In this document: positions 1 through 64,000 of the stretch, piece by piece
Numbering within the stretch: position 1 is the stretch's first letter
How the letters are laid out: each line of letters opens with the position of its first letter
From: Sulfitobacter noctilucicola
GTDB lineage: Bacteria; Pseudomonadota; Alphaproteobacteria; Rhodobacterales; Rhodobacteraceae
Direction of reading: 5' to 3'
Length of the DNA: 64,000 bases
Assembly: GCF_000622385.1 (NCBI RefSeq)
Contig: NZ_JASD01000008.1
Location: 992,001 to 1,056,000, forward strand
The notes under the pieces: model-generated
What the model saw: the letters and a program-made list of their open reading frames with translations, nothing else
Databases searched by the model: none
What the model was told of the DNA's origin: nothing
Made by a program: the position numbers and the translations under genes

Positions 1-86
1 TGCAGGTCAATCTGCGTGACGGACGACTGCCCGATGCAGAGAGCGACGGACACAGCTACCTGAAAATGCCGATCAATAGATTCTGA
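1..86 (+). CDS. MBL-fold metallo-hydrolase, C-terminus only (persulfide dioxygenase-like)
   Basis: Only the last 27 codons are present, in the frame that starts at base 3 and stops at 84-86. The visible tail (…RLPDAESDGHSYLKMPINRF) resembles the end of Blh/ETHE1-type MBL-fold persulfide dioxygenases, which often finish with an acidic-Gly stretch followed by a Lys-[MIV]-Pro motif. The catalytic metal site lies outside the window. Context supports the reading: the next gene, 15 bp downstream, is a DUF442 sulfurtransferase, and in Blh proteins these two domains are fused. The family oxidises glutathione persulfide to sulfite. The identification rests on a short tail plus neighbours, so it is tentative. 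Confidence 0.55.
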   Translation, partial: QVNLRDGRLPDAESDGHSYLKMPINRF

Positions 87-101
87 CTGAAAGAGGCTGC
101 A

Positions 102-455
102 ATGGAACTTAAGAAAATCAGTGAGAAGTTTACAGTCAGTCCACAAATTTCCCCAGCTGATATGGCGGAAATCAAGGCGGCTGGGTTTCGCGCCATCATC
201 TGCAATCGACCCAATGGCGAAGATGCGGGTCAACCGCCGTTCGAGGAAATCGAGACTGCTGCAAAAGCGGTAGGCATCGAAGCGCGCTATATTCCGGTGC
301 AAAGCAGTGGGCTTACGAAAGAAAACGTCACTGCGCTGAAAGACGCTATGGAAGAGCTTGAACATCCGGTGTTGGCTTATTGCCGGTCTGGAACGCGTTC
401 CGCAACGTTGTGGTCGATCCACGAGACGGCACAGCGGACCACGCATGAAAATTAA
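102..455 (+). CDS. DUF442 / TIGR01244-family sulfurtransferase
   Basis: A 117-residue cytoplasmic protein of the Blh N-terminal (DUF442) type, a tyrosine-phosphatase-like fold used as a rhodanese in sulfide detoxification. The active-site loop is visible near residues 94-100 as YCRSGTRS, the Cys-x5-Arg pattern of the family. The N-terminal segment KFTVSPQISPADMAEIKAAGFRA also fits: 'sp.QI...dia.ia..GF..vI.NRPdgE' is its signature, and here it continues to NRPNGED. An AGAGG-type ribosome site precedes the ATG. It follows an MBL-fold gene and precedes a SulP permease, so it probably hands persulfide sulfur to the dioxygenase, with the permease moving the sulfur oxyanion. The last ten residues extend beyond the usual family end and look unconserved. 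Confidence 0.85.
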   Translation: MELKKISEKFTVSPQISPADMAEIKAAGFRAIICNRPNGEDAGQPPFEEIETAAKAVGIEARYIPVQSSGLTKENVTALKDAMEELEHPVLAYCRSGTRSATLWSIHETAQRTTHEN

Positions 456-565
456 ACGGCACAGCTGACCAGATTAACAATCCCGCCGCGCACCAGAACT
501 CCGGGGCGCGGTACCCAACTGTCTGCGCAAGCTCGCTCAGGCCGTTCCCCCTATTGGACCTTACA

Positions 566-2314
566 ATGATCGAAAATCTCCGCCGCTACGTTCCGATACT
601 GGACTGGGGACGCACTTACGACCGGACTGCTTTGTCGAACGATATGATCGCGGCCGTGATCGTGACGATCATGTTGATACCGCAGTCGTTTGCCTATGCG
701 CTGCTGGCCGGTCTGCCGCCCGAAGCAGGTATTTACGCATCAATTGCGCCCATTTTTTTGTACGCAATTTTCGGGACAAGCAGGGCGTTGGCGGTAGGGC
801 CGGTTGCGGTTGTCTCGCTCCTGACGGCTTCGGCAATCGGGCAGGTGGCAGAGCAGGGGACAGCGGGTTACGCTGTTGCGGCTCTCACGCTGGCGTTTCT
901 GTCGGGTGGATTTCTGGTGCTGCTAGGTGTCTTCAGGCTCGGTTTTCTTGCGAACTTTCTGTCTCACCCCGTCATAGCGGGGTTCATCACCGCATCGGGA
1001 ATCCTGATCGCGACGAGCCAACTCAAGCATATACTTGGGGTGAGCGCACACGGTCACACCCTGCCAGAAATGCTAAGCTCGATCTTCAGCCATCTTTCCG
1101 AAGTGAACTTTATCACCGTGGTGATTGGTGTGGCGGCGACGGGTTTTTTGTTTTGGGTGCGCAAGAACCTCAAGCCCACCCTGAAAAAGCTTGGTGTACC
1201 ATCGCTGATGGCCGATGTGCTGACCAAAGCGGGTCCGGTTGCTGCTGTTGTGAGTACAACCGTTGCGGTCTGGGCTTTTGGGCTAGACGATCGCGGCGTG
1301 AAGATTGTTGGCGATGTTCCACAAAGCTTGCCGCCGCTGACGCTGCCGGGCCTATCGCCTGACTTGCTAAGCGCGTTGTTGATCCCCGCCATACTCATCT
1401 CGATCATCGGCTTTGTAGAATCTGTTTCGGTGGCTCAGACTTTGGCGGCAAAGAAACGCCAGCGTATCGATCCAGATCAGGAATTGATTGGATTGGGTGC
1501 TGCAAACATTGGTGCGGCTTTCACAGGTGGCTATCCTGTGACTGGCGGTTTCTCGCGTTCCGTTGTGAACTTTGACGCGGGTGCCGAAACGCCGGCAGCG
1601 GGAATCTATACTGCGATTGGCCTTGCCATCGCCGCTATGGCTTTGACACCGCTTGTCTATTATCTACCCAATGCTACGCTCGCCGCGACGATCATCGTCG
1701 CCGTTCTGAGCCTTGTCGACCTGTCGATCCTTTCCAAAACCTGGGGCTATTCGCGTGCGGATTTCGCAGCTGTTGCTGTGACGATCTTGCTGACGCTTGT
1801 TCTTGGCGTTGAGATTGGTGTGGCGGCGGGTGTGGCAATCTCTGTTCTTTTGCATCTGTATAAAACCTCACGGCCCCATGTTGCCGAAGTCGGGCTTGTT
1901 CCGGGAACGCAACATTTCCGGAATATCCACCGGCACAAGGTCGAGACTGACCCGGCTCTGGTTTCACTTCGGGTGGATGAAAGCCTTTATTTTGTGAATG
2001 CGCGTTTTCTTGAGGATCTGGTTCAGAGAAGGGTCACCGAAGGGTGCGACGTTCGTCATGTGGTTCTTATTTTCTCTGCGGTGAACGAAGTTGATTTTTC
2101 AGCGCTCGAAAGCCTTGAGGCCATCAACCAAAGGCTGAAAGACATGGATGTCGGGCTGCATCTTTCCGAAGTGAAAGGGCCAGTGATGGACCGTCTGAAA
2201 CGATCCCATTTCCTGAATGATCTGAACGGCAAGGTCTTTCTGTCACAGTATGATGCGTGGCAAAACCTGACCGGTGATGACCGGATCAACATAGATTCAA
2301 ACATCGAGGGCTAA
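566..2314 (+). CDS. SulP-family inorganic anion permease with STAS domain
   Basis: This 582-residue inner-membrane protein has about a dozen hydrophobic segments over residues 25-430 and a cytoplasmic STAS domain at roughly 440-555. The SulP signature is visible early (LIPQSFAYALLAGLPPEAGIY). The central GAANIGAAFTGGYPVTGGFSRSVVN matches the conserved core of sulfate/anion transporters. SulP proteins move sulfate or other anions by symport or exchange. I chose the ATG at 566; a TTG at 554 in the same frame would add four residues. The neighbouring persulfide-oxidation genes suggest sulfite or sulfate as substrate, but the sequence cannot settle this. Confidence 0.9.
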   Translation: MIENLRRYVPILDWGRTYDRTALSNDMIAAVIVTIMLIPQSFAYALLAGLPPEAGIYASIAPIFLYAIFGTSRALAVGPVAVVSLLTASAIGQVAEQGTAGYAVAALTLAFLSGGFLVLLGVFRLGFLANFLSHPVIAGFITASGILIATSQLKHILGVSAHGHTLPEMLSSIFSHLSEVNFITVVIGVAATGFLFWVRKNLKPTLKKLGVPSLMADVLTKAGPVAAVVSTTVAVWAFGLDDRGVKIVGDVPQSLPPLTLPGLSPDLLSALLIPAILISIIGFVESVSVAQTLAAKKRQRIDPDQELIGLGAANIGAAFTGGYPVTGGFSRSVVNFDAGAETPAAGIYTAIGLAIAAMALTPLVYYLPNATLAATIIVAVLSLVDLSILSKTWGYSRADFAAVAVTILLTLVLGVEIGVAAGVAISVLLHLYKTSRPHVAEVGLVPGTQHFRNIHRHKVETDPALVSLRVDESLYFVNARFLEDLVQRRVTEGCDVRHVVLIFSAVNEVDFSALESLEAINQRLKDMDVGLHLSEVKGPVMDRLKRSHFLNDLNGKVFLSQYDAWQNLTGDDRINIDSNIEG

Positions 2315-2447
2315 CCAAGATCAGCCCGAGCAGGTAATATCTCTGTTTGGCGATGACAGGCAGCATCTATTGATCCCGATGTTATGCAACCTTACGCTGA
2401 AAGCTGAGGCGCGCCGAAAGATGGCGAGGCGAAGGGGAGCGCGGATT

Positions 2448-2864
2448 ATGATTTCCTATGTCACCGTTGGTGCAGATGATCTGGAGTTAGCGAAGCGTTT
2501 TTACTCGGCGTTTTTGCCTGCACTTGGGTACGGGTTAAATGAGGGTCCGGAAGGCCTGAGCTTTGCCTTGCCGGTAGAGGAGGGCCAGCGTCCTTTGCTG
2601 CCGGACTTCTATGTAAAGCCAACCTTTAACGGGCATGCTGCATCGGCTGGAAACGGCACGATGATCGCCTTTGAAGCGGAGCGCCAAAGTCAGGTACGCG
2701 CTTTGCACGCTGCCGCGTTGGCAGCTGGCGGTTCGGACGAAGGGCAACCGGGATTTCGCGCGTCTTACGGCTCCCATTTCTACGTGAGCTATCTACGTGA
2801 TCCACAAGGGAACAAGATCGCTCTGTTCTCTAGCGATCCGAACGAACCCGGTCGGGATGACTGA
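2448..2864 (+). CDS. VOC (glyoxalase/bleomycin-resistance) family protein
   Basis: A 138-residue single-module VOC protein. It begins MISYVTVGADDLELAKRFY, the usual beta-alpha start of a glyoxalase half, and ends with YLRDPQGNKIALFSS, the common 'v.DPdGn.ie.f' close of the fold. Such proteins bind a divalent metal and act on small thiol adducts, epoxides or aromatic substrates; the specific reaction cannot be read here. The start at 2448 has a strong GGGGAG site about 10 bp upstream. An in-frame ATG at 2370 would add 26 unconserved residues. It is co-directional with the SulP gene but 133 bp away, so linkage is uncertain. Confidence 0.8.
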   Translation: MISYVTVGADDLELAKRFYSAFLPALGYGLNEGPEGLSFALPVEEGQRPLLPDFYVKPTFNGHAASAGNGTMIAFEAERQSQVRALHAAALAAGGSDEGQPGFRASYGSHFYVSYLRDPQGNKIALFSSDPNEPGRDD

Positions 2865-2974
2865 TTCATCACTATAGCTGTTGTCGCTTCAGGCTGTTTT
2901 CGGACCGGTAATAGACCGTACACCTAGGAAGGCGGCTACACCTTATGCCGAAAGGGAAAAGCGCAACTCTGGTA

Positions 2975-3667
2975 TCAGTTATCCGGTTCTTCGAAATAGT
3001 CGGCGTTCGACGCTGTAATCCGTTCGATGGTTTCGTCCAAACGGGACAGATGAAACATGCCCCGCTCAACCGCAGCTTTTTCATCGTGGCTTTTGATTGC
3101 GTCTGCGATCTGGCGGTGATCGGATAGCAGGTCGGGCAGTCTTTGTTCTTTTGACAGGGCCAGTCTGCACAACCTGTCGACCTTCACCTTCTCTGTCATA
3201 ATAACATCAAAGGCAAAATCTGCACCTGCGATGTCGCAGATAATCTCGTGAAAAGCGTAGTCCAGCCGCCCGAACCCATCAACGTCAGAGTCGTCGACTG
3301 CTTTTTTCTGATCTTCGATTGCAGCATCCAAGCGCTCGGCACCGGACGCGTCACAGCGTGCTGCGGCACGTGTAAGGACTTCTTTTTCGACAGCGGCCCG
3401 CACAAAACGCGACTTCTCGATCGCGCGCATAGAGAAGCGCCTGACCTCGGTTGCACGCTGTGGCCGGATCAGCAGCAGGTCCATGTTGGCAAGGCGGCTA
3501 AACGCATCGCGCACAGGCTGGCGTGAAATGCCGAACTGGGCGGCGATGTCCGCTTCTGAAATTTTATCTCCCGGCAGCATTGCTAACGAAATGATCTGGT
3601 CATTCAGATAATCGAACACTTCGTCGACGCTGGTTCTTCGTTCGGTAATTCGGGCCGTGGTAGCCAT
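2975..3667 (-). CDS. GntR-family transcriptional regulator, FCD domain (likely uronate regulon repressor)
   Basis: This 230-residue regulator has an N-terminal winged helix-turn-helix (about residues 10-75, with GDKISEADIAAQFGISRQPVRDAFSRL) and a C-terminal all-helical FCD effector domain. FCD metal/effector residues are visible: DYAFHEI, SDHRQI and GMFHLSRL. The start at 3667 has a GAGGGGA site; an upstream ATG at 3697 lacks one. It is divergent from the SDR-kdgF-kdgK-uxuA operon, and two palindromic sites lie between them. FCD regulators such as UxuR, ExuR and DgoR respond to sugar acids. I infer that this one represses the uronate genes and is released by a pathway intermediate; the ligand is unknown. 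Confidence 0.88.
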   Translation of the reverse strand: MATTARITERRTSVDEVFDYLNDQIISLAMLPGDKISEADIAAQFGISRQPVRDAFSRLANMDLLLIRPQRATEVRRFSMRAIEKSRFVRAAVEKEVLTRAAARCDASGAERLDAAIEDQKKAVDDSDVDGFGRLDYAFHEIICDIAGADFAFDVIMTEKVKVDRLCRLALSKEQRLPDLLSDHRQIADAIKSHDEKAAVERGMFHLSRLDETIERITASNADYFEEPDN

Positions 3668-3969
3668 ATAATCGTCCCCTCGAAAGATGGTCGCCAAGTC
3701 GTCTGGTAGTTTGCAGAACGAGAGTGCGGATCATGATTGTCTTATCAACGCCTTCGTACATCGGTCGCTTGGGCAAATACAGGCCCATTGATTTCTTTCT
3801 ACCCAATTTCTGACTAGTATGCCAGAATTATAACTAGTATGCTAGTTTTGAGGCTGTCGAATCTAGCTTGTTTGTTAACCGCTGTAGCGGGTGGCTTTGC
3901 TGCTTCACTTCGGGCGAAACTGCATAGATGAACAGCGGCTAACACACAAAGACCACAGGGAGGTTTGCG
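3668..3969. promoter_or_regulatory. Divergent intergenic region between the GntR regulator and the uronate operon
   Basis: These 302 bp hold no convincing gene. They contain two palindromic operators at 3814-3845 (listed separately) and a short dyad CCGCTGTAGCGG near 3880. A purine-rich ribosome site (CACAGGGAGG) lies just before the SDR start at 3970. Clear -35/-10 elements could not be assigned on either strand. Promoters for both divergent units should lie here. Confidence 0.6.
3814..3845. promoter_or_regulatory. Tandem palindromic operators (putative GntR sites 1 and 2)
   Basis: Two 12-bp near-palindromes, CTAGTATGCCAG at 3814-3825 and CTAGTATGCTAG at 3834-3845, have centres exactly 20 bp apart, about two helical turns, so two dimers could bind the same DNA face. 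The same motif recurs before four other uronate transcription units in this window. Its size and central TAT-R-C resemble the TGGTATACCA-type operators of the FCD regulators UxuR and ExuR. That the adjacent GntR protein binds here is an inference. Confidence 0.72.
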
Positions 3970-4713
3970 ATGAAACTGGATGGAAAAACAGCTATTGTTA
4001 CGGGCGGTGGTCGGGATATCGGCAGCGCCGTCGCCATCAAGCTGGCGTCGGAGGGTGCGAATGTTGCGATCAACTATTTCGCAAGCTCCGAAGGGGCTGA
4101 TGCCACTGTGGCAAAGATTGAGGAAGCTGGCGGAAAGGCAATCGCGGTTCAGGGAGATCTGAACAATCAGGCAGATGTCGACACGCTGATCTCCCGGACG
4201 TTGGATGCTTTTGGCAGCATTGACGTACTGGTCAACAACGCCGGCGGATTGATCGCACGCAAAAAGATCGTTGAGATGGAGCTTGAGCACTGGAATGCTG
4301 TGATGACGCTGAACCTCACAAGTACCTTCATGATGACCAAGGCTTGTCTTGCGCATATGAAAACCGGCGCGATCGTCAATCTTGCCAGTCAGGCGGGCCG
4401 CGACGGTGGCGGTCCGGGCGCTGTTGCATACGCTGCATCCAAAGGTGCCGTGATGACGATGACCCGTGGCTTGGCTAAGGAAGTCGGCCCCGAGATCAGG
4501 GTTAATGCTATCTGTCCGGGCATGATCGATACAGATTTTCATAACATTCACACACCAGACGCGGGACGTCGCGGATTTGAAGCAAACGCACCGCTCAAAC
4601 GGCAAGGTCACGTGGAAGACGCGGCAAACCTCGTGCTGTTCCTTGCCTGCGAAGACAGCGCCTTTATCACGGGCACCAACATCGACCTGAACGGCGGTAT
4701 GCTGTTTAGTTAA
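3970..4713 (+). CDS. SDR-family oxidoreductase, candidate DEH (uronate) reductase
   Basis: A 247-residue classical short-chain dehydrogenase. It has a TGGGRDIG nucleotide-binding motif at about residues 11-18, NNAGG, a catalytic Ser in NLASQAG, YAASK with the Tyr-x3-Lys pair, and a PG motif (CPGMIDTDF). It is the first gene of a unit with KdgF, KDG kinase and mannonate dehydratase. A likely role is therefore reduction of 4-deoxy-L-erythro-5-hexoseulose uronate (DEH) to 2-keto-3-deoxygluconate (KDG), as known for SDR enzymes in alginate degraders. A KduD-like activity is an alternative, but a better kduD lies at 14.8-15.6 kb. Substrate is inferred from context only. Confidence 0.75.
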   Translation: MKLDGKTAIVTGGGRDIGSAVAIKLASEGANVAINYFASSEGADATVAKIEEAGGKAIAVQGDLNNQADVDTLISRTLDAFGSIDVLVNNAGGLIARKKIVEMELEHWNAVMTLNLTSTFMMTKACLAHMKTGAIVNLASQAGRDGGGPGAVAYAASKGAVMTMTRGLAKEVGPEIRVNAICPGMIDTDFHNIHTPDAGRRGFEANAPLKRQGHVEDAANLVLFLACEDSAFITGTNIDLNGGMLFS

Positions 4714-4734
4714 GCGCAGGGCAAAGGAGCCGAC

Positions 4735-5046
4735 ATGACAGACTTTCCCGTAGTGCCAACCGGCGAGAACGTGACGCGACAGGTGTTGTCAGATCACCCC
4801 GACCTGATGGTTGTTGCCTTTCGCTTTGCGGCCGAAGGGGCCGTCGGTGCGTTGCATGACCATCACCATGTGCAATCGACATACGTTGAATCAGGGCTTT
4901 TCCGGTTCACCCTCGGAGACGAGCAGCGCGAAGTTGGGCCAGGCGATAGTTTTGTTATTCCAAGCAATCTGACGCATGGCTGTGTATGTCTGGAACCTGG
5001 CACTTTGGTGGATTGCTTCACCCCGCGTCGTGATGATTTTCTATAG
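4735..5046 (+). CDS. kdgF: KdgF-type cupin, unsaturated uronate linearising enzyme
   Basis: A 103-residue single-domain cupin. Metal-ligand motifs are visible as HDHHHVQSTYVESG (cupin motif 1, residues about 41-54) and PSNLTHGC (motif 2). The C-terminus DCFTPRRDDFL matches the KdgF ending 'D.FsP.R.dFl'. KdgF opens the ring of 4,5-unsaturated monouronates released by pectate or alginate lyases, giving DKI or DEH. It sits 21 bp after the SDR gene and 9 bp before kdgK. This neatly supplies the substrate for the reductase and then the kinase. Confidence 0.88.
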   Translation: MTDFPVVPTGENVTRQVLSDHPDLMVVAFRFAAEGAVGALHDHHHVQSTYVESGLFRFTLGDEQREVGPGDSFVIPSNLTHGCVCLEPGTLVDCFTPRRDDFL

Positions 5047-5055
5047 GTTTCCAGC

Positions 5056-5961
5056 ATGAGATTTCTGTCAATCGGCGAGTGTATGGCAGAGATGTCACCG
5101 CAAGAGGAACCGGGTATGTTCCGGCTGGGCTTTGCAGGGGATACGTTCAACACGGCGTGGTATCTGAAACAGGTCGCCCCGCAGATTGAGGTGTCTTATC
5201 TGACGGGTTTGGGGACGGACAAGATTTCAGACCAGTTGCGTGCCACGATAAAAGACGCGGGAATAAACGATACCTATTCGGTGGTGGTTGAAGACAAGAC
5301 GGTCGGTCTTTACCTGATTTCGCTCGACAACGGGGAGCGTAGTTTCTCCTATTGGCGGGGGCAGTCGGCAGCACGCCAGCTTGCGTCTGATCCTTCAGCG
5401 TTGAAGCGTGCGATTGAAGATCACGATGTCATCTATTTCTCTGGCATCACGTTGGCAATTCTGGATGCAGAGGGCCGCGACGCGCTTCTGTCAGCTTTGC
5501 GCGAGGGTCGGAGCGCGGGCAAAAAGATTGCCTTTGATCCGAATCTGCGCCCGCGTCTTTGGGATACACCCGACACGATGCGAAAGGTTACGATGGCTGG
5601 TGCGTCTGTATCTGACCTTCTTCTGCCGTCCTTCGAGGACGAGGCATCCTGGTTTGATGATGCTGATCCCAATGCGACAGCGCAGCGATATCAATCTGCC
5701 AGGGCAGGGACGGTGATTGTCAAAAACGGACCAGATGCAGTTTATTATTGCAGCTCAGACGGTGCCGATACAGTTGAAGTCCCCAAGATCGGCGATGTCG
5801 TGGACACAACTGCAGCAGGCGATAGCTTTAATGCAGCGGTTTTTGCAGGTCTGAATGATGGTCTTGGCTTGGACCGCTGCATCGCTGCTGCCAGCGCGCT
5901 GGCAGGTCAGGTTGTGAAGGCACGGGGCGCATTGGTTCCCGTTGCTAGGCCTAAAACCTAA
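5056..5961 (+). CDS. kdgK: 2-keto-3-deoxygluconate kinase (PfkB family)
   Basis: A 301-residue ribokinase-family sugar kinase. It starts MRFLSIGECMAEM, typical of KDG kinases. The C-terminal ATP/anion-hole motif is DTTAAGDSFNAAVFAGL around residue 250, and the DTTAAGDSF form is characteristic of KdgK, with the second Asp as catalytic base. It phosphorylates KDG to KDPG, the common end product of all uronate branches encoded in this locus. KDPG aldolase, the next step, is not in the window. The gene starts 9 bp after kdgF and ends 11 bp before uxuA, consistent with one operon. Confidence 0.9.
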   Translation: MRFLSIGECMAEMSPQEEPGMFRLGFAGDTFNTAWYLKQVAPQIEVSYLTGLGTDKISDQLRATIKDAGINDTYSVVVEDKTVGLYLISLDNGERSFSYWRGQSAARQLASDPSALKRAIEDHDVIYFSGITLAILDAEGRDALLSALREGRSAGKKIAFDPNLRPRLWDTPDTMRKVTMAGASVSDLLLPSFEDEASWFDDADPNATAQRYQSARAGTVIVKNGPDAVYYCSSDGADTVEVPKIGDVVDTTAAGDSFNAAVFAGLNDGLGLDRCIAAASALAGQVVKARGALVPVARPKT

Positions 5962-5972
5962 AGGTGACATAG

Positions 5973-7121
5973 ATGCGCGAGACATGGCGTTGGTTCGGTG
6001 AGTTCGACCCTATTTCTTTGGATCAGGTGGTTCAAACGGGCGCACAGGGTATCGTCAGCGCACTGCATGCTGTGCCTTACGGGGAAGTTTGGTCGCGAGA
6101 CTCGATTGCGAAACGAAACAGCGAAATCAATGCGGCCGGATTTACATGGGACGTGGTCGAAAGCCTCCCTGTCCATGAAGATATCAAGCGTGGAACTGGT
6201 GATCTGGCGGGGCTGTTTGCAAACTACCGGCAGTCGCTGGCAAATCTGGCCGCAGAGGGCATTCAGACCGTCTGCTACAACTTCATGCCCATTCTGGACT
6301 GGACCCGAACCGATCTAGGGGCAGAGGTCGCTGGCGGAGGAACATGTCTGCATTTTGCGGCATCGAAGATGGCCGCGTTTGAAATCCACATGCTGAAGCG
6401 TGAGGGTGCCCGCGAAGAGTATGCCGCAGATGCTGTCGCTGCGGGAGATGCTTGGTTTGCGCAAGCGAACGATCAGGACTGTGCGGAATTGCTTCATTCG
6501 GTGATGGCCGGCCTGCCCGGGGCATTTGACCGCTATGATGTTCCGGGATTGCGCGATGTACTGAAAACCTATGATGGCATCGCGCACGATGATCTGCGTG
6601 CAAATCTGGTGCGGTTCTTGTCAGAGGTTATACCGGCAGCGGCAGAGCTGGGTATCTCGATGTGCATACATCCAGACGACCCGCCGCGCGATATTCTGGG
6701 CTTGCCTCGCATCGTGTCATCGCAAGATGATATTGATAAGATCCTGAAGGCCATTGATGAACATGCAAACGGACTGACGCTGTGCACTGGATCGCTTGGT
6801 GCTGGACCGCGCAACAATCCTGAGGCTATCGCAAGAGCATTTTCTGATCGTATCCACTTTGCCCATCTGCGCAACGTAACAAAATCGCCGGACGGGTCGT
6901 TCAGTGAGGCTGCTCATCTGTCTGGGGATGTTGATCTTGTGGCTGTGATTGCCGAGCTGTTGGCCGCAGAAAAACGCCGGGGCGTTGATATACCGTTCCG
7001 TCCGGACCACGGGCACGCGTTGTTGTCAGACCACAATACTGAGACCCAACCGGGGTATACGCTGATCGGCAGGTTGCGTGGTCTGGCCGAGCTAAGGGGC
7101 GTCATCTGCGCGCTGAAATGA
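5973..7121 (+). CDS. uxuA: Mannonate dehydratase
   Basis: A 382-residue TIM-barrel enzyme of the UxuA family that dehydrates D-mannonate to KDG in the glucuronate branch. Recognisable segments are the start MRETWRWFGEFDPISL, FTWDVVESLPVHEDIK, the metal-binding CIHPDDPP near residue 230, and RPDHGH near residue 348. Length matches the family. A GGTGACATAG leader supplies a ribosome site. It is the last gene of the SDR-kdgF-kdgK unit; the following gene is preceded by its own operator. The partner reductase (uxuB) is in the opposing operon. Confidence 0.95.
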   Translation: MRETWRWFGEFDPISLDQVVQTGAQGIVSALHAVPYGEVWSRDSIAKRNSEINAAGFTWDVVESLPVHEDIKRGTGDLAGLFANYRQSLANLAAEGIQTVCYNFMPILDWTRTDLGAEVAGGGTCLHFAASKMAAFEIHMLKREGAREEYAADAVAAGDAWFAQANDQDCAELLHSVMAGLPGAFDRYDVPGLRDVLKTYDGIAHDDLRANLVRFLSEVIPAAAELGISMCIHPDDPPRDILGLPRIVSSQDDIDKILKAIDEHANGLTLCTGSLGAGPRNNPEAIARAFSDRIHFAHLRNVTKSPDGSFSEAAHLSGDVDLVAVIAELLAAEKRRGVDIPFRPDHGHALLSDHNTETQPGYTLIGRLRGLAELRGVICALK

Positions 7122-7193
7122 GTCCGTTCATGTGAGCCGTACGGGGTCTAATCTGGGGAACAAAACAATCTAACCTAACTCACAGGTATTACA

Positions 7194-7205
7194 CTGGCAT
7201 ACTAG
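7194..7205. promoter_or_regulatory. Palindromic operator (putative GntR site 3)
   Basis: CTGGCATACTAG is the exact reverse complement of site 1 at 3814-3825. It lies in the 141-bp gap between uxuA and the dehydrogenase gene, 57 bp before that gene's start, so the dehydrogenase probably has its own uronate-controlled promoter. A weaker related stretch, CAGGTATTACAC, lies immediately upstream. Confidence 0.68.
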
Positions 7206-7262
7206 TCGAATATCGTTTACGGTCTTCATCAGAATACAGATCGCACGCTTAGGAGTAGTGAC

Positions 7263-8141
7263 ATGCAAAATCCCGCAATCGGTTTTATCGGCCTCGGTCT
7301 CATGGGTGGCAACATGGTTGAATGCCTTCAAACGAACGGGATTGAGCCGGTGGTCATGAACCGTAGCGAAGCGCCTGTTGCCGCTGCCGTTGCGCGGGGT
7401 GCACGCAGAGCCAAGACTGGGAGAGAGATGGCGTCCGAATGTGATATTATCATGCTCTGCGTCACGACATCGGACGTGGTCGAAGGACTGATGTACGGCG
7501 ACGATGGTATCCTTGCAGGGATCAAAGATGGTACTGTTGTAATTGATTTCGGGACTTCCATTCCTGCTTCTACGCGAAAGATCGGTGCGGATCTTGCGGC
7601 CAAGGGTGCCGGAATGATTGATGCCCCCCTCGGCCGGACACCCGCGCATGCCAAAGACGGATTGTTGAACATCATGGCCGCCGGGGATGAGCAGACATAT
7701 GAGAAAGTGTTACCGGTTCTGAACATATTGGGCGAGAATGTATTCTACCTTGGTGCGCTGGGCGCAGGTCATACCACCAAGCTGATTAATAACTTCATGG
7801 GCATGACCACCGTGACAGCGATGAGTCAGGCTTTTGCTGTAGCGGATCGCGCCGGTGTCGATCGTCAGCAACTTTACGATATCATGTCTGCAGGGCCGTC
7901 CAACTCTCCCTTTATGCAGTTTTGCAAGAAATATGCGGTGGATGATGTGAGCGACCTCGGATTCTCGATTGCTAACGCGAATAAAGACCTCGGCTACTTC
8001 CTTGAGATGGTCAAAGATCTTGGCACACGGTCTGAGATTGCAGAGGGCACGTCCCATAACCTGCAAGCGGCGATTGATGCAGGTATGAGCGACGGAAATG
8101 TGCCCGAAATTTTTGACTATTTCAAAGATCTGAAGGGTTAA
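7263..8141 (+). CDS. NAD(P)-dependent beta-hydroxyacid dehydrogenase (GarR/HIBADH family)
   Basis: A 292-residue two-domain oxidoreductase. The Rossmann motif GFIGLGLMGGNM is at residues 8-19. The substrate-loop motif appears as DAPLGRTPAHAKDG, where the family norm is DAPVSGG-like. The catalytic Lys is in GAGHTTKLINNF near residue 172. Relatives reduce tartronate semialdehyde, 3-hydroxyisobutyrate or, in some marine alginate degraders, DEH. Its own copy of the uronate operator places it in this regulon. A second uronate reductase or a tartronate/glucarate step is possible, and the exact substrate is not decided by sequence. An AGGAGTAGTG ribosome site precedes the ATG. Confidence 0.82.
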   Translation: MQNPAIGFIGLGLMGGNMVECLQTNGIEPVVMNRSEAPVAAAVARGARRAKTGREMASECDIIMLCVTTSDVVEGLMYGDDGILAGIKDGTVVIDFGTSIPASTRKIGADLAAKGAGMIDAPLGRTPAHAKDGLLNIMAAGDEQTYEKVLPVLNILGENVFYLGALGAGHTTKLINNFMGMTTVTAMSQAFAVADRAGVDRQQLYDIMSAGPSNSPFMQFCKKYAVDDVSDLGFSIANANKDLGYFLEMVKDLGTRSEIAEGTSHNLQAAIDAGMSDGNVPEIFDYFKDLKG

Positions 8142-8239
8142 GTTGGCCAGCGGTCGCAAGAATGGCTGCCCGCAAATTTACCCGCCTCACGCAACCCTGT
8201 TTTTATGACGCGCAGAACGAATTCATGCTGGATCGAATT

Positions 8240-8251
8240 CTGGTATGCTAG
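8240..8251. promoter_or_regulatory. Palindromic operator (putative GntR site 4)
   Basis: CTGGTATGCTAG matches the shared motif and sits 56 bp before the redoxin start, almost the same distance as site 3 from its gene. A degenerate half (CATGCTGG) occurs about 21 bp upstream, echoing the 20-bp tandem arrangement at 3814-3845. Confidence 0.66.
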
Positions 8252-8307
8252 TAGCGTAGATAAAGTTGCTCGCGTTTAGCGCGAACAAAGTTTGGAAGGA
8301 GTTCTGT

Positions 8308-8826
8308 ATGCCCACACCAAAACCGGTCCCCGGAAGCATCTTGAGCCCGATGACCTTTATGAGTGTCAAAGGCGGTGAGATCGTCGTTGGGGGCAAATCC
8401 GAAAACTGGACCTTGTTGGTTGTCTATCGGGGCAAACACTGCCCGCGATGCAAGAAGTACCTCAATACATTGAGCGCGATGCACCAGGACTGGGTCGAAG
8501 CCGGTTTTGACATCGTCGTGGTTTCGGCTGATTCGCTTGAGAAGGCCAAAGCCGATCAGGAAGAGTTCGGTTGGAGTTTTGATCTGGGATACGGATTGAC
8601 GGAATCACAGATGGCGACGCTCGGCGTGTATGTGACTGAACCGCTTTCGCCAGACGAAGCCGACGGCAACTTTGCCGAACCTGGCACCTTTGTTCTGCGG
8701 CCTGACGGAAGCCAGATTATCGTTGCAATTTCGAACGGTCCGGCCGTGCGTCCCGACCTTGCCGAGCTATTGGACGGGATGATTTTCAACAAGACGAAGG
8801 ACAGGCCGCACCGCGGAACAGTTTAA
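8308..8826 (+). CDS. Redoxin / AhpC-TSA family protein with CxxC
   Basis: A 172-residue thioredoxin-fold protein of the AhpC/TSA type. The likely redox site is HCPRCKKY near residue 46, a CxxC replacing the single peroxidatic Cys of ordinary peroxiredoxins. It is followed by the fold segments FDIVVVSADSLEKA and GTFVLRPDGSQIIV. No signal peptide is visible, so it should be cytoplasmic. The AAGGAG site 8 bp upstream fixes the start at 8308. The gene stands alone between the dehydrogenase and the transporter and has its own operator of the uronate type. Its role in uronate use is unknown; reactive-carbonyl or peroxide defence is a guess. Confidence 0.8.
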   Translation: MPTPKPVPGSILSPMTFMSVKGGEIVVGGKSENWTLLVVYRGKHCPRCKKYLNTLSAMHQDWVEAGFDIVVVSADSLEKAKADQEEFGWSFDLGYGLTESQMATLGVYVTEPLSPDEADGNFAEPGTFVLRPDGSQIIVAISNGPAVRPDLAELLDGMIFNKTKDRPHRGTV

Positions 8827-8893
8827 GCGATGCCACTGCACGAGCCGGCACGAAATATCGACTGTTCGATTGACTTTTTTCGATAGCTTGATA

Positions 8894-8905
8894 CTAGTAT
8901 ACCTG
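8894..8905. promoter_or_regulatory. Palindromic operator (putative GntR site 5)
   Basis: CTAGTATACCTG lies 68 bp before the start of the TRAP binding-protein gene and differs from site 1 at two positions. It should place the transporter under the same regulator as the catabolic genes. Confidence 0.64.
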
Positions 8906-8973
8906 TTTAGGGGCGATAAAGAATCCAAGTGCAGGATGGCCCTATGACTACAAATTGTATCTGGGAGGATCAC

Positions 8974-9957
8974 ATGACTAAATCATTCACTTTGCGCGGC
9001 GCCCTGCTTGGTAGCTGCCTTGCCCTCGCGGCAACGTCTGTGTCAGCAAAAGAGCTGCGCGGCTGGAATATTCACGTTGAGGATTACCCTGTCTCGATCG
9101 CGATGGAAGCCTTTGCAGACGAAGTATCCGAGCGTACAAACGGCGAGCTTACCGCGAAAACATTCCATAATGGCGTACTGGGCAGTCAGCCTGACGCAAT
9201 TGAACAGCTGCGTCTTGGTGTGCTTGATTTCGGTGAATTCAGCCTTGGTCCATTCGGTACATCGGTACCAGAGGCCAATGTCGTTTCCCTTCCCTTCATC
9301 TTTGCGTCGATTCCCGACATGTACAAACTGATGGACGGTGATGTCGGCGAAGCGATTTCTGAAGGTATGCGTGCACGCGGTGTTGAGCCGTTGGGTTGGT
9401 ATGACGCCGGTGCGCGGTCTTTTTATAATTCCGTCCGTCCGATCAACACGCCGGCAGATGTCGAAGGTCTGAAAATTCGTGTGATGAACAATGATCTGTT
9501 CGTTCAGATGGTTGCCTCCATGGACGGGAACGCAACGCCAATGGCATTCGCCGAAGTGTATCAGTCCATCCAGACGGGTGTTGTTGATGGCGCAGAAAAC
9601 AATCCGCCGTCCTACGAATCCACAAACCACTTCGAAGTGGCAAAGTACTATTCTTTGACAGAGCACCTGATCATTCCCGAGTGTCTATGTATGTCAAAGA
9701 AAACCTACGACAGCCTGACGCCTGAACAGCAGACCATCGTCAAAGAGGCAGGCCGTTCCAGCGCCAATCTTCAGCGCGAGTTGTGGCAGAAGCGTGAAGC
9801 GGCTTCCATGGAAACAGTGAAGGCCGGTGGCACAGAGGTGAACACAGTTGCAGACAAGGGTCCTTTCCAGGCCGCGATGGCACCTGTCTATGACAAGTTC
9901 CTCGCTGACAATCCTGATCTGACCGACCTGGTAAACATGATCCGCAACGCGGAATAA
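8974..9957 (+). CDS. TRAP transporter solute-binding protein, DctP family (putative uronate)
   Basis: A 327-residue periplasmic binding protein with a Sec signal peptide (MTKSFTLRGALLGSCLALAATSVSA, cleavage after residue 25). The mature protein has the DctP pattern: RSFYNSVRPINTPADVEGLKIRV with the substrate-clamping Arg region, and AFAEVYQSIQTGVVDGAENNP, the conserved organic-acid site. A GGGAGG ribosome site supports the start at 8974. It is followed by dctQ and dctM, separated by a stable intercistronic hairpin. The operator upstream and neighbouring genes point to a hexuronate or unsaturated oligouronate ligand. Substrate identity is inferred. Confidence 0.9.
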   Translation: MTKSFTLRGALLGSCLALAATSVSAKELRGWNIHVEDYPVSIAMEAFADEVSERTNGELTAKTFHNGVLGSQPDAIEQLRLGVLDFGEFSLGPFGTSVPEANVVSLPFIFASIPDMYKLMDGDVGEAISEGMRARGVEPLGWYDAGARSFYNSVRPINTPADVEGLKIRVMNNDLFVQMVASMDGNATPMAFAEVYQSIQTGVVDGAENNPPSYESTNHFEVAKYYSLTEHLIIPECLCMSKKTYDSLTPEQQTIVKEAGRSSANLQRELWQKREAASMETVKAGGTEVNTVADKGPFQAAMAPVYDKFLADNPDLTDLVNMIRNAE

Positions 9958-9973
9958 GTTACTAGACTAAAAG

Positions 9974-10007
9974 GGTGGCCCCGACCCCGTTGCGGGATGG
10001 GGCCACC
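9974..10007 (+). other. Intercistronic hairpin between dctP and dctQ
   Basis: A perfect 9-bp stem GGTGGCCCC / GGGGCCACC encloses an inner CCCG-TTG-CGGG helix. No U-run follows, so it is not a simple terminator. Such hairpins after a binding-protein gene commonly stabilise its transcript or attenuate read-through, giving more binding protein than permease. Confidence 0.7.
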
Positions 10008-10039
10008 AGACGACCATTCGTGCAATAAGCGAGGCGACA

Positions 10040-10570
10040 ATGAGCAGACAAAAGGCCCTGCTGGCCCGGTGCGAGACCGTCCTCGCAGCCGTTCAATGGC
10101 TCAGCATTTTTACAGCATCCGTCGCTCTGGTGATTTTGATTGTCACATTTGGTTGGTTGGTTTTTGGTCGTTACGTGTTGAACGTCACTCCAACCTGGGT
10201 TGAACAGCTCGCCCTGATGTTGATCTGCTACATTGCTTTTCTTGGCGCTGGGGCCGGTGTGCGCGATGACACCCACCTTGGTGTTTCGCTTTTCCGTGAT
10301 GCACTGCCTCTGGGGCTTCAGAAACTTATTATCTTGTTTATTGATTTCGTGCTCGCGGCCTTTGGTGCGGTCATGTTCTTTGCAGGGACCGAACTGATGA
10401 AATTCGGTTGGGATTCGCTACTGCCCATGCTCGGCATTCCAGAGAGCTTCCGCACCCTTGCTATTACCCTGTGCGGTGCGCTGATCGTGCTACACGCCGG
10501 ATCGCGGGGCCTGATCCGCCTGCTGACCTACAAAACGTGGGACCCGAATTCTTTCGTGTTGGAGACCTGA
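10040..10570 (+). CDS. TRAP transporter small permease subunit (DctQ)
   Basis: A 176-residue inner-membrane protein with four hydrophobic helices (about residues 15-45, 55-75, 90-120, 133-155). It carries the DctQ motif FGRYVLNVTPTWVEQLALMLICYIAFLGAGAGVRDDTHLGV, with its conserved W-E pair and R-x2-HLGV-type ending. It pairs with the large permease encoded 1 bp downstream. The start ATG at 10040 follows a GAGGCGACA ribosome site. Confidence 0.9.
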   Translation: MSRQKALLARCETVLAAVQWLSIFTASVALVILIVTFGWLVFGRYVLNVTPTWVEQLALMLICYIAFLGAGAGVRDDTHLGVSLFRDALPLGLQKLIILFIDFVLAAFGAVMFFAGTELMKFGWDSLLPMLGIPESFRTLAITLCGALIVLHAGSRGLIRLLTYKTWDPNSFVLET

Positions 10571-10571
10571 G

Positions 10572-11849
10572 ATGGGCCTTTTGATTCTTGCGTTGATCTT
10601 TGGCGGGGGCATCATGTTGGGTGTGCCTGTCGCCTTTGCGATGGGGATCGCGGCCGCGTCTGCCTTCTGGTACGAAGGCTTCCCCATGCTCATCACGTTC
10701 CAGCGTGCAACTGCAGGGGTTTCGGTTTTCTCGCTGCTGGCCATTCCGTTTTTTGTTCTGGCGGGCGAAATCATGCTGCACGGCGGCATCGCCATCCGCC
10801 TTGTGAAACTTGCTTCGGCTCTTGTCGGTCACCTCAAGGGTGGGTTGGCGATGGTCAACATCTTTTCCAGCATGCTCTTTGGCGGCATTTCCGGCTCAGC
10901 CGTCGCTGATATCTCTGCACTTGGGTCGATCCTTGTGCCTGTGATGAAAGAACGGGGGTATCGTCCGGACTTTGCTGTGAACGTAACGGTCACGTCTTCC
11001 ATCGCGGGCGTGGTTATTCCGCCCAGCCATAACATGATCATCTTTGCCGTGGCCGCGGGTGGCGGAATTTCTGTCTCCAGCCTTTTTCTTGCGGGGGTGG
11101 TGCCTGGCATCCTGATGTGTATCAGCCTTGCGATTGCTGCCTACATTCTGTCGGTCAAACACAATTATCCATCCGAGCCTTTCCCCGGTTGGGGCGAAGT
11201 GGCGCGCGCAGCAGCTGATGCTATCCCCGGCTTTATGACGGCAGTTATCATCGTAGGCGGTACGCTGTCCGGCTTGTTTACGGTTACAGAGTCCGGTGCC
11301 TTTGGCGCGATCTACGCGATCCTTTTGACGACCTTTTACTACCGCAGCCTGTCATGGAAGTCATTTGTGACGGCGTTGACAGGGACGGTCCGGACGACCT
11401 CGATGGTAATGATCCTGATCGCCTTCGCAAGTTCGTTTGCCTATCTACTGGCGCTCTATCAGGTGCCTACCCGTCTGAGTAACGCACTGGTTCTGATCTC
11501 TGACAATCCCATCATCATCCTTTTGATGATCAACGTAATTCTGCTGATCCTTGGCATGATTATGGACATGGCTGCGCTGATTCTGATTTGTACGCCGATC
11601 TTCCTGCCGATCGCCAAGGGTCTGGGCATGGATCCCACACAATTCGGCATCATGATGTTGATGAACCTTGGTCTGGGACTCTGTACGCCGCCTGTCGGGA
11701 CTTGTTTGTTTGTCGGCTGTGCTGTCGGCAGGATAAAAATTGAAGAGGCGCTTAAATCGATCTGGCCCTTCTACCTCGCGATTTTGGGCGCACTGATACT
11801 GGTCACGTATGTTCCTGCAATCTCACTCTGGTTGCCATCAATGTTCTAA
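10572..11849 (+). CDS. TRAP transporter large permease subunit (DctM)
   Basis: A 425-residue membrane protein with about 12 transmembrane segments and the DctM signature GGISGSAVADISALGSILVPVM in the first half. LGLCTPPVGTCLFVGCAVG near residue 375 is the second conserved substrate/Na+ region. It forms the Na+-coupled translocation path with DctQ and receives ligand from DctP. It starts 1 bp after dctQ ends and closes the operon; a hairpin follows before the convergent uxaA. Confidence 0.93.
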   Translation: MGLLILALIFGGGIMLGVPVAFAMGIAAASAFWYEGFPMLITFQRATAGVSVFSLLAIPFFVLAGEIMLHGGIAIRLVKLASALVGHLKGGLAMVNIFSSMLFGGISGSAVADISALGSILVPVMKERGYRPDFAVNVTVTSSIAGVVIPPSHNMIIFAVAAGGGISVSSLFLAGVVPGILMCISLAIAAYILSVKHNYPSEPFPGWGEVARAAADAIPGFMTAVIIVGGTLSGLFTVTESGAFGAIYAILLTTFYYRSLSWKSFVTALTGTVRTTSMVMILIAFASSFAYLLALYQVPTRLSNALVLISDNPIIILLMINVILLILGMIMDMAALILICTPIFLPIAKGLGMDPTQFGIMMLMNLGLGLCTPPVGTCLFVGCAVGRIKIEEALKSIWPFYLAILGALILVTYVPAISLWLPSMF

Positions 11850-11856
11850 GTCTGAA

Positions 11857-11879
11857 GCTTGGGTCCATAAGGCCCAAGC
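11857..11879. terminator. Inverted repeat between convergent dctM and uxaA
   Basis: GCTTGGG, a 9-base loop and CCCAAGC form a 7-bp stem that can extend by a G-T pair. It lies in the 41-bp gap between the two converging stop codons. No U-tract is present on either strand, so it may act as a bidirectional, rho-assisted terminator. Confidence 0.5.
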
Positions 11880-11890
11880 CTAAGGTCTAC

Positions 11891-13411
11891 CTACATCACC
11901 GCGCCAAGCTGCCATGGGACAAACTCATGATCCCCTAGGCCCAAAACCTCGCTTTTGGTTCGTCGGCCTGATGCGGTCTCCACGATATGATCAAGGATCT
12001 CCGCACCTTTCTGCGCTATTGATACGTCACCCGAAACGATATCGCCGCAGTTGATATCCATGTCATCGGGCATCTGCGCAAATAGCCGGTCATTTGTGGC
12101 AAGTTTGATAGTCGGTGCAGGTTTGGAGCCGAAAGCGGAGCCGCGTCCGGTGGTGAACACGACAATCTGCGCCCCGCCTGCGATCTGACCTGTCACTGAA
12201 ACCGGGTCATAGCCCGGAGTGTCCATAAATATGAGACCCGACTTGGTCGGCTTCTCGGCGTAAGCGATGACTTCGTTCAGTGGTGTTGAGCCCGATTTAG
12301 CTACCGCACCCAAAGATTTTTCCAGAATGGTAGTGAGTCCACCAGCTTTGTTGCCGGGGCTTGGATTGTTATCCATCGATCCGCCGTGCATCTGCGTGTA
12401 GCCCTCCCACCAGCGCAAACGCGCTGAAAGGTTCGTGCCGGTCCGCTCTGTGTCGACCCTATCAAGCAACAACTGCTCGGCCCCGTAAATCTCGGGCGTT
12501 TCGGACAACATAACCCGCCCGCCATGGCCAACGATCAGATCGCTTGCCGCGCCCAGGGCCGGATTAGCCGAGATACCCGAGTAACCGTCAGAACCACCGC
12601 ACTGCAGTCCGATCGTCAAGGCAGACAGCGGTTGGGGTGTGCGTTCGATTGCGTTGACCGAACTGAGGATTTTCTGAACCTGCGTTACGATCTGCGCGAC
12701 TGTGCTCTGGGTGCCGCCGGCTTCCTGAATGGTGATGCCATGAAAGGGTTGATGGCTGTCGCCTTGGAATTTCTGTTTCATCCGGGCAATTTGCATGACC
12801 TCGCACCCGAGGCCGACAAAAACAGCGGCCCCGACGTTCGGATGCGTGGCATACCCCCAAAGCACCCGTTCAAGCACTTGTGCCCCAAGCCCGTCGGCGT
12901 CCATCCCGCAACCGCCGCCATGGGCGAGCGCGACGACACCGTCGACATTTGGAAAGGCGTCTAGCATACCCGAAGCCCCGATTACGTCAGCTGCCTTACG
13001 GATCACGGTGGCGGAGCAGTTCACGGTCGCAATCAGAGCGATCATATTGCGAGTCCCGACATGACCGCCTTTCCGCAAATAGCCATCAAATGTGCGCGGC
13101 TCTACTAATGGGACCGCAGCGCGGGCGGCTTCCAGATGCTGACCATAGCGGGTGCTTTCGGGGTGCGCCCCAAACCCGCAGTTGTGCGTATGAACATGTT
13201 CACCAAGCGCGATATCCGCAGTGGCAAAGCCGATGACATGCCCTAATTTTCGGATCGGATCACCTGTCGCGATAGGCTGGCGCGCAATCTTGTGGCCAGG
13301 ATTGACAGCAGCGACAAGCGGCACGCCACCCGGAACCACGATGTTACCCGCGGGCGCCTTTCGGGTAAGAACCAGAATGCTGTCGCTGTCTTTGAGAACA
13401 AGATGGCTCAT
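11891..13411 (-). CDS. uxaA: Altronate dehydratase, fused SAF + catalytic domains
   Basis: A 506-residue UxaA-type enzyme that dehydrates D-altronate to KDG in the galacturonate branch. The N-terminal SAF domain (about residues 1-90) has PGHKIARQPIATGDPIRK and HTHNCGFG. The longer dehydratase domain has GTRNMIALIATVNCSATV, GGCGMD, GLGCEVMQ and QCGGSDGYSGI. Length fits the fused form. It overlaps the preceding uxuB by 4 bp and is the last gene of the uxaC operon. Its presence together with UxuA shows that both galacturonate and glucuronate branches are encoded. Confidence 0.93.
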   Translation of the reverse strand: MSHLVLKDSDSILVLTRKAPAGNIVVPGGVPLVAAVNPGHKIARQPIATGDPIRKLGHVIGFATADIALGEHVHTHNCGFGAHPESTRYGQHLEAARAAVPLVEPRTFDGYLRKGGHVGTRNMIALIATVNCSATVIRKAADVIGASGMLDAFPNVDGVVALAHGGGCGMDADGLGAQVLERVLWGYATHPNVGAAVFVGLGCEVMQIARMKQKFQGDSHQPFHGITIQEAGGTQSTVAQIVTQVQKILSSVNAIERTPQPLSALTIGLQCGGSDGYSGISANPALGAASDLIVGHGGRVMLSETPEIYGAEQLLLDRVDTERTGTNLSARLRWWEGYTQMHGGSMDNNPSPGNKAGGLTTILEKSLGAVAKSGSTPLNEVIAYAEKPTKSGLIFMDTPGYDPVSVTGQIAGGAQIVVFTTGRGSAFGSKPAPTIKLATNDRLFAQMPDDMDINCGDIVSGDVSIAQKGAEILDHIVETASGRRTKSEVLGLGDHEFVPWQLGAVM

Positions 13412-14847
13412 GATGTGACCATCCGCTTAACTGCAGCTTTAGCGCCTGAGCGTTCGAGTGTTTCATAACTCTGGACGAGTAGATTACGAAAACGTGTGTC
13501 GCCCGAGAGCGCCTTAGGGAAGATTTCGTCAAACGCTAACAGGGCATCGACTTTGCCTTTGATTGTGGACGCTTCGTCGGTGGCTTGCTTCAGCGCTGGC
13601 GCCAACGGGTCGCGAACATCTATGGCGTTGCCAGCTTCGTCCACCCCGCCGACGTATCGCATCCAGCCCGCAACAGCGAGCGTCAACCCATACGGTACAC
13701 GCCCCGCATCGAGCGAATCTGCGATCGTCCCGAGCAGTCGCTGCGGCAGCTTTTGACTGCCATCCATTCCAATTTGCCATGTCCGGTGTCGTATCGCAGG
13801 GTTTTGGTACCGCGTCTTGAGGTCAGCACAGTAGGCATTCAGGTCCACGCCGTCAGGTGGCTGAAGCGTCGGAATGATTTCTTGCTGCCAGAGCTGTTTA
13901 CACAGCGCAGCATAATGGGGATCCGCGACAGTCTGGGCGATGGTGTCGTACCCTGCGAGATACCCAAGATACGCGAGCGTTGAATGGGTGCCGTTGAGAC
14001 AGCGGAGCTTCATCGTTTCATGCGCGTCCACGCAACTTACGAAAGTGGCACCGGCCTTGTCCCATGCGGGCCGACCTTCAACGAAATTATCTTCGATAAC
14101 CCACTGCCTGAACCCTTCGTGAAAAACGCAGGAAGCATCGTGGTAGCCGGTAATTTCGGCAAGCGCCTCGATGTCCTCTTGAGTGGTGGCGGGTGTAATC
14201 CTGTCCACCATAGTCGAAGGAAAGGTGGTTTCATTTGCGATCCAATTGGCCAGTTCTTTGTCATGCTGCGCCGCAAATTTGATGACGCTTGCACGCGCCA
14301 GTGCGCCGTTAGACGGCATATTATCGCAGGACAAAACGGTGAAAGATCTGCGACCCGCCAAGCGCCGCGCATCGAGCGCTGCGGCGATCAACCCGATAGC
14401 GGAACGCGGATTTCCAGGGTTTGCCAGGTCATGAGCTATGTCGGGGTGGGCCAGATCAAGAGACCCTGTGGCGGGGCTGGTGCAGTACCCTTTTTCGGTG
14501 ATCGTAAGTGATACGATCTTCACATCAGGGTTTGCCATCGCATCAATGGTTTTGCCTGTGTCGTCAGGTGCTAGGATAACTTGCACGATCGATCCGACAA
14601 TACTCGGATCCCAGCCGTCAGGCCCCAATGTCACGGAGGTGAATACGCCGCCCTGTGGTTCCAGTTGCGTGCGGGCGGTCGGGCTACGCATGCTCACGGC
14701 GACTATGCCCCAATTGCCCGGCTCATGGGTCATAGCCTCATCCGTGTAGACAGCATTGAAAGCGCGAAAGAATGCGCCTGGACCAATGTGAACGATGCCG
14801 ATGGCCGGCGCGGGGTTCGTTCTGCAAAGGCGGGGCTTACCGGGCAA
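13408..14847 (-). CDS. uxuB: Mannitol dehydrogenase-family hexuronate reductase (fructuronate reductase-like)
   Basis: A 479-residue NAD-dependent polyol/aldonate dehydrogenase. The Rossmann region is IGIVHIGPGAFFRAF near residue 16, and the catalytic Lys-x5-Asn-x2-His motif is visible in MKLRCLNGTHS around residue 275. The family includes UxuB (fructuronate to mannonate), UxaB (tagaturonate to altronate) and mannitol dehydrogenase. Because UxaC makes both keto-uronates and both dehydratases are present, this single reductase may serve both branches. It overlaps kduD by 11 bp and uxaA by 4 bp. Confidence 0.85.
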   Translation of the reverse strand: MPGKPRLCRTNPAPAIGIVHIGPGAFFRAFNAVYTDEAMTHEPGNWGIVAVSMRSPTARTQLEPQGGVFTSVTLGPDGWDPSIVGSIVQVILAPDDTGKTIDAMANPDVKIVSLTITEKGYCTSPATGSLDLAHPDIAHDLANPGNPRSAIGLIAAALDARRLAGRRSFTVLSCDNMPSNGALARASVIKFAAQHDKELANWIANETTFPSTMVDRITPATTQEDIEALAEITGYHDASCVFHEGFRQWVIEDNFVEGRPAWDKAGATFVSCVDAHETMKLRCLNGTHSTLAYLGYLAGYDTIAQTVADPHYAALCKQLWQQEIIPTLQPPDGVDLNAYCADLKTRYQNPAIRHRTWQIGMDGSQKLPQRLLGTIADSLDAGRVPYGLTLAVAGWMRYVGGVDEAGNAIDVRDPLAPALKQATDEASTIKGKVDALLAFDEIFPKALSGDTRFRNLLVQSYETLERSGAKAAVKRMVTS

Positions 14848-15583
14848 GCCAACCCCCGTCGACGTTCAGGACAGCGCCTGTCACATAGTTGGAGGCACCC
14901 CCGCACAGGAATGTCACCGCACCGGCAATGTCGGCCGGATCACCCCAACGCCCGGCTGGAATACGCGACAGAATTTCCGCGCTACGCTTTGGATCATCGC
15001 GCAGGGCCTGGGTGTTGTTCGTTGAGATGTAGCCCGGGGCCACGGCATTCACATTGATGTTATGGGCGGACCATTCATTGGCGAATAATTTGGTCAACCC
15101 CGCAACACCGTGTTTTGATGCGGTGTAGGCGGGCACGCGGATGCCGCCCTGAAACGACAGAAGCGATGCAATATTCACAATACGCGCGCCTGCTTTGCGT
15201 GCAATCGCGGCGCGGGCAAAAGTCTGACACATCATGAAGACCGCCTTGAGATTGACGTCCATCACATCGTCCCAGTCGGTTTCGGAATAATCAACGCTGT
15301 CGTCGCGCCGGATGATGCCTGCGTTGTTAACAAGTATATCCATATCGCCGATACCTTTGAGGATATCTGCCGCCTTGGCCGGATCAGACAGATCAATTGC
15401 ACAGGCTTCGGCTTGTCCGCCCTGCTGTTCGATCAAGGACACAGTATCATCACACGAAGACCGCCCAGCCGCGATAACGGCGGCACCGGCGTTCGCCAAG
15501 CCCAAGGCAATCGCCTGACCAATGCCGGTGTTGGCACCAGTAACAAACGCACGCTTGCCGTCCAAACGGAACGGATCGTTCAT
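14837..15583 (-). CDS. kduD: 2-dehydro-3-deoxy-D-gluconate 5-dehydrogenase (KduD-like SDR)
   Basis: A 248-residue SDR with TGANTGIG at residues 15-22, NNAGI, NIASLLS with the catalytic Ser, and YTASKHG with Tyr-x3-Lys. MNDPFRLDGKRAFVTGANTGIGQA is close to the usual KduD beginning, and the ending VNVDGGWLAR is typical. It reduces 2,5-diketo-3-deoxygluconate to KDG after KduI in the unsaturated-uronate pathway. The start overlaps the kduI stop by 4 bp, supporting translational coupling. Confidence 0.9.
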   Translation of the reverse strand: MNDPFRLDGKRAFVTGANTGIGQAIALGLANAGAAVIAAGRSSCDDTVSLIEQQGGQAEACAIDLSDPAKAADILKGIGDMDILVNNAGIIRRDDSVDYSETDWDDVMDVNLKAVFMMCQTFARAAIARKAGARIVNIASLLSFQGGIRVPAYTASKHGVAGLTKLFANEWSAHNINVNAVAPGYISTNNTQALRDDPKRSAEILSRIPAGRWGDPADIAGAVTFLCGGASNYVTGAVLNVDGGWLAR

Positions 15584-16401
15584 CGCAGATCCTCCATCGC
15601 GACCATGTCCATATCAGTGAAATCGACGTTATCACCGGCCATCGCCCAGCAGAACGTATAAGAAGCAGTACCCGCACCGCAGTGGATGGACCAAGGCGGC
15701 GAAATTACAGCCTCTTCATTCGCCATAACGATGTGGCGGGTTTCTTCTGGTGTACCCATGATGTGGAACACACGCTGATCCTGCGGGACGTCGAAATAGA
15801 GGTATGCCTCCATCCTCCGGTCATGCACATGCGCGGGCATTGTGTTCCAGACAGAGCCGGGCGCGAATTGCGTATATCCCATCAAGAGCTGACAGCTTTC
15901 GCAGACATCGGGGTGCAGGAACTGGATGATCACCCGCTCGTTTGCCGTCTCGCGGGCGCCCATTTCGATCCGGCGCGCGTCGGCCAGCGTAATGAGCTTG
16001 GTCGGACAAGTGCGATGGGCCGGTGCGGACAGCAGATAAAAGCGACCGCTTTCCAGCGTCACCGGCCCTGCGCCCATCCCGATATAGAGAACTTCGCCAT
16101 TGCCAACCTGATGCGTCTGCCCGCCCACCGTGATTGTGCCAGCATCGCCCAGGTTCAGCGCCGCCATTTCGCGCCTTTCCAGAAAGGTCGAGGTGCCCGT
16201 TTCAGCAACATTATCCAGAACCAGCGGACCGCTTGCAGGCACGGCAGACCCCATGATCAAACGGTCGTAGTGAGAGTAGACCAGCCGGATTTCGTCTTCG
16301 GCGAATAAATCGCTGACGTGGAAATGATCGCGCAACTTGGCGGTATCAAAGGTCTTGGCCGTTTCGGGATCAATGGCGTATCGGGTCTGTACGTGGGTCA
16401 T
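15580..16401 (-). CDS. kduI: 5-keto-4-deoxyuronate isomerase
   Basis: A 273-residue bicupin of the KduI family that isomerises DKI (4-deoxy-L-threo-5-hexosulose uronate) to 2,5-diketo-3-deoxygluconate. The Zn site is visible as PAHVHDRRMEAYLYF (His, His and Glu, near residue 196) and SIHCGAG near residue 243. GVRETANERVI-like and WNTMPAHVHDRR segments are diagnostic. It lies 15 bp after uxaC in the same operon. Confidence 0.95.
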   Translation of the reverse strand: MTHVQTRYAIDPETAKTFDTAKLRDHFHVSDLFAEDEIRLVYSHYDRLIMGSAVPASGPLVLDNVAETGTSTFLERREMAALNLGDAGTITVGGQTHQVGNGEVLYIGMGAGPVTLESGRFYLLSAPAHRTCPTKLITLADARRIEMGARETANERVIIQFLHPDVCESCQLLMGYTQFAPGSVWNTMPAHVHDRRMEAYLYFDVPQDQRVFHIMGTPEETRHIVMANEEAVISPPWSIHCGAGTASYTFCWAMAGDNVDFTDMDMVAMEDLR

Positions 16402-16416
16402 GGAAGGGCTTTCAAA

Positions 16417-17823
16417 TCAAAGGTTATAGGCGGTTTTTGCAAGGCCGTAAGCAAGGTCATGGGCCACTTCAAAGGCCTCCGCTTCACGCAGGCGGCCTGT
16501 TGTCACAAGTGTCGAAAGGTAGGCGCAATCCGAGCGCCGGGACACATCATGTCGCGCAGGGATCGAGCAGAACGCTCGGGTGTCATCGTTGAAACCTGCG
16601 GTGTTGTAGAAACCGCAGGTTTCGGTGGTTGCTTCGCGGAACCGTTTAATTCCCTCAAAGCTGTCATAAAACCACCATGGCGGTCCCAGTTTCAGCGCCG
16701 GATAGACACCGGCCAGCGGGGCTAGTTCTCGCGCATAAACTGTTTCGTCCAGCGTAAACAGGATCACGGTGAGGTTGGGGTCCATACCTACAGCATCAAG
16801 AAGCGGTTTGAGCGCTTGCACATAGTCCGTCCGGCCGGGAATATCGAAACCCTTGTCCCTGCCGAATTGTGCAAGCACACCGGCGCTGTGGTTGCGTCGC
16901 GATCCTGCGTGAATTTGGAGGGTGAGCCCGTCTTCAAGGCTCATTTTAGCCATCTCGGTCAGCATCTGTCCGCGAAAAACCTCGGCTTGTCGGGGGGTGA
17001 ATGCGCCAGACAAAATGGTCTGAAAAAGATCGGCTGCTGTCGCTGCGTCAAGATTTTCAGTTGCAGCGCTGGGGTGGCCGTGGTCGGTAGCGGTCGCGCC
17101 GTGCTTCTTGAAATAGTCCCGCCGCAAGCGGTGAGCTTCAAGATACCCTGACCATGTGCTGGTGTCCTGTTGGGTCAAAGCGCCAAACGTCGCAACGTTT
17201 TCGGCAAAGCCATCGAAATCAGGATCAACAACCGCGTCGGGGCGGTAGGTGGTAATCACCTTTCCTGACCAATCGCTATCTTTAATCATCTGATGCCATT
17301 TCAGATCATCCAGCGGACCTTCGGTCGTCGCGAGCGTTTCAATATTGAAGCGGTCGAACAGCGCGCGTGGACGGAAGGCTTCTGTTGCCAGTTGGCCCTC
17401 GATGCTATCGTAGATCGCATTGGCGGATTCTGCGTTTAGCACCTCGTCTATGCCGAAAGTATGCTCGAACGCATGTTCGAGCCATAAGGAAGAGGGCGTG
17501 CCCCGGAAGAGCGAGAACGCGCTTGCAAAGCGGTGCCAGATCTTGCGCGGGTCAGCTTCCACTGGGCTGCCGTCAACGCGGGGAATGCCCAAGTCGGCCA
17601 AAGGCATACCCTGACTGACCAGCATCCGGAAAACATAGTGGTCGGGGATGACAAAAAGCTCTGCGGGATTCGGAAAGCGCGCGTTTTCTGCAAACCACCT
17701 AGGGTCGCAATGGCCATGCGGGCTGACAATTGGCAGGCCTGAAACGGTTGCGTAAAGCGCCCGCGCTAAATCGCGCTGCTTTTCATTTACCGGGAAAAGA
17801 CGATCCGGATCTGTCAAAGGCAC
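16417..17823 (-). CDS. uxaC: Glucuronate/galacturonate isomerase
   Basis: A 468-residue amidohydrolase-fold isomerase converting glucuronate to fructuronate and galacturonate to tagaturonate. The metal motif SPHGHCDP near residue 34, WLEHAFEHTFGI, LQIHAGSRRNH near residue 297 and PARHDVSRR near the C-terminus are family hallmarks. The start is GTG at 17821-17823, which allows full-length family alignment, with a GGTGAG-type site about 9 nt upstream. It leads the five-gene operon; a cluster of operator-like palindromes ends 15 bp before its start. Confidence 0.94.
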   Translation of the reverse strand: MPLTDPDRLFPVNEKQRDLARALYATVSGLPIVSPHGHCDPRWFAENARFPNPAELFVIPDHYVFRMLVSQGMPLADLGIPRVDGSPVEADPRKIWHRFASAFSLFRGTPSSLWLEHAFEHTFGIDEVLNAESANAIYDSIEGQLATEAFRPRALFDRFNIETLATTEGPLDDLKWHQMIKDSDWSGKVITTYRPDAVVDPDFDGFAENVATFGALTQQDTSTWSGYLEAHRLRRDYFKKHGATATDHGHPSAATENLDAATAADLFQTILSGAFTPRQAEVFRGQMLTEMAKMSLEDGLTLQIHAGSRRNHSAGVLAQFGRDKGFDIPGRTDYVQALKPLLDAVGMDPNLTVILFTLDETVYARELAPLAGVYPALKLGPPWWFYDSFEGIKRFREATTETCGFYNTAGFNDDTRAFCSIPARHDVSRRSDCAYLSTLVTTGRLREAEAFEVAHDLAYGLAKTAYNL

Positions 17824-17837
17824 AGCAGAAATCTCAC

Positions 17838-17866
17838 CTAGTTATTCTAGTATTCTAATATGCTAG
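17838..17866. promoter_or_regulatory. Operator cluster in front of uxaC (putative GntR site 6)
   Basis: CTAATATGCTAG at 17855-17866 fits the shared palindrome with one change. It is preceded by overlapping variants, CTAGTATTCTAA at 17847-17858 and CTAGTTATTCTAG at 17838-17850. The cluster lies 15-43 bp ahead of the GTG start, close enough to cover the promoter or transcript start. A repressor here would block the whole uxaC-kduI-kduD-uxuB-uxaA operon. Confidence 0.66.
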
Positions 17867-18014
17867 ATGAGCATCTGAGTCAAAGACTAACCGGCCAATC
17901 CGCCCGGTCAGACGAGGACTTGGAGGGCTGGCGACAAGCGCATTCTCCTCGTAGCAGGGATGGACGTAAATCGTCGATTAGTCACCAAACTGTAAGCTGC
18001 GAATATTCTCTCAC

Positions 18015-20735
18015 TTAAAATGTAAAGTCATTGCTATCCAGATCGCTAAGATTAACCCGCGTTAACCGGATAGAGTTGCCGCCGCCTGTATTGATGACAA
18101 CATCCTGTCCGACTTGTGTTGCCGCATTATTCACGTCGCTATAGCGGTTGAAGCCCGAGAGGCTGGAGAAATCGAGAACTTCGTTTGAGTTGAATGCATC
18201 GAAATCTGCGATGGTGTCGTTTCCGTGTCCATCGGCGAAAACAAACTGATCGGCATTAAAGCTGCCAAACATCAAATCGTCCCCTTCACCGCCCAGAATG
18301 GTATCGAACCCGGCATCGCCATAGACTGTATCATTGCCGGTCCCGCCATCAATGATATCGTTGCCCTGACCGCCAAAAAACCGATCCCCGCCTTCACCGC
18401 CCCAAAGCGTGTCGTCGCCTTCCTGCCCAAAGACCCCGTCGCCGGCCGCGCCGCCATATAGCATATCGTTGCCCAGTCCGCCGAAGAGACGGTCAAAACC
18501 TTGGTCACCCAGAAGGGTGTCATTTCCTTCTTCGCCATAGATGTTGTCGGATTGGTGCCCGCCATCGATCAGGTCATCCCCCGCGCCGCCGTTCAAGAGA
18601 TCGAAACCGGCATTTCCAAAGATCGTATCATTCCCTGCTTCGCCGAAGACGCCGTCGACGCTATAGCCAAAGTTGCTTCCCGCACTCAGCCAGTCATTAC
18701 CATCACCGCCGTAAACACGATCGGGGGAGGAACCGGCCCAAATGCGGTCGTTCCCCGCCCCCCCGATGATCTGGTCAAAGCCATCACCGCCGGTGATGAC
18801 ATCGTTGCCGTTGCCACCGTTCAGCGAGTCAGCAAAGGTATCACCCGACATTGTATCATGCCCGTCACCTCCATTGATCGTGTCAAAACCGGCGCCGCCG
18901 AGCAGGTAATCACCATCGCCACCTCCTTCGATCAGGTCATTCCCGCCTTCACCGTTCACGGCGTCACGTCCCGCACCTGATTGGATGGTATCATTGCCTA
19001 AAGCGCCGAACAGGCGATCATTCTCTTCGCCTCTTTGGATAGTGTCGCCGCCGTTGGTGCCGACAAAATCACCCTGCGCGCGGTTGAGAACGTAGCTCGG
19101 TTCATTCTGCCAATCAGGCGCAAGAGTGGTCGGATCAATACCGGTCGGATTGGCGATGGATCCAGGGTTCGGATCAGGGCGGCTGTTCCCGTTGCCGCCG
19201 GGGTATTCCGCCGGATCGGTTTGAATGCGGTTTCCGGTGATCAGATTGGTTTTGTCGAAATCCCGCGCATGGAAACGCGACCCGTCAGCAGAGCGGACTT
19301 CGAGTATGTCGGCTCCGATTCGGAATTCGGCCCCCCAGCTTTGGGAGACGATGGTCATTCCACCTAAACCGCTGGTCTGGCTGAAATCGGACAGGTCAAT
19401 CCGGTCAAAACCCATCTGGAAGTCGACAATCGTGTCTCTGGCACCGTCTTCGACCAGCACAAACGTATCGCGGCCACCGTCGCCACGCAGACGGTCGGCG
19501 CTGGCACCATCAAGCAGGATGTCATTGCCGAATCCACCGTTCAAGACATCTGCACCCCCACCACCAGCCAGAACGTCGTCCCCCACGCTACCTGCAAGTG
19601 TACTGCCCGCCGCACTCGCGCCAAGATTTATACCGATGTTAGGAAGATCGATCGAATATTCGGAAAGGTAGGGTGCGGATTCGGTGGAAACCCAAAACCG
19701 AATTCCGTCCGGCGTTGCCATTGCATCAAGGGAGGTGATGCCGCGAAGAGGCGTGTCGGCCGAGCCTGCCATCGCGTCGATGTGTTGGAGCCTGCCGCCC
19801 GGTAGAACAGTGAAAAGGCTGATGCCGCTGTCGGAGCCTGCTGCGAGGACGAAGTTCTGACCATTGAGGCTCACGCTAGTTACATGGCTGGCCCCTGCAA
19901 AGCGGGTATCCAGACTGTCGAGAAGGTGGTCCACCGGTATCATACCAGTTGGTGAAACCTGAAACGTCGAAAGCGAATCGCTGCCTGAACCAGCCACGAC
20001 AACATAGGCACGGCCGTCAGCGGCAGTAGTAATGGTCAGGTCGCCGGGCCGATCCGTCCAGAATCCGTCAGTCGCGCCGACATCCATCATGTGCTGCATC
20101 GTGCCGTTGGTCAGACGGCGAAACATGCTGACCGTATCTTCTCCCTGATAGGTGACGAATGCATATGTGTCACCGTTATGGCTCGTCGTTGCGATGCTGT
20201 GAGTGCGTTCGCCCTGCATGTTGCTGCCCTGATTGACATTGGCTAGATTCAATGTGTTGCCGGGGCCGAAAGAGACAGTGACCAGTCCACCAGTGCGCAA
20301 AGCAGCAATTCCATTAGCGCCACTGTCGAAAAGCTCTAATTCTGACAGGCCGCTCAGGTTGCGACCGGAAGCGGTGTAGGAAAGGCCACCGTCGAAGGCG
20401 TTCCCTCGACCATCGCTGTCAAGTTGGACGCCCGTGAGTGCGCTGTCGTTGAGGCCCGCCAGATAAAGTTCTTGTGAACCATTCACATTGCGCATCACCA
20501 GATCGGTTGTCTCCAACTGCAAAAGGTTTGGCGCAAGTCTCCAGTGTTGTTCAAATGATGTTTGACCGGGTCGGTCGCCCAGATCGTAAGAGGTCAGCCA
20601 ACCATCACCGCGGGTAGCGGCATAGAGTGTCGGGCCGCCCGACCCATCGACGACCTTGATGTCGTTCAATCCGACAAGACCGAATTCCTCGTTCGAATGA
20701 AGTGCCCCGTGTGCGGAAAATGTTGCTCTGACCAT
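18015..20735 (-). CDS. RTX calcium-binding secreted protein with N-terminal propeller-like region
   Basis: A 906-residue protein lacking a Sec signal. Residues 1-370 form repeated short beta-rich units that look like a propeller and are Asp/Gly-rich. Residues 384-425 and 559-828 carry glycine-rich nonapeptides of the GGxGxDxxx type that bind calcium. The last residues, NLSDLDSNDFTF, match the hydrophobic 'L..DF.F' tail common in type I secretion substrates. It is therefore probably exported directly to the outside and folds on calcium. No type I secretion genes are near. No enzymatic domain is recognised; adhesion or matrix structure is a guess. The neighbouring genes are for surface polysaccharide. 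Confidence 0.85.
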   Translation of the reverse strand: MVRATFSAHGALHSNEEFGLVGLNDIKVVDGSGGPTLYAATRGDGWLTSYDLGDRPGQTSFEQHWRLAPNLLQLETTDLVMRNVNGSQELYLAGLNDSALTGVQLDSDGRGNAFDGGLSYTASGRNLSGLSELELFDSGANGIAALRTGGLVTVSFGPGNTLNLANVNQGSNMQGERTHSIATTSHNGDTYAFVTYQGEDTVSMFRRLTNGTMQHMMDVGATDGFWTDRPGDLTITTAADGRAYVVVAGSGSDSLSTFQVSPTGMIPVDHLLDSLDTRFAGASHVTSVSLNGQNFVLAAGSDSGISLFTVLPGGRLQHIDAMAGSADTPLRGITSLDAMATPDGIRFWVSTESAPYLSEYSIDLPNIGINLGASAAGSTLAGSVGDDVLAGGGGADVLNGGFGNDILLDGASADRLRGDGGRDTFVLVEDGARDTIVDFQMGFDRIDLSDFSQTSGLGGMTIVSQSWGAEFRIGADILEVRSADGSRFHARDFDKTNLITGNRIQTDPAEYPGGNGNSRPDPNPGSIANPTGIDPTTLAPDWQNEPSYVLNRAQGDFVGTNGGDTIQRGEENDRLFGALGNDTIQSGAGRDAVNGEGGNDLIEGGGDGDYLLGGAGFDTINGGDGHDTMSGDTFADSLNGGNGNDVITGGDGFDQIIGGAGNDRIWAGSSPDRVYGGDGNDWLSAGSNFGYSVDGVFGEAGNDTIFGNAGFDLLNGGAGDDLIDGGHQSDNIYGEEGNDTLLGDQGFDRLFGGLGNDMLYGGAAGDGVFGQEGDDTLWGGEGGDRFFGGQGNDIIDGGTGNDTVYGDAGFDTILGGEGDDLMFGSFNADQFVFADGHGNDTIADFDAFNSNEVLDFSSLSGFNRYSDVNNAATQVGQDVVINTGGGNSIRLTRVNLSDLDSNDFTF
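18252..19061 (-). repeat. Tandem RTX nonapeptide-coding repeats
   Basis: About 270 codons (residues 559-828) encode back-to-back GGxGxD-type units, for example GGDGHDTM, GGNGNDVI, GGAGNDRI. At DNA level they show as degenerate 27-bp periodicity rich in GG[TC]GG. Two interruptions occur, around residues 665-700 and 725-735, where the pattern loosens. Confidence 0.85.
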
Positions 20736-20949
20736 CTGCCTGATTCCCCTTTGTTCTTTGGCAGAGTGGCAAATGCATCAGACATCACGCACGCCGCGAA
20801 AGTGGCAGTTCCGTGACGCTTAGGCATAATTTTAGAAGTTCAATGTTGCGTCAAATTTCGCAGACCGAGCGGCTCACAGAGGTAATATTTACAGAACTAG
20901 AACAGGGTTCGGTCCATTCCGGTTTCATTTACGATGCAAAGGACTGCCC

Positions 20950-21945
20950 ATGTCTCAGACGTCTCCCTCTCTGTCGCTGCCATATATCCAGCCAGCACAG
21001 GCGCAAAAACATGTGACCCATAACGAGGCGTTGCGCATTCTGGATGCCATCACGCAATTGACAGTGATCAGCAGCACATTGACCTCACCGCCGGCACAGG
21101 CTGCAATCGGTGATCGCTATATTGTTGCGGATGCGGCGACGGGTGCGTGGGCCGGACGCGAGACCAATATCGCTGTATGGGCTGAGAATGCATGGCAGTT
21201 CTTTACGCCACAGATCGGCTGGCGGGCGGATATCTCAGCCACCGGCGAAGAGATCAGGTTTGACGGGACGGATTGGCAGATCGCGGGCGGCGGTGCGGTC
21301 GATTTGCAAAATATCCTGGTGTTGGGTGTTAACACTGCGGCGGATACGACAAACAAACTCGCGGTTTCATCTGACGCAACACTTCTCAATAACGCAGGCG
21401 GCGGTCATCAGCTTAAGCTGAACAAAGCGGCTGCTGCCGATACGGCGAGCCTTTTGTTTCAAACAGGTTTTTCTGGCAGGGCCGAAATGGGCACCGCCGG
21501 GAACGACAACTTTTCGATCAAAGTCAGCGCTGACGGCAACAACTTCAAGACGGCAATGCGCACCGAAGCGGCCACCGGGGCCGTCCAGTTTCCTAGCGGT
21601 CAGTCCTACTTTCAGGATGTATTCATTCTGAACGACACTGCTTGGTCGGTCCCGATCCCGTGGTCAAATCCATCACGGATCATGCTGTGGCTGAGTGTGA
21701 ATATGGAGGGACGCTTCTTCCTTGTTGCGATCACCGGGACACTGACTGGCGCAAACAACTTTGGAGAGATGTTTGCGAACCCGCCCGGGACCCTCAATTA
21801 TTTCACAGGACCGTTGACCGGTACCACAGGGCCTGCGGGTGGCATCAACCTTTCGATTGATAACACGGGGGCCGTGCCGAAATTGCATGTCGAGAACCGT
21901 CTGGGATCAAATCGTTTGTTCACACTTTCAACCTTGGGGAAATAA
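20950..21945 (+). CDS. DUF2793 domain-containing protein
   Basis: A 331-residue protein whose first 110 residues fit DUF2793: LSLPYIQPAQAQKHVTHNEALRILDAITQL, then IGDRYIVADAATGAWAGRE and NAWQFFTPQIGWRA. This domain is common in Rhodobacterales, on phage-tail/GTA-like or surface proteins. The rest is beta-rich (Gly, Asn, Thr) and ends without a membrane anchor; a fibre or decoration role is possible. No signal peptide is evident. An AAAGGAC site precedes the ATG. A 55-residue gene follows after 1 bp. Confidence 0.75.
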   Translation: MSQTSPSLSLPYIQPAQAQKHVTHNEALRILDAITQLTVISSTLTSPPAQAAIGDRYIVADAATGAWAGRETNIAVWAENAWQFFTPQIGWRADISATGEEIRFDGTDWQIAGGGAVDLQNILVLGVNTAADTTNKLAVSSDATLLNNAGGGHQLKLNKAAAADTASLLFQTGFSGRAEMGTAGNDNFSIKVSADGNNFKTAMRTEAATGAVQFPSGQSYFQDVFILNDTAWSVPIPWSNPSRIMLWLSVNMEGRFFLVAITGTLTGANNFGEMFANPPGTLNYFTGPLTGTTGPAGGINLSIDNTGAVPKLHVENRLGSNRLFTLSTLGK

Positions 21946-21946
21946 T

Positions 21947-22114
21947 ATGGGTCAATCAGAAAAGACGGAATCCGCATACCGGACTGTCGAGTTGGAAGGG
22001 CTCGGAAGTGTCCTGATTCCCTCCCATATGAGTGAAGCTAATGTCATGAACGAAGTGTTAACTGCTGAAAGTGCGGCAACACCGCGCGGAAAACCGCTAA
22101 AAATCCCTGAATAG
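21947..22114 (+). CDS. Small hypothetical protein coupled to the DUF2793 gene
   Basis: A 55-residue hydrophilic protein (MGQSEKTESAYRTVELEG…) starting 1 bp after the DUF2793 stop with a GGGGAA ribosome site inside that gene's end, so translation is probably coupled. It has no Cys, no membrane segment and a charged N-terminus. I do not recognise the family. Its position suggests a partner or chaperone of the larger protein. Confidence 0.6.
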   Translation: MGQSEKTESAYRTVELEGLGSVLIPSHMSEANVMNEVLTAESAATPRGKPLKIPE

Positions 22115-22181
22115 ACTTTGAATTTGCGGTGTAGATGTGTTGTTTGGCGCAAACTGAGCCATTCAGCGACGGAGCCGCATT

Positions 22182-22748
22182 TTGGAATTCTTGACACCTA
22201 CGAAGCTTGCCGATGTGTTTTTGATCAACCCGCCGCGTTTTGGTGATGTGCGCGGGTTTTTCTCCGAAAGCTGGAACCGCCAAAAGATGGCGCAGCATGG
22301 CATTGAAATTGATTTCGTACAGGACAACCATTCCGTCTCGGCTGCGGTGAATACGGTGCGGGGTCTGCACTTTCAGTCGCCACCTCATGCGCAAGCAAAA
22401 CTGGTCCGCTGTGGCCGTGGCGCATTGTTTGACGTTGCGGTGGATATCCGCAAGGGCAGCCCGACTTTTGGTGAATGGGTCGGCTACGAGCTGTCAGCGG
22501 AAAACGGTTTGCAACTGCTGATACCGGCGGGCTTTCTTCACGGTTTTTCGACACTCCAGCCCGATACCGAGATTATCTACAAGTGCAGTGATTACTATGC
22601 ACCCGAATGTGACGGTGCTGTACGCTTTGATGATCCCGATATCGGCATTGATTGGGGTCTAAGCGGCCCTGCGGTGCTGTCCGAAAAGGACACGGCAGCT
22701 CCGTTGCTGGCGGATTTCGACAGTCCATTCTCGCTGGGAGACGTGTAA
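22182..22748 (+). CDS. rfbC: dTDP-4-dehydrorhamnose 3,5-epimerase
   Basis: A 188-residue RmlC cupin. Family motifs are [35 protein letters not shown] (with the catalytic His in RGLHFQ) and [12 protein letters not shown]. It epimerises dTDP-4-keto-6-deoxyglucose in dTDP-L-rhamnose synthesis. No ATG gives the full N-terminus; the TTG at 22182 has a GGAG site 7 nt upstream and is the best start. It begins the rfbCBDA operon and overlaps rfbB by 1 bp. Confidence 0.92.
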
Positions 22749-23788
22749 TGAAAGTTCTTGTTACAGGTGGTGCCGGTTTTATTGGGTCGGCTGTCGTGCG
22801 TCTGGCGGTTTCACGCGGGCACAATGTCGTTAATCTTGACGCCTTGACCTATGCCGGGTGCCTCGAAAACCTCACACAGGTCGCGCAAGACCCGCTTTAT
22901 AGTTTTGAGCATGTCGATATTCGGGATCGGGTTGCAGTCGATGCAGTTTTTGCAAAGCATAAGCCTGACGCAGTGATGCATCTTGCTGCCGAAAGCCATG
23001 TTGACCGGTCAATTGACGGGCCCGGCGACTTTGTTGAGACGAATATCACCGGTACTTACAACATGCTTGAGGCCGCGCGCAGCTACTGGGTGCAGGCCGG
23101 TACGCCAGAAAGCTTCCGGTTTCACCACATTTCAACCGATGAGGTTTTCGGATCGCTTGGCGAGACAGGCATGTTCACCGAAGATACACCCTATGACCCG
23201 CGCTCTCCCTATTCGGCATCGAAGGCCGCAAGCGACCATCTGGTGCGAGCATGGCATGAGACCTACGGCCTGCCTGTCGTTCTGACCAATTGTTCAAACA
23301 ACTATGGCCCGTTCCACTTCCCTGAGAAACTTGTCCCTGTCGTGATCCTGAACGCGCTCGCCGGAAAAGATATCCCTGTCTATGGAGAGGGACTGAACAT
23401 CCGCGATTGGCTTTATGTCGAGGACCATGCAGATGCGCTCTTGCTGGTTCTTGAGAAAGGCGCGCTCGGCCGCAGTTATAATATCGGGGGAGAGAACGAA
23501 GCCCGCAATATTGATCTGGTACGCACCATCTGCTCCATTCTGGATAAGAAGCGCCCGAAGGAGACACCATACGCTAAGCAGATCACTTACGTCCAAGACC
23601 GAGCCGGCCATGACCTGCGCTATGCGATTGACCCGTCCCGCATCAGGGACGAGCTTGGCTGGAGGCCATCGGTGACGGTGGAAGAAGGGCTGGAGCGTAC
23701 CGTCGAATGGTTTCTGAATAACGAAGACTGGTGGCGTGCGTTGCAGGCGCGTGACGGCGTGGGTGAGCGTCTGGGAGTGAAGGGATGA
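22748..23788 (+). CDS. rfbB: dTDP-glucose 4,6-dehydratase
   Basis: A 346-residue extended SDR. It has TGGAGFIG at residues 7-14, [19 protein letters not shown] with the catalytic Thr-Asp-Glu, and [12 protein letters not shown] with Tyr-x3-Lys. [12 protein letters not shown] completes the family pattern. It forms dTDP-4-keto-6-deoxyglucose, the second step of rhamnose precursor synthesis. The start ATG overlaps the rfbC stop (TAATG), which rules out the longer upstream ATG at 22652. Coupled to rfbD by a 4-bp overlap. Confidence 0.95.
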
Positions 23789-24636
23789 CCATACTCGTTT
23801 TCGGCAAAACGGGGCAGGTTGCCCGCGAACTGGCACGCTTTTCCGAGGTGAAATGCCTTGGCCGCGAAGACGCGGATCTGACAGCCCCAGAAAGCTGCTC
23901 CTCCGCGATTCACGCACATTTACCAACAGCTGTGATCAATGCGGCCGCCTATACTGCGGTCGACAATGCAGAGGAAGAAGAGGCGCTGGCAACATTGATC
24001 AATGCGGACGCCCCGGCAGTAATGGCGCGTGCCTGTGCGGCGCTAGACATTCCGTTTGTCCAGATATCCACGGACTATGTTTTTGACGGAAGCGGAACAA
24101 CACCGTGGCAGCCGGATCATGCCACAGGTCCGTTGGGCGCTTATGGTCGGTCAAAGCTCAAGGGCGAAGAAAACGTGCATCTTGCCGCAGGGAAGCACGC
24201 GATTTTGCGTACATCTTGGGTCGTGTCGGCGCATGGCAACAACTTCGTAAAGACCATGCTGCGCCTGGGTGCGGACCGTGACACATTGAACGTTGTCGCA
24301 GATCAGATCGGCGGCCCGACGATGGCGCGTGATATCGCGGCGGCTTGCGTGAAGATCGCACAGGACTTGCGCGGCGACCCAGAAAAAAGCGGCATCTATC
24401 ATTTCTCTGGCGCGCCTGATTGCAGTTGGGCAGATTTTGCACGCGCGATCTTTGATCAGTCCGGGCTTTCCTGTGCCGTTAATGATATTCCGTCATCCGA
24501 TTACCCGACACCTGCTGCGCGTCCGTTTAACTCACGCATGGACTGCACATCAACGGCGGCCACCTTTGGCATCGACCGACCTGATTGGAACAGCAGCCTT
24601 ACCGAGATCCTCGCAGAGTTAGGAGCACTCAAATGA
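23785..24636 (+). CDS. rfbD: dTDP-4-dehydrorhamnose reductase
   Basis: A 283-residue RmlD reductase that completes dTDP-L-rhamnose. It shows [12 protein letters not shown] near residue 8, [23 protein letters not shown], and [12 protein letters not shown] with the catalytic Tyr-x3-Lys. ILRTSWV and FNSRMDC near the end are also typical. It overlaps rfbB and rfbA by 4 bp each. Confidence 0.94.
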
Positions 24637-25505
24637 CCAAGCGCAAGGGCATCATTCTAGCAGGCGGGTCCGGGACACGGCTGTATCCGATCACCATGGG
24701 CATCAGCAAACAACTGCTTCCTATCTACGATAAACCGATGATTTACTATCCGCTGTCGGTGCTGATGCTTGGCGGTATCCGCGAGATCGCAATGATCACC
24801 ACGCCGCAGGATCAGGAGCAATTCCAACGTACCCTCGGTGACGGAAGCCAGTGGGGCATCTCGCTCACCTATATTGTTCAACCTTCTCCGGACGGACTGG
24901 CGCAGGCCTACCTGCTGGCCGAAGACTTCCTTGACGGTGCACCTTCTGCGATGGTTCTGGGCGATAATATCTTTTTCGGCCATGGCTTGCCTGAGCTGCT
25001 GGACGACGCGGACAAACAAACAAGTGGCGGTACGGTGTTCGGCTATCACGTATCTGACCCGGAACGTTATGGCGTGGTCGGATTTGACAAAGCTGGGGTT
25101 GCACAGACGATCATTGAAAAGCCAGAGCAACCTGCCTCCAATTACGCGGTCACCGGGCTGTACTTTCTGGATGGGGATGCGCCGAAACTGGCCCGCGAGG
25201 TTCAACCTTCACCACGCGGTGAGCTGGAAATCACATCGCTTCTTGAGCTTTACCTGAATGACGGTGCATTGACTGTGAAACGCATGGGCCGGGGATACGC
25301 TTGGCTGGATACGGGCACACATGGCAGCCTTCTGGATGCTGGTAACTTTGTGCGCACTCTGACCAAACGACAAGGGCTTCAGACCGGTTGTCTTGAGGAA
25401 ATTGCACACGATCAGGGCTGGATCACGGATGAAGCGCTGCAAGAACGTGCAACCATGTTCAAGAAAAACGATTACGGAAAATACCTTCAGGAAATGCTGG
25501 ACTGA
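24633..25505 (+). CDS. rfbA: Glucose-1-phosphate thymidylyltransferase
   Basis: A 290-residue nucleotidyltransferase with the signature KGIILAGGSGTRLYP at the N-terminus. KQLLPIYDKPMIYYPLSVLMLGGI, LGDNIFFGHG and RGYAWLDTGTH are further RmlA motifs. It activates glucose-1-phosphate with dTTP, the first step of the pathway. The start is set by the 4-bp overlap with rfbD. Its stop lies directly against the stop of convergent manC. Confidence 0.95.
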   Translation: MTKRKGIILAGGSGTRLYPITMGISKQLLPIYDKPMIYYPLSVLMLGGIREIAMITTPQDQEQFQRTLGDGSQWGISLTYIVQPSPDGLAQAYLLAEDFLDGAPSAMVLGDNIFFGHGLPELLDDADKQTSGGTVFGYHVSDPERYGVVGFDKAGVAQTIIEKPEQPASNYAVTGLYFLDGDAPKLAREVQPSPRGELEITSLLELYLNDGALTVKRMGRGYAWLDTGTHGSLLDAGNFVRTLTKRQGLQTGCLEEIAHDQGWITDEALQERATMFKKNDYGKYLQEMLD

Positions 25506-26960
25506 TCAGCCTTTGGCACCCTGTCCGCGGGCATAGACATCTTCGTAGCGAATGATGTCATCCTCGCCGAGATAGCTTCCGGTTTGCACCTCGATCAATT
25601 CCATCGGGATGTCACCGGGGTTTTCCATGCGGTGGATGGCACCCAGCGGGATGTAGACCGACTCGTTCTCGCGCACCATCTGGATATTTAAATTGTCCTG
25701 ATCCGGTCCAACTGTCACCTTGGCCGTGCCGATAACAACGATCCAATGCTCGGACCGGTGTTTGTGACTTTGAAGGCTCAGTGCCGCACCGGGGTTTACC
25801 ACGATCCGTTTCACCTGAAATGAACTGCTGAGGATCAGTGTTTCGAAAAAGCCCCAAGGACGGTGATCTTTGGGAAAAGTGTCGGCCTGTGGCACGCCTG
25901 CCGAACGCATTTGTTTGACGACATCACCCAAGGTCGATGTCAGACGACGGTCCGCGACCAACACAGCATCCTGCATGGCAACAGCAACGATATTCTCAAG
26001 ACCCAAGCCGACCAGCTGAACCGCCCCGCTTTCGGACCGCAGCAAGGTATCTTTGCAATCTACAGCGTGAGCGTGTCCTTGAAGGGCGACACCGTCCGCA
26101 TCTTTGGTCGCGTGCTGATGCACAGCATTCCACCCGCCCATGTCGGACCAGTCGCCATCATGTGCAATGACACTCAGGTTGCTGACCTTTTCCATGATCG
26201 CAAAATCAACAGAAATATCATCGCACTGCGACCATGCTTCAGGATCCAGCCGCAGAAAGCCAAGGTCCGGCTCTGCCTGATCAACTGCCGCACGGACCTG
26301 ATCCAGCATTTCCGGTGCATGGGCCTGAAACGCATCAATCAGGGTGTCCGCAGCATACATAAAGATCCCCGCGTTCCACAGGTATCCCCCATCGGCGAGC
26401 ATACGCTCCGCCTCTGCCAGCTCCGGTTTTTCGACAAAGCGCTTCAGAGGCATCGCACCATGGGTTTCACCATCGCCAAGCTCAAGATACCCAAAGCCGG
26501 TCTCGGGCCGGTCGGGTTTGATGCCGAACGTTACAATCTGGCCGGACCGCGCTGCATCCAGGCCGCGCATGACATTATCGCAAAAGACATCAGCCTGCGT
26601 GATATAGTGATCAGAAGGTGCAGCCAGCATAATCGCGGCCGGATCCGTTTTCGCCATGGTCAATGCGGCAGCCAGCAGTGCGGGTGCCGTGTTTCGGGCT
26701 TCAGGCTCAATCAGGACCGCGCCGGGGGTAATGCCGGCATCGTGCAATTGCTGGGTGGCGATAAAGCGGAAATCGGAGTTTGTTACGACCAGTGGGCCGC
26801 TAAACCCCTTGCCGGACAACCGCTTGCTGGATTGTTGAAACAGACTGCCTTCGCCGATCAGGTCGATGAACTGCTTGGGAAAACCCTTGCGAGAGACGGG
26901 CCACAGCCGCGTCCCCGATCCACCACACAGGATCACCGGCGTAATAGTGCTGTTCGTCAT
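25506..26960 (-). CDS. manC: Mannose-1-phosphate guanylyltransferase / mannose-6-phosphate isomerase
   Basis: A 484-residue bifunctional type II enzyme. The N-terminal GDP-mannose pyrophosphorylase domain has PVILCGGSGTRLWPVSRKGFPKQF and FVEKPELAEAE. The C-terminal cupin PMI domain begins at about residue 365 with RPWGFFETL and holds SLQSHKHRSEHWIVV and IPLGAIHRMEN. It supplies GDP-mannose for polysaccharide. Transcribed against rfbCBDA, so the two sugar-nucleotide units face each other. Confidence 0.94.
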   Translation of the reverse strand: MTNSTITPVILCGGSGTRLWPVSRKGFPKQFIDLIGEGSLFQQSSKRLSGKGFSGPLVVTNSDFRFIATQQLHDAGITPGAVLIEPEARNTAPALLAAALTMAKTDPAAIMLAAPSDHYITQADVFCDNVMRGLDAARSGQIVTFGIKPDRPETGFGYLELGDGETHGAMPLKRFVEKPELAEAERMLADGGYLWNAGIFMYAADTLIDAFQAHAPEMLDQVRAAVDQAEPDLGFLRLDPEAWSQCDDISVDFAIMEKVSNLSVIAHDGDWSDMGGWNAVHQHATKDADGVALQGHAHAVDCKDTLLRSESGAVQLVGLGLENIVAVAMQDAVLVADRRLTSTLGDVVKQMRSAGVPQADTFPKDHRPWGFFETLILSSSFQVKRIVVNPGAALSLQSHKHRSEHWIVVIGTAKVTVGPDQDNLNIQMVRENESVYIPLGAIHRMENPGDIPMELIEVQTGSYLGEDDIIRYEDVYARGQGAKG

Positions 26961-27275
26961 CTTTGAACCTTCTCGTCGTGGCGTGGTGCGATGCTTGATA
27001 GACGCACTCTGTTAGGATGTCACACCCCTCAGTTGCAATAGACAAAGGGTGTGGCAGCCAGTGGGGTCGGTGGGTTTTTGCGCAAATGGCGGATTTCACC
27101 GGTTTGGTATCACAGTGTTCCAGAGTTAGCTGAACTTTCCCGACTTCACATAGCGCTACCACTGACCAAAGCAGCGCCGGTTGGAGAAATAGTAAAGAGT
27201 ACTATTTCGTACGCATTGACCTTCCAGTTGCTGGAACCTCTATCTAACCGGATATCACCGATCGGGGCGCATGCG
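26961..27275. promoter_or_regulatory. Divergent intergenic region between manC and copA
   Basis: These 315 bp hold the CueR-type copA promoter (27216-27246) at the right side. Further left is a 7-bp inverted repeat, CACACCC at 27021-27027 and GGGTGTG at 27047-27053, with a 19-bp loop; its role is unknown. The manC promoter must also lie here but no clear boxes are visible. The open frame continuing upstream from copA crosses the copper promoter and is not coding. Confidence 0.6.
27216..27246 (+). promoter_or_regulatory. CueR-type copper promoter and operator of copA
   Basis: The -35 TTGACC at 27216-27221 and -10 TATCTA at 27241-27246 are separated by 19 bp. This over-long spacer is the hallmark of MerR-family promoters. 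The spacer holds the dyad CTTCCAG-TTG-CTGGAAC, the classic CueR/HmrR operator. A transcript would begin near 27253, about 23 nt before the copA ATG at 27276. Confidence 0.9.
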
Positions 27276-29723
27276 ATGAGTACGACAGTCACATTACCTA
27301 TTAAGAACATGCACTGCGGCAGTTGCGTTGGCCGCGTGACAAAGGTGTTAAATTCCGTTCCAGGCGCGCAGGATGTTGCGGTCAACCTTGCGGCTGAAAC
27401 TGCGCAGTTATCCCCAGAGAAGCCTGAGGTCATTTCCGACGCCTTGGATGCATTGCAGCAGGCGGGCTATCCAGTCGAGACCGCGCACGCCCGCTTGAAT
27501 ATTGCAAATCTCTCATGCGCTTCCTGTGTGGGGCGGGTGACGCGGGCGCTGCAGGATGTTGCGGGCGTCATTGAAGCGCAGGTGAACCTAGCAGATGAGA
27601 CGGCGAGCGTGACCTTCGTTCCCGGCGTCGTTTCAATTCAGGAGCTTGAAAACGCCAGTACCGATGCCGGATATCCGGCGAAGGCGACTGACAGCGACGA
27701 CGCGCAGGATCGCGCCGTGGAGCGGGATGCCGCAACCATGCAGCACCGCCGTGACTTTCTGATCGCTGCTGCCCTGACGCTGCCGGTCTTTGTCCTTGAG
27801 ATGGGCGGTCACTTGATCCCGTCCCTGCATCATCTAATCGGACGCACCATCGGGCATGAGACCAGCTGGATCATCCAGTTTGTTCTGACCACCGCTGTTC
27901 TGCTGGGGCCCGGTCGCGGGTTCTTTGCCAACGGTATCCCCGCCTTGCTGCGACGGGCACCGAATATGAATAGTCTGGTCGCCCTTGGTGCCGGATCTGC
28001 ATGGGCGTTCTCTACGGTCGCACTATGGGTGCCATCCGTAATGCCGCAGGGAACGCGGGCGGTTTATTTTGAAGCCGCGGCCGTTATCGTCACACTCATC
28101 CTTCTGGGCCGCTGGTTTGAAGCACGCGCCAAGGGTCGGACAGGTGCAGCGATCACGCGGCTGGTCAATCTGAGCCCGCCAACAGCGAAGGTTCAACAAG
28201 GCACCGGCTGGGTAGATACACCGGTGGACAAGCTGCACGTCGGGGATGTGTTCCTCCTCCAACCGGGCGCGCGGGTTCCAACCGACGGAGAAGTTCTTGA
28301 GGGTACGAGCTTTGTCGACGAAAGCATGATGACCGGTGAGCCGATGCAGATCGCAAAATCGACGGGTGACGCGCTTACGGGCGGTACGGTTAACGGTGCC
28401 GGTAGTTTGACATGTGTCGTGACGAAAGTGGGGAAAGACACCGCACTGGCGCGTATCATCCGACTAGTTCAGCAAGCACAGGGTGCGCGCCTCCCGATTC
28501 AGGCTTTGGTGGATCAGGTGACATTGTGGTTCGTGCCTGCCGTCCTCGCCATAGCCATTGTGACCTTTGGTGTTTGGTTCTTTTTCGGACCTGCACCAAC
28601 CTTGTCCTATGCCTTGGTAGCGGGCGTTTCTGTCCTGATTATCGCTTGCCCCTGTGCTATGGGTTTGGCCACGCCGACTTCCATTATGGTCGGCACGGGA
28701 CGCGCGGCAGAACTTGGCGTCTTGTTTCGACAGGGGGATGCGCTTCAGTCATTGGAAAAGGTTCGTGTGGTCGCGCTGGACAAAACCGGCACGGTTACTT
28801 TGGGCAAACCTATGCTGACATCATTTGACAGTATTGGTGCCGATCCTGGCGATGCATTCCTTGCTTCCATCGCGGCGATTGAAGCCCATTCTGAGCACCC
28901 GCTGGCGCATGCCGTGTTGCAATACGCACAGGAGCGTAGAAGCAAACCTCTCAAGGCAAACGAGATTCAGGTTCACACCGGTCGCGGGATTTCAGGCATC
29001 GTTGAGGGGCGTAAAGTTACAGTCGGCAATGCAGCATTAATGCAGGAAATGAGCATTGATATTACTTCTTTCGAAAAGAAGAAAAACCACGCCGAAGCCG
29101 AAGGTAGTACAGTCTTTTACGCAGCTGATGACAGGCAAAACCTCGCGCTTCTTGTTGTGTCCGACCCAATTCGCGAAACCAGCCGTAAGTCCATTGAAGC
29201 ACTGCAGGAACGCGGTCTACTGATCGCCCTAATCTCTGGTGACGCGCAGGGAACTGCAGAAGCTGTGGCGTCAAAATTGGGTATTGATCACGTCATCGCA
29301 AACGTTTTACCTGAAGGCAAAACTGAAGCATTGAAGGTTTTGCAGGCCGAACATGGCAAGACAGCCTTTGTCGGGGACGGTATCAATGACGCGCCTGTTC
29401 TGGCCCAAGCAGATGTGGGGATTGCTATCGGAACGGGTACAGATGTTGCAATTGAAACGGCTGATGTCGTTTTGATGTCCGGTGATCTGCTTGGCGTGGT
29501 GCGGGCCTTTGATCTCTCTGGAAAGACTTTGCGCAACATCAAAGAGAACCTGATCTGGGCCTTCGGATACAACGCGCTCTTGATCCCTGTGGCGGCTGGC
29601 GTCTTGTATCCTGCATTTGGCATTCTGCTGTCGCCTGCATTGGCGGCGGGGGCCATGGCCTTTTCATCAGTTTTCGTTTTGGCAAACGCGCTGCGTCTGC
29701 GTAAGGCGGGAGGTAAGGTATGA
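27276..29723 (+). CDS. copA: Copper-translocating P1B-type ATPase
   Basis: An 815-residue inner-membrane Cu(I) exporter. Two N-terminal heavy-metal domains have Cys pairs MHCGSC (C14, C17) and LSCASC (C81, C84). Then come eight membrane helices with the Cu site ACPCAMGLATP near residue 458, the phosphorylated Asp in DKTGT near 502, the SEHPLAHA loop, and GDGINDAPVLAQADVG. The start at 27276 lies just downstream of the CueR promoter; any earlier start would fall within that promoter. The stop overlaps cueR by 4 bp, so pump and sensor are co-expressed. Confidence 0.96.
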   Translation: MSTTVTLPIKNMHCGSCVGRVTKVLNSVPGAQDVAVNLAAETAQLSPEKPEVISDALDALQQAGYPVETAHARLNIANLSCASCVGRVTRALQDVAGVIEAQVNLADETASVTFVPGVVSIQELENASTDAGYPAKATDSDDAQDRAVERDAATMQHRRDFLIAAALTLPVFVLEMGGHLIPSLHHLIGRTIGHETSWIIQFVLTTAVLLGPGRGFFANGIPALLRRAPNMNSLVALGAGSAWAFSTVALWVPSVMPQGTRAVYFEAAAVIVTLILLGRWFEARAKGRTGAAITRLVNLSPPTAKVQQGTGWVDTPVDKLHVGDVFLLQPGARVPTDGEVLEGTSFVDESMMTGEPMQIAKSTGDALTGGTVNGAGSLTCVVTKVGKDTALARIIRLVQQAQGARLPIQALVDQVTLWFVPAVLAIAIVTFGVWFFFGPAPTLSYALVAGVSVLIIACPCAMGLATPTSIMVGTGRAAELGVLFRQGDALQSLEKVRVVALDKTGTVTLGKPMLTSFDSIGADPGDAFLASIAAIEAHSEHPLAHAVLQYAQERRSKPLKANEIQVHTGRGISGIVEGRKVTVGNAALMQEMSIDITSFEKKKNHAEAEGSTVFYAADDRQNLALLVVSDPIRETSRKSIEALQERGLLIALISGDAQGTAEAVASKLGIDHVIANVLPEGKTEALKVLQAEHGKTAFVGDGINDAPVLAQADVGIAIGTGTDVAIETADVVLMSGDLLGVVRAFDLSGKTLRNIKENLIWAFGYNALLIPVAAGVLYPAFGILLSPALAAGAMAFSSVFVLANALRLRKAGGKV

Positions 29724-30112
29724 ACATCAAAGCGGTAAGCGAAGCCACAGGGCTGCCGGTCAAAACCATCCGCTATTACGAGGATGTCGGTTTGATCCAG
29801 CCCGGCCGCGGCTCCAACGGGTACCGCGTGTTTTCAGTCAACGACACCCACAAGCTGGCGTTTCTTGCACGGGCAAGGTCTTTGGGTTTTCCACTGGAAA
29901 GCTGCCGGACGCTACTGGCGCTCTATGACGATCAGGATCGTGAGAGTGCTGATGTGAAAGCTGTCGCTCTCAGCCATCTGGACGAGATCGATCGTAAGCT
30001 GGCAGAACTTCATGCCATGCGCGCCACATTGGGTGATCTGGTAAACTCCTGTTCAGGCGACAGTCGGCCCGATTGTCCGATATTGCAAGATTTGTCCGGA
30101 ATACCGACGTGA
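29720..30112 (+). CDS. cueR: MerR-family copper-responsive regulator
   Basis: A 130-residue CueR. The MerR helix-turn-helix occupies residues 1-70 (KTIRYYEDVGLIQPGR). A dimerisation helix follows. The Cu(I)-binding pair is C111 and C119 with seven residues between (CSGDSRPDC), nearly the same positions as E. coli CueR C112 and C120. It activates the copA promoter by DNA twisting on Cu(I) binding. Being downstream of copA in the same unit, it should be autoregulated. Confidence 0.94.
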   Translation: MNIKAVSEATGLPVKTIRYYEDVGLIQPGRGSNGYRVFSVNDTHKLAFLARARSLGFPLESCRTLLALYDDQDRESADVKAVALSHLDEIDRKLAELHAMRATLGDLVNSCSGDSRPDCPILQDLSGIPT

Positions 30113-30202
30113 CAGGGGGCTGACCATTGACGTGGCGGCGCAGGGCGTGTTCGTTAGGCCCGATCTGCTCAGAAAAGTCAGCCCACAGAAAGGTCCGAAC
30201 GA

Positions 30203-30895
30203 ATGTACGTATTTGATGCGCCACAACAAGCCAGTCTGGCGGTACAAGGCTCCGAGGACCGGTTCCCGATCCGGCGAATTTTCTGCGTGGGCCGGAATTA
30301 TGAAGCTCACGCCCGCGAGATGGGGAAAGACCCGACAAGGGAAGCGCCGTTCTTTTTCACAAAACCGGCGGATGCGGCCATCGATGCACCCTGCACAATG
30401 CCCTACCCGAAACTGACCGAAGACTTGCATCACGAAATTGAGCTGGTGCTGGCAATTGGTAAGGGTGGCGATGCCATTGCCGAAGAAGATGTGATGGATC
30501 ACATCTGGGGCGCTGCAGTTGGTCTGGACATGACCCGCCGCGACCTGCAAGCCGAAGCCAAGAAGATGGGCCGCCCGTGGGACTGGGGCAAGGCGTTTGA
30601 TAACTCTGCGCCCATCGCCGCAATCAGACCTATCGCCAATGTTTTCAGTCTTGAAAAAGGGCGTATCTGGTTGGCTGTGAATGGCGAAATGCGTCAGGAC
30701 GCGGATATCGAAGACCTGATCTGGTCCGTGCGCGAACACGTCTCGATCCTGTCAAACGCTGTGACGCTGCAACCCGGTGACCTCATTATGACCGGCACAC
30801 CCGCCGGCGTCGCCTCTGTGGTGCCGGGGGATCTGATCACAGGTGGTGTCGAGGGTGTTGGCGGCCTTGAGGTGACAATCGGACCAAGAGCATGA
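30203..30895 (+). CDS. FAH-family hydrolase, fumarylpyruvate hydrolase-like
   Basis: A 230-residue fumarylacetoacetase-fold enzyme. It has IRRIFCVGRNYEAHAREMG and APFFFTKPADA at the N-terminus, a divalent-metal site in HHEIELVLAIG (E-x-E), and VGLDMTRRDLQ. LQPGDLIMTGTPAGVASVVPGD closes the fold. These segments are close to NagK-type fumarylpyruvate hydrolases of the gentisate route, which split fumarylpyruvate into fumarate and pyruvate. It overlaps a zeta-class isomerase by 4 bp, supporting a ring-cleavage lower pathway. A general acylpyruvase is the alternative. Confidence 0.83.
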   Translation: MYVFDAPQQASLAVQGSEDRFPIRRIFCVGRNYEAHAREMGKDPTREAPFFFTKPADAAIDAPCTMPYPKLTEDLHHEIELVLAIGKGGDAIAEEDVMDHIWGAAVGLDMTRRDLQAEAKKMGRPWDWGKAFDNSAPIAAIRPIANVFSLEKGRIWLAVNGEMRQDADIEDLIWSVREHVSILSNAVTLQPGDLIMTGTPAGVASVVPGDLITGGVEGVGGLEVTIGPRA

Positions 30896-31539
30896 GCGAA
30901 TTTGCCCTGCATAATTACTTCCGGTCATCGACATCGGTACGTGTACGGGCAGCGCTGAACCTCAAAGGGTTGGCATTTGACTATATTCCGCTTTCTTTGC
31001 TGAAGGGGGAGCAGGCCAGCGCGGCGCATCTCGCGCTCAACCCCTCAGGACTGGTGCCAACGTTGGTGACGCCGCAAGGGTCGCTGCCGCAATCGCTCGC
31101 CATTCTGGAATGGCTTGATGAGGTCCATCCTGAACCACCCATTTTGCCCGCTGATCCATGGGGCCGCGCCCGTGTGCGGAGTTTGGCGCATATCGTAGCG
31201 CTGGACATCCATCCGGTGAACAATTTGCGCATCCTCAAACACCTTGAGACGGAATACGGCGTAGATGCAGAAGGCAAAGCGGCGTGGTTCCGCAAATGGG
31301 CTGGTGCCGGTATGGCAGCACTTGAGGCGCGGTTGGTGTCAGAGCCAGAGACCGGCAGGTTCTGTCATGGTGATCAACTGACCATCGCGGACCTGTGCCT
31401 ATATGCGCAAGTCCTGAATAATGGGCGATTTGACGTCGACATGACAGGGTGCCCGATCATCAACCGCATCCATGCCGAATGCATGCAAATTCCCGCGCTA
31501 CAACAGGCCGCCCCCGCCAATCAGATCGACGCGATCTAG
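30892..31539 (+). CDS. Maleylpyruvate/maleylacetoacetate isomerase (zeta-class GST)
   Basis: A 215-residue glutathione-dependent isomerase. The zeta-class motif appears as FRSSTSVRVRAALNLKG at residues 9-25, where the usual SSCS carries Thr in place of Cys. LNPSGLVPTL and QSLAILEWLDE bind glutathione; the C-terminal half has GDQLTIADLCLYAQ. It isomerises maleyl to fumaryl intermediates, feeding the upstream hydrolase. Gene coupling by 4-bp overlap favours the maleylpyruvate assignment, though maleylacetoacetate (tyrosine route) is possible. Confidence 0.85.
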   Translation: MSEFALHNYFRSSTSVRVRAALNLKGLAFDYIPLSLLKGEQASAAHLALNPSGLVPTLVTPQGSLPQSLAILEWLDEVHPEPPILPADPWGRARVRSLAHIVALDIHPVNNLRILKHLETEYGVDAEGKAAWFRKWAGAGMAALEARLVSEPETGRFCHGDQLTIADLCLYAQVLNNGRFDVDMTGCPIINRIHAECMQIPALQQAAPANQIDAI

Positions 31540-31545
31540 TCTCTG

Positions 31546-32349
31546 TTAAAGGGCATTTGCGTCCAGAAAGCTTGTCAAATGCGCCGCGACCTCTGTCGGG
31601 GCGTCCCAGACGATAGAATGGCCGGCATGCTCGATCGTGGCTTCGGTAAGGTCTGGGATCGGTGCAAAGCTGGGGCGCGCCAGATCGGGCGGGATCATCA
31701 AATCCTGACCCGCATAGAGCACAAGCGCCGGACACGTAATTTCAGCCATTTTTGCTTTGGGACGGAACGCATGAAAGGCGGCGACCTGGCGCTTCATCGC
31801 ATCAAATGATTGCGCGTGAGGGTATGCGCGTGCGGCAATCAGCGCCTCCTCGATGCGGGCGGGTTCTTCAAAGAACTGATTGCCAAAGACCCATGGATAA
31901 AATGCCCGAAGCCACATTTCCTCCCCTTCGGGGGCACCTCTGATCGCGAGTAAGGTGCTGAACAACGATGCGGTACGTGGGGAGCGGACGCGCCCTGAAG
32001 CGAGCACTGTCGCTGTGGCCACGCGATCAGGAACGGTATGCGCGATCTCAAGCGACAAAAGCCCGCCCAGCGAATGACCGGCCACGTGAAATTTCTCATG
32101 TCCTAGATGCGCCATTAGCGCCATTGCGTCCTCTGCCATCAAGGCACAGTCGGCAGCTGCATCCTTGGGTTCCGTTCGGCCTGTGGTGCGATTGTCGGGG
32201 CGTATGACGGTGAACCGTTCAGACAACAGAGGAACCAGCGGAAGCCACGTCGCATTGTCGCTTAGCATACCGGCCAACAGAAGAACCGGCGGCCCTGATC
32301 CGTCAACTTCGTAATGCAGGGTGATATCGGAAAGTTTCAGTTCAGGCAT
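31546..32349 (-). CDS. Alpha/beta-fold hydrolase
   Basis: A 267-residue cytoplasmic hydrolase. The nucleophile elbow is GHSLGG near residue 91. The oxyanion segment is LLLAGMLSDNATW, the acid is likely in LVLYAGQDLMIPP, and the catalytic His is in EHAGHSIVWDAP. The sequence resembles 3-oxoadipate enol-lactonase/BioH-like esterases, but the substrate cannot be read. It overlaps the P1 peptidase gene by 8 bp and is the last gene of the peptide-transport operon, so an esterified or amidated peptide-like substrate is possible. Confidence 0.82.
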   Translation of the reverse strand: MPELKLSDITLHYEVDGSGPPVLLLAGMLSDNATWLPLVPLLSERFTVIRPDNRTTGRTEPKDAAADCALMAEDAMALMAHLGHEKFHVAGHSLGGLLSLEIAHTVPDRVATATVLASGRVRSPRTASLFSTLLAIRGAPEGEEMWLRAFYPWVFGNQFFEEPARIEEALIAARAYPHAQSFDAMKRQVAAFHAFRPKAKMAEITCPALVLYAGQDLMIPPDLARPSFAPIPDLTEATIEHAGHSIVWDAPTEVAAHLTSFLDANAL

Positions 32350-33331
32350 TTAGTGTGCTCCAACAGGGCAAGAGATCATTCGGGGATGGCGAGGCGGCGA
32401 ACACAGCGCGCGCAATGGCCCGGGCAAGCACCAGCGATGCCGCATGTCCGATCAATGCCACGTCCCCCTGTGGGCGTGTCGCCGTGGTCAATGCAAACAC
32501 CAGATCGCCGTCCATTGGCGTATGCGCAGGTACCGTCGCGCGGCCGATCCCGTCATGCGCCGCGACGGCGATGCGTTGGCATTCAGCCTTTGATAGGGTC
32601 GCATCTGTGGCGACGATGGCGATGGTCGTGTTTTCACGCGGTGACATCGCTTGTACTTTACGACTGTCGCGCGACAGGCCCAGACTGCTTGCCGGATCAG
32701 GGCCGTGGCCGCCAAACTCATTGTCCATCTCGAACGGAGCTGCATAGAAATGCCGGTCCCCCGGTGTTGTCACTGCTCCTACCGGATTGGCCGCGACCAA
32801 GGCCCCGACGGTGCTGCCGTCTGGGAGGACAAGCGAAGCGGAGCCCAAGCCGCCCTTCATCATTGCGGTCAGGGCACCAGTGCCGGCACCCACAGTCCCG
32901 ATGTCGAAATCAGTCGCGGCATCATCGTAGGCAGCACGGCCCAAGGCGCGATAGGGGTTCTCATCCCACGCCTTCTCACCGCCGTTGAGCAGATCGAAGA
33001 GAATCGCACCTGGAACCAGTGGAATTTTCGCAGGCCCCACTGCAAAACCACGCCCATCCTTGCGCAGTCCGTCCACCACACCCGAACAGGCATCCAGACC
33101 AAAAGATGAACCGCCGGACAGTACCAACGCATCGACAGCGGCGACTGATTTGTCAGGGGCCAGCAAATCCGTTTCGCGAGTTCCGGGTGCACCGCCCATC
33201 ACGTGAACAGAGGCGGTGAAAGGCGCATCGCCGACCACTACGGTTGCGCCCGACTTCAGTGTTTCATCTTGTGCGTTGCCTACGCGAAGCCCCGCGACAT
33301 CGGTGATCAGGTTCTTTGGGCCGGGGGTCAT
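32342..33331 (-). CDS. P1/DmpA-family N-terminal nucleophile aminopeptidase
   Basis: A 329-residue proenzyme of MEROPS family S58. The N-terminal part has ITDVAGLRVGNAQDETLKSGATVV and VDALVLSGGSSFGLDA. The autocleavage site is probably in ENTTIAIVATDA near residue 235, which would expose a Thr nucleophile as in NylC, rather than the Ser of DmpA. HTPMDGDLVFALTT near the end is conserved. Members split beta- or D-amino-acid peptides or nylon oligomers. It sits in an operon with a peptide ABC transporter, so it probably processes the imported peptide. Confidence 0.88.
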   Translation of the reverse strand: MTPGPKNLITDVAGLRVGNAQDETLKSGATVVVGDAPFTASVHVMGGAPGTRETDLLAPDKSVAAVDALVLSGGSSFGLDACSGVVDGLRKDGRGFAVGPAKIPLVPGAILFDLLNGGEKAWDENPYRALGRAAYDDAATDFDIGTVGAGTGALTAMMKGGLGSASLVLPDGSTVGALVAANPVGAVTTPGDRHFYAAPFEMDNEFGGHGPDPASSLGLSRDSRKVQAMSPRENTTIAIVATDATLSKAECQRIAVAAHDGIGRATVPAHTPMDGDLVFALTTATRPQGDVALIGHAASLVLARAIARAVFAASPSPNDLLPCWSTLNA

Positions 33332-33352
33332 GGGATGCTCCTTCGGGTCATC

Positions 33353-33706
33353 TTATAGACGGGATTTAGCGGAAGCTGTCGCTGGATCGCCCGTGTTAGG
33401 GACGCCTTTCGGCTCAATCAGGAGGACTTCACATTCCGCTACTGACCGCGGTCTGTGCGTCACTCCCTTGGGGACAACAAATATTTCGCCTGCTTTGACC
33501 GGATGTGAGGTCTCCTCGATATCCATTACCATCTCGCCGCGCAGCACCAGAAAGAAATCGTCGGTGTCCTCATGCAGGTGAAACGGAAATTCGCCCTGAA
33601 ATTTGACGACCATGATATCGTTGTCGTTGTAGTTTGCGATTATGTGCGGATCCCAATGTGTGTTGATCTGGCTGAGCTTTGCAGCAATGTTGACAGGCTT
33701 CGTCAT
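33353..33706 (-). CDS. Single-domain cupin protein
   Basis: A 117-residue cupin. Motif 1 is FHLHEDTDDFFLVLRGEM (His, His, Asp/Asp, with the usual Glu position occupied by Asp) and motif 2 is GEIFVVPKGVTHRP. This pattern is typical of small mannose-6-phosphate-isomerase-like cupins of unknown reaction. It overlaps the ABC ATPase gene by 4 bp and precedes the peptidase by 21 bp, so it belongs to the same polycistron. Confidence 0.8.
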   Translation of the reverse strand: MTKPVNIAAKLSQINTHWDPHIIANYNDNDIMVVKFQGEFPFHLHEDTDDFFLVLRGEMVMDIEETSHPVKAGEIFVVPKGVTHRPRSVAECEVLLIEPKGVPNTGDPATASAKSRL

Positions 33707-35301
33707 GCGGATACTCCGATTTCCGGCAGCACGGGCGCTGCTTCGATAAGCGTTTTTGTGTAGGGATGTTGCGGTTGTTCAAACACGACGCTGGTTTGTC
33801 CTTGTTCTACGATTTTGCCGGACTTCATCACCAGAACACGGTCTGTGACCGTTCGGACCACGGACAAATCATGCGAGATGAAGAGGTATGTGAGGTCATA
33901 GGAGCCACAAAGTTCGGCCAGCAGGTCAAGGATTTGTGCACGAACGGAAACATCAAGCGCACTGACCGCTTCGTCAAAAACAATCAGCTCAGGCTTGATC
34001 ATCAAGGCGCGTGCGATAGCGATACGCTGGCGCTGCCCGCCCGAGAATTCGTGGATATATTTCGTGGCGTCCTTGGGGCTCAGACCGACGGCGGTTAATG
34101 CCTCGTCGATGGCTCGCTGAAGGTCGGCACCCGTTGGCGCGTGTTCAAGCAGATGGAACGGTTCGGTAATCAACCGGTCAACGCGGTGTCGGGGATTGAA
34201 ACTGCCGTAAGGGTCCTGAAACACCACCTGTATCTTGCGGCGTACTTCAAGATTGGGGCGACTGCCAGAAAACACGGGCGTCCCACCTAACGTAATCGAG
34301 CCTTCCTGAACCTGCTCCAGCCCCAAAATAGCCCGCGTTAGGGTCGATTTTCCACATCCGCTTTCCCCTACGAGTCCAAGACGCTCACCTTTTTGAAGTG
34401 TAAAGGACACATCATCGACAGCACGGAAATGCCGTTGTGGACCGAAAAGGCTCGTGCGGGGAAGCGTGTAGTCACGAGATACATTTCGCAGCTCAAGAAG
34501 CGGTTCCGGTTGCGGGGATGGGGGCAGGTCCACCTGATGGTTTGACGCAGCAAACAGCGCCTTGGTGTAGGGATGTTGCATATTATGCAGCAACTGGTGT
34601 GTCTCGCCCTGCTCTACGATCTCGCCCTTGCGCATGACAACGATACGGTCCGCCATGTTTGCGACGACAGCAAGGTCGTGGGTGATAATCAAAAGACCCA
34701 TCCCCTCGTCGCGTGCCAGCGACGTAAGCAGATCGAGAATTTGCGCTTGTGTCGTCACATCCAGCGCAGTTGTAGGTTCATCAGCGATCAGAAAACGCGG
34801 ACGCAGGGCGATTGCCATCGCGATCACCACCCTTTGCCGCTGACCCCCGCTCAATTCATGGGGATAGCGTGATAGTGGGAACCGGTCTTGCGGCAGGCCC
34901 ACACGTGTCAGAGTCTCAGCAGCCTGTGCCGCTGCATCAGCGCGGCTGGTCTGGGGACTATGCACACGGATCGTCTCTGCGACTTGGGCACCGATTGTCT
35001 GCACAGGGTTCAGGGCTGTCATCGGTTCCTGAAACACCATGCCAATGTCATTGCCGCGCAGGTTGCACAGATCGGCCTCTGGCAGACGGATAAGGTCCGT
35101 TTCGTTCAGCATGATATGGCCGTTCAGGTCGGCGCCTTTTGGCAGCAGCTGCAGGATTGACATGGCCGTCATGGATTTGCCCGAACCGCTTTCACCGGTA
35201 ACGGCCACAATCTCCTGTTCGGCAACAGACAGGGTGACATCGCGCAAAATATCGACGCCATAGATCGAAAGGTTCAGGTTCGAGATCTCAAGCAAGGTCA
35301 T
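33703..35301 (-). CDS. Peptide ABC transporter ATPase, fused DppD-DppF type
   Basis: A 532-residue protein with two ABC modules. The first has Walker A GESGSGKS near residue 37, signature LSGGQRQRV and Walker B FLIADEPTTALD. The second, from about residue 275, has GESGCGKS, FSGGQRQRI and LIVFDEAVSALD. Each half ends in an OppD/F-type oligopeptide extension (QHPYTKALF, QHPYTKTLI). It powers the adjacent permeases. It overlaps both neighbours by 4 bp. Note the second Walker B has EAVSALD in place of EPTSALD, common in the DppF half. Confidence 0.94.
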   Translation of the reverse strand: MTLLEISNLNLSIYGVDILRDVTLSVAEQEIVAVTGESGSGKSMTAMSILQLLPKGADLNGHIMLNETDLIRLPEADLCNLRGNDIGMVFQEPMTALNPVQTIGAQVAETIRVHSPQTSRADAAAQAAETLTRVGLPQDRFPLSRYPHELSGGQRQRVVIAMAIALRPRFLIADEPTTALDVTTQAQILDLLTSLARDEGMGLLIITHDLAVVANMADRIVVMRKGEIVEQGETHQLLHNMQHPYTKALFAASNHQVDLPPSPQPEPLLELRNVSRDYTLPRTSLFGPQRHFRAVDDVSFTLQKGERLGLVGESGCGKSTLTRAILGLEQVQEGSITLGGTPVFSGSRPNLEVRRKIQVVFQDPYGSFNPRHRVDRLITEPFHLLEHAPTGADLQRAIDEALTAVGLSPKDATKYIHEFSGGQRQRIAIARALMIKPELIVFDEAVSALDVSVRAQILDLLAELCGSYDLTYLFISHDLSVVRTVTDRVLVMKSGKIVEQGQTSVVFEQPQHPYTKTLIEAAPVLPEIGVSA

Positions 35302-36113
35302 ACGCGGCTGACCCTCAAACGCGGATCAAGCGCATCGCGCAGCCCGTCGCCCATCAGGTTCAAACCCAGCACAGTAAGAATAATCGCACACCCTGGCATC
35401 AGTGCCATGTGGGGCGCAATGCTAACCAGTGTTTGCGCATCGGCCAGCATGCGACCCCATGAGGGGGTCGGGGGTTGCGCACCAAGACCAACATAGCTCA
35501 GCCCTGCTTCGGCAAGGATGCCCAGAGAGAACTGGATTGTCGCCTGCACGATCAAAAGGTTCGTGACATTGGGCAGAATATGTTCTGCCGAGATACGCAT
35601 CGCGGATTTGCCTGCCACGCGGGCGGCCAGGATGAATTCACGCTGCCAAAGCGATAACGCCGCACCGCGGGTAATGCGGGCGAATACAGGGATGTTGAAG
35701 ATGCCGATGGCAATAATGGCATTAATCGCACCTGCGCCGAATATCGCGGTGATCAGGATCGCGATCACCAGACTGGGAAAGGCAAAGACCAGATCGTTAC
35801 CGCGCATGATAATCTCATCCACGAGAGAGCCACTTCGCGCCGCCGCCCAAAGCCCCAGCGGTATGCCGAGAGCCATTCCAATCCCGACCGCGACCAGCGC
35901 CACTGCGATAGAGGTGCGCGCACCGACCATGATCATGCTCAGGATGTCGCGACCGAAATGATCCGTCCCGAGCCAGTGGCCCGCAGACGGGGGCTTGAGT
36001 TTGTTGGGGATATCCAGCGCCGCGTGATCAAAGGGCGTCCAGACAAAGCTGATCAATGCGGCCAGCACAAACACCAACGATAGTCCGCTGCCAATGATCA
36101 GGTTGCGGTTCAT
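35298..36113 (-). CDS. Peptide ABC transporter permease (DppC type)
   Basis: A 271-residue inner-membrane subunit with about six helices. HWLGTDHFGRDILSMIMVGARTSI is the classic DppC segment following the first helix, and AAKVAGKSAMRISAEHILPN-like AARVAGKSAMRI is the EAA loop contacting the ATPase. It forms the channel with the upstream DppB subunit; genes overlap by 4 bp on both sides. Confidence 0.94.
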   Translation of the reverse strand: MNRNLIIGSGLSLVFVLAALISFVWTPFDHAALDIPNKLKPPSAGHWLGTDHFGRDILSMIMVGARTSIAVALVAVGIGMALGIPLGLWAAARSGSLVDEIIMRGNDLVFAFPSLVIAILITAIFGAGAINAIIAIGIFNIPVFARITRGAALSLWQREFILAARVAGKSAMRISAEHILPNVTNLLIVQATIQFSLGILAEAGLSYVGLGAQPPTPSWGRMLADAQTLVSIAPHMALMPGCAIILTVLGLNLMGDGLRDALDPRLRVSRV

Positions 36114-37057
36114 GTGCGGGACCGCAGGCGCGGGTCGACCAGAGCATAGGCAAGGTCGACCAGAAAGTTCACAAGGATCACCGAAAAGACCAAGAGCATC
36201 ACAACAGATTCAACGACAATCAGATCCCGCGCCGAGATGGATTGGAAAACCAACCGTCCCAATCCGGGCAGATAAAAGACCTGCTCGATAATGATGGACC
36301 CTGCAAGCAGGAACGAGAACTGCAAACCGATAATGGTAAGCACGGGGATAAGCGCGTTGCGCACACCGTGCCGCCACAACGCCTGTCGCGCACTAAGGCC
36401 CTTGGCGCGCGCGGTGCGAATGAAGTCTTCTCCGAGAACATCAAGAAGGGCGGAACGCATCACCCGCGCAAGAATAGCGGCCTGCGGAAGAGCCAACGCG
36501 ATTGCAGGCAGAGTTAATGCGTGCAGCCCCGCCCAAAAACCGGCATCCCAGCCGACAAAACCTCCGGCCGCGAACCAGCGCAGATTGATGGCAAAGATCA
36601 GAACCAACATCATAGCGAACCAGAAATTGGGCACAGCGACACCTAATTGCGTGGCACCCATCACGCTGATGTCACCGGTTTGCCCACGACGACTGGCCGC
36701 ATAGATGCCCGCCGGAAATGCGACGATGGTACTTAACGCAAGCGCGTAAAGCGCAAGAGGCAGAGACACCCACATCCGGTCTGCAACCATCTGTGCCACG
36801 GGGGTGCGGTAGGTGTAGGACGTGCCGAAATCTCCCTGCAACATCCCACCCACCCATGTGAGATAGCGCTGCACTTTCGACTGGTCGAGACCCAGCTCGG
36901 CCCGCAATGCGGTCAAAGTCTCGGGCTGGGCATTCATGCCGAGCATAAAGGAGGCCGGATCACCGGGCGCAATCTCGATCACGGCAAAAATCACGAGGGA
37001 TGCCACGGCAAGGCTGATGATCAGCGACAGGAGACGTTTCAGTGTGTAGCGCAGCAT
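36110..37057 (-). CDS. Peptide ABC transporter permease (DppB type)
   Basis: A 315-residue membrane protein. It begins MLRYTLKRLLSLIISLAVAS, the normal DppB first helix, and contains APGDPASFMLG, a pattern close to DppB 'PGDPa..lg'. The EAA-type loop is RTARAKGLSARQALWRHGVRNALIP. The start at 37057 is chosen for family fit, although its ribosome site is weak; 34 further codons upstream are unlike the family. First gene of a seven-gene unit. Confidence 0.92.
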   Translation of the reverse strand: MLRYTLKRLLSLIISLAVASLVIFAVIEIAPGDPASFMLGMNAQPETLTALRAELGLDQSKVQRYLTWVGGMLQGDFGTSYTYRTPVAQMVADRMWVSLPLALYALALSTIVAFPAGIYAASRRGQTGDISVMGATQLGVAVPNFWFAMMLVLIFAINLRWFAAGGFVGWDAGFWAGLHALTLPAIALALPQAAILARVMRSALLDVLGEDFIRTARAKGLSARQALWRHGVRNALIPVLTIIGLQFSFLLAGSIIIEQVFYLPGLGRLVFQSISARDLIVVESVVMLLVFSVILVNFLVDLAYALVDPRLRSRT

Positions 37058-37262
37058 TTGTGGAAGGTTAGGCGCGGCGCAATCCGGCGTCCAGATGTCT
37101 TTGGTAAAATGGACGCAGCTTGTGCCTGGACGACGCCGAAACCGAGAGCATAGCGACATCCAGCCTTATCCGGCTGTAACCCGAACAAGAATTAATCCTC
37201 TGAATTAGTTTATATAAAACAGATGGTTAATAGAATAATTTTCGCGCTCTTGAAAATTTTGC

Positions 37263-37288
37263 GGAACGATTGGGCAATCGGTCGTGTT
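37263..37288 (+). promoter_or_regulatory. Putative sigma-EcfG promoter of the HdeA-like gene
   Basis: GGAAC at 37263-37267, a 17-bp spacer and TGTT at 37285-37288 match the alphaproteobacterial general-stress promoter (GGAAC-N16/17-CGTT) apart from the first base of the second box. The phyR promoter in this window has the same TGTT variant with the same 17-bp spacing. The ATG lies 32 bp downstream. Confidence 0.68.
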
Positions 37289-37320
37289 GTATTCCCAACA
37301 GAACATGAGGAGATTACGAA

Positions 37321-37725
37321 ATGACAACGACTTTCAAAACACTTACCGCCGCCGCATTGATCAGCAGCATGTCAGTGCCCGCATTTGCCGCCGCACACAT
37401 TGATGTAAACAACATGACATGCGCCGATTATATGGACCTGTCACCGGAAGACCAGAACAAGGCCGCTATGATGGCCGTGATGGAATTGAACGACAACGTT
37501 GAGCCAGCCGACGGTACCGACCGCGGTACAGAGACAGAAGAAACCGAAGCATCTGAAGAGGGCGCGGAAAACGACGCTGACAACCTTCGCGCCACCGATA
37601 GCGCCGATGCGAACGACGACGAAACGCGTATGGAAGAAGAGATCGGTGTGCTGAACCGCACATGTGAGCGTTTCTCTGACGCGACATTGTTGGAAGCAGC
37701 TGCCGGCCAATCCGGCGACCGCTAA
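37321..37725 (+). CDS. Secreted HdeA/HdeB-like protein with acidic insert
   Basis: A 134-residue protein with a Sec signal peptide (residues 1-25, ending AFAAA). NMTCADYMDLSPEDQNKAAMMAVMEL and LNRTCERFSDATLLEAA match the two halves of HdeA-type periplasmic acid chaperones, with Cys34 and Cys115 placed to form the single disulfide. Between them lies a strongly acidic, low-complexity stretch (about residues 61-107) not found in enterobacterial HdeA. An EcfG-type promoter upstream and a strong terminator downstream mark it as a monocistronic stress gene. Chaperone function is inferred from family resemblance. Confidence 0.75.
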   Translation: MTTTFKTLTAAALISSMSVPAFAAAHIDVNNMTCADYMDLSPEDQNKAAMMAVMELNDNVEPADGTDRGTETEETEASEEGAENDADNLRATDSADANDDETRMEEEIGVLNRTCERFSDATLLEAAAGQSGDR

Positions 37726-37750
37726 ATCTCAGCGAGAACCAATTGATTTG

Positions 37751-37773
37751 GGGCACCTTCGGGTGCCCTTTTT
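37751..37773 (+). terminator. Rho-independent terminator after the HdeA-like gene
   Basis: GGGCACC and GGTGCCC form a perfect 7-bp stem with a TTCG tetraloop, followed at once by TTTTT. It lies 25 bp after the stop. It also argues that the downstream deacetylase gene does not begin upstream of this point. Confidence 0.93.
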
Positions 37774-37828
37774 CATGTCGTGTGGCAACGTTGTTGGCCT
37801 TCCGAGCGACACAGCCTATCTCTTGGCG

Positions 37829-38944
37829 ATGAAACGCCCGCTGTTTATCGGTCACGAGATTTTTCGCCACTCCAGTTACGGGCGTTGGCATCCGCTACGG
37901 GTGCCAAGAGTTTCGACCGTGATGGATCTGAGCAAGGCGCTGGGCTGGTTGCCGCCGGATCAGTTTATTACATCACCCCGCGCCAAGCCCAAGGCGCTGA
38001 CGCATTGGCACACACCTGAATATATAAATGCCCTGCAAAGAGTGCAGGCAGAGCAGAGGGCCAGCGCGCAGGACCATCAACGCCATGACATTGGCAGTGT
38101 CACAAATCCTGTATTTCCCGAGATTTTTACGAGACCGGCAACAGCCGCAGGAGGGTCGATCCTCGCAGGGGAATTGCTGCGTGATGGTGGTGTCATCTAC
38201 AATCCTGCGGGTGGTACGCACCACGGCATGCCGGATCGCGCCAACGGGTTTTGCTACCTGAATGATCCTGTGCTGGCCATGTTGTCACTCAGGCATCACG
38301 GCGTACGCCGGATCGCCTATATAGACATTGATGCGCATCATCCCGATGGGGTTGAAACGGGGTTCGGTGGTGATCCTGATTGCCTCATGATCTCGGTTCA
38401 CGAAGACCGCCTTTGGCCCCGCAGTGGTCCGATTGAAAATGATGCAGGTGGCAATGCGCTGAACCTGCCGGTGCCGCGCGGGTTCAATGACAGCGAAATG
38501 GCGTTTGTACGGGATAGTCTGATCCTGCCCAAAGTTGCCGCATTCAAGCCGGATGCCATCGTGTTTCTTTGTGGTGCCGACGGCATCGAAGAAGACCCCC
38601 TGTCGCACATGAAGCTCAGCAATAACGCGCATATTGCGGTGTTAAAGGGGTTGTTGGGGATCGCACCCAGACTGCTCGTCTTAGGGGGCGGGGGATATAA
38701 TCCTTGGTCCGTGGGGCGGCTTTGGACGCAGATTTGGGGGCTACTGAATGGACTGGATGCACCTGATATTTTGCCGGACGCAGCAGAGCTGGTGCTGCGG
38801 GCACTGCGTTTCGACGGAAACCGAAGAGGTAAGAATCCGCCGCAACACTGGTTCACTACATTGCGTGATGCGCCACGCGAGGGGCCACTGCGTGAAGAGA
38901 TTCGCGCTGGCGTAAAGCTATTGCAGCAAAGGTCGGGAATATAA
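37829..38944 (+). CDS. Histone deacetylase-family (AcuC-like) deacetylase
   Basis: A 371-residue arginase/deacetylase-fold enzyme. Active-site motifs are GGTHHGMPDRANGFCYLND (His pair), the Zn-binding DIDAHHPDGVE (the usual Gly after HH is Pro), CGADGIEEDP with the second Zn Asp, and LGGGGYN. Bacterial members deacetylate acetyl-lysine proteins, polyamines or small amides. The start at 37829 gives the normal family beginning (RPLFIGHEIFRHSSYGRWHPL); an ATG at 37775 would sit right against a terminator. No ribosome site is strong. Substrate is not inferable. Confidence 0.88.
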   Translation: MKRPLFIGHEIFRHSSYGRWHPLRVPRVSTVMDLSKALGWLPPDQFITSPRAKPKALTHWHTPEYINALQRVQAEQRASAQDHQRHDIGSVTNPVFPEIFTRPATAAGGSILAGELLRDGGVIYNPAGGTHHGMPDRANGFCYLNDPVLAMLSLRHHGVRRIAYIDIDAHHPDGVETGFGGDPDCLMISVHEDRLWPRSGPIENDAGGNALNLPVPRGFNDSEMAFVRDSLILPKVAAFKPDAIVFLCGADGIEEDPLSHMKLSNNAHIAVLKGLLGIAPRLLVLGGGGYNPWSVGRLWTQIWGLLNGLDAPDILPDAAELVLRALRFDGNRRGKNPPQHWFTTLRDAPREGPLREEIRAGVKLLQQRSGI

Positions 38945-38945
38945 A

Positions 38946-38968
38946 AAGCCCCCACGAGGTGGAGGCTT
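38946..38968. terminator. Bidirectional terminator between deacetylase and peptide-binding protein genes
   Basis: AAGCCCCCAC, loop GAG and GTGGAGGCTT form a 10-bp stem with one mismatch. On the minus strand it is followed by a T-run (TTTTTA), making it a good terminator for the binding-protein gene. On the plus strand it is followed by CTATTTT, serving the deacetylase gene 2 bp upstream. Confidence 0.85.
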
Positions 38969-38993
38969 CTATTTTATGTCGCCGGATCAAGGT

Positions 38994-40472
38994 TTACTCT
39001 GTCCAGCTAACGCCGGTTAGGTCAGTCGCCTGCGTGGGCGCATTTTCCCAAAGCCCCTGCACGCCTGCTTTGGCAACCGTTGGCAAGGTGAGTTGGAATA
39101 GGTAGCCGTTCACATAGTCGCCCGCGATGATCTTCTGCGCGTCAGCCATCATCTGGTTCCGCATGTCAGGATCGGCTGTGGTGTTCAGCTTGGTAATCAG
39201 GTCCTGAAACTCTTTGTTGTCATACTGGAAGTAGTAATCAGGGTTTGCGTAAATTCCGATGTCCATCGGCTCTGTGTGGCTGACGATGGTAAGGCCAAAG
39301 TTCTTGCCCTTGAATACGGTTTCCAGCCACTGCGCCCATTCGACGTTGGTGATTTCGGCTTTGATGCCCACTTCGGCCAGCTGTGCGGCAATGATTTCGC
39401 CACCACGTCGTGCATATGATGGGGGTGGAAGGTGCAATGTGGTCTCGAACCCGTCAGCAAAACCTGCTTCAGCCAGCAGTGCCTTAGCCTTTGCGGGATC
39501 ATAGGCAGATTGTGCAGTCAGATCGACGTAGGCAGGATTGTGTGGCGCAAAGTGTGTGCCGATGGGTGTTCCCAACCCGAACATCGCGCCATCAATGATC
39601 GCCTGACGGTCAATCGCGTGCGCCAGCGCTTCACGAACCTTTACGTTATCAAACGGCGGCATCTTGTTGTTGGTAGACAAGATGGTTTCGCCTTCTGTTG
39701 AACCAACGATCACCTGAAAGCGCGGATCAGCCTCGAACTGCGGCAGGTTTTCAGGCGCAGGGAAGCCCGCGAAGACGTCGACATCTTCAGCCATAACAGA
39801 GGCAAAAGCCGCTGTCGGGTCAGAGATGAATTTGAACGTCGCTTTCGCCAGTGCGGGGGCATCCCCCCAATAAGCATCGTTGCGGACCAGATCGACCTTG
39901 TCGCCCTGTGTCCAGTTTTCGAATTTGAACGCGCCTGTGCCCACGGGCATCTGTTTGATGTTCTCGATGCTTTCGGGCGCGACAATCACGGCATCGCCCC
40001 ATGCAAGGTTAAAGATCATATTGCCGTTCGGCTCTGACAGCTTCACCTCGACCGTCATCGGGTCGATGACGTTCACTTCGGTGATGGCGGCATAAAGCGC
40101 TTTTTGCGCATTTGCGCTGTCTTCGGCACCGATCCGGTCAAGACTGAACTTCACATCTTCTGCGTCCATTTTCGTGCCGTCATGAAACGTCACACCCTCG
40201 CGCAGTTTGAAGGTATAGGTCAGCCCGTCTTCGGAGATATCCCAAGACGCTGCCAGACCAGGCACAACGGAGCCGTCGCTCATGAAACGGGTCAGCCCCT
40301 CGAACACGTTTGAATAAAGCACGCTATCAATGGCACCCGCCGCAGCAGATGTCGGATCCATGTGAGGTGGCTCAAGCTGGATCGCGACGGTGATATCGTC
40401 TTTGGCAAGTGCCGCACCGGCCATCAAAGCTGCAGTGCCGGCACCCAAAAGCAGGTGGCGAAGGTGGAACAT
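38994..40472 (-). CDS. Peptide ABC transporter substrate-binding protein (DppA/OppA family)
   Basis: A 492-residue periplasmic protein with a Sec signal (MFHLRHLLLGAGTAALMAGAALA, cleavage after about residue 23). SBP family 5 features are GLAASWDISEDGLTYTFKLREGVTFHDGTKMDAEDVKFSLDR and NNKMPPFDNVKVREALAHAIDRQAI. It should feed the DppBC/ATPase complex encoded 2 kb downstream on the same strand, although two plus-strand genes lie between. Ligand is probably a peptide; details unknown. Confidence 0.92.
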   Translation of the reverse strand: MFHLRHLLLGAGTAALMAGAALAKDDITVAIQLEPPHMDPTSAAAGAIDSVLYSNVFEGLTRFMSDGSVVPGLAASWDISEDGLTYTFKLREGVTFHDGTKMDAEDVKFSLDRIGAEDSANAQKALYAAITEVNVIDPMTVEVKLSEPNGNMIFNLAWGDAVIVAPESIENIKQMPVGTGAFKFENWTQGDKVDLVRNDAYWGDAPALAKATFKFISDPTAAFASVMAEDVDVFAGFPAPENLPQFEADPRFQVIVGSTEGETILSTNNKMPPFDNVKVREALAHAIDRQAIIDGAMFGLGTPIGTHFAPHNPAYVDLTAQSAYDPAKAKALLAEAGFADGFETTLHLPPPSYARRGGEIIAAQLAEVGIKAEITNVEWAQWLETVFKGKNFGLTIVSHTEPMDIGIYANPDYYFQYDNKEFQDLITKLNTTADPDMRNQMMADAQKIIAGDYVNGYLFQLTLPTVAKAGVQGLWENAPTQATDLTGVSWTE

Positions 40473-40602
40473 GGTGGTCTCCCTTGTTGGTTTGGGATCA
40501 GGCTACAGAACTCCGCCAAGCAGCGCCAGTATTTCGGGCAGGGGTTTGCCTTTGGTCAATCTTCCAATTAGGGACGGCATCCTTGAACAAATGAGAACGA
40601 TT

Positions 40603-41853
40603 ATGTCCGGCACCCTCGGTATCGATTTTGGAACCTCGAATTCGGCGGCAGGTATTTCTGTTGACGGCACACCGCAGCTGATCCCGCTTGAGGGGGATGA
40701 ACTGACAATGCCGACGGCCGTCTTCTTCGATTTCGAGAGCAAGAAGATGCGTGTCGGTGCCGAGGCCAGCGAAGCCTTGCTGCGCGGAGACGAAGGTCGC
40801 TACATGCGCGGCCTCAAAAGCCTTTTAGGCACGCGCTTGATCCGAGAAAGCAGGATGCTCCTTGGAGAGCGGTTGGACTTTATCGATATCATCGCCCGCT
40901 TTCTGCACGAAGTGAAGACCAGAGCCGAAACGGCGACAGGCGAGACATTTACAAAGGCCCTGTCCGGTCGTCCGGTCAGGTTTCATTCGGAGGATGACGC
41001 AAAGGATGCTCAGGCGCTTGTCGATCTGAAAGAGTGTTATGCCAGAGCAGGTTTTGACGATGTTGCATTTATGAATGAGCCAGAAGCGGCTGCTCTTGCG
41101 AACCGTGACGTCATGCAGTCCGGTGATCTGGGTCTCATCGTAGATATTGGTGGCGGTACCTCTGACTTTACCCTGTTCCGTCAAAAAGGTGCGCAGGACA
41201 TCGATATTCTGGGCAGTTACGGTGTGCGTATCGGTGGTACGGATTTTGACCGCAGGTTAAGCATTACGCGGGTGATGCCGCAGTTGGGCATGGGCAGCCC
41301 GATCCGTCACGCTTTTGGCAACGATACGCATCTGGCCCCAAACGGTATCTTTAATGATCTGGCGACCTGGGCAAAAATCCCTTTTCTTTACGGTCCTGAC
41401 ACCATCCGTGCAGCAAAGGATCTGCATAAATTTGCGGTCCACGAGACGCGGCTCGCACGGTTGGTCAAGGTATTGGAGGAGGAGTTGGGGCACGATCTGG
41501 CCTTTGCCGTCGAGGCGGGCAAGATTATGGCCAATACACCGGATGTCGAAAATCCGGTCATTCGTGTGGGTATGCTTAAGCGTAAGGCGGTTCTGCCCTT
41601 ACCGGCCGAGATGATGACCAAGAAGTTATCGGGATTGGCGAATCAGATCGGCGAGGCGGCAGAGGCAACTCTGGCCGAAGCACAAATTGCACCGGATGCA
41701 GTGACGCACCTGATCTTTGTTGGCGGCTCAAGCCTGATGCAAGTGGTGGAGAACGCTTTGACCAGCCGCCTGCCATCGGCACAGGTCCATCGCGGCGCGG
41801 CGCTGACGGCCATCATCGACGGTCTGGCGCTGGGCACCACGCAGGCGTTCTAG
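40603..41853 (+). CDS. YegD-like Hsp70-family ATPase
   Basis: A 416-residue actin/Hsp70-fold protein lacking the substrate-binding and lid domains of DnaK. It has GIDFGTSNSAAG (phosphate 1), NEPEAAAL, VDIGGGTSDFTLF (phosphate 2) and FVGGSSLMQVVENAL (adenosine). This architecture is that of YegD, a DnaK-like protein of unclear function. ATG at 40603 has a GAGA site 6 nt upstream; an ATG at 40591 adds four residues. The stop overlaps the convergent M20 peptidase stop within CTAG. Confidence 0.9.
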   Translation: MSGTLGIDFGTSNSAAGISVDGTPQLIPLEGDELTMPTAVFFDFESKKMRVGAEASEALLRGDEGRYMRGLKSLLGTRLIRESRMLLGERLDFIDIIARFLHEVKTRAETATGETFTKALSGRPVRFHSEDDAKDAQALVDLKECYARAGFDDVAFMNEPEAAALANRDVMQSGDLGLIVDIGGGTSDFTLFRQKGAQDIDILGSYGVRIGGTDFDRRLSITRVMPQLGMGSPIRHAFGNDTHLAPNGIFNDLATWAKIPFLYGPDTIRAAKDLHKFAVHETRLARLVKVLEEELGHDLAFAVEAGKIMANTPDVENPVIRVGMLKRKAVLPLPAEMMTKKLSGLANQIGEAAEATLAEAQIAPDAVTHLIFVGGSSLMQVVENALTSRLPSAQVHRGAALTAIIDGLALGTTQAF

Positions 41854-43133
41854 TCTGACTGGGGCAATAGCAAGGTTTCCAGCGCAGCACCCATAACGCA
41901 AGCGCTGTCGATCATGTCATCGATGCCGATGTATTCATCGGGCTTATGCGCCAAATCAAGAATACCGGGCCCGTAGGCGATACAGTTCTTCAGTTTGCCA
42001 ATCCGGTCGATGTGCTTTTGGTCATAACTCCCGGGCGAGGCGACATACTCCGGTGACTTGCCCATCACATCTTCAATCGCTTTGGCAACCGTCCGCACAA
42101 CCGGCGATTCCTTGTCCGTCATTGAAGGCAGGACTGAATTACGCTCTGTCAGCTCATAGTCGAAATTTGGTCTGCTTTTGCGCAGCCCTTCCAACAGGCC
42201 AGTCACCTCGTCACGGACCTGATCCAACGGTTCTTCGACCAGAAATCGGCGATCAATAACGATGCGGCACGAATCCGGCACGCAATGGGCCTGCAATCCG
42301 GTGAAACCCGGTTCCGGTTCGTTCTCTCCGCCATGGATAGAATTGATGTTCATCGTTGATTGCCGCGCGCCTTCGGGCACAACTGGCATATCGGTATAGC
42401 GTTCTGCCATTGCAGGGAACAGTTTGTCTTCGAACTCTTGCAAGACGGCCCCCATGTGCCGCACGGCGCAATCGCCCAAGAAAGGCATGGCCCCATGCGC
42501 AATCTCGCCTTTGGTTTCAATCTCGGCCCACCAACCGCCGCGGTGCCCGAGACAAATCCGGTCTTTGTTCAGCGGTTCGGGAATGATTACGTGCTGCACC
42601 TTGTCGGGGCTGAAATGACCGTGCTCTGCCAAATAAGCCACACCGCCATAGCCGCCCGTTTCTTCATCCGCCGTGCCTGAAATCTCGATCGCGCCTGCGA
42701 AATCCGGATGCGTTTCTATAAACGCTTCTGCGGCGATGATCGATGCGGCAAGACCCCCTTTCATATCGCAGGTGCCGCGACCGTAAATCTTGCCGTCCGA
42801 GATCTCGCCGCCAAAAGGATCAAACGTCCAGCCCGCGCCGACCTCGACCACATCGGTATGAGAATTGAAATGGACGCAATCGCCCGTATGTTTCCCTTCG
42901 CGGCGGGCGATGATGTTCCAGCGTGGATACTTGTCGCTGTCCCCGGGTGTCCCGTAGGCGCGAATCATCTGGGTCTGGAACCCGTGACCGGACAGACGTT
43001 TCTCCAGATATTCACAAATAAGCAGATAATCCTGACCCGGCGGATTGAGCGTCGGCATGCGGATCATGTCTTGGGTCAGGGCGATCAGATCGTCCCGCTT
43101 GGCGTGGATGGCGGCAGAAAGAGGTGTGTTCAT
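41850..43133 (-). CDS. M20-family metallopeptidase (ArgE/DapE type)
   Basis: A 427-residue di-zinc amidohydrolase. Metal ligands are in HFNSHTDVVEVG, GRGTCDMKGG (bridging Asp), TADEETGG (catalytic Glu pair) and, near the end, YGPGILDLAHKPDEYI (last His). The dimerisation domain lies between about residues 190 and 310. It resembles acetylornithine deacetylase / succinyl-diaminopimelate desuccinylase-like enzymes, but the position outside Arg or Lys genes suggests hydrolysis of another N-acyl amino acid. It follows the cysteine-desulfurase-like gene by 45 bp and may be co-transcribed. Confidence 0.9.
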   Translation of the reverse strand: MNTPLSAAIHAKRDDLIALTQDMIRMPTLNPPGQDYLLICEYLEKRLSGHGFQTQMIRAYGTPGDSDKYPRWNIIARREGKHTGDCVHFNSHTDVVEVGAGWTFDPFGGEISDGKIYGRGTCDMKGGLAASIIAAEAFIETHPDFAGAIEISGTADEETGGYGGVAYLAEHGHFSPDKVQHVIIPEPLNKDRICLGHRGGWWAEIETKGEIAHGAMPFLGDCAVRHMGAVLQEFEDKLFPAMAERYTDMPVVPEGARQSTMNINSIHGGENEPEPGFTGLQAHCVPDSCRIVIDRRFLVEEPLDQVRDEVTGLLEGLRKSRPNFDYELTERNSVLPSMTDKESPVVRTVAKAIEDVMGKSPEYVASPGSYDQKHIDRIGKLKNCIAYGPGILDLAHKPDEYIGIDDMIDSACVMGAALETLLLPQSD

Positions 43134-43178
43134 GCCGGCATCGTTTACCGTATCTATGCCTTTGGCAAGCGCTATGGA

Positions 43179-44432
43179 TCAGCCCGAGATATCTTTCATC
43201 GCGGCCAGAAGGCTGCGGACCTCTTCAAGCGTATTATAGTGGCAGAGAGACACGCGCACGGCAGCTTCCAGACCAAGGGGTCTTAGAATGTTACCTGAGT
43301 AATGGTCCGCGCGGCGGATGTGGGTACGGATGCCCTGCGCATTTAACTGATCGACAATATCCGACGCAGGAACATGATCGAGCGCAAAACAAACAAGTCC
43401 CTCGCGGTCGGGATTCTCTGCGCCACCCAGAATGGTCACGCCGGACAGTTCGGCAAGGCCGGGCAGATTATCTACCCCAAAAAGCATCGCATCGGTAAGT
43501 GCTTTTTCATGCTCATGAATTGCCGCACCTGCCGCCTCGATCCGGGCACGCGGGTCGGTCTGGTCGCTCACCTCACCCCCTAGCCAGTCAAAATAGGTCA
43601 CAACATCGGTGAAGGTCGCATATGCGCCGGTATCGCGTGTCCCCATCTCCCAGTTGCCTTCGGGTCCGTTTCTAAGCGTCTCGATTGGCAGTGCTGTAAG
43701 GCGGTCGGATGCCCATGCAACGCCGTAGCCGTGACGCGAAAAGACTTTGTACGGGGATACGACATATCCGTCGATGTCGTAGCTTGCGATGTCGATACGG
43801 CCATGACTGGCGTGCTGAATCCCGTCAACGATGATGAACGCATCGGGGGCGATTTGGCGGATGGCGCGCGCAATGCCTGCAACGTCATTTGCGATACCGG
43901 TCACAGGCGACGTGTGCAGGATGGTCGCAACGGTGACGTTCGGGGTCATTAACGCTGCATAAGCTTCCGGCGTGACCTGACCCGTTTTATCGTCATGAGG
44001 TACGCTGATATATGGTTTTCCGGCGACCTCTGCCCAATGCATCGCTGCACTACGCGATGCGGGATGTTCCACGGAAGAACCAATGACCGCGCCTGTGTCC
44101 GAACTGCCCATAACCGCAGTACGGATCAGGCGAAACGTAAGCTCCGTCCCGGATTCGCCGACAAAGAACTTCCCTTCGGGCGCGTTAAAGAACACCGCCA
44201 TTTTCGCCTTGGCCTGTGTGATAACGTCCGTCAACGCAGCAGATGCAGGGTTGTCACGCCCCTGATTGTCAGGGATCGCCGCATATGTAGCCGACGTATC
44301 GACCACCGCATTCAATGTCAGCGCACCGCCTGCATTCTCGAAAAAGATCCTCGGTCCCTGAAAAGGGCAGCTGTCCACATGAGCAAAGCTCTTGCGGATT
44401 GCATGGGTCAGGTCGGTAGAATGGGTAATCAT
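43179..44432 (-). CDS. Cysteine desulfurase-like PLP enzyme (class V aminotransferase)
   Basis: A 417-residue fold-type I PLP protein of the 'cysteine desulfurase-like' group. It has FENAGGALTLNAVVD, SSVEHPAS (cofactor His region), VDGIQHASHGRIDI (Asp and His contacts), and the PLP Lys in SPYKVFSRHGYG near residue 228. No SUF or ISC genes are nearby, and a catalytic Cys loop like IscS is not evident. True desulfurase activity is therefore doubtful; a beta-lyase or epimerase-like reaction is possible. The start at 44432 has an AAGGA site; an upstream ATG at 44507 is not supported. Confidence 0.8.
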   Translation of the reverse strand: MITHSTDLTHAIRKSFAHVDSCPFQGPRIFFENAGGALTLNAVVDTSATYAAIPDNQGRDNPASAALTDVITQAKAKMAVFFNAPEGKFFVGESGTELTFRLIRTAVMGSSDTGAVIGSSVEHPASRSAAMHWAEVAGKPYISVPHDDKTGQVTPEAYAALMTPNVTVATILHTSPVTGIANDVAGIARAIRQIAPDAFIIVDGIQHASHGRIDIASYDIDGYVVSPYKVFSRHGYGVAWASDRLTALPIETLRNGPEGNWEMGTRDTGAYATFTDVVTYFDWLGGEVSDQTDPRARIEAAGAAIHEHEKALTDAMLFGVDNLPGLAELSGVTILGGAENPDREGLVCFALDHVPASDIVDQLNAQGIRTHIRRADHYSGNILRPLGLEAAVRVSLCHYNTLEEVRSLLAAMKDISG

Positions 44433-44558
44433 CAAGGGTCCTTTCCGGTTGGCCGCATCATTGACAAAACGCCGGAAGGTGCAACGGATTTTAGTCTGCT
44501 CTACCAAACAGGCCTTAACGCGCTAGTTCACAGGGATGAACGTAAGGAATGACCAGCG

Positions 44559-45413
44559 ATGCCACCTCTTGTGACCCAATACCAAAAAGACAGCGAAGAA
44601 GTAGACAATGAGCAATCGGTAAAGGACGCAACGGCGCTGTCACCGAAGCTGATCTACGAGGTCATACGACGGGAAGGCGAAGAAGAGCTCGCGCGGACGA
44701 AACGCTCACTCATTTGGTCCGGTATCGCAGCAGGGATGCTCATCAGCCTATCGGTACTGGGCGAAGCGATCTTTCGCACCTATCTACCGGACACACCTGC
44801 ACGATTTTTGATCGAGAACCTTGGCTATTCACTCGGTTTCCTTGCCGTCATCATGGGCCGGATGCAGCTATTTACCGAAAACACGATCACGACCGTCTTG
44901 CCGTTGATGCGTGACCGGACGTTGAACGCGCTCGGATGTGTGATGCGGCTTTGGGGAATTGTGTTGGCCGCCAATGTTGTTGGCGCTTTTGCGGCGGCAG
45001 CGCTTTTTGTCATGACGCCAGCGGTGCCTTCCGAGCTGCTGCCGGCCATAAACGAGTTGTCCCATCATGCCACAGGAATGGGGGCTGCAGAAGGGTTCTG
45101 GCGGGCTATCCCTGCCGGGGTGATCGTTGCATTGATCGTTTGGATGTTGCCGCAGGCAGACGAGAATGCATTTTTTCTGATCCTGACCTTCACCTGGTTG
45201 ATTGCCGCGGGCGACTTTACCCATATTGTTGCAGGTTCGGTAGAAATGGCGGTACTGGTGCTGCAATCCGATCTTGGCCTTTCCGATGCGCTTTTCGGAT
45301 TCTTCCTGCCCGTGCTTTCGGGCAATATCATTGGCGGTACCCTTATCTTCACGCTGGTAGCCTGGGGTCAGGTCCGTGATGATGTTGAAGGACATGACAA
45401 GAAGGGGCACTAA
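44559..45413 (+). CDS. Formate/nitrite transporter family channel (YfdC-like)
   Basis: A 284-residue membrane protein with a soluble N-terminus of about 45 residues, then six helices. FLAVIMGRMQLFTENTITTVLP and LTFTWLIAAGDFTHIVAGSVEM are typical of the FNT subgroup YfdC, in which the formate-channel residues are altered. LSGNIIGGTLIFTLVAWGQV is the conserved last helix. The transported anion is unknown. It ends 2 bp before the YihY gene, so the two are probably one unit. Confidence 0.88.
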   Translation: MPPLVTQYQKDSEEVDNEQSVKDATALSPKLIYEVIRREGEEELARTKRSLIWSGIAAGMLISLSVLGEAIFRTYLPDTPARFLIENLGYSLGFLAVIMGRMQLFTENTITTVLPLMRDRTLNALGCVMRLWGIVLAANVVGAFAAAALFVMTPAVPSELLPAINELSHHATGMGAAEGFWRAIPAGVIVALIVWMLPQADENAFFLILTFTWLIAAGDFTHIVAGSVEMAVLVLQSDLGLSDALFGFFLPVLSGNIIGGTLIFTLVAWGQVRDDVEGHDKKGH

Positions 45414-45415
45414 CG

Positions 45416-46342
45416 TTGGCGGCATACGCACCCAAGATAGGGCTTCGCGGTTACTGGCAGGCATTCAAGGGCAGTCTGGCGCACATCGGCGAGAACAATC
45501 TGGCGCTGATCTCAGCTGGAGTCGCGTTCTTTTCAATGCTGTCGTTGTTTCCCGCTCTAGCGGCGCTGATTGCCGTGCTTGGCCTGATCTCAGATCCTGT
45601 CGTCGTCATCGCGCAGCTTGAAGATATGCGTGGGCTATTCCCGTCAGATGTTTACGACATTATCAACGCGCAGGTTGTCAGCCTTGTGACGACCAACAGC
45701 GACACCTTGGGCTGGGCCGGACTGCTTTCGGTTTTCATCGCGATCTGGTCGGCGCGTGCGGGTGTTGGTGCGATGATTATCGGGCTGAACGCGGTCTATG
45801 GCGAGCGTAATCGCAATACTGCAAAGCACTATCTGCGTGCGCTATTGTTGACCGTCGCACTGGTGGGTGTCGGGATCGTTGCGTTGATCAGCCTTGTGGT
45901 GATCCCTGTGATGCTCGCCTTCTTCCCATTAGGACTGGTCGGAACTTTGTTGGTGGATGCGCTACGGTGGATTGTTGCGGTGGTGGTGCTTTTCGTCGGA
46001 ATCGGTCTTTTGTACCGCTTCGGTCCCAACCGCAAAGCCGCCCAGTTCAAGTGGCTTTCTGTCGGTTCTATCGTAGCTGTTCTGTTCTGGATGATCCTGT
46101 CAGTCGGATTCGCCTACTACGTTGCCAACTTCGGAAATTATAATCAGGTCTACGGATCCATTGGAGCGGTGGTCGCGATGTTGGTCTGGCTGTGGATCAG
46201 CAGTTTTATCGTGCTCTATGGTGCCGCCTTGAATGTACAAATCGAGCTGCGAACAGTCAAGGACAGCACAATCGGGCCGAATATGCCTGTCGGGTCGCGC
46301 GGCGCTGTGGCGGCGGATACAATTGTAGAAATCGAAAGCTGA
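45416..46342 (+). CDS. YihY/BrkB-family membrane protein
   Basis: A 308-residue integral membrane protein with six predicted helices. LISAGVAFFSMLSLFPALAALIAVLGLI near residue 35 and LIWLWISSFIVLYGAALN-like VWLWISSFIVLYGAALNVQIE near residue 270 are family signatures. The role is unknown; the older 'ribonuclease BN' label is wrong for this family. The start is a TTG with a strong AAGGGG site 9 nt upstream; no ATG is available nearby. Confidence 0.88.
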   Translation: MAAYAPKIGLRGYWQAFKGSLAHIGENNLALISAGVAFFSMLSLFPALAALIAVLGLISDPVVVIAQLEDMRGLFPSDVYDIINAQVVSLVTTNSDTLGWAGLLSVFIAIWSARAGVGAMIIGLNAVYGERNRNTAKHYLRALLLTVALVGVGIVALISLVVIPVMLAFFPLGLVGTLLVDALRWIVAVVVLFVGIGLLYRFGPNRKAAQFKWLSVGSIVAVLFWMILSVGFAYYVANFGNYNQVYGSIGAVVAMLVWLWISSFIVLYGAALNVQIELRTVKDSTIGPNMPVGSRGAVAADTIVEIES

Positions 46343-47071
46343 TTACATCAGCGGTCGCTTTGGCAATGGATCGGTGTCGGACACTGCGACCTCTGCCAAG
46401 AGCTCCAGATTGTTAATCTGTAGAATGCCGTCGTGCCATGACATCAGCTGTCGGTCTTTCAACTTGGCGAGAGTTTTATTGGTATGGACCAGGGATAGGC
46501 CCAAGGCATCCGCAAGATCGCGTTGAGTGAAGGGAAAGGCCATTTGCGAGTTGGTGGTCAGACCGAGCGCTTTGCCGCGCTGAAACACCTTCAGAAATGC
46601 CCAGGCAATTGCTTCGGTGGCACTTCTCTGACCAAGAGAGGTCAGCGTCTCACCAAGGAAATGTTCTTCGACTGCGGCAAGCCAAGTGATATCGAAAGCG
46701 CGGGAAGGATTGCTGCGGAAAAACTGGTAGAACTCTGACCTGTCGAAAACACAAAGACGCATGTGGGTGCGGGCTTCGACGGAATGGCTCATCTCGCCCA
46801 AGAGGGCAGCTTGAAGTCCTATAAAATCTCCGGGAAAGACAAAATTGATTACCTGCCGCTCCCCCGTTTTCAACGATGTGTCGCGGATGCCCATACCAGA
46901 AAGCGCAGTGTACATTTGCGCCGCATTCGACCCTTCAAGCAGGATTGGCGTGCCGGGATTGACCGTTAGTTCGCCAACCTTGAATCGTTGCATGAATTCG
47001 AGCTCTTCCCGCGACATAGACACGAACAGGTCCTTGCTGTGAAGCGGGCAGTGTTCGCACTTGGTAGCCAT
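46343..47071 (-). CDS. Crp/Fnr-family transcriptional regulator
   Basis: A 242-residue regulator. The N-terminus MATKCEHCPLHSKDLF carries a CxxC pair. A cyclic-nucleotide-fold sensor spans about residues 20-130 (GVRDTSLKTGERQVINFVFPGDFIGLQ). The C-terminal winged helix has FTQRDLADALGLSLVHTNKTLAKLKDRQLM. Only two N-terminal Cys are present, so a four-Cys FNR-type [4Fe-4S] sensor is unlikely. The signal is unknown. The start at 47071 is set by an AAGGAA site. Convergent with YihY, stop to stop. Confidence 0.88.
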   Translation of the reverse strand: MATKCEHCPLHSKDLFVSMSREELEFMQRFKVGELTVNPGTPILLEGSNAAQMYTALSGMGIRDTSLKTGERQVINFVFPGDFIGLQAALLGEMSHSVEARTHMRLCVFDRSEFYQFFRSNPSRAFDITWLAAVEEHFLGETLTSLGQRSATEAIAWAFLKVFQRGKALGLTTNSQMAFPFTQRDLADALGLSLVHTNKTLAKLKDRQLMSWHDGILQINNLELLAEVAVSDTDPLPKRPLM

Positions 47072-47158
47072 AAATTTATTCCTTGCAGCATGTCTTAGTT
47101 TAACGCGCGGGATCGCCAAGACGGCTATTATCGAATTTTACAATCGGACAATGCTGCC

Positions 47159-47527
47159 ATGCTTTTCGTTGTGATTGAGCCAGATGCAATTATTCAAAGC
47201 GACATCTGTGAGATACTGACCGGCCTCTATGAAGAGTGTCGGGTCGTTGGAACACACGCCGTCGAAGGCATCAAAGGCAAAATCGAAAACCATCAGGGTG
47301 ACGTCGTGGCAATCGTTTCGGTGCCGTCTGACGAGGTCAATAATACTGTTGGGTCACTGCTCTGCCAACACAAGCAGACAAAGATCGTGTTGGTTACAAA
47401 TTCGGTCTGCAATAGCGTTCATGACGAAGCGGTAATTGCAGGCTGGGTACAACGTCCGTTTTCTAATGAAACACTAAGTGAGGCCGTCAGGAGCGTGATC
47501 GCCGCCCAGCCGTTAGTCCGGTCATAA
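47159..47527 (+). CDS. Degenerate receiver-domain protein
   Basis: A 122-residue stand-alone protein with a CheY-like layout (MLFVVIEPDAIIQSDICEIL … IVLVTNS … WVQRPFSNETL). The phosphoacceptor position is Ser54 in IVSVPSDE, not Asp, and the conserved Lys before Pro is replaced (Q98-R99-P). Phosphotransfer is therefore unlikely; it may be a protein-binding pseudo-receiver. The acidic pair remains partly (E7, D9). Its last 41 bp overlap, on the opposite strand, the end of the holin-like gene. Close to the general stress genes, but no EcfG promoter is visible upstream. Confidence 0.75.
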   Translation: MLFVVIEPDAIIQSDICEILTGLYEECRVVGTHAVEGIKGKIENHQGDVVAIVSVPSDEVNNTVGSLLCQHKQTKIVLVTNSVCNSVHDEAVIAGWVQRPFSNETLSEAVRSVIAAQPLVRS

Positions 47528-47837
47528 ATGCTGCCATCAACTTGCTGAAGTCAGCATCGGGGACGAGTGATGTATCTTGCTCCGTGGACTTCTGCGGGAC
47601 CTTGTCACCGACCATGGACATACAGGCAATGAGGATGAACCCGATCCCCATGTACGCTCCGCCCAGAATTAAGGTCGCGTTCAGCGCCGTTGTTACGGTG
47701 ATTAGATAAAGCCACGCGGCGGCGGTAAAGAAACCGGTTCCCACGGCTAAACACAAACCGGCAGCGCCGCCCAGCGCGGTTTTACGCGCTGTGCGGGATG
47801 CGGATTGCTTCGCCCGATTTATCAAGCCAGACAACAT
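47487..47837 (-). CDS. Phage-holin-family (Holin_3_6-like) small membrane protein
   Basis: A 116-residue protein with two transmembrane helices (about residues 23-50 and 54-78) and charged ends. This pattern is that of the cellular 'phage holin family' proteins commonly encoded next to DUF883 proteins. It is not part of a prophage. The ATG follows the DUF883 stop by 1 bp, so the pair is translated together under the EcfG promoter at 48201-48225. Membrane-envelope stress role is inferred. Confidence 0.8.
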   Translation of the reverse strand: MLSGLINRAKQSASRTARKTALGGAAGLCLAVGTGFFTAAAWLYLITVTTALNATLILGGAYMGIGFILIACMSMVGDKVPQKSTEQDTSLVPDADFSKLMAAFMTGLTAGRRSRS

Positions 47838-47838
47838 A

Positions 47839-48162
47839 TTATCGACGTGCCGTGATCATGCCGACCAGAAAGCCAACGCCAGCTGCAATGCCCAGTGCGG
47901 TTGCTGGCTGGGTACGAATGAACTCTTCTGTATGCAGCTGCGCTTCAAGCGCCTTGTCTTTACCAGCGGCAGCCAGCTCTTCGGCTTTGGCTTTTGCCGT
48001 ATCCTTGGCGGCTGTACCTTTAGCGACCGTGTATTCACTGACGGAAGATGTCAGCCCAGCGATATCGCTTTTCAACAATTCGATCTGCTTGGACAAATCT
48101 TCAACAGAGATGTCTGTTTTGTTTGAGATGCCATTTTTCTGTGTAGTTGACGACGTTGCCAT
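47839..48162 (-). CDS. DUF883 (ElaB/YqjD-like) membrane-anchored stress protein
   Basis: A 107-residue protein: an amphipathic, Ala/Lys-rich helical stretch (residues about 18-75, likely coiled coil) followed by a C-terminal hydrophobic anchor (ALGIAAGVGFLVGMITARR). FIRTQPATALGIAAGVGFLVG is the DUF883 signature. E. coli relatives YqjD and ElaB are stationary-phase inner-membrane proteins that bind ribosomes. An AAAGGAGGG ribosome site and an EcfG-type promoter precede it. Confidence 0.88.
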   Translation of the reverse strand: MATSSTTQKNGISNKTDISVEDLSKQIELLKSDIAGLTSSVSEYTVAKGTAAKDTAKAKAEELAAAGKDKALEAQLHTEEFIRTQPATALGIAAGVGFLVGMITARR

Positions 48163-48200
48163 AACGTGGCCCTCCTTTGATTGCGTTCAGTTACTGGTAG

Positions 48201-48225
48201 AACGCCACTCAACAGAAAATGTTCC
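48201..48225 (-). promoter_or_regulatory. Sigma-EcfG promoter of the DUF883-holin operon
   Basis: Read on the minus strand, GGAAC (48225-48221), a 16-bp spacer and CGTT (48204-48201) match the general-stress consensus exactly. The transcript would start about 30 bp before the DUF883 ATG. Confidence 0.85.
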
Positions 48226-48234
48226 TCAAATAAA

Positions 48235-48260
48235 AAGGCCCCGGCTTTCACCGGAGCCTT
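48235..48260. terminator. Terminator after phyR, likely bidirectional
   Basis: AAAGGCCCCGG, loop and CCGGAGCCTTT form a 10-bp stem with one mismatch. On the minus strand the stem is followed by TTTTTA, giving phyR a standard rho-independent terminator just before the next EcfG promoter. Confidence 0.85.
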
Positions 48261-48279
48261 TTCGTCGATTGTGTGCCAA

Positions 48280-49089
48280 TCAGGCGTTGAGAGTTTCTGT
48301 CGACGAGAAGAACATCGCTTGGGAAACCGAGGACATGACCTGATCGACGGAATAGGGCTTCGAGATCAAGAAGGCAGGCTCTGGTTTGTCGCCTGTCAGC
48401 AACCGCTCAGGGAACGCAGTGATAAAGATCACCGGACGCGTACCCAGTTCTTGCAGAATGTCGTTCACTGCATCGATGCCGGACGAATTATCGGCAAGCT
48501 GGATGTCGGCGAGGATGAGGTCGGGGACATCTTTGGACGCAAGCGCAATCGCTTCGTCTCTGGTGCGTGCGATGCCTGTGACGCGGTGGCCCATCTCTGC
48601 CACGATGGATTCAATGTCCATTGCAATGATCGCTTCGTCTTCGATAATCATCACAGAGCCGGACGCGCTGTCGGCCATTTCGCGGCGCGCGATGCTGATC
48701 AGCTCTTCGGCCTCGGATTGGTCTACGCCAATGATCGTGCCGACCTCTGAGAATGAAAACCCTTCGACCGTGTGCAGCAACAACGCTTCGCGGCTGTTGT
48801 TGGTGAGGCTTGCCAAGCGACGCTGTGCTTTGGCGCGCGCGCCGTGCTCACCTTCTTCTACCGGCGCACCGGCACTGGCCCAAATACTATAAAGGACTTT
48901 GAAAAGTCCCGTCTTAACATCCTGACCATCCAGAACGCTCCGGTCTGCGAGGATTGCTTCCAGCGTAGCAGCGGCGAATGTATCACCACTCTGCTGGCTG
49001 CCTGTCATCGCGCGCGAGAACCGGCGCAGGTATGGGATGCTTTGCCCCAGTTGTTCAGTGATGCCAGTTTGCCCTGTGTCATCGTTCAT
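48280..49089 (-). CDS. phyR: General stress response regulator PhyR
   Basis: A 269-residue anti-anti-sigma factor. The N-terminal sigma-like domain (residues about 8-138) has YLRRFSRAMTGS and ALLLHTVEGFSFSEVGTIIGV. The receiver (residues 145-265) has the acidic pair E150/D151, phosphoacceptor D195 in ILADIQL, T224 and K244 in ISKPYS. On phosphorylation it sequesters NepR and frees EcfG. The start at 49089 has an AAGGA site; the in-frame ATG at 49134 would fall inside the promoter. Divergent from nepR-ecfG. Confidence 0.95.
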   Translation of the reverse strand: MNDDTGQTGITEQLGQSIPYLRRFSRAMTGSQQSGDTFAAATLEAILADRSVLDGQDVKTGLFKVLYSIWASAGAPVEEGEHGARAKAQRRLASLTNNSREALLLHTVEGFSFSEVGTIIGVDQSEAEELISIARREMADSASGSVMIIEDEAIIAMDIESIVAEMGHRVTGIARTRDEAIALASKDVPDLILADIQLADNSSGIDAVNDILQELGTRPVIFITAFPERLLTGDKPEPAFLISKPYSVDQVMSSVSQAMFFSSTETLNA

Positions 49090-49120
49090 GATGGCCGTCC
49101 TTATCTTTTTTGACTTTCTT

Positions 49121-49153
49121 GGAACCAAACACATTCAGATTGCGTTTGGTTCC
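49121..49153. promoter_or_regulatory. Overlapping divergent sigma-EcfG promoters of nepR-ecfG and phyR
   Basis: Plus strand: GGAAC (49121-49125), 17 bp, CGTT (49143-49146), driving nepR-ecfG. Minus strand: GGAAC (49153-49149), 17 bp, TGTT (49131-49128), driving phyR. The two are locked in a perfect 10-bp inverted repeat, GGAACCAAAC / GTTTGGTTCC, with a 13-bp centre. Each -35 box thus overlaps the other promoter's -10 region. Autoregulation of both units by EcfG follows. Confidence 0.88.
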
Positions 49154-49205
49154 CGTGTGAGTGAGAAATAAGTGAACGCCCCTTGGCGTACCAGAGGTCC
49201 AGCAA

Positions 49206-49361
49206 GTGAATAAAAGAACTAACCAAGACCGCGAACGTGCGATTGATGATAACCTCAAGAAGGTGTTCGAGGAAACACTTGATGAAGGGATTCCAGATCG
49301 TTTCAAAGATTTGTTGAGTCAGTTGAAGAAACAGGATTCCGATCAGGGCGCATCGAAATGA
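49206..49361 (+). CDS. nepR: Anti-sigma factor NepR
   Basis: A 51-residue protein starting at GTG 49206. The core IDDNLKKVFEETLDEGIPDRFKDLLSQLKK matches the NepR helix pair ('L+.vy...l.e.iPdrf.dLL..L'). It binds EcfG and keeps it inactive until PhyR~P takes it over. Its stop overlaps the ecfG start by 4 bp (ATGA), giving the stoichiometric coupling expected of the pair. No ATG is available; the ribosome site before the GTG is CCAGCAA-type and weak. Confidence 0.92.
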   Translation: MNKRTNQDRERAIDDNLKKVFEETLDEGIPDRFKDLLSQLKKQDSDQGASK

Positions 49362-49918
49362 CCGCAGCAAGCGATCCGCGCGACGAGTTGGTAGAACACC
49401 TTCCGGCGATGCGTGCTTTTGCGATCAGCTTGACCAGAAACGGTTCAATCGCAGATGACATGGTGCAGGACACCTTGGTTAAAGCCTGGACAAACATCGA
49501 GAAATTCGAAGTCGGCACCAACATGCGTGCGTGGCTTTTTACAATCTTGCGAAACACATACTACTCCAACCGACGCAAAGCGAAACGCGAAGTCGCCGAC
49601 GTTGATGGCGTCTTTACCGAAAGCCTTGCGGAAAAGCCGGCTCATGACGGACACATGCAAATGGCTGATTTTCGGCGTGCCTTGCTGCAGTTGAAGGATG
49701 AGCAGCGCGAAGCGTTGTTGCTGGTTGGCGCATCCGGTTTTTCTTATGAAGAAGCGGCCGAAATGTGCGGCGTCGCCGTCGGCACGATCAAAAGCCGGAC
49801 AAACAGAGCACGCGCGCAGCTTGCCGAAATCATGGGATTGAACGAAGACGAGCCACTTGAGATGACCGACGACGCAACGATGTCGGTGCTTTCAGGCTCC
49901 AAAATCGCCAGCTTCTGA
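49358..49918 (+). CDS. ecfG: General stress ECF sigma factor EcfG
   Basis: A 186-residue ECF15 sigma factor. Region 2 (residues about 12-75) has DDMVQDTLVKAWTNIEKFEVGTNMRAWLFTILRNTYYS. Region 4 (about 105-160) has QREALLLVGASGFSYEEAAEMCGVAVGTIKSRTNRAR. It should read GGAAC-N16/17-CGTT promoters, several of which occur in this window, including its own. Flanked by nepR (overlap) and a histidine kinase (2-bp gap). The acidic C-terminal tail of about 20 residues is not needed for the fold. Confidence 0.95.
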   Translation: MTAASDPRDELVEHLPAMRAFAISLTRNGSIADDMVQDTLVKAWTNIEKFEVGTNMRAWLFTILRNTYYSNRRKAKREVADVDGVFTESLAEKPAHDGHMQMADFRRALLQLKDEQREALLLVGASGFSYEEAAEMCGVAVGTIKSRTNRARAQLAEIMGLNEDEPLEMTDDATMSVLSGSKIASF

Positions 49919-49920
49919 TC

Positions 49921-51642
49921 ATGACATCAGGCTTTTTTCAGGGCCAGCTCTTTAGGGGACTCGCTGTGCGGGTCCTCCTTTTTCTTTCGCTCGCCCTTCT
50001 CCCTATCGGTTTAATCGCAATCAGCCAGACACAGCAGATCGCGCGGGACAACCGCGCCTCGGCGGACGTCCTTTTGCTGGCCGCGACCGAACAGGCGTCT
50101 TCAGCAGAGCGCGCTGTGTTGCAAACAGCTTTTAGCACCGCATCCGCCTTGGTGCCGATTGTGGAGTTGATGCACACAGACACCGAACGATGTTCCGAGT
50201 TTATGCGGGCGTACCAACGTGCCAACTCTCAATATAGTCTGGTGGGTTTTATCCGCACGGATGGCCGGATGCAGTGCTCGTCGGCTGATAACGAATTCAA
50301 TTTCTCGGACTCTGAAGGGTTCCGCAGAATTGTAGATGAGCAGAAACTGAGGGCAACAGCGCTGCAAAACGGCGCCTATAGCCAGCGGCCGGTGACGGTG
50401 GTCTCGATCCCAATCCGCGCCAACAGCGACACAACCGGATTTTTGTCGGTCTCCATCCCGTCAGACACATTCGACCGTGTGGTCGAACCGGATCGCCCGA
50501 TGAAACCATTGGCGCTGATAACCTTTAATGAGGATGGTGAGATCCTGACGACGGAACGCGGATTGGATCTGGCAGGAAGCGAAGTGCCCAAAGGGCGGAT
50601 TTTTGAAGATTTCGTGGGAGAGCCGCCCAGCGTTGTGTTCGCGCCCAACCAAAAGGGCGTCGAGCGTGTATATTCTATCATGCCGCTGGTGCCGGGCGCG
50701 GTTCACGCGGCCGCCGTATGGCCAACCACAACGCCATTCCTCAACCCCGGTTTCCTTGAACGGCTGACTGCGTTCCTGCCTGTCGCGATGTGGGCTGCCA
50801 GCCTGATCGTTGCCTTCTGGGCGCTAAACCGTCTAGCCATCCGTCATATCCGCAAGCTTGGGCGACAGATGCGGCGCTTTGCGATCAACCGCAACCTGCC
50901 ACGGAAATTGCTGGGCAATGGCGTGCCATTCGAACTGGTCGAGATGGAAGCGGCTTTCATCAGCATGGGCGAATCCATTCTGCGTGATGAGGCCACGCTG
51001 GAAGACTCTTTGCGCGAAAAGAATATCCTTCTGAAAGAGGTCCATCACAGGGTTAAGAACAACCTGCAAATGATCTCGTCGATCATGAACATGCAGATCA
51101 GACAGGCCAAGACCGAAGATTCCAAGTTGGTATTGCGCCGCCTGCAGGAGCGTATCCTCAGTCTCGCCACGGTTCACAAGAACCTCTACCAGACCGATGA
51201 ACTGGTACGCGTCGATGTCGCCGTTCTGTTGAAAGAGGTGGTGAACCAGTTGCTATCGGTCGGTCTGGCACCTGGTTCGAATGTCGACGTAAAGCAGTCA
51301 TACGTACCGCTGAGCATCGAAGCGGATGATGCCGCTCCTCTTACCCTTCTCGTTTCAGAGGCGATGACCAATGCGCTTAAACATATCTGTCAGGATGGAA
51401 GGTCAGAAAGCCGCATCGAAATCGAACTGGTCAGCACCGGCCCTGAAAGCGCACGCCTGTCATTAATTAATAGCAAAGGTGGCGAAACCGACGAGGCGGG
51501 TACCGGGCTAGGGTCGCGTCTGATCGAAGCATTCGCGAGACAGCTTAACGGTCAGGTCGAGGTGACAGAGACAGAAGACAGCTATGAAATGGTGCTTACG
51601 TTTCCAGTTCCTCAGAGTAACAAGCCAACATACGATTACTGA
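49921..51642 (+). CDS. Sensor histidine kinase, HisKA_2/HWE type (PhyK-like)
   Basis: A 573-residue membrane kinase. TM1 is at about residues 17-37 and TM2 at about 278-302, enclosing a roughly 240-residue periplasmic sensor. The dimerisation/phosphorylation motif is EVHHRVKNNLQMISSI near residue 374, of the HisKA_2 class used by PhyR partners. The ATPase domain has EAMTNALKH and GTGLGSRLI. Its place right behind ecfG makes it the likely PhyR kinase. The stimulus sensed is unknown. Confidence 0.92.
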   Translation: MTSGFFQGQLFRGLAVRVLLFLSLALLPIGLIAISQTQQIARDNRASADVLLLAATEQASSAERAVLQTAFSTASALVPIVELMHTDTERCSEFMRAYQRANSQYSLVGFIRTDGRMQCSSADNEFNFSDSEGFRRIVDEQKLRATALQNGAYSQRPVTVVSIPIRANSDTTGFLSVSIPSDTFDRVVEPDRPMKPLALITFNEDGEILTTERGLDLAGSEVPKGRIFEDFVGEPPSVVFAPNQKGVERVYSIMPLVPGAVHAAAVWPTTTPFLNPGFLERLTAFLPVAMWAASLIVAFWALNRLAIRHIRKLGRQMRRFAINRNLPRKLLGNGVPFELVEMEAAFISMGESILRDEATLEDSLREKNILLKEVHHRVKNNLQMISSIMNMQIRQAKTEDSKLVLRRLQERILSLATVHKNLYQTDELVRVDVAVLLKEVVNQLLSVGLAPGSNVDVKQSYVPLSIEADDAAPLTLLVSEAMTNALKHICQDGRSESRIEIELVSTGPESARLSLINSKGGETDEAGTGLGSRLIEAFARQLNGQVEVTETEDSYEMVLTFPVPQSNKPTYDY

Positions 51643-51689
51643 ACAAGCGCCGAATGATGCCGCATGTGCAAAATAATTGTGCGGGACGG

Positions 51690-51715
51690 GGAACCAGACC
51701 ACCAAAGCGACAGTT
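51690..51715 (+). promoter_or_regulatory. Possible sigma-EcfG promoter of the 29-residue peptide gene
   Basis: GGAAC at 51690-51694, a 17-bp spacer and AGTT at 51712-51715 resemble the EcfG consensus with one mismatch in the -10 box. It lies 35 bp before the small ORF at 51751, immediately downstream of the stress operon. Confidence 0.5.
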
Positions 51716-51750
51716 GGATTTACGACAAGAGCAAAAAGGAAGGGCCAAAC

Positions 51751-51840
51751 ATGTCCACAGATCTTTTTCTGGGGGGCTTGGCCAGTCTGATTTTGGCGGC
51801 AATCGTAATTGCCGTGCTTACCACCAACAAGCGGGAGTAG
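51751..51840 (+). CDS. Small (29-residue) single-span membrane protein
   Basis: The peptide begins MSTDLFLGGLASLILAAIVI and ends TTNKRE. A hydrophobic helix of about 19 residues (LFLGGLASLILAAIVIAVL) is followed by a basic tail, predicting one membrane span. A strong AAGGAAGGG ribosome site lies 6 nt before the ATG, and a good terminator follows at 51898. Such features are unlikely by chance in intergenic DNA. A role in envelope stress or in modulating the neighbouring kinase is a guess; no family is recognised. Confidence 0.65.
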   Translation: MSTDLFLGGLASLILAAIVIAVLTTNKRE

Positions 51841-51897
51841 CTGTAGTTACAACCTGCTGACAAAGTCAGATCGGCGCGGTTACCCAGGCCGATAAGG

Positions 51898-51930
51898 AAA
51901 AGCCTCCCAAGTAATTTGGGGGGCTTTTTT
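51898..51930. terminator. Terminator between the small peptide gene and the XRE regulator
   Basis: AAAAGCCTCCCAA and TTGGGGGGCTTTT pair over about 13 bp with one mismatch around a GTAAT loop, followed by TTTTTT on the plus strand. On the minus strand an AT-rich tail (TTTTCC) also allows termination of the XRE gene, whose stop is 8 bp away. Confidence 0.88.
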
Positions 51931-51937
51931 CAAATCC

Positions 51938-52495
51938 TCAAAAGCTGGGTGGTGTGCAGGCGCTCACTATCTCGCAGATTTCGTCCCCGATGTTGCGAAA
52001 GCGATGGGGCAGGCGGCTGTCGAACAGATAGCCATCTCCGGGCTGCAGAACCGCTTTGTTACCGTCGACAGTCACTTCGATCGTTCCGCGCACCACGATG
52101 CCAGCCTCTTCCCCTTCATGCGAAATCGCTTCGGGGCCCGTATCGGTGCCGGGTGGATAGCTTTCGTGAAGAACCTGAAGCGCGTGGTTTTGCGCATCGC
52201 CCAACTGGCGCAAAGAAAGATCACCATCGCTAGCCGGCGATATCTCGGTGAACTCGGAGGCTTTATAAAAGACCTTTGGTGTGTGGTCATCTTCCAGTGT
52301 TGAGAAAAACTCTGCCATGCTGATCGGGATCGCGTCCAGAAGGCTCTTGAGCGAAGCAACAGAGGGGCTGGTGCGATTCTGTTCGATCAAGGAGATAGTG
52401 CCATTGGTTAAACCAGCGCGGCTGGCCAGCTCCCGCTGGGACAGGCCGCGTTGCTTTCGGATGGTTTTTAGGCGGTGTCCGATGTCCAATGACAT
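51938..52495 (-). CDS. XRE-family regulator with C-terminal cupin (PuuR-like)
   Basis: A 185-residue repressor. Residues 1-65 are a lambda-type helix-turn-helix (LSQRELASRAGLTNGTISLIEQNR). Residues about 105-180 form a cupin with HEGEEAGIVVRGTIEVTVDG and DGYLFDSRLPHRFRN. The layout is that of PuuR, which senses putrescine. It is divergent from a GabT-type aminotransferase 181 bp away, so it probably controls that gene and perhaps other polyamine or GABA functions nearby. Effector is inferred from family. Confidence 0.88.
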   Translation of the reverse strand: MSLDIGHRLKTIRKQRGLSQRELASRAGLTNGTISLIEQNRTSPSVASLKSLLDAIPISMAEFFSTLEDDHTPKVFYKASEFTEISPASDGDLSLRQLGDAQNHALQVLHESYPPGTDTGPEAISHEGEEAGIVVRGTIEVTVDGNKAVLQPGDGYLFDSRLPHRFRNIGDEICEIVSACTPPSF

Positions 52496-52601
52496 AATCC
52501 TTGCAGGTTCATTACCGTTTCGTAGCGCCAGACAGCATTGTTGTCACAAGCAAAATCCGGCCGAGACGTTCTGATAGCTTCAATTTCGTGAAAATGAGGA
52601 A

Positions 52602-52630
52602 TTGACAAGTATATTAAACATGCTGATAGG
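52602..52630 (+). promoter_or_regulatory. Possible sigma-70 promoter of the aminotransferase gene
   Basis: TTGACA at 52602-52607 is a perfect -35 box. A poor -10 (GATAGG, 52625-52630) follows at 17 bp. The AT-rich stretch around it is a plausible PuuR-like operator region in the 181-bp divergent gap. Confidence 0.4.
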
Positions 52631-52676
52631 ATTTTTTAAACGTACCTGACACGTCTCCAGCAAAGGATTATTGGAA

Positions 52677-54092
52677 ATGTCCAGCACTGCCAAGAAACCG
52701 CGCCGCAAGGCCGCCCCGAAAAACAAGAAGCCAGCCGTGGCAGAAACCAACACAGTCGCCAAAACGATTGTGTCTGACGCTGTTGCCGCTGCGAATGCTG
52801 ATCTGACGAACGCCCAGTTGATTGCGCGCCGTGAAGCGGCCGTGCCACGTGGTGTTGCGTCTGCCGCGCCAATCTATGCAAAGTACGCTGAGAATGCTGA
52901 ACTTTGGGACGTAGAGGGCAACCGCTTTATCGACTTCTGCGGCGGTATCGGCGTGCTGAACACAGGTCACCGTCACCCCAAGGTGATCGAGGCGGCAAAA
53001 GCGCAAGAAGACCACTATACACACACATCCTTTCAGGTTGTTCCTTACGAGCCATATATCGAGCTGGCGGAGCGTCTGAACGCGCTAGCCCCGGGTGATG
53101 CGCCCAAGAAAACGCTTTTGGTCACCACTGGTGCCGAAGCTGTCGAAAACGCCGTAAAGATCGCCCGTGCCGCGACAGGCCGTCCGGGCGTTATCGCCTT
53201 TACCGGTGGCTACCATGGCCGCACACTGCTTACGCTTGGCATGACCGGCAAGGTTTCCCCGTACAAAAAAGATGTTGGTCCTTTCCCGGCTGATATCTTC
53301 CGCGCGCCTTTCCCGAACGTACGCGATGGCATCACTGTCGAGGATGCGATCACTGGCTTGAAGAACCTGTTCCTGACAGATGCACAGCCAGAGCGTGTTG
53401 CGGCTATCATCATCGAGCCTGTTCTGGGCGAGGGCGGCTATGTGCCGGTGCCATTCGAGATGATGCAGCAACTTCGCGATATCTGTGACGAGCACGGTAT
53501 CATGTTGATCGCTGACGAGGTTCAGGCAGGCTTTGGCCGGACCGGAACATGGTTCGCGATCGAGCATTCCGGTGTTGTGCCGGACCTGATCACCGTGGCG
53601 AAATCGATGGCCGGTGGGTATCCGCTGGCTGGTGTTATCGGTCGCGCCGACGTGATGGACGCGATGGAGCCCGGTGGTCTTGGTGGCACATATGGCGGCA
53701 ACCCTGTGGCATGTGCCGCAGCGATTGCAGCGATTGATGCGATCGAAAACGAAGGTCTGCTGGCCCGTTCCACTGCGATGGGTGAGATGTTCAAAGCACG
53801 TTTTGCTCAGATCGGCGCGCGTTCTGCCCCGTTCCGTTTCTGGGACATCCGTGGCCTTGGCGCGATGGTCGCGGTCGAATTCGTTACAGATTTCGACACA
53901 ATCGCGCCGGATGCCGCCTTTACCAAGCGGGTCGTCGCACATGCGCTTAAGCGTGGGTTGATCCTGCTGAGCTGTGGCATGCACGGTAACGCGCTGCGAA
54001 TCATGGTGCCACTGACGGCGTCTGATGCGATCATCGAAGAAGGTCTCGCGATCTTTGAAGCTGCGGTTCAGGCGGCTGTCGCGGAAGGCTAA
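52677..54092 (+). CDS. gabT: 4-aminobutyrate aminotransferase-like enzyme with basic N-terminal extension
   Basis: A 471-residue class III aminotransferase. It has VWDVEGNRF-like ELWDVEGNRFIDFCGGIGVLNTGHRHP, TTGAEAVENAVKIAR, FTGGYHGRT, the Asp in IADEVQAGFGRTG, and the PLP Lys in TVAKSMAGGYP. It moves the amino group of GABA (or a similar omega-amine) to 2-oxoglutarate. The first 45 residues are an extra Lys/Ala/Pro-rich tail (STAKKPRRKAAPKNKKP) before the normal family start at about NAQLIARREAAVPRGV. No internal start exists there, so the tail is probably translated. Divergent from the PuuR-like regulator. Confidence 0.9.
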   Translation: MSSTAKKPRRKAAPKNKKPAVAETNTVAKTIVSDAVAAANADLTNAQLIARREAAVPRGVASAAPIYAKYAENAELWDVEGNRFIDFCGGIGVLNTGHRHPKVIEAAKAQEDHYTHTSFQVVPYEPYIELAERLNALAPGDAPKKTLLVTTGAEAVENAVKIARAATGRPGVIAFTGGYHGRTLLTLGMTGKVSPYKKDVGPFPADIFRAPFPNVRDGITVEDAITGLKNLFLTDAQPERVAAIIIEPVLGEGGYVPVPFEMMQQLRDICDEHGIMLIADEVQAGFGRTGTWFAIEHSGVVPDLITVAKSMAGGYPLAGVIGRADVMDAMEPGGLGGTYGGNPVACAAAIAAIDAIENEGLLARSTAMGEMFKARFAQIGARSAPFRFWDIRGLGAMVAVEFVTDFDTIAPDAAFTKRVVAHALKRGLILLSCGMHGNALRIMVPLTASDAIIEEGLAIFEAAVQAAVAEG

Positions 54093-54116
54093 GCTTTAAT
54101 AGCCCGAGACATTAAG

Positions 54117-54147
54117 AAAGGCGCGTCGGATATCCGGCGCGCCTTTT
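54117..54147 (+). terminator. Terminator after gabT
   Basis: AAAGGCGCG, an inner CGG-ATAT-CCG helix and CGCGCCTTT form a long GC-rich stem, followed by a short T-run (CTTTTG). It lies 25 bp after the stop codon. Confidence 0.88.
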
Positions 54148-54180
54148 GCATTTCTGGTTCATTCAGCGGGTTCTCTGCGA

Positions 54181-55797
54181 TCATTCTCTGGGTGCGAAAC
54201 TGTCAGCGCGGGCACGTGCCCAGCGTGACTTGTTGCCTCTGAAGTCTTCAGCATTGTCATCCAGCAGATAACCTTCGGGTAGATACGCAAAGACATCGCT
54301 GGCTTCTGCCATGCTCTTGTCACCCTGCCGCAGCATCAGATGGTATGGCAGAAAGTCACTTGGATGATGCAAGCCTGCTGCACCCGTCATCTCGCCCAGT
54401 GCATGCATGGTGTTGGAGTGGAACCGCGCGACACGCTCGCTTTTGTGCCCCACGTCCAATGCCCGCATCCGCACTTCGTCCTGCGTCGCTACCCCGACCG
54501 GACAGTGGTTGGTATGACAGGCTTGGGCCTGAATACAGCCGACTGCGAACATGAAGCCGCGCGCAGAGTTACACCAGTCAGCGCCCAACGCCAACGCCCT
54601 TGCAATATCAAAGGCAGAGACGACCTTGCCTGCTGCGCCGACCTTGACCTGATCGCGCAGACCGGCACCGCGCAGGGTGTTATGCACGAAGGTCAGCCCT
54701 TCGATCATGGGCATGCCTACGTGATTTGAGAACTCAACAGGGGCGGCACCGGTGCCGCCCTCGGTTCCGTCGACGACGATGAAGTCCGGCACAATACCGG
54801 TTTCGAGCATCGCTTTCACCATGCACATAAATTCGCGACGGTGGCCGATACACAATTTGAAACCAACGGGTTTGCCGCCGGACAGGTCACGCAGCTGGCC
54901 GATGAATTCCATCATTTCAATTGGTGTGGAAAAAGCCGAGTGGGCGGCGGGGGATACACAGTCTTGCCCCATTGGCACGCCACGCGCCTCAGCAATCTCT
55001 GGTGTTATCTTGGAAGCGGGCAGCATACCGCCATGTCCCGGCTTTGCACCCTGGCTTAGCTTCAGCTCAATCATCTTGACCTGATCCAATGATGCTGTCT
55101 CGCGGAACTTCTCAGGATCAAACGACCCGTCCGGTGCCCGACTGCCAAAGTATCCTGAGGCTAGTTGATAGATCAAATCACCGCCGCCCTCCTTGTGGTA
55201 ACGACTGACCGATCCCTCTCCGGTATCATGGGCAAAACCGCCGAGCTTGGCACCGGTGTTCAGCGCTTTGATCGCATTAGCGGAAAGCGACCCAAAGCTC
55301 ATTGCGGAAATGTTGTAGAGAGATGCCGCATATGGCTTTTTGCAATCAGGCCCACCAATAGTTGTGCGGAAATCGTAATTGTCGATATGCACCGGCTGTA
55401 CCGAATGCGTGACCCAGGAATAGCCGGCATCGTATACCCGCATACGGGTGCCAAAAGGGCGGGCGCTTTCTTCGCCCTTTGCACGCTGATAAACAAGCGA
55501 ACGCGCATCGCGGGAAAAGGGCTCTTCATCTTGATCGGACTCGATCAAATATTGCCGGATCTCAGGTCTGATCCCTTCAAAGAAAAACCGCATATGACCC
55601 AGCACCGGATAATTCCGAAGGATCGAATGTTTGGTCTGTGTAACGTCATAAAGACCCATTCCCGACAAGGTCGCGAAGAGGATGAACGGGAGGACAAACC
55701 AGCCGGACCACGCGAAAATAAGGATGAAGCAAATGAGAGCCAGAGCGATCACGCCTATGAAAGTCGAGAATCTGGTCATTGATTTTAGATCTGGCAT
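54181..55797 (-). CDS. FMN-binding glutamate synthase-family protein, membrane-anchored
   Basis: A 538-residue protein with two N-terminal membrane helices (residues about 10-50) and a GltS FMN-binding TIM barrel. Conserved parts are YNISAMSFGSLSANAIKALN, GQGAKPGHGGMLP-like LSQGAKPGHGGMLPASK, and VVDGTEGGTGAAP. CIQAQACHTNHCPVGVATQ holds the Cys trio of the 3Fe-4S loop. There is no glutaminase domain, so it is not a complete glutamate synthase. The reaction is unknown; a ferredoxin-linked amine or glutamate oxidoreductase has been proposed for relatives. The start has an AGGGAA site. Confidence 0.88.
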   Translation of the reverse strand: MPDLKSMTRFSTFIGVIALALICFILIFAWSGWFVLPFILFATLSGMGLYDVTQTKHSILRNYPVLGHMRFFFEGIRPEIRQYLIESDQDEEPFSRDARSLVYQRAKGEESARPFGTRMRVYDAGYSWVTHSVQPVHIDNYDFRTTIGGPDCKKPYAASLYNISAMSFGSLSANAIKALNTGAKLGGFAHDTGEGSVSRYHKEGGGDLIYQLASGYFGSRAPDGSFDPEKFRETASLDQVKMIELKLSQGAKPGHGGMLPASKITPEIAEARGVPMGQDCVSPAAHSAFSTPIEMMEFIGQLRDLSGGKPVGFKLCIGHRREFMCMVKAMLETGIVPDFIVVDGTEGGTGAAPVEFSNHVGMPMIEGLTFVHNTLRGAGLRDQVKVGAAGKVVSAFDIARALALGADWCNSARGFMFAVGCIQAQACHTNHCPVGVATQDEVRMRALDVGHKSERVARFHSNTMHALGEMTGAAGLHHPSDFLPYHLMLRQGDKSMAEASDVFAYLPEGYLLDDNAEDFRGNKSRWARARADSFAPRE

Positions 55798-56058
55798 GGG
55801 CTTCCCTGCTGGCTTCGCGATTTCAGTATATCAAGACCTGACGTTCTTTGCATCGTGTGGCAAGTGATAGGTGGGTGATACTGCTCAAAACGAAAGCAAA
55901 TCGTTCATATATTCGACAGTATAAACAGGCATTTAGTGCGGATTACACAATAATCTAAAAGCTCCCTTGTGGATAAATGTAATCCCTCCTAGGCTACTTG
56001 GAGATTCCTCTTGTGGTTGGGTCAGAGAACCAAAAACTACAATAGGGAGCGAGGCGAA

Positions 56059-56136
56059 ATGCGGCTGATTAAGTCCGGTTTTCGGGTCAAACGGCCACGG
56101 ATCAACGTGCCTCTATACCAAGGCGATCTGCTGTAA
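56059..56136 (+). CDS. Possible 25-residue leader peptide
   Basis: The ORF reads MRLIKSGFRVKRPRINVPLY and then QGDLL. It is rich in Arg and Lys (about 6 of 25) and has a purine-rich site (AGGGAGCGAGG) upstream. Its TAA stop lies in the loop of a CTGCTG-TAAA-CAGCAG hairpin, 36 bp before the TAXI start. Translation is unproven; the basic composition would suit a nitrogen- or amino-acid-sensing leader. It could also be chance. Confidence 0.35.
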   Translation: MRLIKSGFRVKRPRINVPLYQGDLL

Positions 56137-56143
56137 ACAGCAG
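56128..56143 (+). other. Small hairpin overlapping the leader stop codon
   Basis: CTGCTG and CAGCAG form a perfect 6-bp stem with a TAAA tetraloop holding the stop of the 25-codon ORF. It is only 28 bp before the TAXI ATG, so it may affect ribosome access. Confidence 0.45.
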
Positions 56144-56171
56144 CTCATAAAAGCAAAAAAGGGAGAGAATC

Positions 56172-57131
56172 ATGAAAATGTTCAAGATGCTCGCAGTTGC
56201 CGGTGCGATGACCGCTGGCACCATGGCGACAGCTCAGGAAAAGTTTATCACAATCGGCACCGGTGGTCAGACGGGCGTGTACTTCGTCGTCGGTCAATCC
56301 ATTTGCCGCCTCGTTAACCGTGGTACGGCCGACCACAATCTGAAGTGTACGGCCCCCTCCACCGGCGGTTCCATCGCGAACATCAACGCGATCAAGGCTG
56401 GCGACATGGATATGGGTGTGGCCCAGTCCGACTGGCAGTTCCACGCGTACAATGGCTCTTCCCAGTTTGAGGGTGACAAGTTCGACAAGCTGCGTGCGGT
56501 TTTCTCCGTACATGGTGAGCCGTTCAACGTGATTGCGCGCAAAGACAGCGGCATCAAGTCGTTTGACGATCTCAAAGGCAAGCGCGTCAACATTGGTAAC
56601 CCCGGTTCAGGTCAGCGCGCCACGATGGAAGTCGTGATGGACGCCAAAGGCTGGACGCTGGACGACTTCGCGCTCGCATCCGAGCTGAAACCAGCAGAGC
56701 AAGCCGCCGCGCTGGGCGACAACAAGGTCGATGCCATTATCTACACTGTTGGTCACCCCAACGGCTCCATTCAGGAAGCGGTATCAACAATTGACGCAGA
56801 GCTGGTGAATGTCGGCGGCCCCGAGATCGAAAAGCTGATCGCGGACAACCCTTACTACGCTGCGGCCTCCATTCCCGGCGGCATGTACAAGGGTACGGAT
56901 GAAACGGTGAACACCTTTGGTGTGAAGGCGACATTCGTGACCTCCGCTGACGTGGACGAAGATACGATCTATCAGGTTGTTAAAGCCGTTTTCGATAACT
57001 TTGATCGCTTCAAGCGCCTGCACCCTGCGTTTGAAAACCTGACCGAAGAAGAGATGATCTCTGGTGGTCTGTCTGCGCCGCTGCACGATGGTGCCGCGAA
57101 GTACTACAAAGAGCGCGGCTGGATCGAATAA
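56172..57131 (+). CDS. TAXI-family TRAP transporter solute-binding protein
   Basis: A 319-residue periplasmic protein. The signal peptide is MKMFKMLAVAGAMTAGTMATAQ (cleavage about residue 21). TAXI features are ITIGTGGQTGVYFVVGQSICRLVNR, STGGSIANINAIKAGDMDMGVAQSDWQ and GKRVNIGNPGSGQRATMEVVM. TAXI proteins usually bind glutamate or similar dicarboxylates/amino acids. It feeds the fused permease encoded 119 bp downstream. A GGGAGAGA ribosome site precedes the start. Confidence 0.94.
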   Translation: MKMFKMLAVAGAMTAGTMATAQEKFITIGTGGQTGVYFVVGQSICRLVNRGTADHNLKCTAPSTGGSIANINAIKAGDMDMGVAQSDWQFHAYNGSSQFEGDKFDKLRAVFSVHGEPFNVIARKDSGIKSFDDLKGKRVNIGNPGSGQRATMEVVMDAKGWTLDDFALASELKPAEQAAALGDNKVDAIIYTVGHPNGSIQEAVSTIDAELVNVGGPEIEKLIADNPYYAAASIPGGMYKGTDETVNTFGVKATFVTSADVDEDTIYQVVKAVFDNFDRFKRLHPAFENLTEEEMISGGLSAPLHDGAAKYYKERGWIE

Positions 57132-57155
57132 TCCAATCTGACGCTTAAGACATTC

Positions 57156-57187
57156 AAGGTGGCGGCTGTAACACATGTCGCCGCCTT
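57156..57187 (+). other. Intercistronic hairpin between TAXI and fused permease genes
   Basis: AAGGTGGCGGC and GTCGCCGCCTT pair over 11 bp (two G-U pairs in RNA) around a 10-base loop. No U-run follows. As at 9974-10007, this hairpin stands just after a TRAP binding-protein gene and may keep its mRNA in excess over the permease. Confidence 0.7.
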
Positions 57188-57250
57188 GGGGCCCTAGTCC
57201 GGCCAACGATTTGCACCCGCGAAAACGCGGGGCAACAGGGGGACAAAACG

Positions 57251-60001
57251 ATGACAAATAATGACCAGCAGCAAGCCGCAGCTGTCGAAGCCGAAGCCGC
57301 AGGGCGCGGTGGATTAAGCCAGAACGAGTTGGACGAACTTGTCGCTTCTTCTGATACCGGAGGCAGAAACGCCGGAGGCAGTGTTGGAATGCTGCTTATG
57401 CTGGTGGCGCTGGCCTGGTCCTTGTTCCAGCTTTATATCGCGTCTCCCTTCGGATTGTTTAACGATACGCTGGCCCGCTCGATCCATCTGGGATTTGCGG
57501 TCTTTCTAGGTATCATGGCGTTCCCCGCCGCACGTACGACCTTTCAACTTGCCCTAGGTGTGATTGTGCCGCTCGCTTTGGCAGCCTTGTTTATGGTTGC
57601 TGCCAAAGATGGTGTCGCCGTCTGGTGGATCCCGATCCCCGCAATTGCGGTTGCCGCGACTGTCATTCTGGGCTCCCCCAAGGATCATGTGCCAATCTGG
57701 GAATGGGCGCTGGCCCTCGTGGGTGCAGGCGCTGCACTTTATCTATTCTTCTTTTACCGTGATATTTCAACGCGGGTCGGTGCGCCGATCACGCAAGACT
57801 ATGTTGTTGCGGTCATCGGTATCCTGATCCTGCTCGAAGCAACGCGCCGCGCCCTTGGGCCTGCGCTGATGATCGTGGCGTCAGTATTTCTGCTCTACAC
57901 TGTGCTCGGTCCGAATATGCCAAGCATCATCGCGCACAAAGGTAACTCCCTGTCCGAGATCGTGAATCACCAGTGGATCACGACAGAGGGTGTCTTTGGC
58001 ATCGCGCTGGGTGTTTCGACCAGCTTTGTTTTCCTGTTCGTTCTGTTCGGCTCCCTTCTGGACCGTGCGGGCGCGGGCAACTACTTCATCCAAGTCGCAT
58101 TCAGCCTGATGGGTCACATGCGTGGCGGTCCCGCCAAAGCGGCCGTTGTCGCATCGGCGATGACGGGGCTGATTTCCGGCTCATCCATTGCGAACGTGGT
58201 GACCACGGGCACATTTACAATTCCGCTGATGAAAAAGGTCGGTTTCTCATCCGAGAAAGCGGGCGCTGTCGAAGTGGCCTCGTCGGTGAACGGCCAGATT
58301 ATGCCTCCTGTGATGGGGGCCGCGGCATTTCTGATGGTCGAATATGTGGGTATCCCGTACTTCGACGTGGTTAAACACGCCTTCCTGCCGGCGGTAATTT
58401 CCTACATCGCATTGGTCTACATCGTGCACCTTGAGGCGATGAAAGCCGGTATGCAGGGCCTGCCTCGCGCATATACACCCAAACCTATCGTCCAGCGTCT
58501 GGTTGGCACAGCGTTTGCAATTGCTGCGATCTGCGCGCTGTCCTTCGCTGTCTACTACGGCATGGGCTGGATCCGTCCGGCATTCCCGGAAACTGCGTCT
58601 TACATCATCTTCGCCTTCATCACGTTGGTCTACATCGGCCTGCTTTATGTCGCGAGCAAAGAAGAGCCGCTGAAGATGGATGATCCAAATGACGAAGTGA
58701 CTGCATTGCCAATGCCCGGTCCTACAGCGCGTTCCGGTCTGCACTTTATCCTGCCGGTAGTTGTGCTTGTTTGGGCGCTAATGGTTGATCGCCTCAGCCC
58801 CGGTCTTTCGGCCTTCTGGGCATCTGCTTACATGGTATTCATCCTGCTGACACAGCGTCCGCTGATGGCGATCATGCGCGGGCAGAGCAAGCTTGCGACG
58901 GACATCAAGGACGGTTTCCTTGACCTGATCGACGGGCTTGTCACCGGTGCGCGCAACATGATCGGTATCGGTATTGCAACGGCGACTGCGGGTATCATCG
59001 TCGGTGCCGTAAGCCAGACGGGTGTTGGCTCTGCGCTTGCGGATGTGGTCGAGGTTCTGTCGGGTGGTAATATTCTTGCGATCCTCGCGCTGACTGCGGT
59101 GCTGTCACTGATCCTCGGAATGGGTTTGCCAACAACGGCGAACTATATCGTTGTGTCCGCGCTTCTGGCACCGGTGATCGTGACACTTGGTCAGCAGAAC
59201 GGCCTGATTGTGCCGCTGATCGCTGTACACCTCTTCGTGTTCTATTTCGGTATTATGGCGGACGTGACGCCGCCTGTGGGGCTTGCAAGCTTCGCGGCTG
59301 CGGCGGTTTCCGGTGGTGATCCGATCAAGACAGGTGTGGTTGCCTTCTTCTATTCTCTGCGCACGGCTGCTCTGCCATTCCTCTTTATCTTCAACACCGA
59401 ATTGCTGTTGATTGGTGTCGGATGGGGTCAGGGTTTGTTCGTCTTTGTCGTGGCCACCATCGCCATGCTGCTATTTGCGGCGGCAACACAAGGATGGTTC
59501 CTGACCAAAAACCGTTTTTACGAAACGATTGCCCTTCTGCTGATCGCTTTCACGTTGTTCCGTCCGGGGTTCTGGATGGACATGGTGTCAGCGCCTTATG
59601 ACGAGGTTGCACCGACCGAGATCCAGCAGGCTGCGAACGACACAATGGCCGGTGATGATCTGCGACTGCGCGTTGCGGGGGTAAATGATCTGGGTGATCC
59701 GATCGAATTTGTGGCTATTTTGCCGATTGGCGAAGGCGCAAACGGAGAAGAAAAGCTGGAGAATGCGGGCCTCTTGTTCCGCGCAGATGGCGACAAGATG
59801 ATCATCGACGATGTCAGCTTTGACTCTGCCGCCCAGAATGCGGGGCTGGACTGGGATCAGGAAGTCTTGCGTGTTCTCAAGCCTGTATCGCAACCGTCGA
59901 AGTATCTCATGTTCATTCCGGCGCTGCTTCTACTGGCGTTGGTCGTCTTCCTGCAGCGTGGCCGTGCGGAGAAATCATCCCGCAGGGCGCAGGCGGCGTA
60001 A
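57251..60001 (+). CDS. TRAP transporter fused 4TM/12TM permease with DUF3394 C-terminus
   Basis: A 916-residue membrane protein. After a hydrophilic N-terminus (about 45 residues) come the small-subunit-like helices, then the DctM-like core with VASAMTGLISGSSIANVVTTGTFTIPLMKK. GMGLPTTANYIVVSALLAP and MADVTPPVGLASFAAAAVSGGDP are conserved in TAXI permeases. Residues about 740-890 are a DUF3394 domain, with a PDZ-like strand pattern (DDVSFDSAAQNAGLDWDQEV) before a final helix. It partners the upstream TAXI protein. Confidence 0.94.
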   Translation: MTNNDQQQAAAVEAEAAGRGGLSQNELDELVASSDTGGRNAGGSVGMLLMLVALAWSLFQLYIASPFGLFNDTLARSIHLGFAVFLGIMAFPAARTTFQLALGVIVPLALAALFMVAAKDGVAVWWIPIPAIAVAATVILGSPKDHVPIWEWALALVGAGAALYLFFFYRDISTRVGAPITQDYVVAVIGILILLEATRRALGPALMIVASVFLLYTVLGPNMPSIIAHKGNSLSEIVNHQWITTEGVFGIALGVSTSFVFLFVLFGSLLDRAGAGNYFIQVAFSLMGHMRGGPAKAAVVASAMTGLISGSSIANVVTTGTFTIPLMKKVGFSSEKAGAVEVASSVNGQIMPPVMGAAAFLMVEYVGIPYFDVVKHAFLPAVISYIALVYIVHLEAMKAGMQGLPRAYTPKPIVQRLVGTAFAIAAICALSFAVYYGMGWIRPAFPETASYIIFAFITLVYIGLLYVASKEEPLKMDDPNDEVTALPMPGPTARSGLHFILPVVVLVWALMVDRLSPGLSAFWASAYMVFILLTQRPLMAIMRGQSKLATDIKDGFLDLIDGLVTGARNMIGIGIATATAGIIVGAVSQTGVGSALADVVEVLSGGNILAILALTAVLSLILGMGLPTTANYIVVSALLAPVIVTLGQQNGLIVPLIAVHLFVFYFGIMADVTPPVGLASFAAAAVSGGDPIKTGVVAFFYSLRTAALPFLFIFNTELLLIGVGWGQGLFVFVVATIAMLLFAAATQGWFLTKNRFYETIALLLIAFTLFRPGFWMDMVSAPYDEVAPTEIQQAANDTMAGDDLRLRVAGVNDLGDPIEFVAILPIGEGANGEEKLENAGLLFRADGDKMIIDDVSFDSAAQNAGLDWDQEVLRVLKPVSQPSKYLMFIPALLLLALVVFLQRGRAEKSSRRAQAA

Positions 60002-60164
60002 CTGAAATTCGCGTCCAGCGTCCATATATGCTCCACGGCATCGTGTTAAGCAGGGGTGAAATCGACTGTTTCCCTTGCGCCATTATAGGCGTAAGGAGCG
60101 TGCAATCCGGTGTGTTTGATGGGGGCATTGTCCCGCCACACCGTTTCTCACGGAGTGACCAGTT

Positions 60165-61277
60165 ATGACACCTTTCGCAATTGCAGGCGTGCAGATGTAC
60201 GTCAACGCCCTTCAGTCCAACGTCGATGGTATGGTCCACCGGCTTGATATCCTGATGGCGCGGTTTCCTTGGACCCAGATGGTTCTGTTCTCTGAGCTGG
60301 CCCCCTTCGGGCCGCTTGACCGTTTCGCACTGCCGCCAGAAAACGAAACGATTGAAAAGTTTCAGGAAGCAGCCCGCAAGCACCGCGTCTGGCTGATCCC
60401 CGGGTCCATGTTCCTGAAGAACCCGGAAGATGGCCGCATCTACAACACCTCTGTCGTGATCAACCCAGAGGGCGAGGTGATCCGTCGCTATGCCAAGATG
60501 TTCCCGTTCCGCCCCTATGAAGCAGGCATTGCGGCGGGCACAGATTTTTGTGTGTTTGATGTTCCAGAGGTTGGCCGTTTCGGTCTTTCGATCTGCTACG
60601 ATATCTGGTTCCCGGAAACGACACGCCAGTTGACCAGTCAGGGCGTCGAGGTGCTGCTGCACCCTGTGCTGACCGGCACCACTGACCGTGATGCAGAGCT
60701 TGCGATTGCACGCGCAACGGCGGCGCAATTCCAGTGCTATATTTTTGACGTGAACGGTTTGGGCGCTGGTGGGGTTGGCAAATCCTGTGTGATTGATCCG
60801 ACATCTATGGTTTTGCACCAATCCGCAGGTCAGGAAGACATGTTCCCGATCGAGATCGACTTGTCGATGGTTCGTCGCCAGCGCGAGGCAGGCATGAAAG
60901 GTTTGGGTCAGGTTCTCAAATCCTTCCGCGACCGCAGTACCGATTTCTCGGTTTATGATCGTAACAGCGGAACAGATGCCTACCTGAAAACGTTGGGCCC
61001 ACTAGAAATACCACAACAGGGAAACCGCGCAGGGCTGCACGTTGATGTGCCCGCGCAACGGGTACCAGATGTACCAGCGTTCAAAGGCCAAGACGCGATG
61101 CCGGGGTTTGCGACACCCCAGCCCGAATTTGCGCCTGAACCCCTGCCCAATCCTACTGCCGGAACAGCATCCCCTCCGGCACATACCCCGACACCTGCGG
61201 CACCTGCCGCAGCAATACCAAACCCACCTGTCAAACCAGGAATTTTGACAGACACAAAAGAAACATCCAGCGGCTAA
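60165..61277 (+). CDS. Nitrilase-superfamily amidohydrolase with Pro-rich tail
   Basis: A 370-residue carbon-nitrogen hydrolase. The catalytic triad is visible as E44 (LFSELAPFG), K111 (RYAKMFPF) and C144 (SICYDIWFPE). The domain ends near residue 270. Residues 298-357 form a Pro/Ala-rich low-complexity tail not needed for catalysis. Members include aliphatic amidases, N-carbamoylputrescine amidase and omega-amidase. The next gene is an Orn/Lys/Arg decarboxylase-type enzyme, so an amide or carbamoyl product of polyamine metabolism is a reasonable but unproven substrate. Confidence 0.9.
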   Translation: MTPFAIAGVQMYVNALQSNVDGMVHRLDILMARFPWTQMVLFSELAPFGPLDRFALPPENETIEKFQEAARKHRVWLIPGSMFLKNPEDGRIYNTSVVINPEGEVIRRYAKMFPFRPYEAGIAAGTDFCVFDVPEVGRFGLSICYDIWFPETTRQLTSQGVEVLLHPVLTGTTDRDAELAIARATAAQFQCYIFDVNGLGAGGVGKSCVIDPTSMVLHQSAGQEDMFPIEIDLSMVRRQREAGMKGLGQVLKSFRDRSTDFSVYDRNSGTDAYLKTLGPLEIPQQGNRAGLHVDVPAQRVPDVPAFKGQDAMPGFATPQPEFAPEPLPNPTAGTASPPAHTPTPAAPAAAIPNPPVKPGILTDTKETSSG

Positions 61278-61293
61278 GCTGTTGTTTTCTTTT

Positions 61294-61316
61294 CCCCGGC
61301 GCAGGGTGTGCCGGGG
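61294..61316 (+). other. GC-rich hairpin between nitrilase and decarboxylase genes
   Basis: CCCCGGC, a 9-base loop and GCCGGGG form a perfect 7-bp stem in the 77-bp gap. No U-run follows on either strand, so it may attenuate or process rather than terminate transcription. Confidence 0.55.
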
Positions 61317-61354
61317 ACGGATGCAACGGTTTTCCGCAAAGCGGAGAAACACGT

Positions 61355-64000
61355 ATGCATTCGATGAACGAATATTCCTCAGCGATAAAATTGCGGTCTG
61401 ACAGGTGGAGCGCTTTGCGTGAAGCCACCGCCGCAATCACGCGGGATCCAAATGCGAAGGATCGTAAAGACCTCGGCAAAACGATTCAGGAATTGTTCTC
61501 GTCTCTCGCAGTGATCGAGCCCTATTGGGCCTTTCCCGGTATGGCGGCTTTTGAACACCTGATACGTCAGTTTGATCATGGCAGCTTCGAAGATCTTGCC
61601 TTTGCCGTGAACCGCGTGACGCGGGCGCTGACCACCGGTGCCTACCGCCGCCGTCACATTCCTTTGGACCGCGACAGTGTCGATCAGGAGGATGATGACG
61701 AGGCGATGTTGCCGCCAGAAGCGCGTGCAATGGCCAAGCCCTACTTCGAAGTATTGATCGTCGACAACGTGAACGAGCATCAGGAACGCTGGCTCAAATC
61801 AAACGTGACCCGCATGCGCCGTCCCGAAGACGCATTCATTTACGAAGCTGTAGTTGTTCCCAGCATCGAAGACGCGCTAATTGCGGTTCTGTTCAACTAC
61901 AATATCCAAGCGATTGTGGTCCGACCCGGACTGACGCTTAAATCGAAGACCGACCAAAAAATCCTTACACAATATCTGGCGCGGGCAGGCGGCCGTAAAG
62001 AGATCGACGCCATCACGCCCGAGAATTACGGCCCTGAGCTGTGCCGGATGATCGCGCGTGTACGGCCTGAACTCGATGCGTATCTGGTCACCGAACGGTC
62101 GGTAGAGGACATCGCGGGCCATGATCTGGGTATTTGCAGGCGGGTATTCTACAATCAGGAGGACTTCATGGAGTTGCACCTGAACATCCTGCGCGGAGTT
62201 CAGTCTCGCAATAAATCCCCGTTCTTCACGGCACTGGTGGAATACTCCAAACAGCCAACCGGTGTTTTCCACGCTATGCCAATCAGTCGCGGCAAATCTA
62301 TTACGCGGTCGCACTGGATTCAGGATATGGGCGCATTCTACGGGCCCAATATTTTCCTAGCTGAAACCTCTGCCACGTCCGGCGGGTTGGACAGCCTTTT
62401 AGAACCCCATGGCCCGATCAAAGAGGCACAGGAACTGGCGGCGCGGGCCTTCGGCTCCAAGCAGACCTTCTTTGCCACAAACGGCACCTCGACCTGTAAC
62501 AAAATCGTTGTGCAAGCGCTTATAAAACCTGGCGATATCGTGCTGGTAGACCGCGATTGCCACAAATCGCATCACTACGGAATGGTGCTGGCTGGCGCGC
62601 AGGTTTGTTATCTCGACAGCTATCCCCTGAATAAATACTCGATGTATGGTGCCGTTCCGCTGCACGACATCAAAAAGCAATTGCTTGATCTGAAGGCCGC
62701 TGGAAAGCTGGATCAAGTCCGGATGTTGTTGCTGACCAACTGCACTTTTGACGGGTTGGTCTACAATGTTGAGCGGGTCATGGAAGAGTGTCTCGCGATC
62801 AAGCCTGATCTGATCTTTCTTTGGGATGAGGCATGGTTCGCATTTGCCCGCTTCAACCCGACGTATCGCCAGCGGACAGGTATGAATACGGCAAATATGC
62901 TGCGCGAAAAGCTCAAGTCGGAAGCCCATGCGCAAAGATATGAAGCGCAACAGGTCGCCCTTAAAGATGCTGACGATGAGGAGCTGCTAAACACTCGGTT
63001 GATCCCGCCACCGCATGCGCGTGTTCGGGTCTATGCAACCCAATCGACCCATAAAACGCTGACCTCCTTGAGGCAGGGTTCCATGATCCACGTCAACGAT
63101 CAGGACTTCAAAGGCGAGGTCGAACAGTCGTTTCACGAAGCCTACATGACGCATACATCGACCTCCCCCAACTATCAGATCATTGCGTCGTTAGATGTAG
63201 GGCGCAGACAGGTCGAACTTGAAGGCTTCGAGTTTGTGCAAAGGCAGGTCGAAGCGGCGATGTCCATGCGGCGCGCCATCAGCGACCATCCTTTGCTAAG
63301 CAAGTATTTCAAGGTCCTGACCGCAGGCGATATGATCCCCGAAGAGCACCGTGAGAGCGGCCTGACCAGCTACTATGATACCGAGCAAGGCTGGACGGAC
63401 ATGTGGGAGTGCTGGGAGAATGATGAATTCGCCCTCGACCCCACACGGGTCACCTTGTCGGTCGGAAATACAGGTTGGGACGGGGATACCTTTAAAACGG
63501 ATATCTTGATGGATCGTTACGGCATCCAGATCAACAAGACCTCTCGCAATACAGTTCTGTTCATGACCAACATCGGCACCACGCGTTCTTCGGTTGCCTA
63601 TCTGATTGAAGTGCTGGTCGAGATTGCCAAGTCGCTGGACGAGCGGCTTGACGATGCAAGCCGGATGGAGCGGTTGTCTCACGACAAACGTGTCTCCAAT
63701 CTGATGGAACACTACCCGCCGCTGCCTGATTTCAGCCGCTTCCATGATGCGTTCAAAGCGGACAGCACCACAGACGGTGACATCCGGACGGCGTATTATC
63801 TGAGCTATGACGACACGAATTGTGACTATCTTGATCTGGATGGCTCGCTGAAACATGCGATGGAAGAAGGCAAAACTATCGTGTCGGCTTCGTTCATCAT
63901 CCCGTATCCCCCCGGTTTCCCGATCCTCGTGCCAGGGCAGGTCATCTCGGACGAAATACTGTCGTTCATGCGCGCTTTGGATGTGAGCGAAATCCACGGC
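61355..64000 (+). CDS. Orn/Lys/Arg decarboxylase-type fold-I PLP enzyme, 3' truncated by window
   Basis: The frame is open to the last base (882 codons visible), so the C-terminus is missing. The N-terminal ~300 residues hold a wing-like region and an EDAFIYEAVVVPSIEDALIAVL segment. The PLP domain has FFATNGTSTCNKIV, DRDCHKSHHYGMV, FLWDEAWFAFARFNPTYR and the Schiff-base Lys in STHKTLTSLRQGS near residue 566. These are hallmarks of the prokaryotic ornithine/lysine/arginine decarboxylase family. The start at 61355 has GGAGAA 6 nt upstream; ATG 61364 is less well placed. Substrate cannot be decided; the adjacent amidase would fit an arginine-to-putrescine route. Confidence 0.88.
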   Translation, partial: MHSMNEYSSAIKLRSDRWSALREATAAITRDPNAKDRKDLGKTIQELFSSLAVIEPYWAFPGMAAFEHLIRQFDHGSFEDLAFAVNRVTRALTTGAYRRRHIPLDRDSVDQEDDDEAMLPPEARAMAKPYFEVLIVDNVNEHQERWLKSNVTRMRRPEDAFIYEAVVVPSIEDALIAVLFNYNIQAIVVRPGLTLKSKTDQKILTQYLARAGGRKEIDAITPENYGPELCRMIARVRPELDAYLVTERSVEDIAGHDLGICRRVFYNQEDFMELHLNILRGVQSRNKSPFFTALVEYSKQPTGVFHAMPISRGKSITRSHWIQDMGAFYGPNIFLAETSATSGGLDSLLEPHGPIKEAQELAARAFGSKQTFFATNGTSTCNKIVVQALIKPGDIVLVDRDCHKSHHYGMVLAGAQVCYLDSYPLNKYSMYGAVPLHDIKKQLLDLKAAGKLDQVRMLLLTNCTFDGLVYNVERVMEECLAIKPDLIFLWDEAWFAFARFNPTYRQRTGMNTANMLREKLKSEAHAQRYEAQQVALKDADDEELLNTRLIPPPHARVRVYATQSTHKTLTSLRQGSMIHVNDQDFKGEVEQSFHEAYMTHTSTSPNYQIIASLDVGRRQVELEGFEFVQRQVEAAMSMRRAISDHPLLSKYFKVLTAGDMIPEEHRESGLTSYYDTEQGWTDMWECWENDEFALDPTRVTLSVGNTGWDGDTFKTDILMDRYGIQINKTSRNTVLFMTNIGTTRSSVAYLIEVLVEIAKSLDERLDDASRMERLSHDKRVSNLMEHYPPLPDFSRFHDAFKADSTTDGDIRTAYYLSYDDTNCDYLDLDGSLKHAMEEGKTIVSASFIIPYPPGFPILVPGQVISDEILSFMRALDVSEIHG

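Follow-up and report, generated by a model that had tools for sequence, protein, structure and literature searches.

In the excerpts of PMC4494728 that concern the FadR subfamily of GntR regulators, the operators of this subfamily are given the form N-GT-Nx-AC-N, in which x is mostly 3 and is 2 in some groups, and E. coli UxuR is assigned to the subfamily with a 2-nt spacing between GT and AC. A GntR regulon termed 'UxuR' has been predicted in Rhodobacteraceae bins 08 and 18 (PMC5507952, in part). For the use of alginate, the relevant portion of PMC8286568 describes AusR of Zobellia as a GntR-family repressor of alginate catabolism that is released by sentry-lyase oligosaccharides, and AlgO of Sphingomonas A1 as an alginate regulator.

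Here we describe a locus of Sulfitobacter noctilucicola (GCF_000622385.1, 4.09 Mb) in which six palindromes look like the putative operators of a neighbouring FCD-type GntR protein, an assignment that sequence comparison makes highly probable. That the regulon is real is well supported, and it is fairly ordinary in kind. The features are collected in Table 1, in which the window is the whole stretch of DNA that was analysed (64,000 nt) and L198 is another genome from the genus, in which gene order is almost unchanged.

Table 1. Regulator, putative operators and genes of the cluster (window coordinates)
Feature	Position	Strand	Evidence
GntR/FCD regulator, 230 aa, proposed repressor	2975..3667	-	Pfam FCD 1.1e-21, GntR 3.2e-15; most orthologues with same operator
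Operator 1, CTAGTATGCCAG	3814..3825	.	Score 17.5; 12/12 bases same in L198
Operator 2, CTAGTATGCTAG	3834..3845	.	Between divergent gntR and SDR operon; 12/12 bases same in L198
SDR oxidoreductase, probable DEH reductase	3970..4713	+	NCBIfam SDR; same gene adjoins PL15/AlgQ in relatives
KdgF-like cupin	4735..5046	+	PDB KdgF 5fq0 E 5e-20; Cupin_2
2-keto-3-deoxygluconate kinase (KdgK)	5056..5961	+	NF052444 225 bits, below 400-bit cut-off
Mannonate dehydratase (UxuA)	5973..7121	+	TIGR00695 444 bits, over cut-off
Operator 3, CTGGCATACTAG	7194..7205	.	11/12 bases same in L198
GarR/3-hydroxyisobutyrate dehydrogenase-like reductase, probable A-type DEH reductase	7263..8141	+	Domains; excerpts of PMC7874173, PMC13390454
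Operator 4, CTGGTATGCTAG	8240..8251	.	12/12 bases same in L198
AhpC/TSA-type redoxin, invariant CPRC motif	8308..8826	+	Domain match; recurs in related loci
Operator 5, CTAGTATACCTG	8894..8905	.	12/12 bases same in L198
TRAP solute-binding protein DctP, hexuronate-type	8974..9957	+	Nearest PDB 4pf8 E 3e-152
TRAP small permease DctQ	10040..10570	+	Weak YiaM match, 22 bits; position between DctP and DctM
TRAP large permease DctM	10572..11849	+	TIGR00786 437 bits, over cut-off
Altronate/galactarate dehydratase family (UxaA-like)	11891..13411	-	Pfam GD_AH_C 3.8e-101
Fructuronate reductase (UxuB)	13408..14847	-	NF011611 467 bits, below 603-bit cut-off
KduD	14837..15583	-	TIGR01832 376 bits, over cut-off
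KduI	15580..16401	-	NF002091 405 bits, over cut-off
Glucuronate isomerase (UxaC)	16417..17823	-	NF002794 550 bits, over cut-off
Operator 6, composite CTAGTATTCTAATATGCTAG	17847..17866	.	Overlapping 17847-17858 and 17855-17866; 20/20 bases same in L198

The regulator and the genes of the cluster

The regulator has the architecture of the FadR (FCD) subfamily, with an N-terminal GntR winged helix (PF00392) and a C-terminal FCD domain (PF07729), both over cut-off, and every NCBIfam model that matches it does so far under its own cut-off. The consensus of the sites in relatives, CTRGTATACYAG, reads GT-AT-AC and fits the operator form of the subfamily; most sites in the window have one arm off that form (GC instead of AC or of GT).

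The putative operators precede operons containing uxaC, uxuA and uxuB homologues, and in this genome they stand before hexuronate genes, KduI/KduD genes and a TRAP importer. The nearest PDB chains to the DctP protein are 4pf8, 4ovq and 4p1l, the ligands of which we take to be uronates. PMC7660916 contains none of the structure entry codes searched for. In the excerpt of PMC7874173, A-type DehR is the 3-hydroxyisobutyrate dehydrogenase-like type, a definition that the GarR-like product fits as a HIBADH/GarR-type protein within a uronate cluster. Reduction of DEH to KDG was demonstrated for DehR-2 of Vibrio sp. C42 (PMC13390454, in part), whereas the GarR-like protein of the window is only a putative DEH reductase.

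The redoxin recurs as a member of related loci, and a sequence search of the PDB gave no relative for it at E <= 0.001. Its predicted structure (mean pLDDT 71, with the last 32 residues poor) matches peroxiredoxins and ResA-like thioredoxin folds, a result that points to no specific function.

Operator sites in the window, the genome and the relatives

A re-scan of the window recovered the six palindromes of the original prediction at the same coordinates, sites 1 and 3 being exact reverse complements and all six being intergenic, as had been claimed, in a region (2975-18014) where gene coordinates leave only ~1.1 of 15.0 kb as intergenic DNA. With up to 2 mismatches allowed, CTAGTATRCYAG gives 16 strand-matches in the window vs 4.3 expected from shuffles, and none of 100 shuffled windows attained that number (maximum 13). 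Scored with a matrix built from relatives, the six cluster sites range from 10.4 to 18.4. An extra, seventh element, CTAGTATTCTAA, at 17847-17858 (2 mismatches) overlaps the 17855 site and outscores it (13.6 vs 10.4), so that a single 20-bp element, 17847-17866, is the better reading of the uxaC operator. A match at 12961 (1 mismatch), which lies inside the uxaA-like gene and scores 8.3, looks like chance and was dropped on score and position. Five transcription units had been proposed as carrying sites, and those named do so, but the count becomes six, since the divergent gntR gene, too, has the 3814/3834 pair in front of it.

A scan of the whole genome, which had been suggested as a check, leads back to the cluster: all four perfect CTRGYATRCYAG sites in the 4.09 Mb lie inside it, as do 7 of the 41 sites with at most 1 mismatch. 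The 34 off-cluster sites at one mismatch include no convincing additional operator. Just one of them, C8:1518426 (CTGGAATGCTAG, score 14.4), scores above 9.4, and it was dropped as lying inside a 337-codon open frame. C5:100128 (CTGACATACTAG), which lies before a BCP peroxiredoxin gene, was likewise dropped as a regulon member and is read as a promoter -10 element. In this copy CTTGGC stands 17 bases ahead of TAGTAT; among 24 genus copies (own included) CTA[GC]TATGNCAG is kept in 16, the other 8 having variants such as CTACTATGCCAT or GCAGTATGACAG, and the site is kept also in genomes with no gntR match, such as G055. Stop-to-stop frames of at least 100 codons enclose 33 of the 34 off-cluster sites, which is not proof of coding, since the BCP site is among the 33 and yet lies upstream of a start codon. 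The prediction that the regulon is complete thus stands down to 1 mismatch from CTRGYATRCYAG, but not beyond that limit.

Comparison with orthologous promoters, another of the suggested checks, shows that the sites are conserved. In L198, operator bases are identical at 71 of 72 positions, vs 420 of 875 in the surrounding DNA. A site lies within 400 bp upstream of the gntR orthologue in 65 of 78 usable loci (0/78 in simulated sequence). Of the 27 related loci with a DctP-cluster gene, 25 have a site near DctP, and 80 loci (1.47 Mb) contain 195 sites vs 8 for the reversed pattern. Operators 1 and 2 are spaced by 20 bp in the window and by 19 bp in L198, and the 20-bp spacing is found in 38 of 54 pairs in relatives. 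A search that started from the motif, using the 20-bp tandem pattern, found it at 13 places in 12 of 295 family genomes (own included; control 0); the 3-kb locus contains a gntR homologue at 11 of these places and an AlgS or SDR gene at all 13.

Thirteen of the 78 relatives have no site directly upstream of gntR; nine of these carry an exact CTAGTATRCYAG elsewhere in the examined locus DNA, from which it is absent in the other four (L139, L142, L151 and L152), L152 having a site with 1 mismatch ahead of DctP. The 20 kb examined for the genus gntR homologues of L204 and L205 (47-49% identity) contain no site at <=1 mismatch, and neither does L062 (56% homologue). Relatively few of the SDR genes (24/62) and GarR-like genes (6/34) of relatives have their own site, as operon order varies. 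The commonest partners of the regulator in relatives are an AlgQ-like ABC importer, a PL15 lyase, DEH reductases, KdgF and KdgK; since these are oligoalginate genes, the description 'uronate regulon' covers one branch of a wider family.

A proposed mode of regulation

The GntR protein would bind each palindrome as a dimer and act as a repressor, at the gntR promoter on its own gene. The site at the TRAP promoter lies between the putative -35 and -10 elements or over the -10 region, where binding would block RNA polymerase. Among 34 DctP sites, which are related sequences and not independent, 20 have a TTGA that begins 9 bp ahead of them and 7 have one that begins 25 bp ahead, so that a -35-like TTGA stands at one of two fixed distances in 27 of the 34, which fits repression through promoter blocking. 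In the window, TTGACT at 8870-8875 starts 24 bp upstream of the start of operator 5. In a generic sigma-70 scan, none of the sites has a predicted promoter (4 found vs 9.2 expected), which does not favour this model.

Repression would be relieved by 2-keto-3-deoxygluconate (KDG), the most likely inducer because it is the sole metabolite reached by every encoded branch: UxaC-UxuB-UxuA from glucuronate, the UxaA-like dehydratase from galacturonate, KduI-KduD, and KdgF with the two DEH reductases. KdgK would then remove KDG. A repressor relieved by KDG is thus the most likely reading, in which position argues for repression and pathway logic for KDG. Induction by DEH or an unsaturated uronate is possible but rather doubtful. 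KdgF and two probable DEH reductases lie inside the regulon and relatives carry oligoalginate genes; however, the genome yielded no AlgQ (searched with positive controls), PL15 (searched without a positive control) or GH88 (search positive in 3 of 14 control genomes), so that DEH would need an outside source or other lyases, and hexuronate breakdown yields KDG, not DEH.

Repression itself has a rival in activation, or dual action, at the cluster promoters, which would suit the nearer gntR/SDR site in that ~125 bp separate it from the start codon of the SDR gene, beyond the need of a simple roadblock. We regard this as unlikely, since the probable core promoter of DctP is overlapped by the site and NanR, a GntR-type regulator of E. 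coli, acts by repression (PMC8012715, in part). Marginally less likely again is that the palindromes are bound by a protein encoded elsewhere in the genome, either a different FCD-type GntR paralogue or a general regulator of uronate use, with the neighbouring gene a coincidence. FadR-subfamily operators do resemble each other (excerpts of PMC4494728), and some relatives, e.g. L057 and L198, have two gntR genes in a single locus, but the sites follow the orthologues of the adjacent gntR across relatives, and a search of the genome with this protein gives a single match at E <= 1e-30. This agrees with the original choice of the adjacent protein as candidate binder. A reading of the sites as parts of the core promoter (TAGTAT-like -10 boxes), which is what the off-cluster BCP site with its TA[GC]TAT box appears to be in genus members with no gntR match, is most improbable, because in the cluster both palindrome arms are conserved, the tandem 20-bp arrangement does not fit a -10 box, and at many DctP genes the site falls between TTGA and the likely -10.

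Significance and known systems

The Rhodobacteraceae rank among the main consumers of algal sugars in the ocean, and for their use of uronates and alginate the locus supplies a candidate regulator together with an operator that can be tested. The operator CTRGTATACYAG, often paired at 20 bp, is a genome-wide tag by which such loci can be located without prior annotation, and a redoxin with no earlier role is provisionally placed in uronate metabolism. The regulator-operator pair would be an oligoalginate/uronate switch of the Rhodobacteraceae, attached here to monomer uptake. We would venture, as a speculation with the odds against it, that marine Rhodobacteraceae share a general switch for algal uronates, made up of one KDG-sensing GntR protein and its operator, which has stayed constant while its metabolic load was repeatedly exchanged (oligoalginate ABC importer and PL15, or hexuronate TRAP importer and UxaC), and that the CPRC redoxin included in it may guard against the reactive dicarbonyl DEH or its products.

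The only open-licence paper retrieved with the string CTAGTATACTAG is an unrelated one on plants, and PMC9369180 contains no UxuR consensus. The UxuR and ExuR proteins of E. coli are annotated as GntR-family repressors of the same pathway. The regulator is not their orthologue, having no significant full-length similarity to them in pairwise blastp (best E 0.01 over 50 aa and 0.02 over 74 aa). The predicted difference from their operator is borne out upstream of K-12 uxuA, where matches such as TGTGGTTAACCAAT (3 mismatches to the search pattern), presumably UxuR sites, occur, and not CTRGTATACYAG. AusR and AlgO are likened to the regulator by description (PMC8286568, in part). The alginate operon of Falsirhodobacter sp. 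alg1 has, like the loci of the relatives, an ABC importer, a PL15 oligoalginate lyase and a DehR-like gene (excerpt of PMC4866713, in which neither a regulator nor an operator is mentioned); the window, unlike it, is without the ABC importer and the PL15 lyase. The 'UxuR' regulon of PMC5507952, as excerpted, contains a novel ABC transporter; by description it shares with ours the same broad bacterial family, a GntR-family regulator, the UxaC-to-KDG pathway and co-regulation predicted by comparative genomics.

Predicted operators and their specificity in the genome

The six 12-bp palindromes proposed as targets of the adjacent FCD-type GntR regulator are present in the sequence as the original prediction described, and binding of GntR to them is predicted. 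Genes of the window were called with NCBIfam and Pfam; UxuA, KduD, KduI, UxaC and DctM pass curated cut-offs, and the exact substrates of KdgK, UxuB and the UxaA-like protein are less sure because these proteins do not reach the cut-offs of their named NCBIfam models. For uxaC, a 20-bp composite describes the operator better. None of the genome's sites at one mismatch or fewer precedes the RTX-repeat gene.

Predicted operators and neighbouring features (window positions unless a locus is named; palindromes by first base)
Feature	Position	Remark
Palindromes, gntR/SDR gap	3814, 3834	20 bp apart
Palindrome	7194	precedes GarR-like reductase
Palindrome	8240	precedes redoxin
TTGACT	8870-8875	begins 24 bp ahead of DctP site
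Palindrome	8894	precedes TRAP genes DctPQM
Palindrome	17855	precedes uxaC-kduI-kduD-uxuB-uxaA operon
CTAG/CTAA units upstream of uxaC	17838-17866	repeat at 8 to 9 bp intervals; overlapping operators, unlike the 20-bp pairs elsewhere
906-aa protein	18015-20735 (-)	RTX calcium-binding repeats matched in 12 stretches; adjoins cluster
TIGR01244-type sulfur transferase beside SulP-family permease	102-2314	upstream of cluster
Two more GntR homologues (39%, 44%)	L198:16771-18265	directly past uxaC

All four exact copies of CTRGYATRCYAG in the 4.09-Mb genome fall in the cluster, as do seven of the 41 sites found at one mismatch or fewer. A matrix of 195 sites from relatives puts five of the cluster sites at 16.3-18.4; the remaining one reaches 10.4, and the element overlapping it 13.6. 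Among the 34 off-cluster sites, all retrieved with their surrounding DNA and scored likewise, a single one exceeds 9.4. This site (14.4) falls within a 337-codon open frame, and another, intergenic before a BCP peroxiredoxin (9.4), resembles a conserved -10 box. Upstream of this peroxiredoxin in the genus (L158-L181), a CTA[GC]TATGNCAG box occurs in 16 of 24 copies and variants of it in eight; the box is probably a -10 element that imitates half of the GntR operator. With the off-cluster sites low-scoring, in an open frame or -10-like, the regulon looks confined to the cluster at one mismatch or fewer, and the claim of completeness extends only to that level.

Conservation among relatives

Orthologous upstream regions support the regulon. 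A profile search of named genomes gave 80 loci, of which 78 were usable and two had too little upstream DNA; a site (CTRGTATACYAG, at most one mismatch) lies within 400 bp upstream of gntR in 65 of the 78, as against none in first-order simulated sequence. Against the regulon, the remaining 13 lack a nearby site, four of them any exact site, and none was found in L062, a locus with a 56% homologue. All 80 loci hold 195 sites versus eight for the reversed pattern, and 38 of 54 pairs of successive sites show a 20-bp spacing, as in the window. By rough ORF clustering, a nearby site accompanies DctP in 25 of 27 related loci that have it (28 with the window), an AlgS-like ATPase in 39 of 47 and uxaC in two of three (four uxaC loci with the window). 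The relatives' SDR and GarR-like genes mostly lack a site of their own, which also counts against the regulon. A motif-first search for the 20-bp tandem form matched 12 of 295 family genomes, our own included (control 0), and each of the 13 places has an AlgS or SDR gene within its 3-kb locus, 11 of them gntR as well.

Within the genus the regulator has a patchy distribution, being present in 9 of 62 genomes at E <= 1e-50. One of these genomes, G150 (locus L198), lacks uxuA and uxaA but otherwise keeps the gene order of the window, and each of its units is preceded by a site. Five intergenic regions were aligned, that of the redoxin over the final 278 bases of the L198 gap; identity extends to 71 of 72 bases within the operators and 420 of 875 outside. 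Sites were sought at the genus homologues L204 and L205 (47-49% identity) and none was found, a further point against the regulon.

The redoxin is not a stray member. Its cluster in these loci comprises 16 proteins, the window's included, and CPRC is invariant in all 12 that were aligned; a second search placed it in 18 of 83 related loci, with a site immediately ahead in four, and in some other loci (L202) it lies directly behind gntR.

The company of the regulator

Many relatives carry beside gntR an ABC importer, with a binding protein closely resembling AlgQ1/AlgQ2 (E 3e-153), and a lyase that matches 3a0o, a PL15 oligoalginate lyase (1051 bits; Pfam DUF4962 and Hepar_II_III_C), together with SDR, GarR-like, KdgF and KdgK genes as in the window. 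Passages of PMC7874173 include GarR-like enzymes among A-type DEH reductases, and passages of PMC13390454 report DEH activity for one, DehR-2. By labels taken from neighbouring genes, which are lower bounds covering at most 10 kb per side, 84 gntR rows comprise 55 alginate-type, 20 TRAP-only, six hexuronate and three neither. The alginate label changes at least six times on well-supported branches of the gntR tree, its bootstrap not settled, and the window falls in a set of eight rows (97/96) with five hexuronate, two TRAP-only and one alginate loci. Searches of the window's own genome found no AlgQ (the same search was positive in two control genomes), no PL15 (search without positive control) and no GH88; among lyase families this covers PL15.

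Two records stand out by their titles. A locus titled Magnetovibrio sp. SP26 has a gntR nearly identical in the tree to that of Sulfitobacter dubius, with close sites (L079/L081), which points to either recent transfer or mis-binning; a record titled Enemella evansiae (Actinomycetota; L152) has a Rhodobacteraceae-like gntR/TRAP locus and is likely mislabelled.

Promoter geometry and known regulons

Because TTGA stands at fixed distances before the DctP sites, beginning exactly 9 bp ahead in 20 of 34 and 25 bp ahead in seven, the DctP operator sits in the -35/-10 spacer or over the -10 region. On the minus strand at uxaC, TTGACW, 17 bases and TATTAG are common by eye to the window and L198, the TATTAG hexamer lying within the operator. 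A generic promoter scan at the sites found no promoter. The geometry at DctP and uxaC agrees with GntR acting as a promoter-blocking repressor, for which KDG (2-keto-3-deoxygluconate) would be the simplest inducer, since every branch ends in it. The window's GntR protein is not orthologous to UxuR or ExuR of E. coli, and the kind of regulon is already known, because PMC5507952 predicts a glucuronate regulon of a GntR 'UxuR' in Rhodobacteraceae bins.
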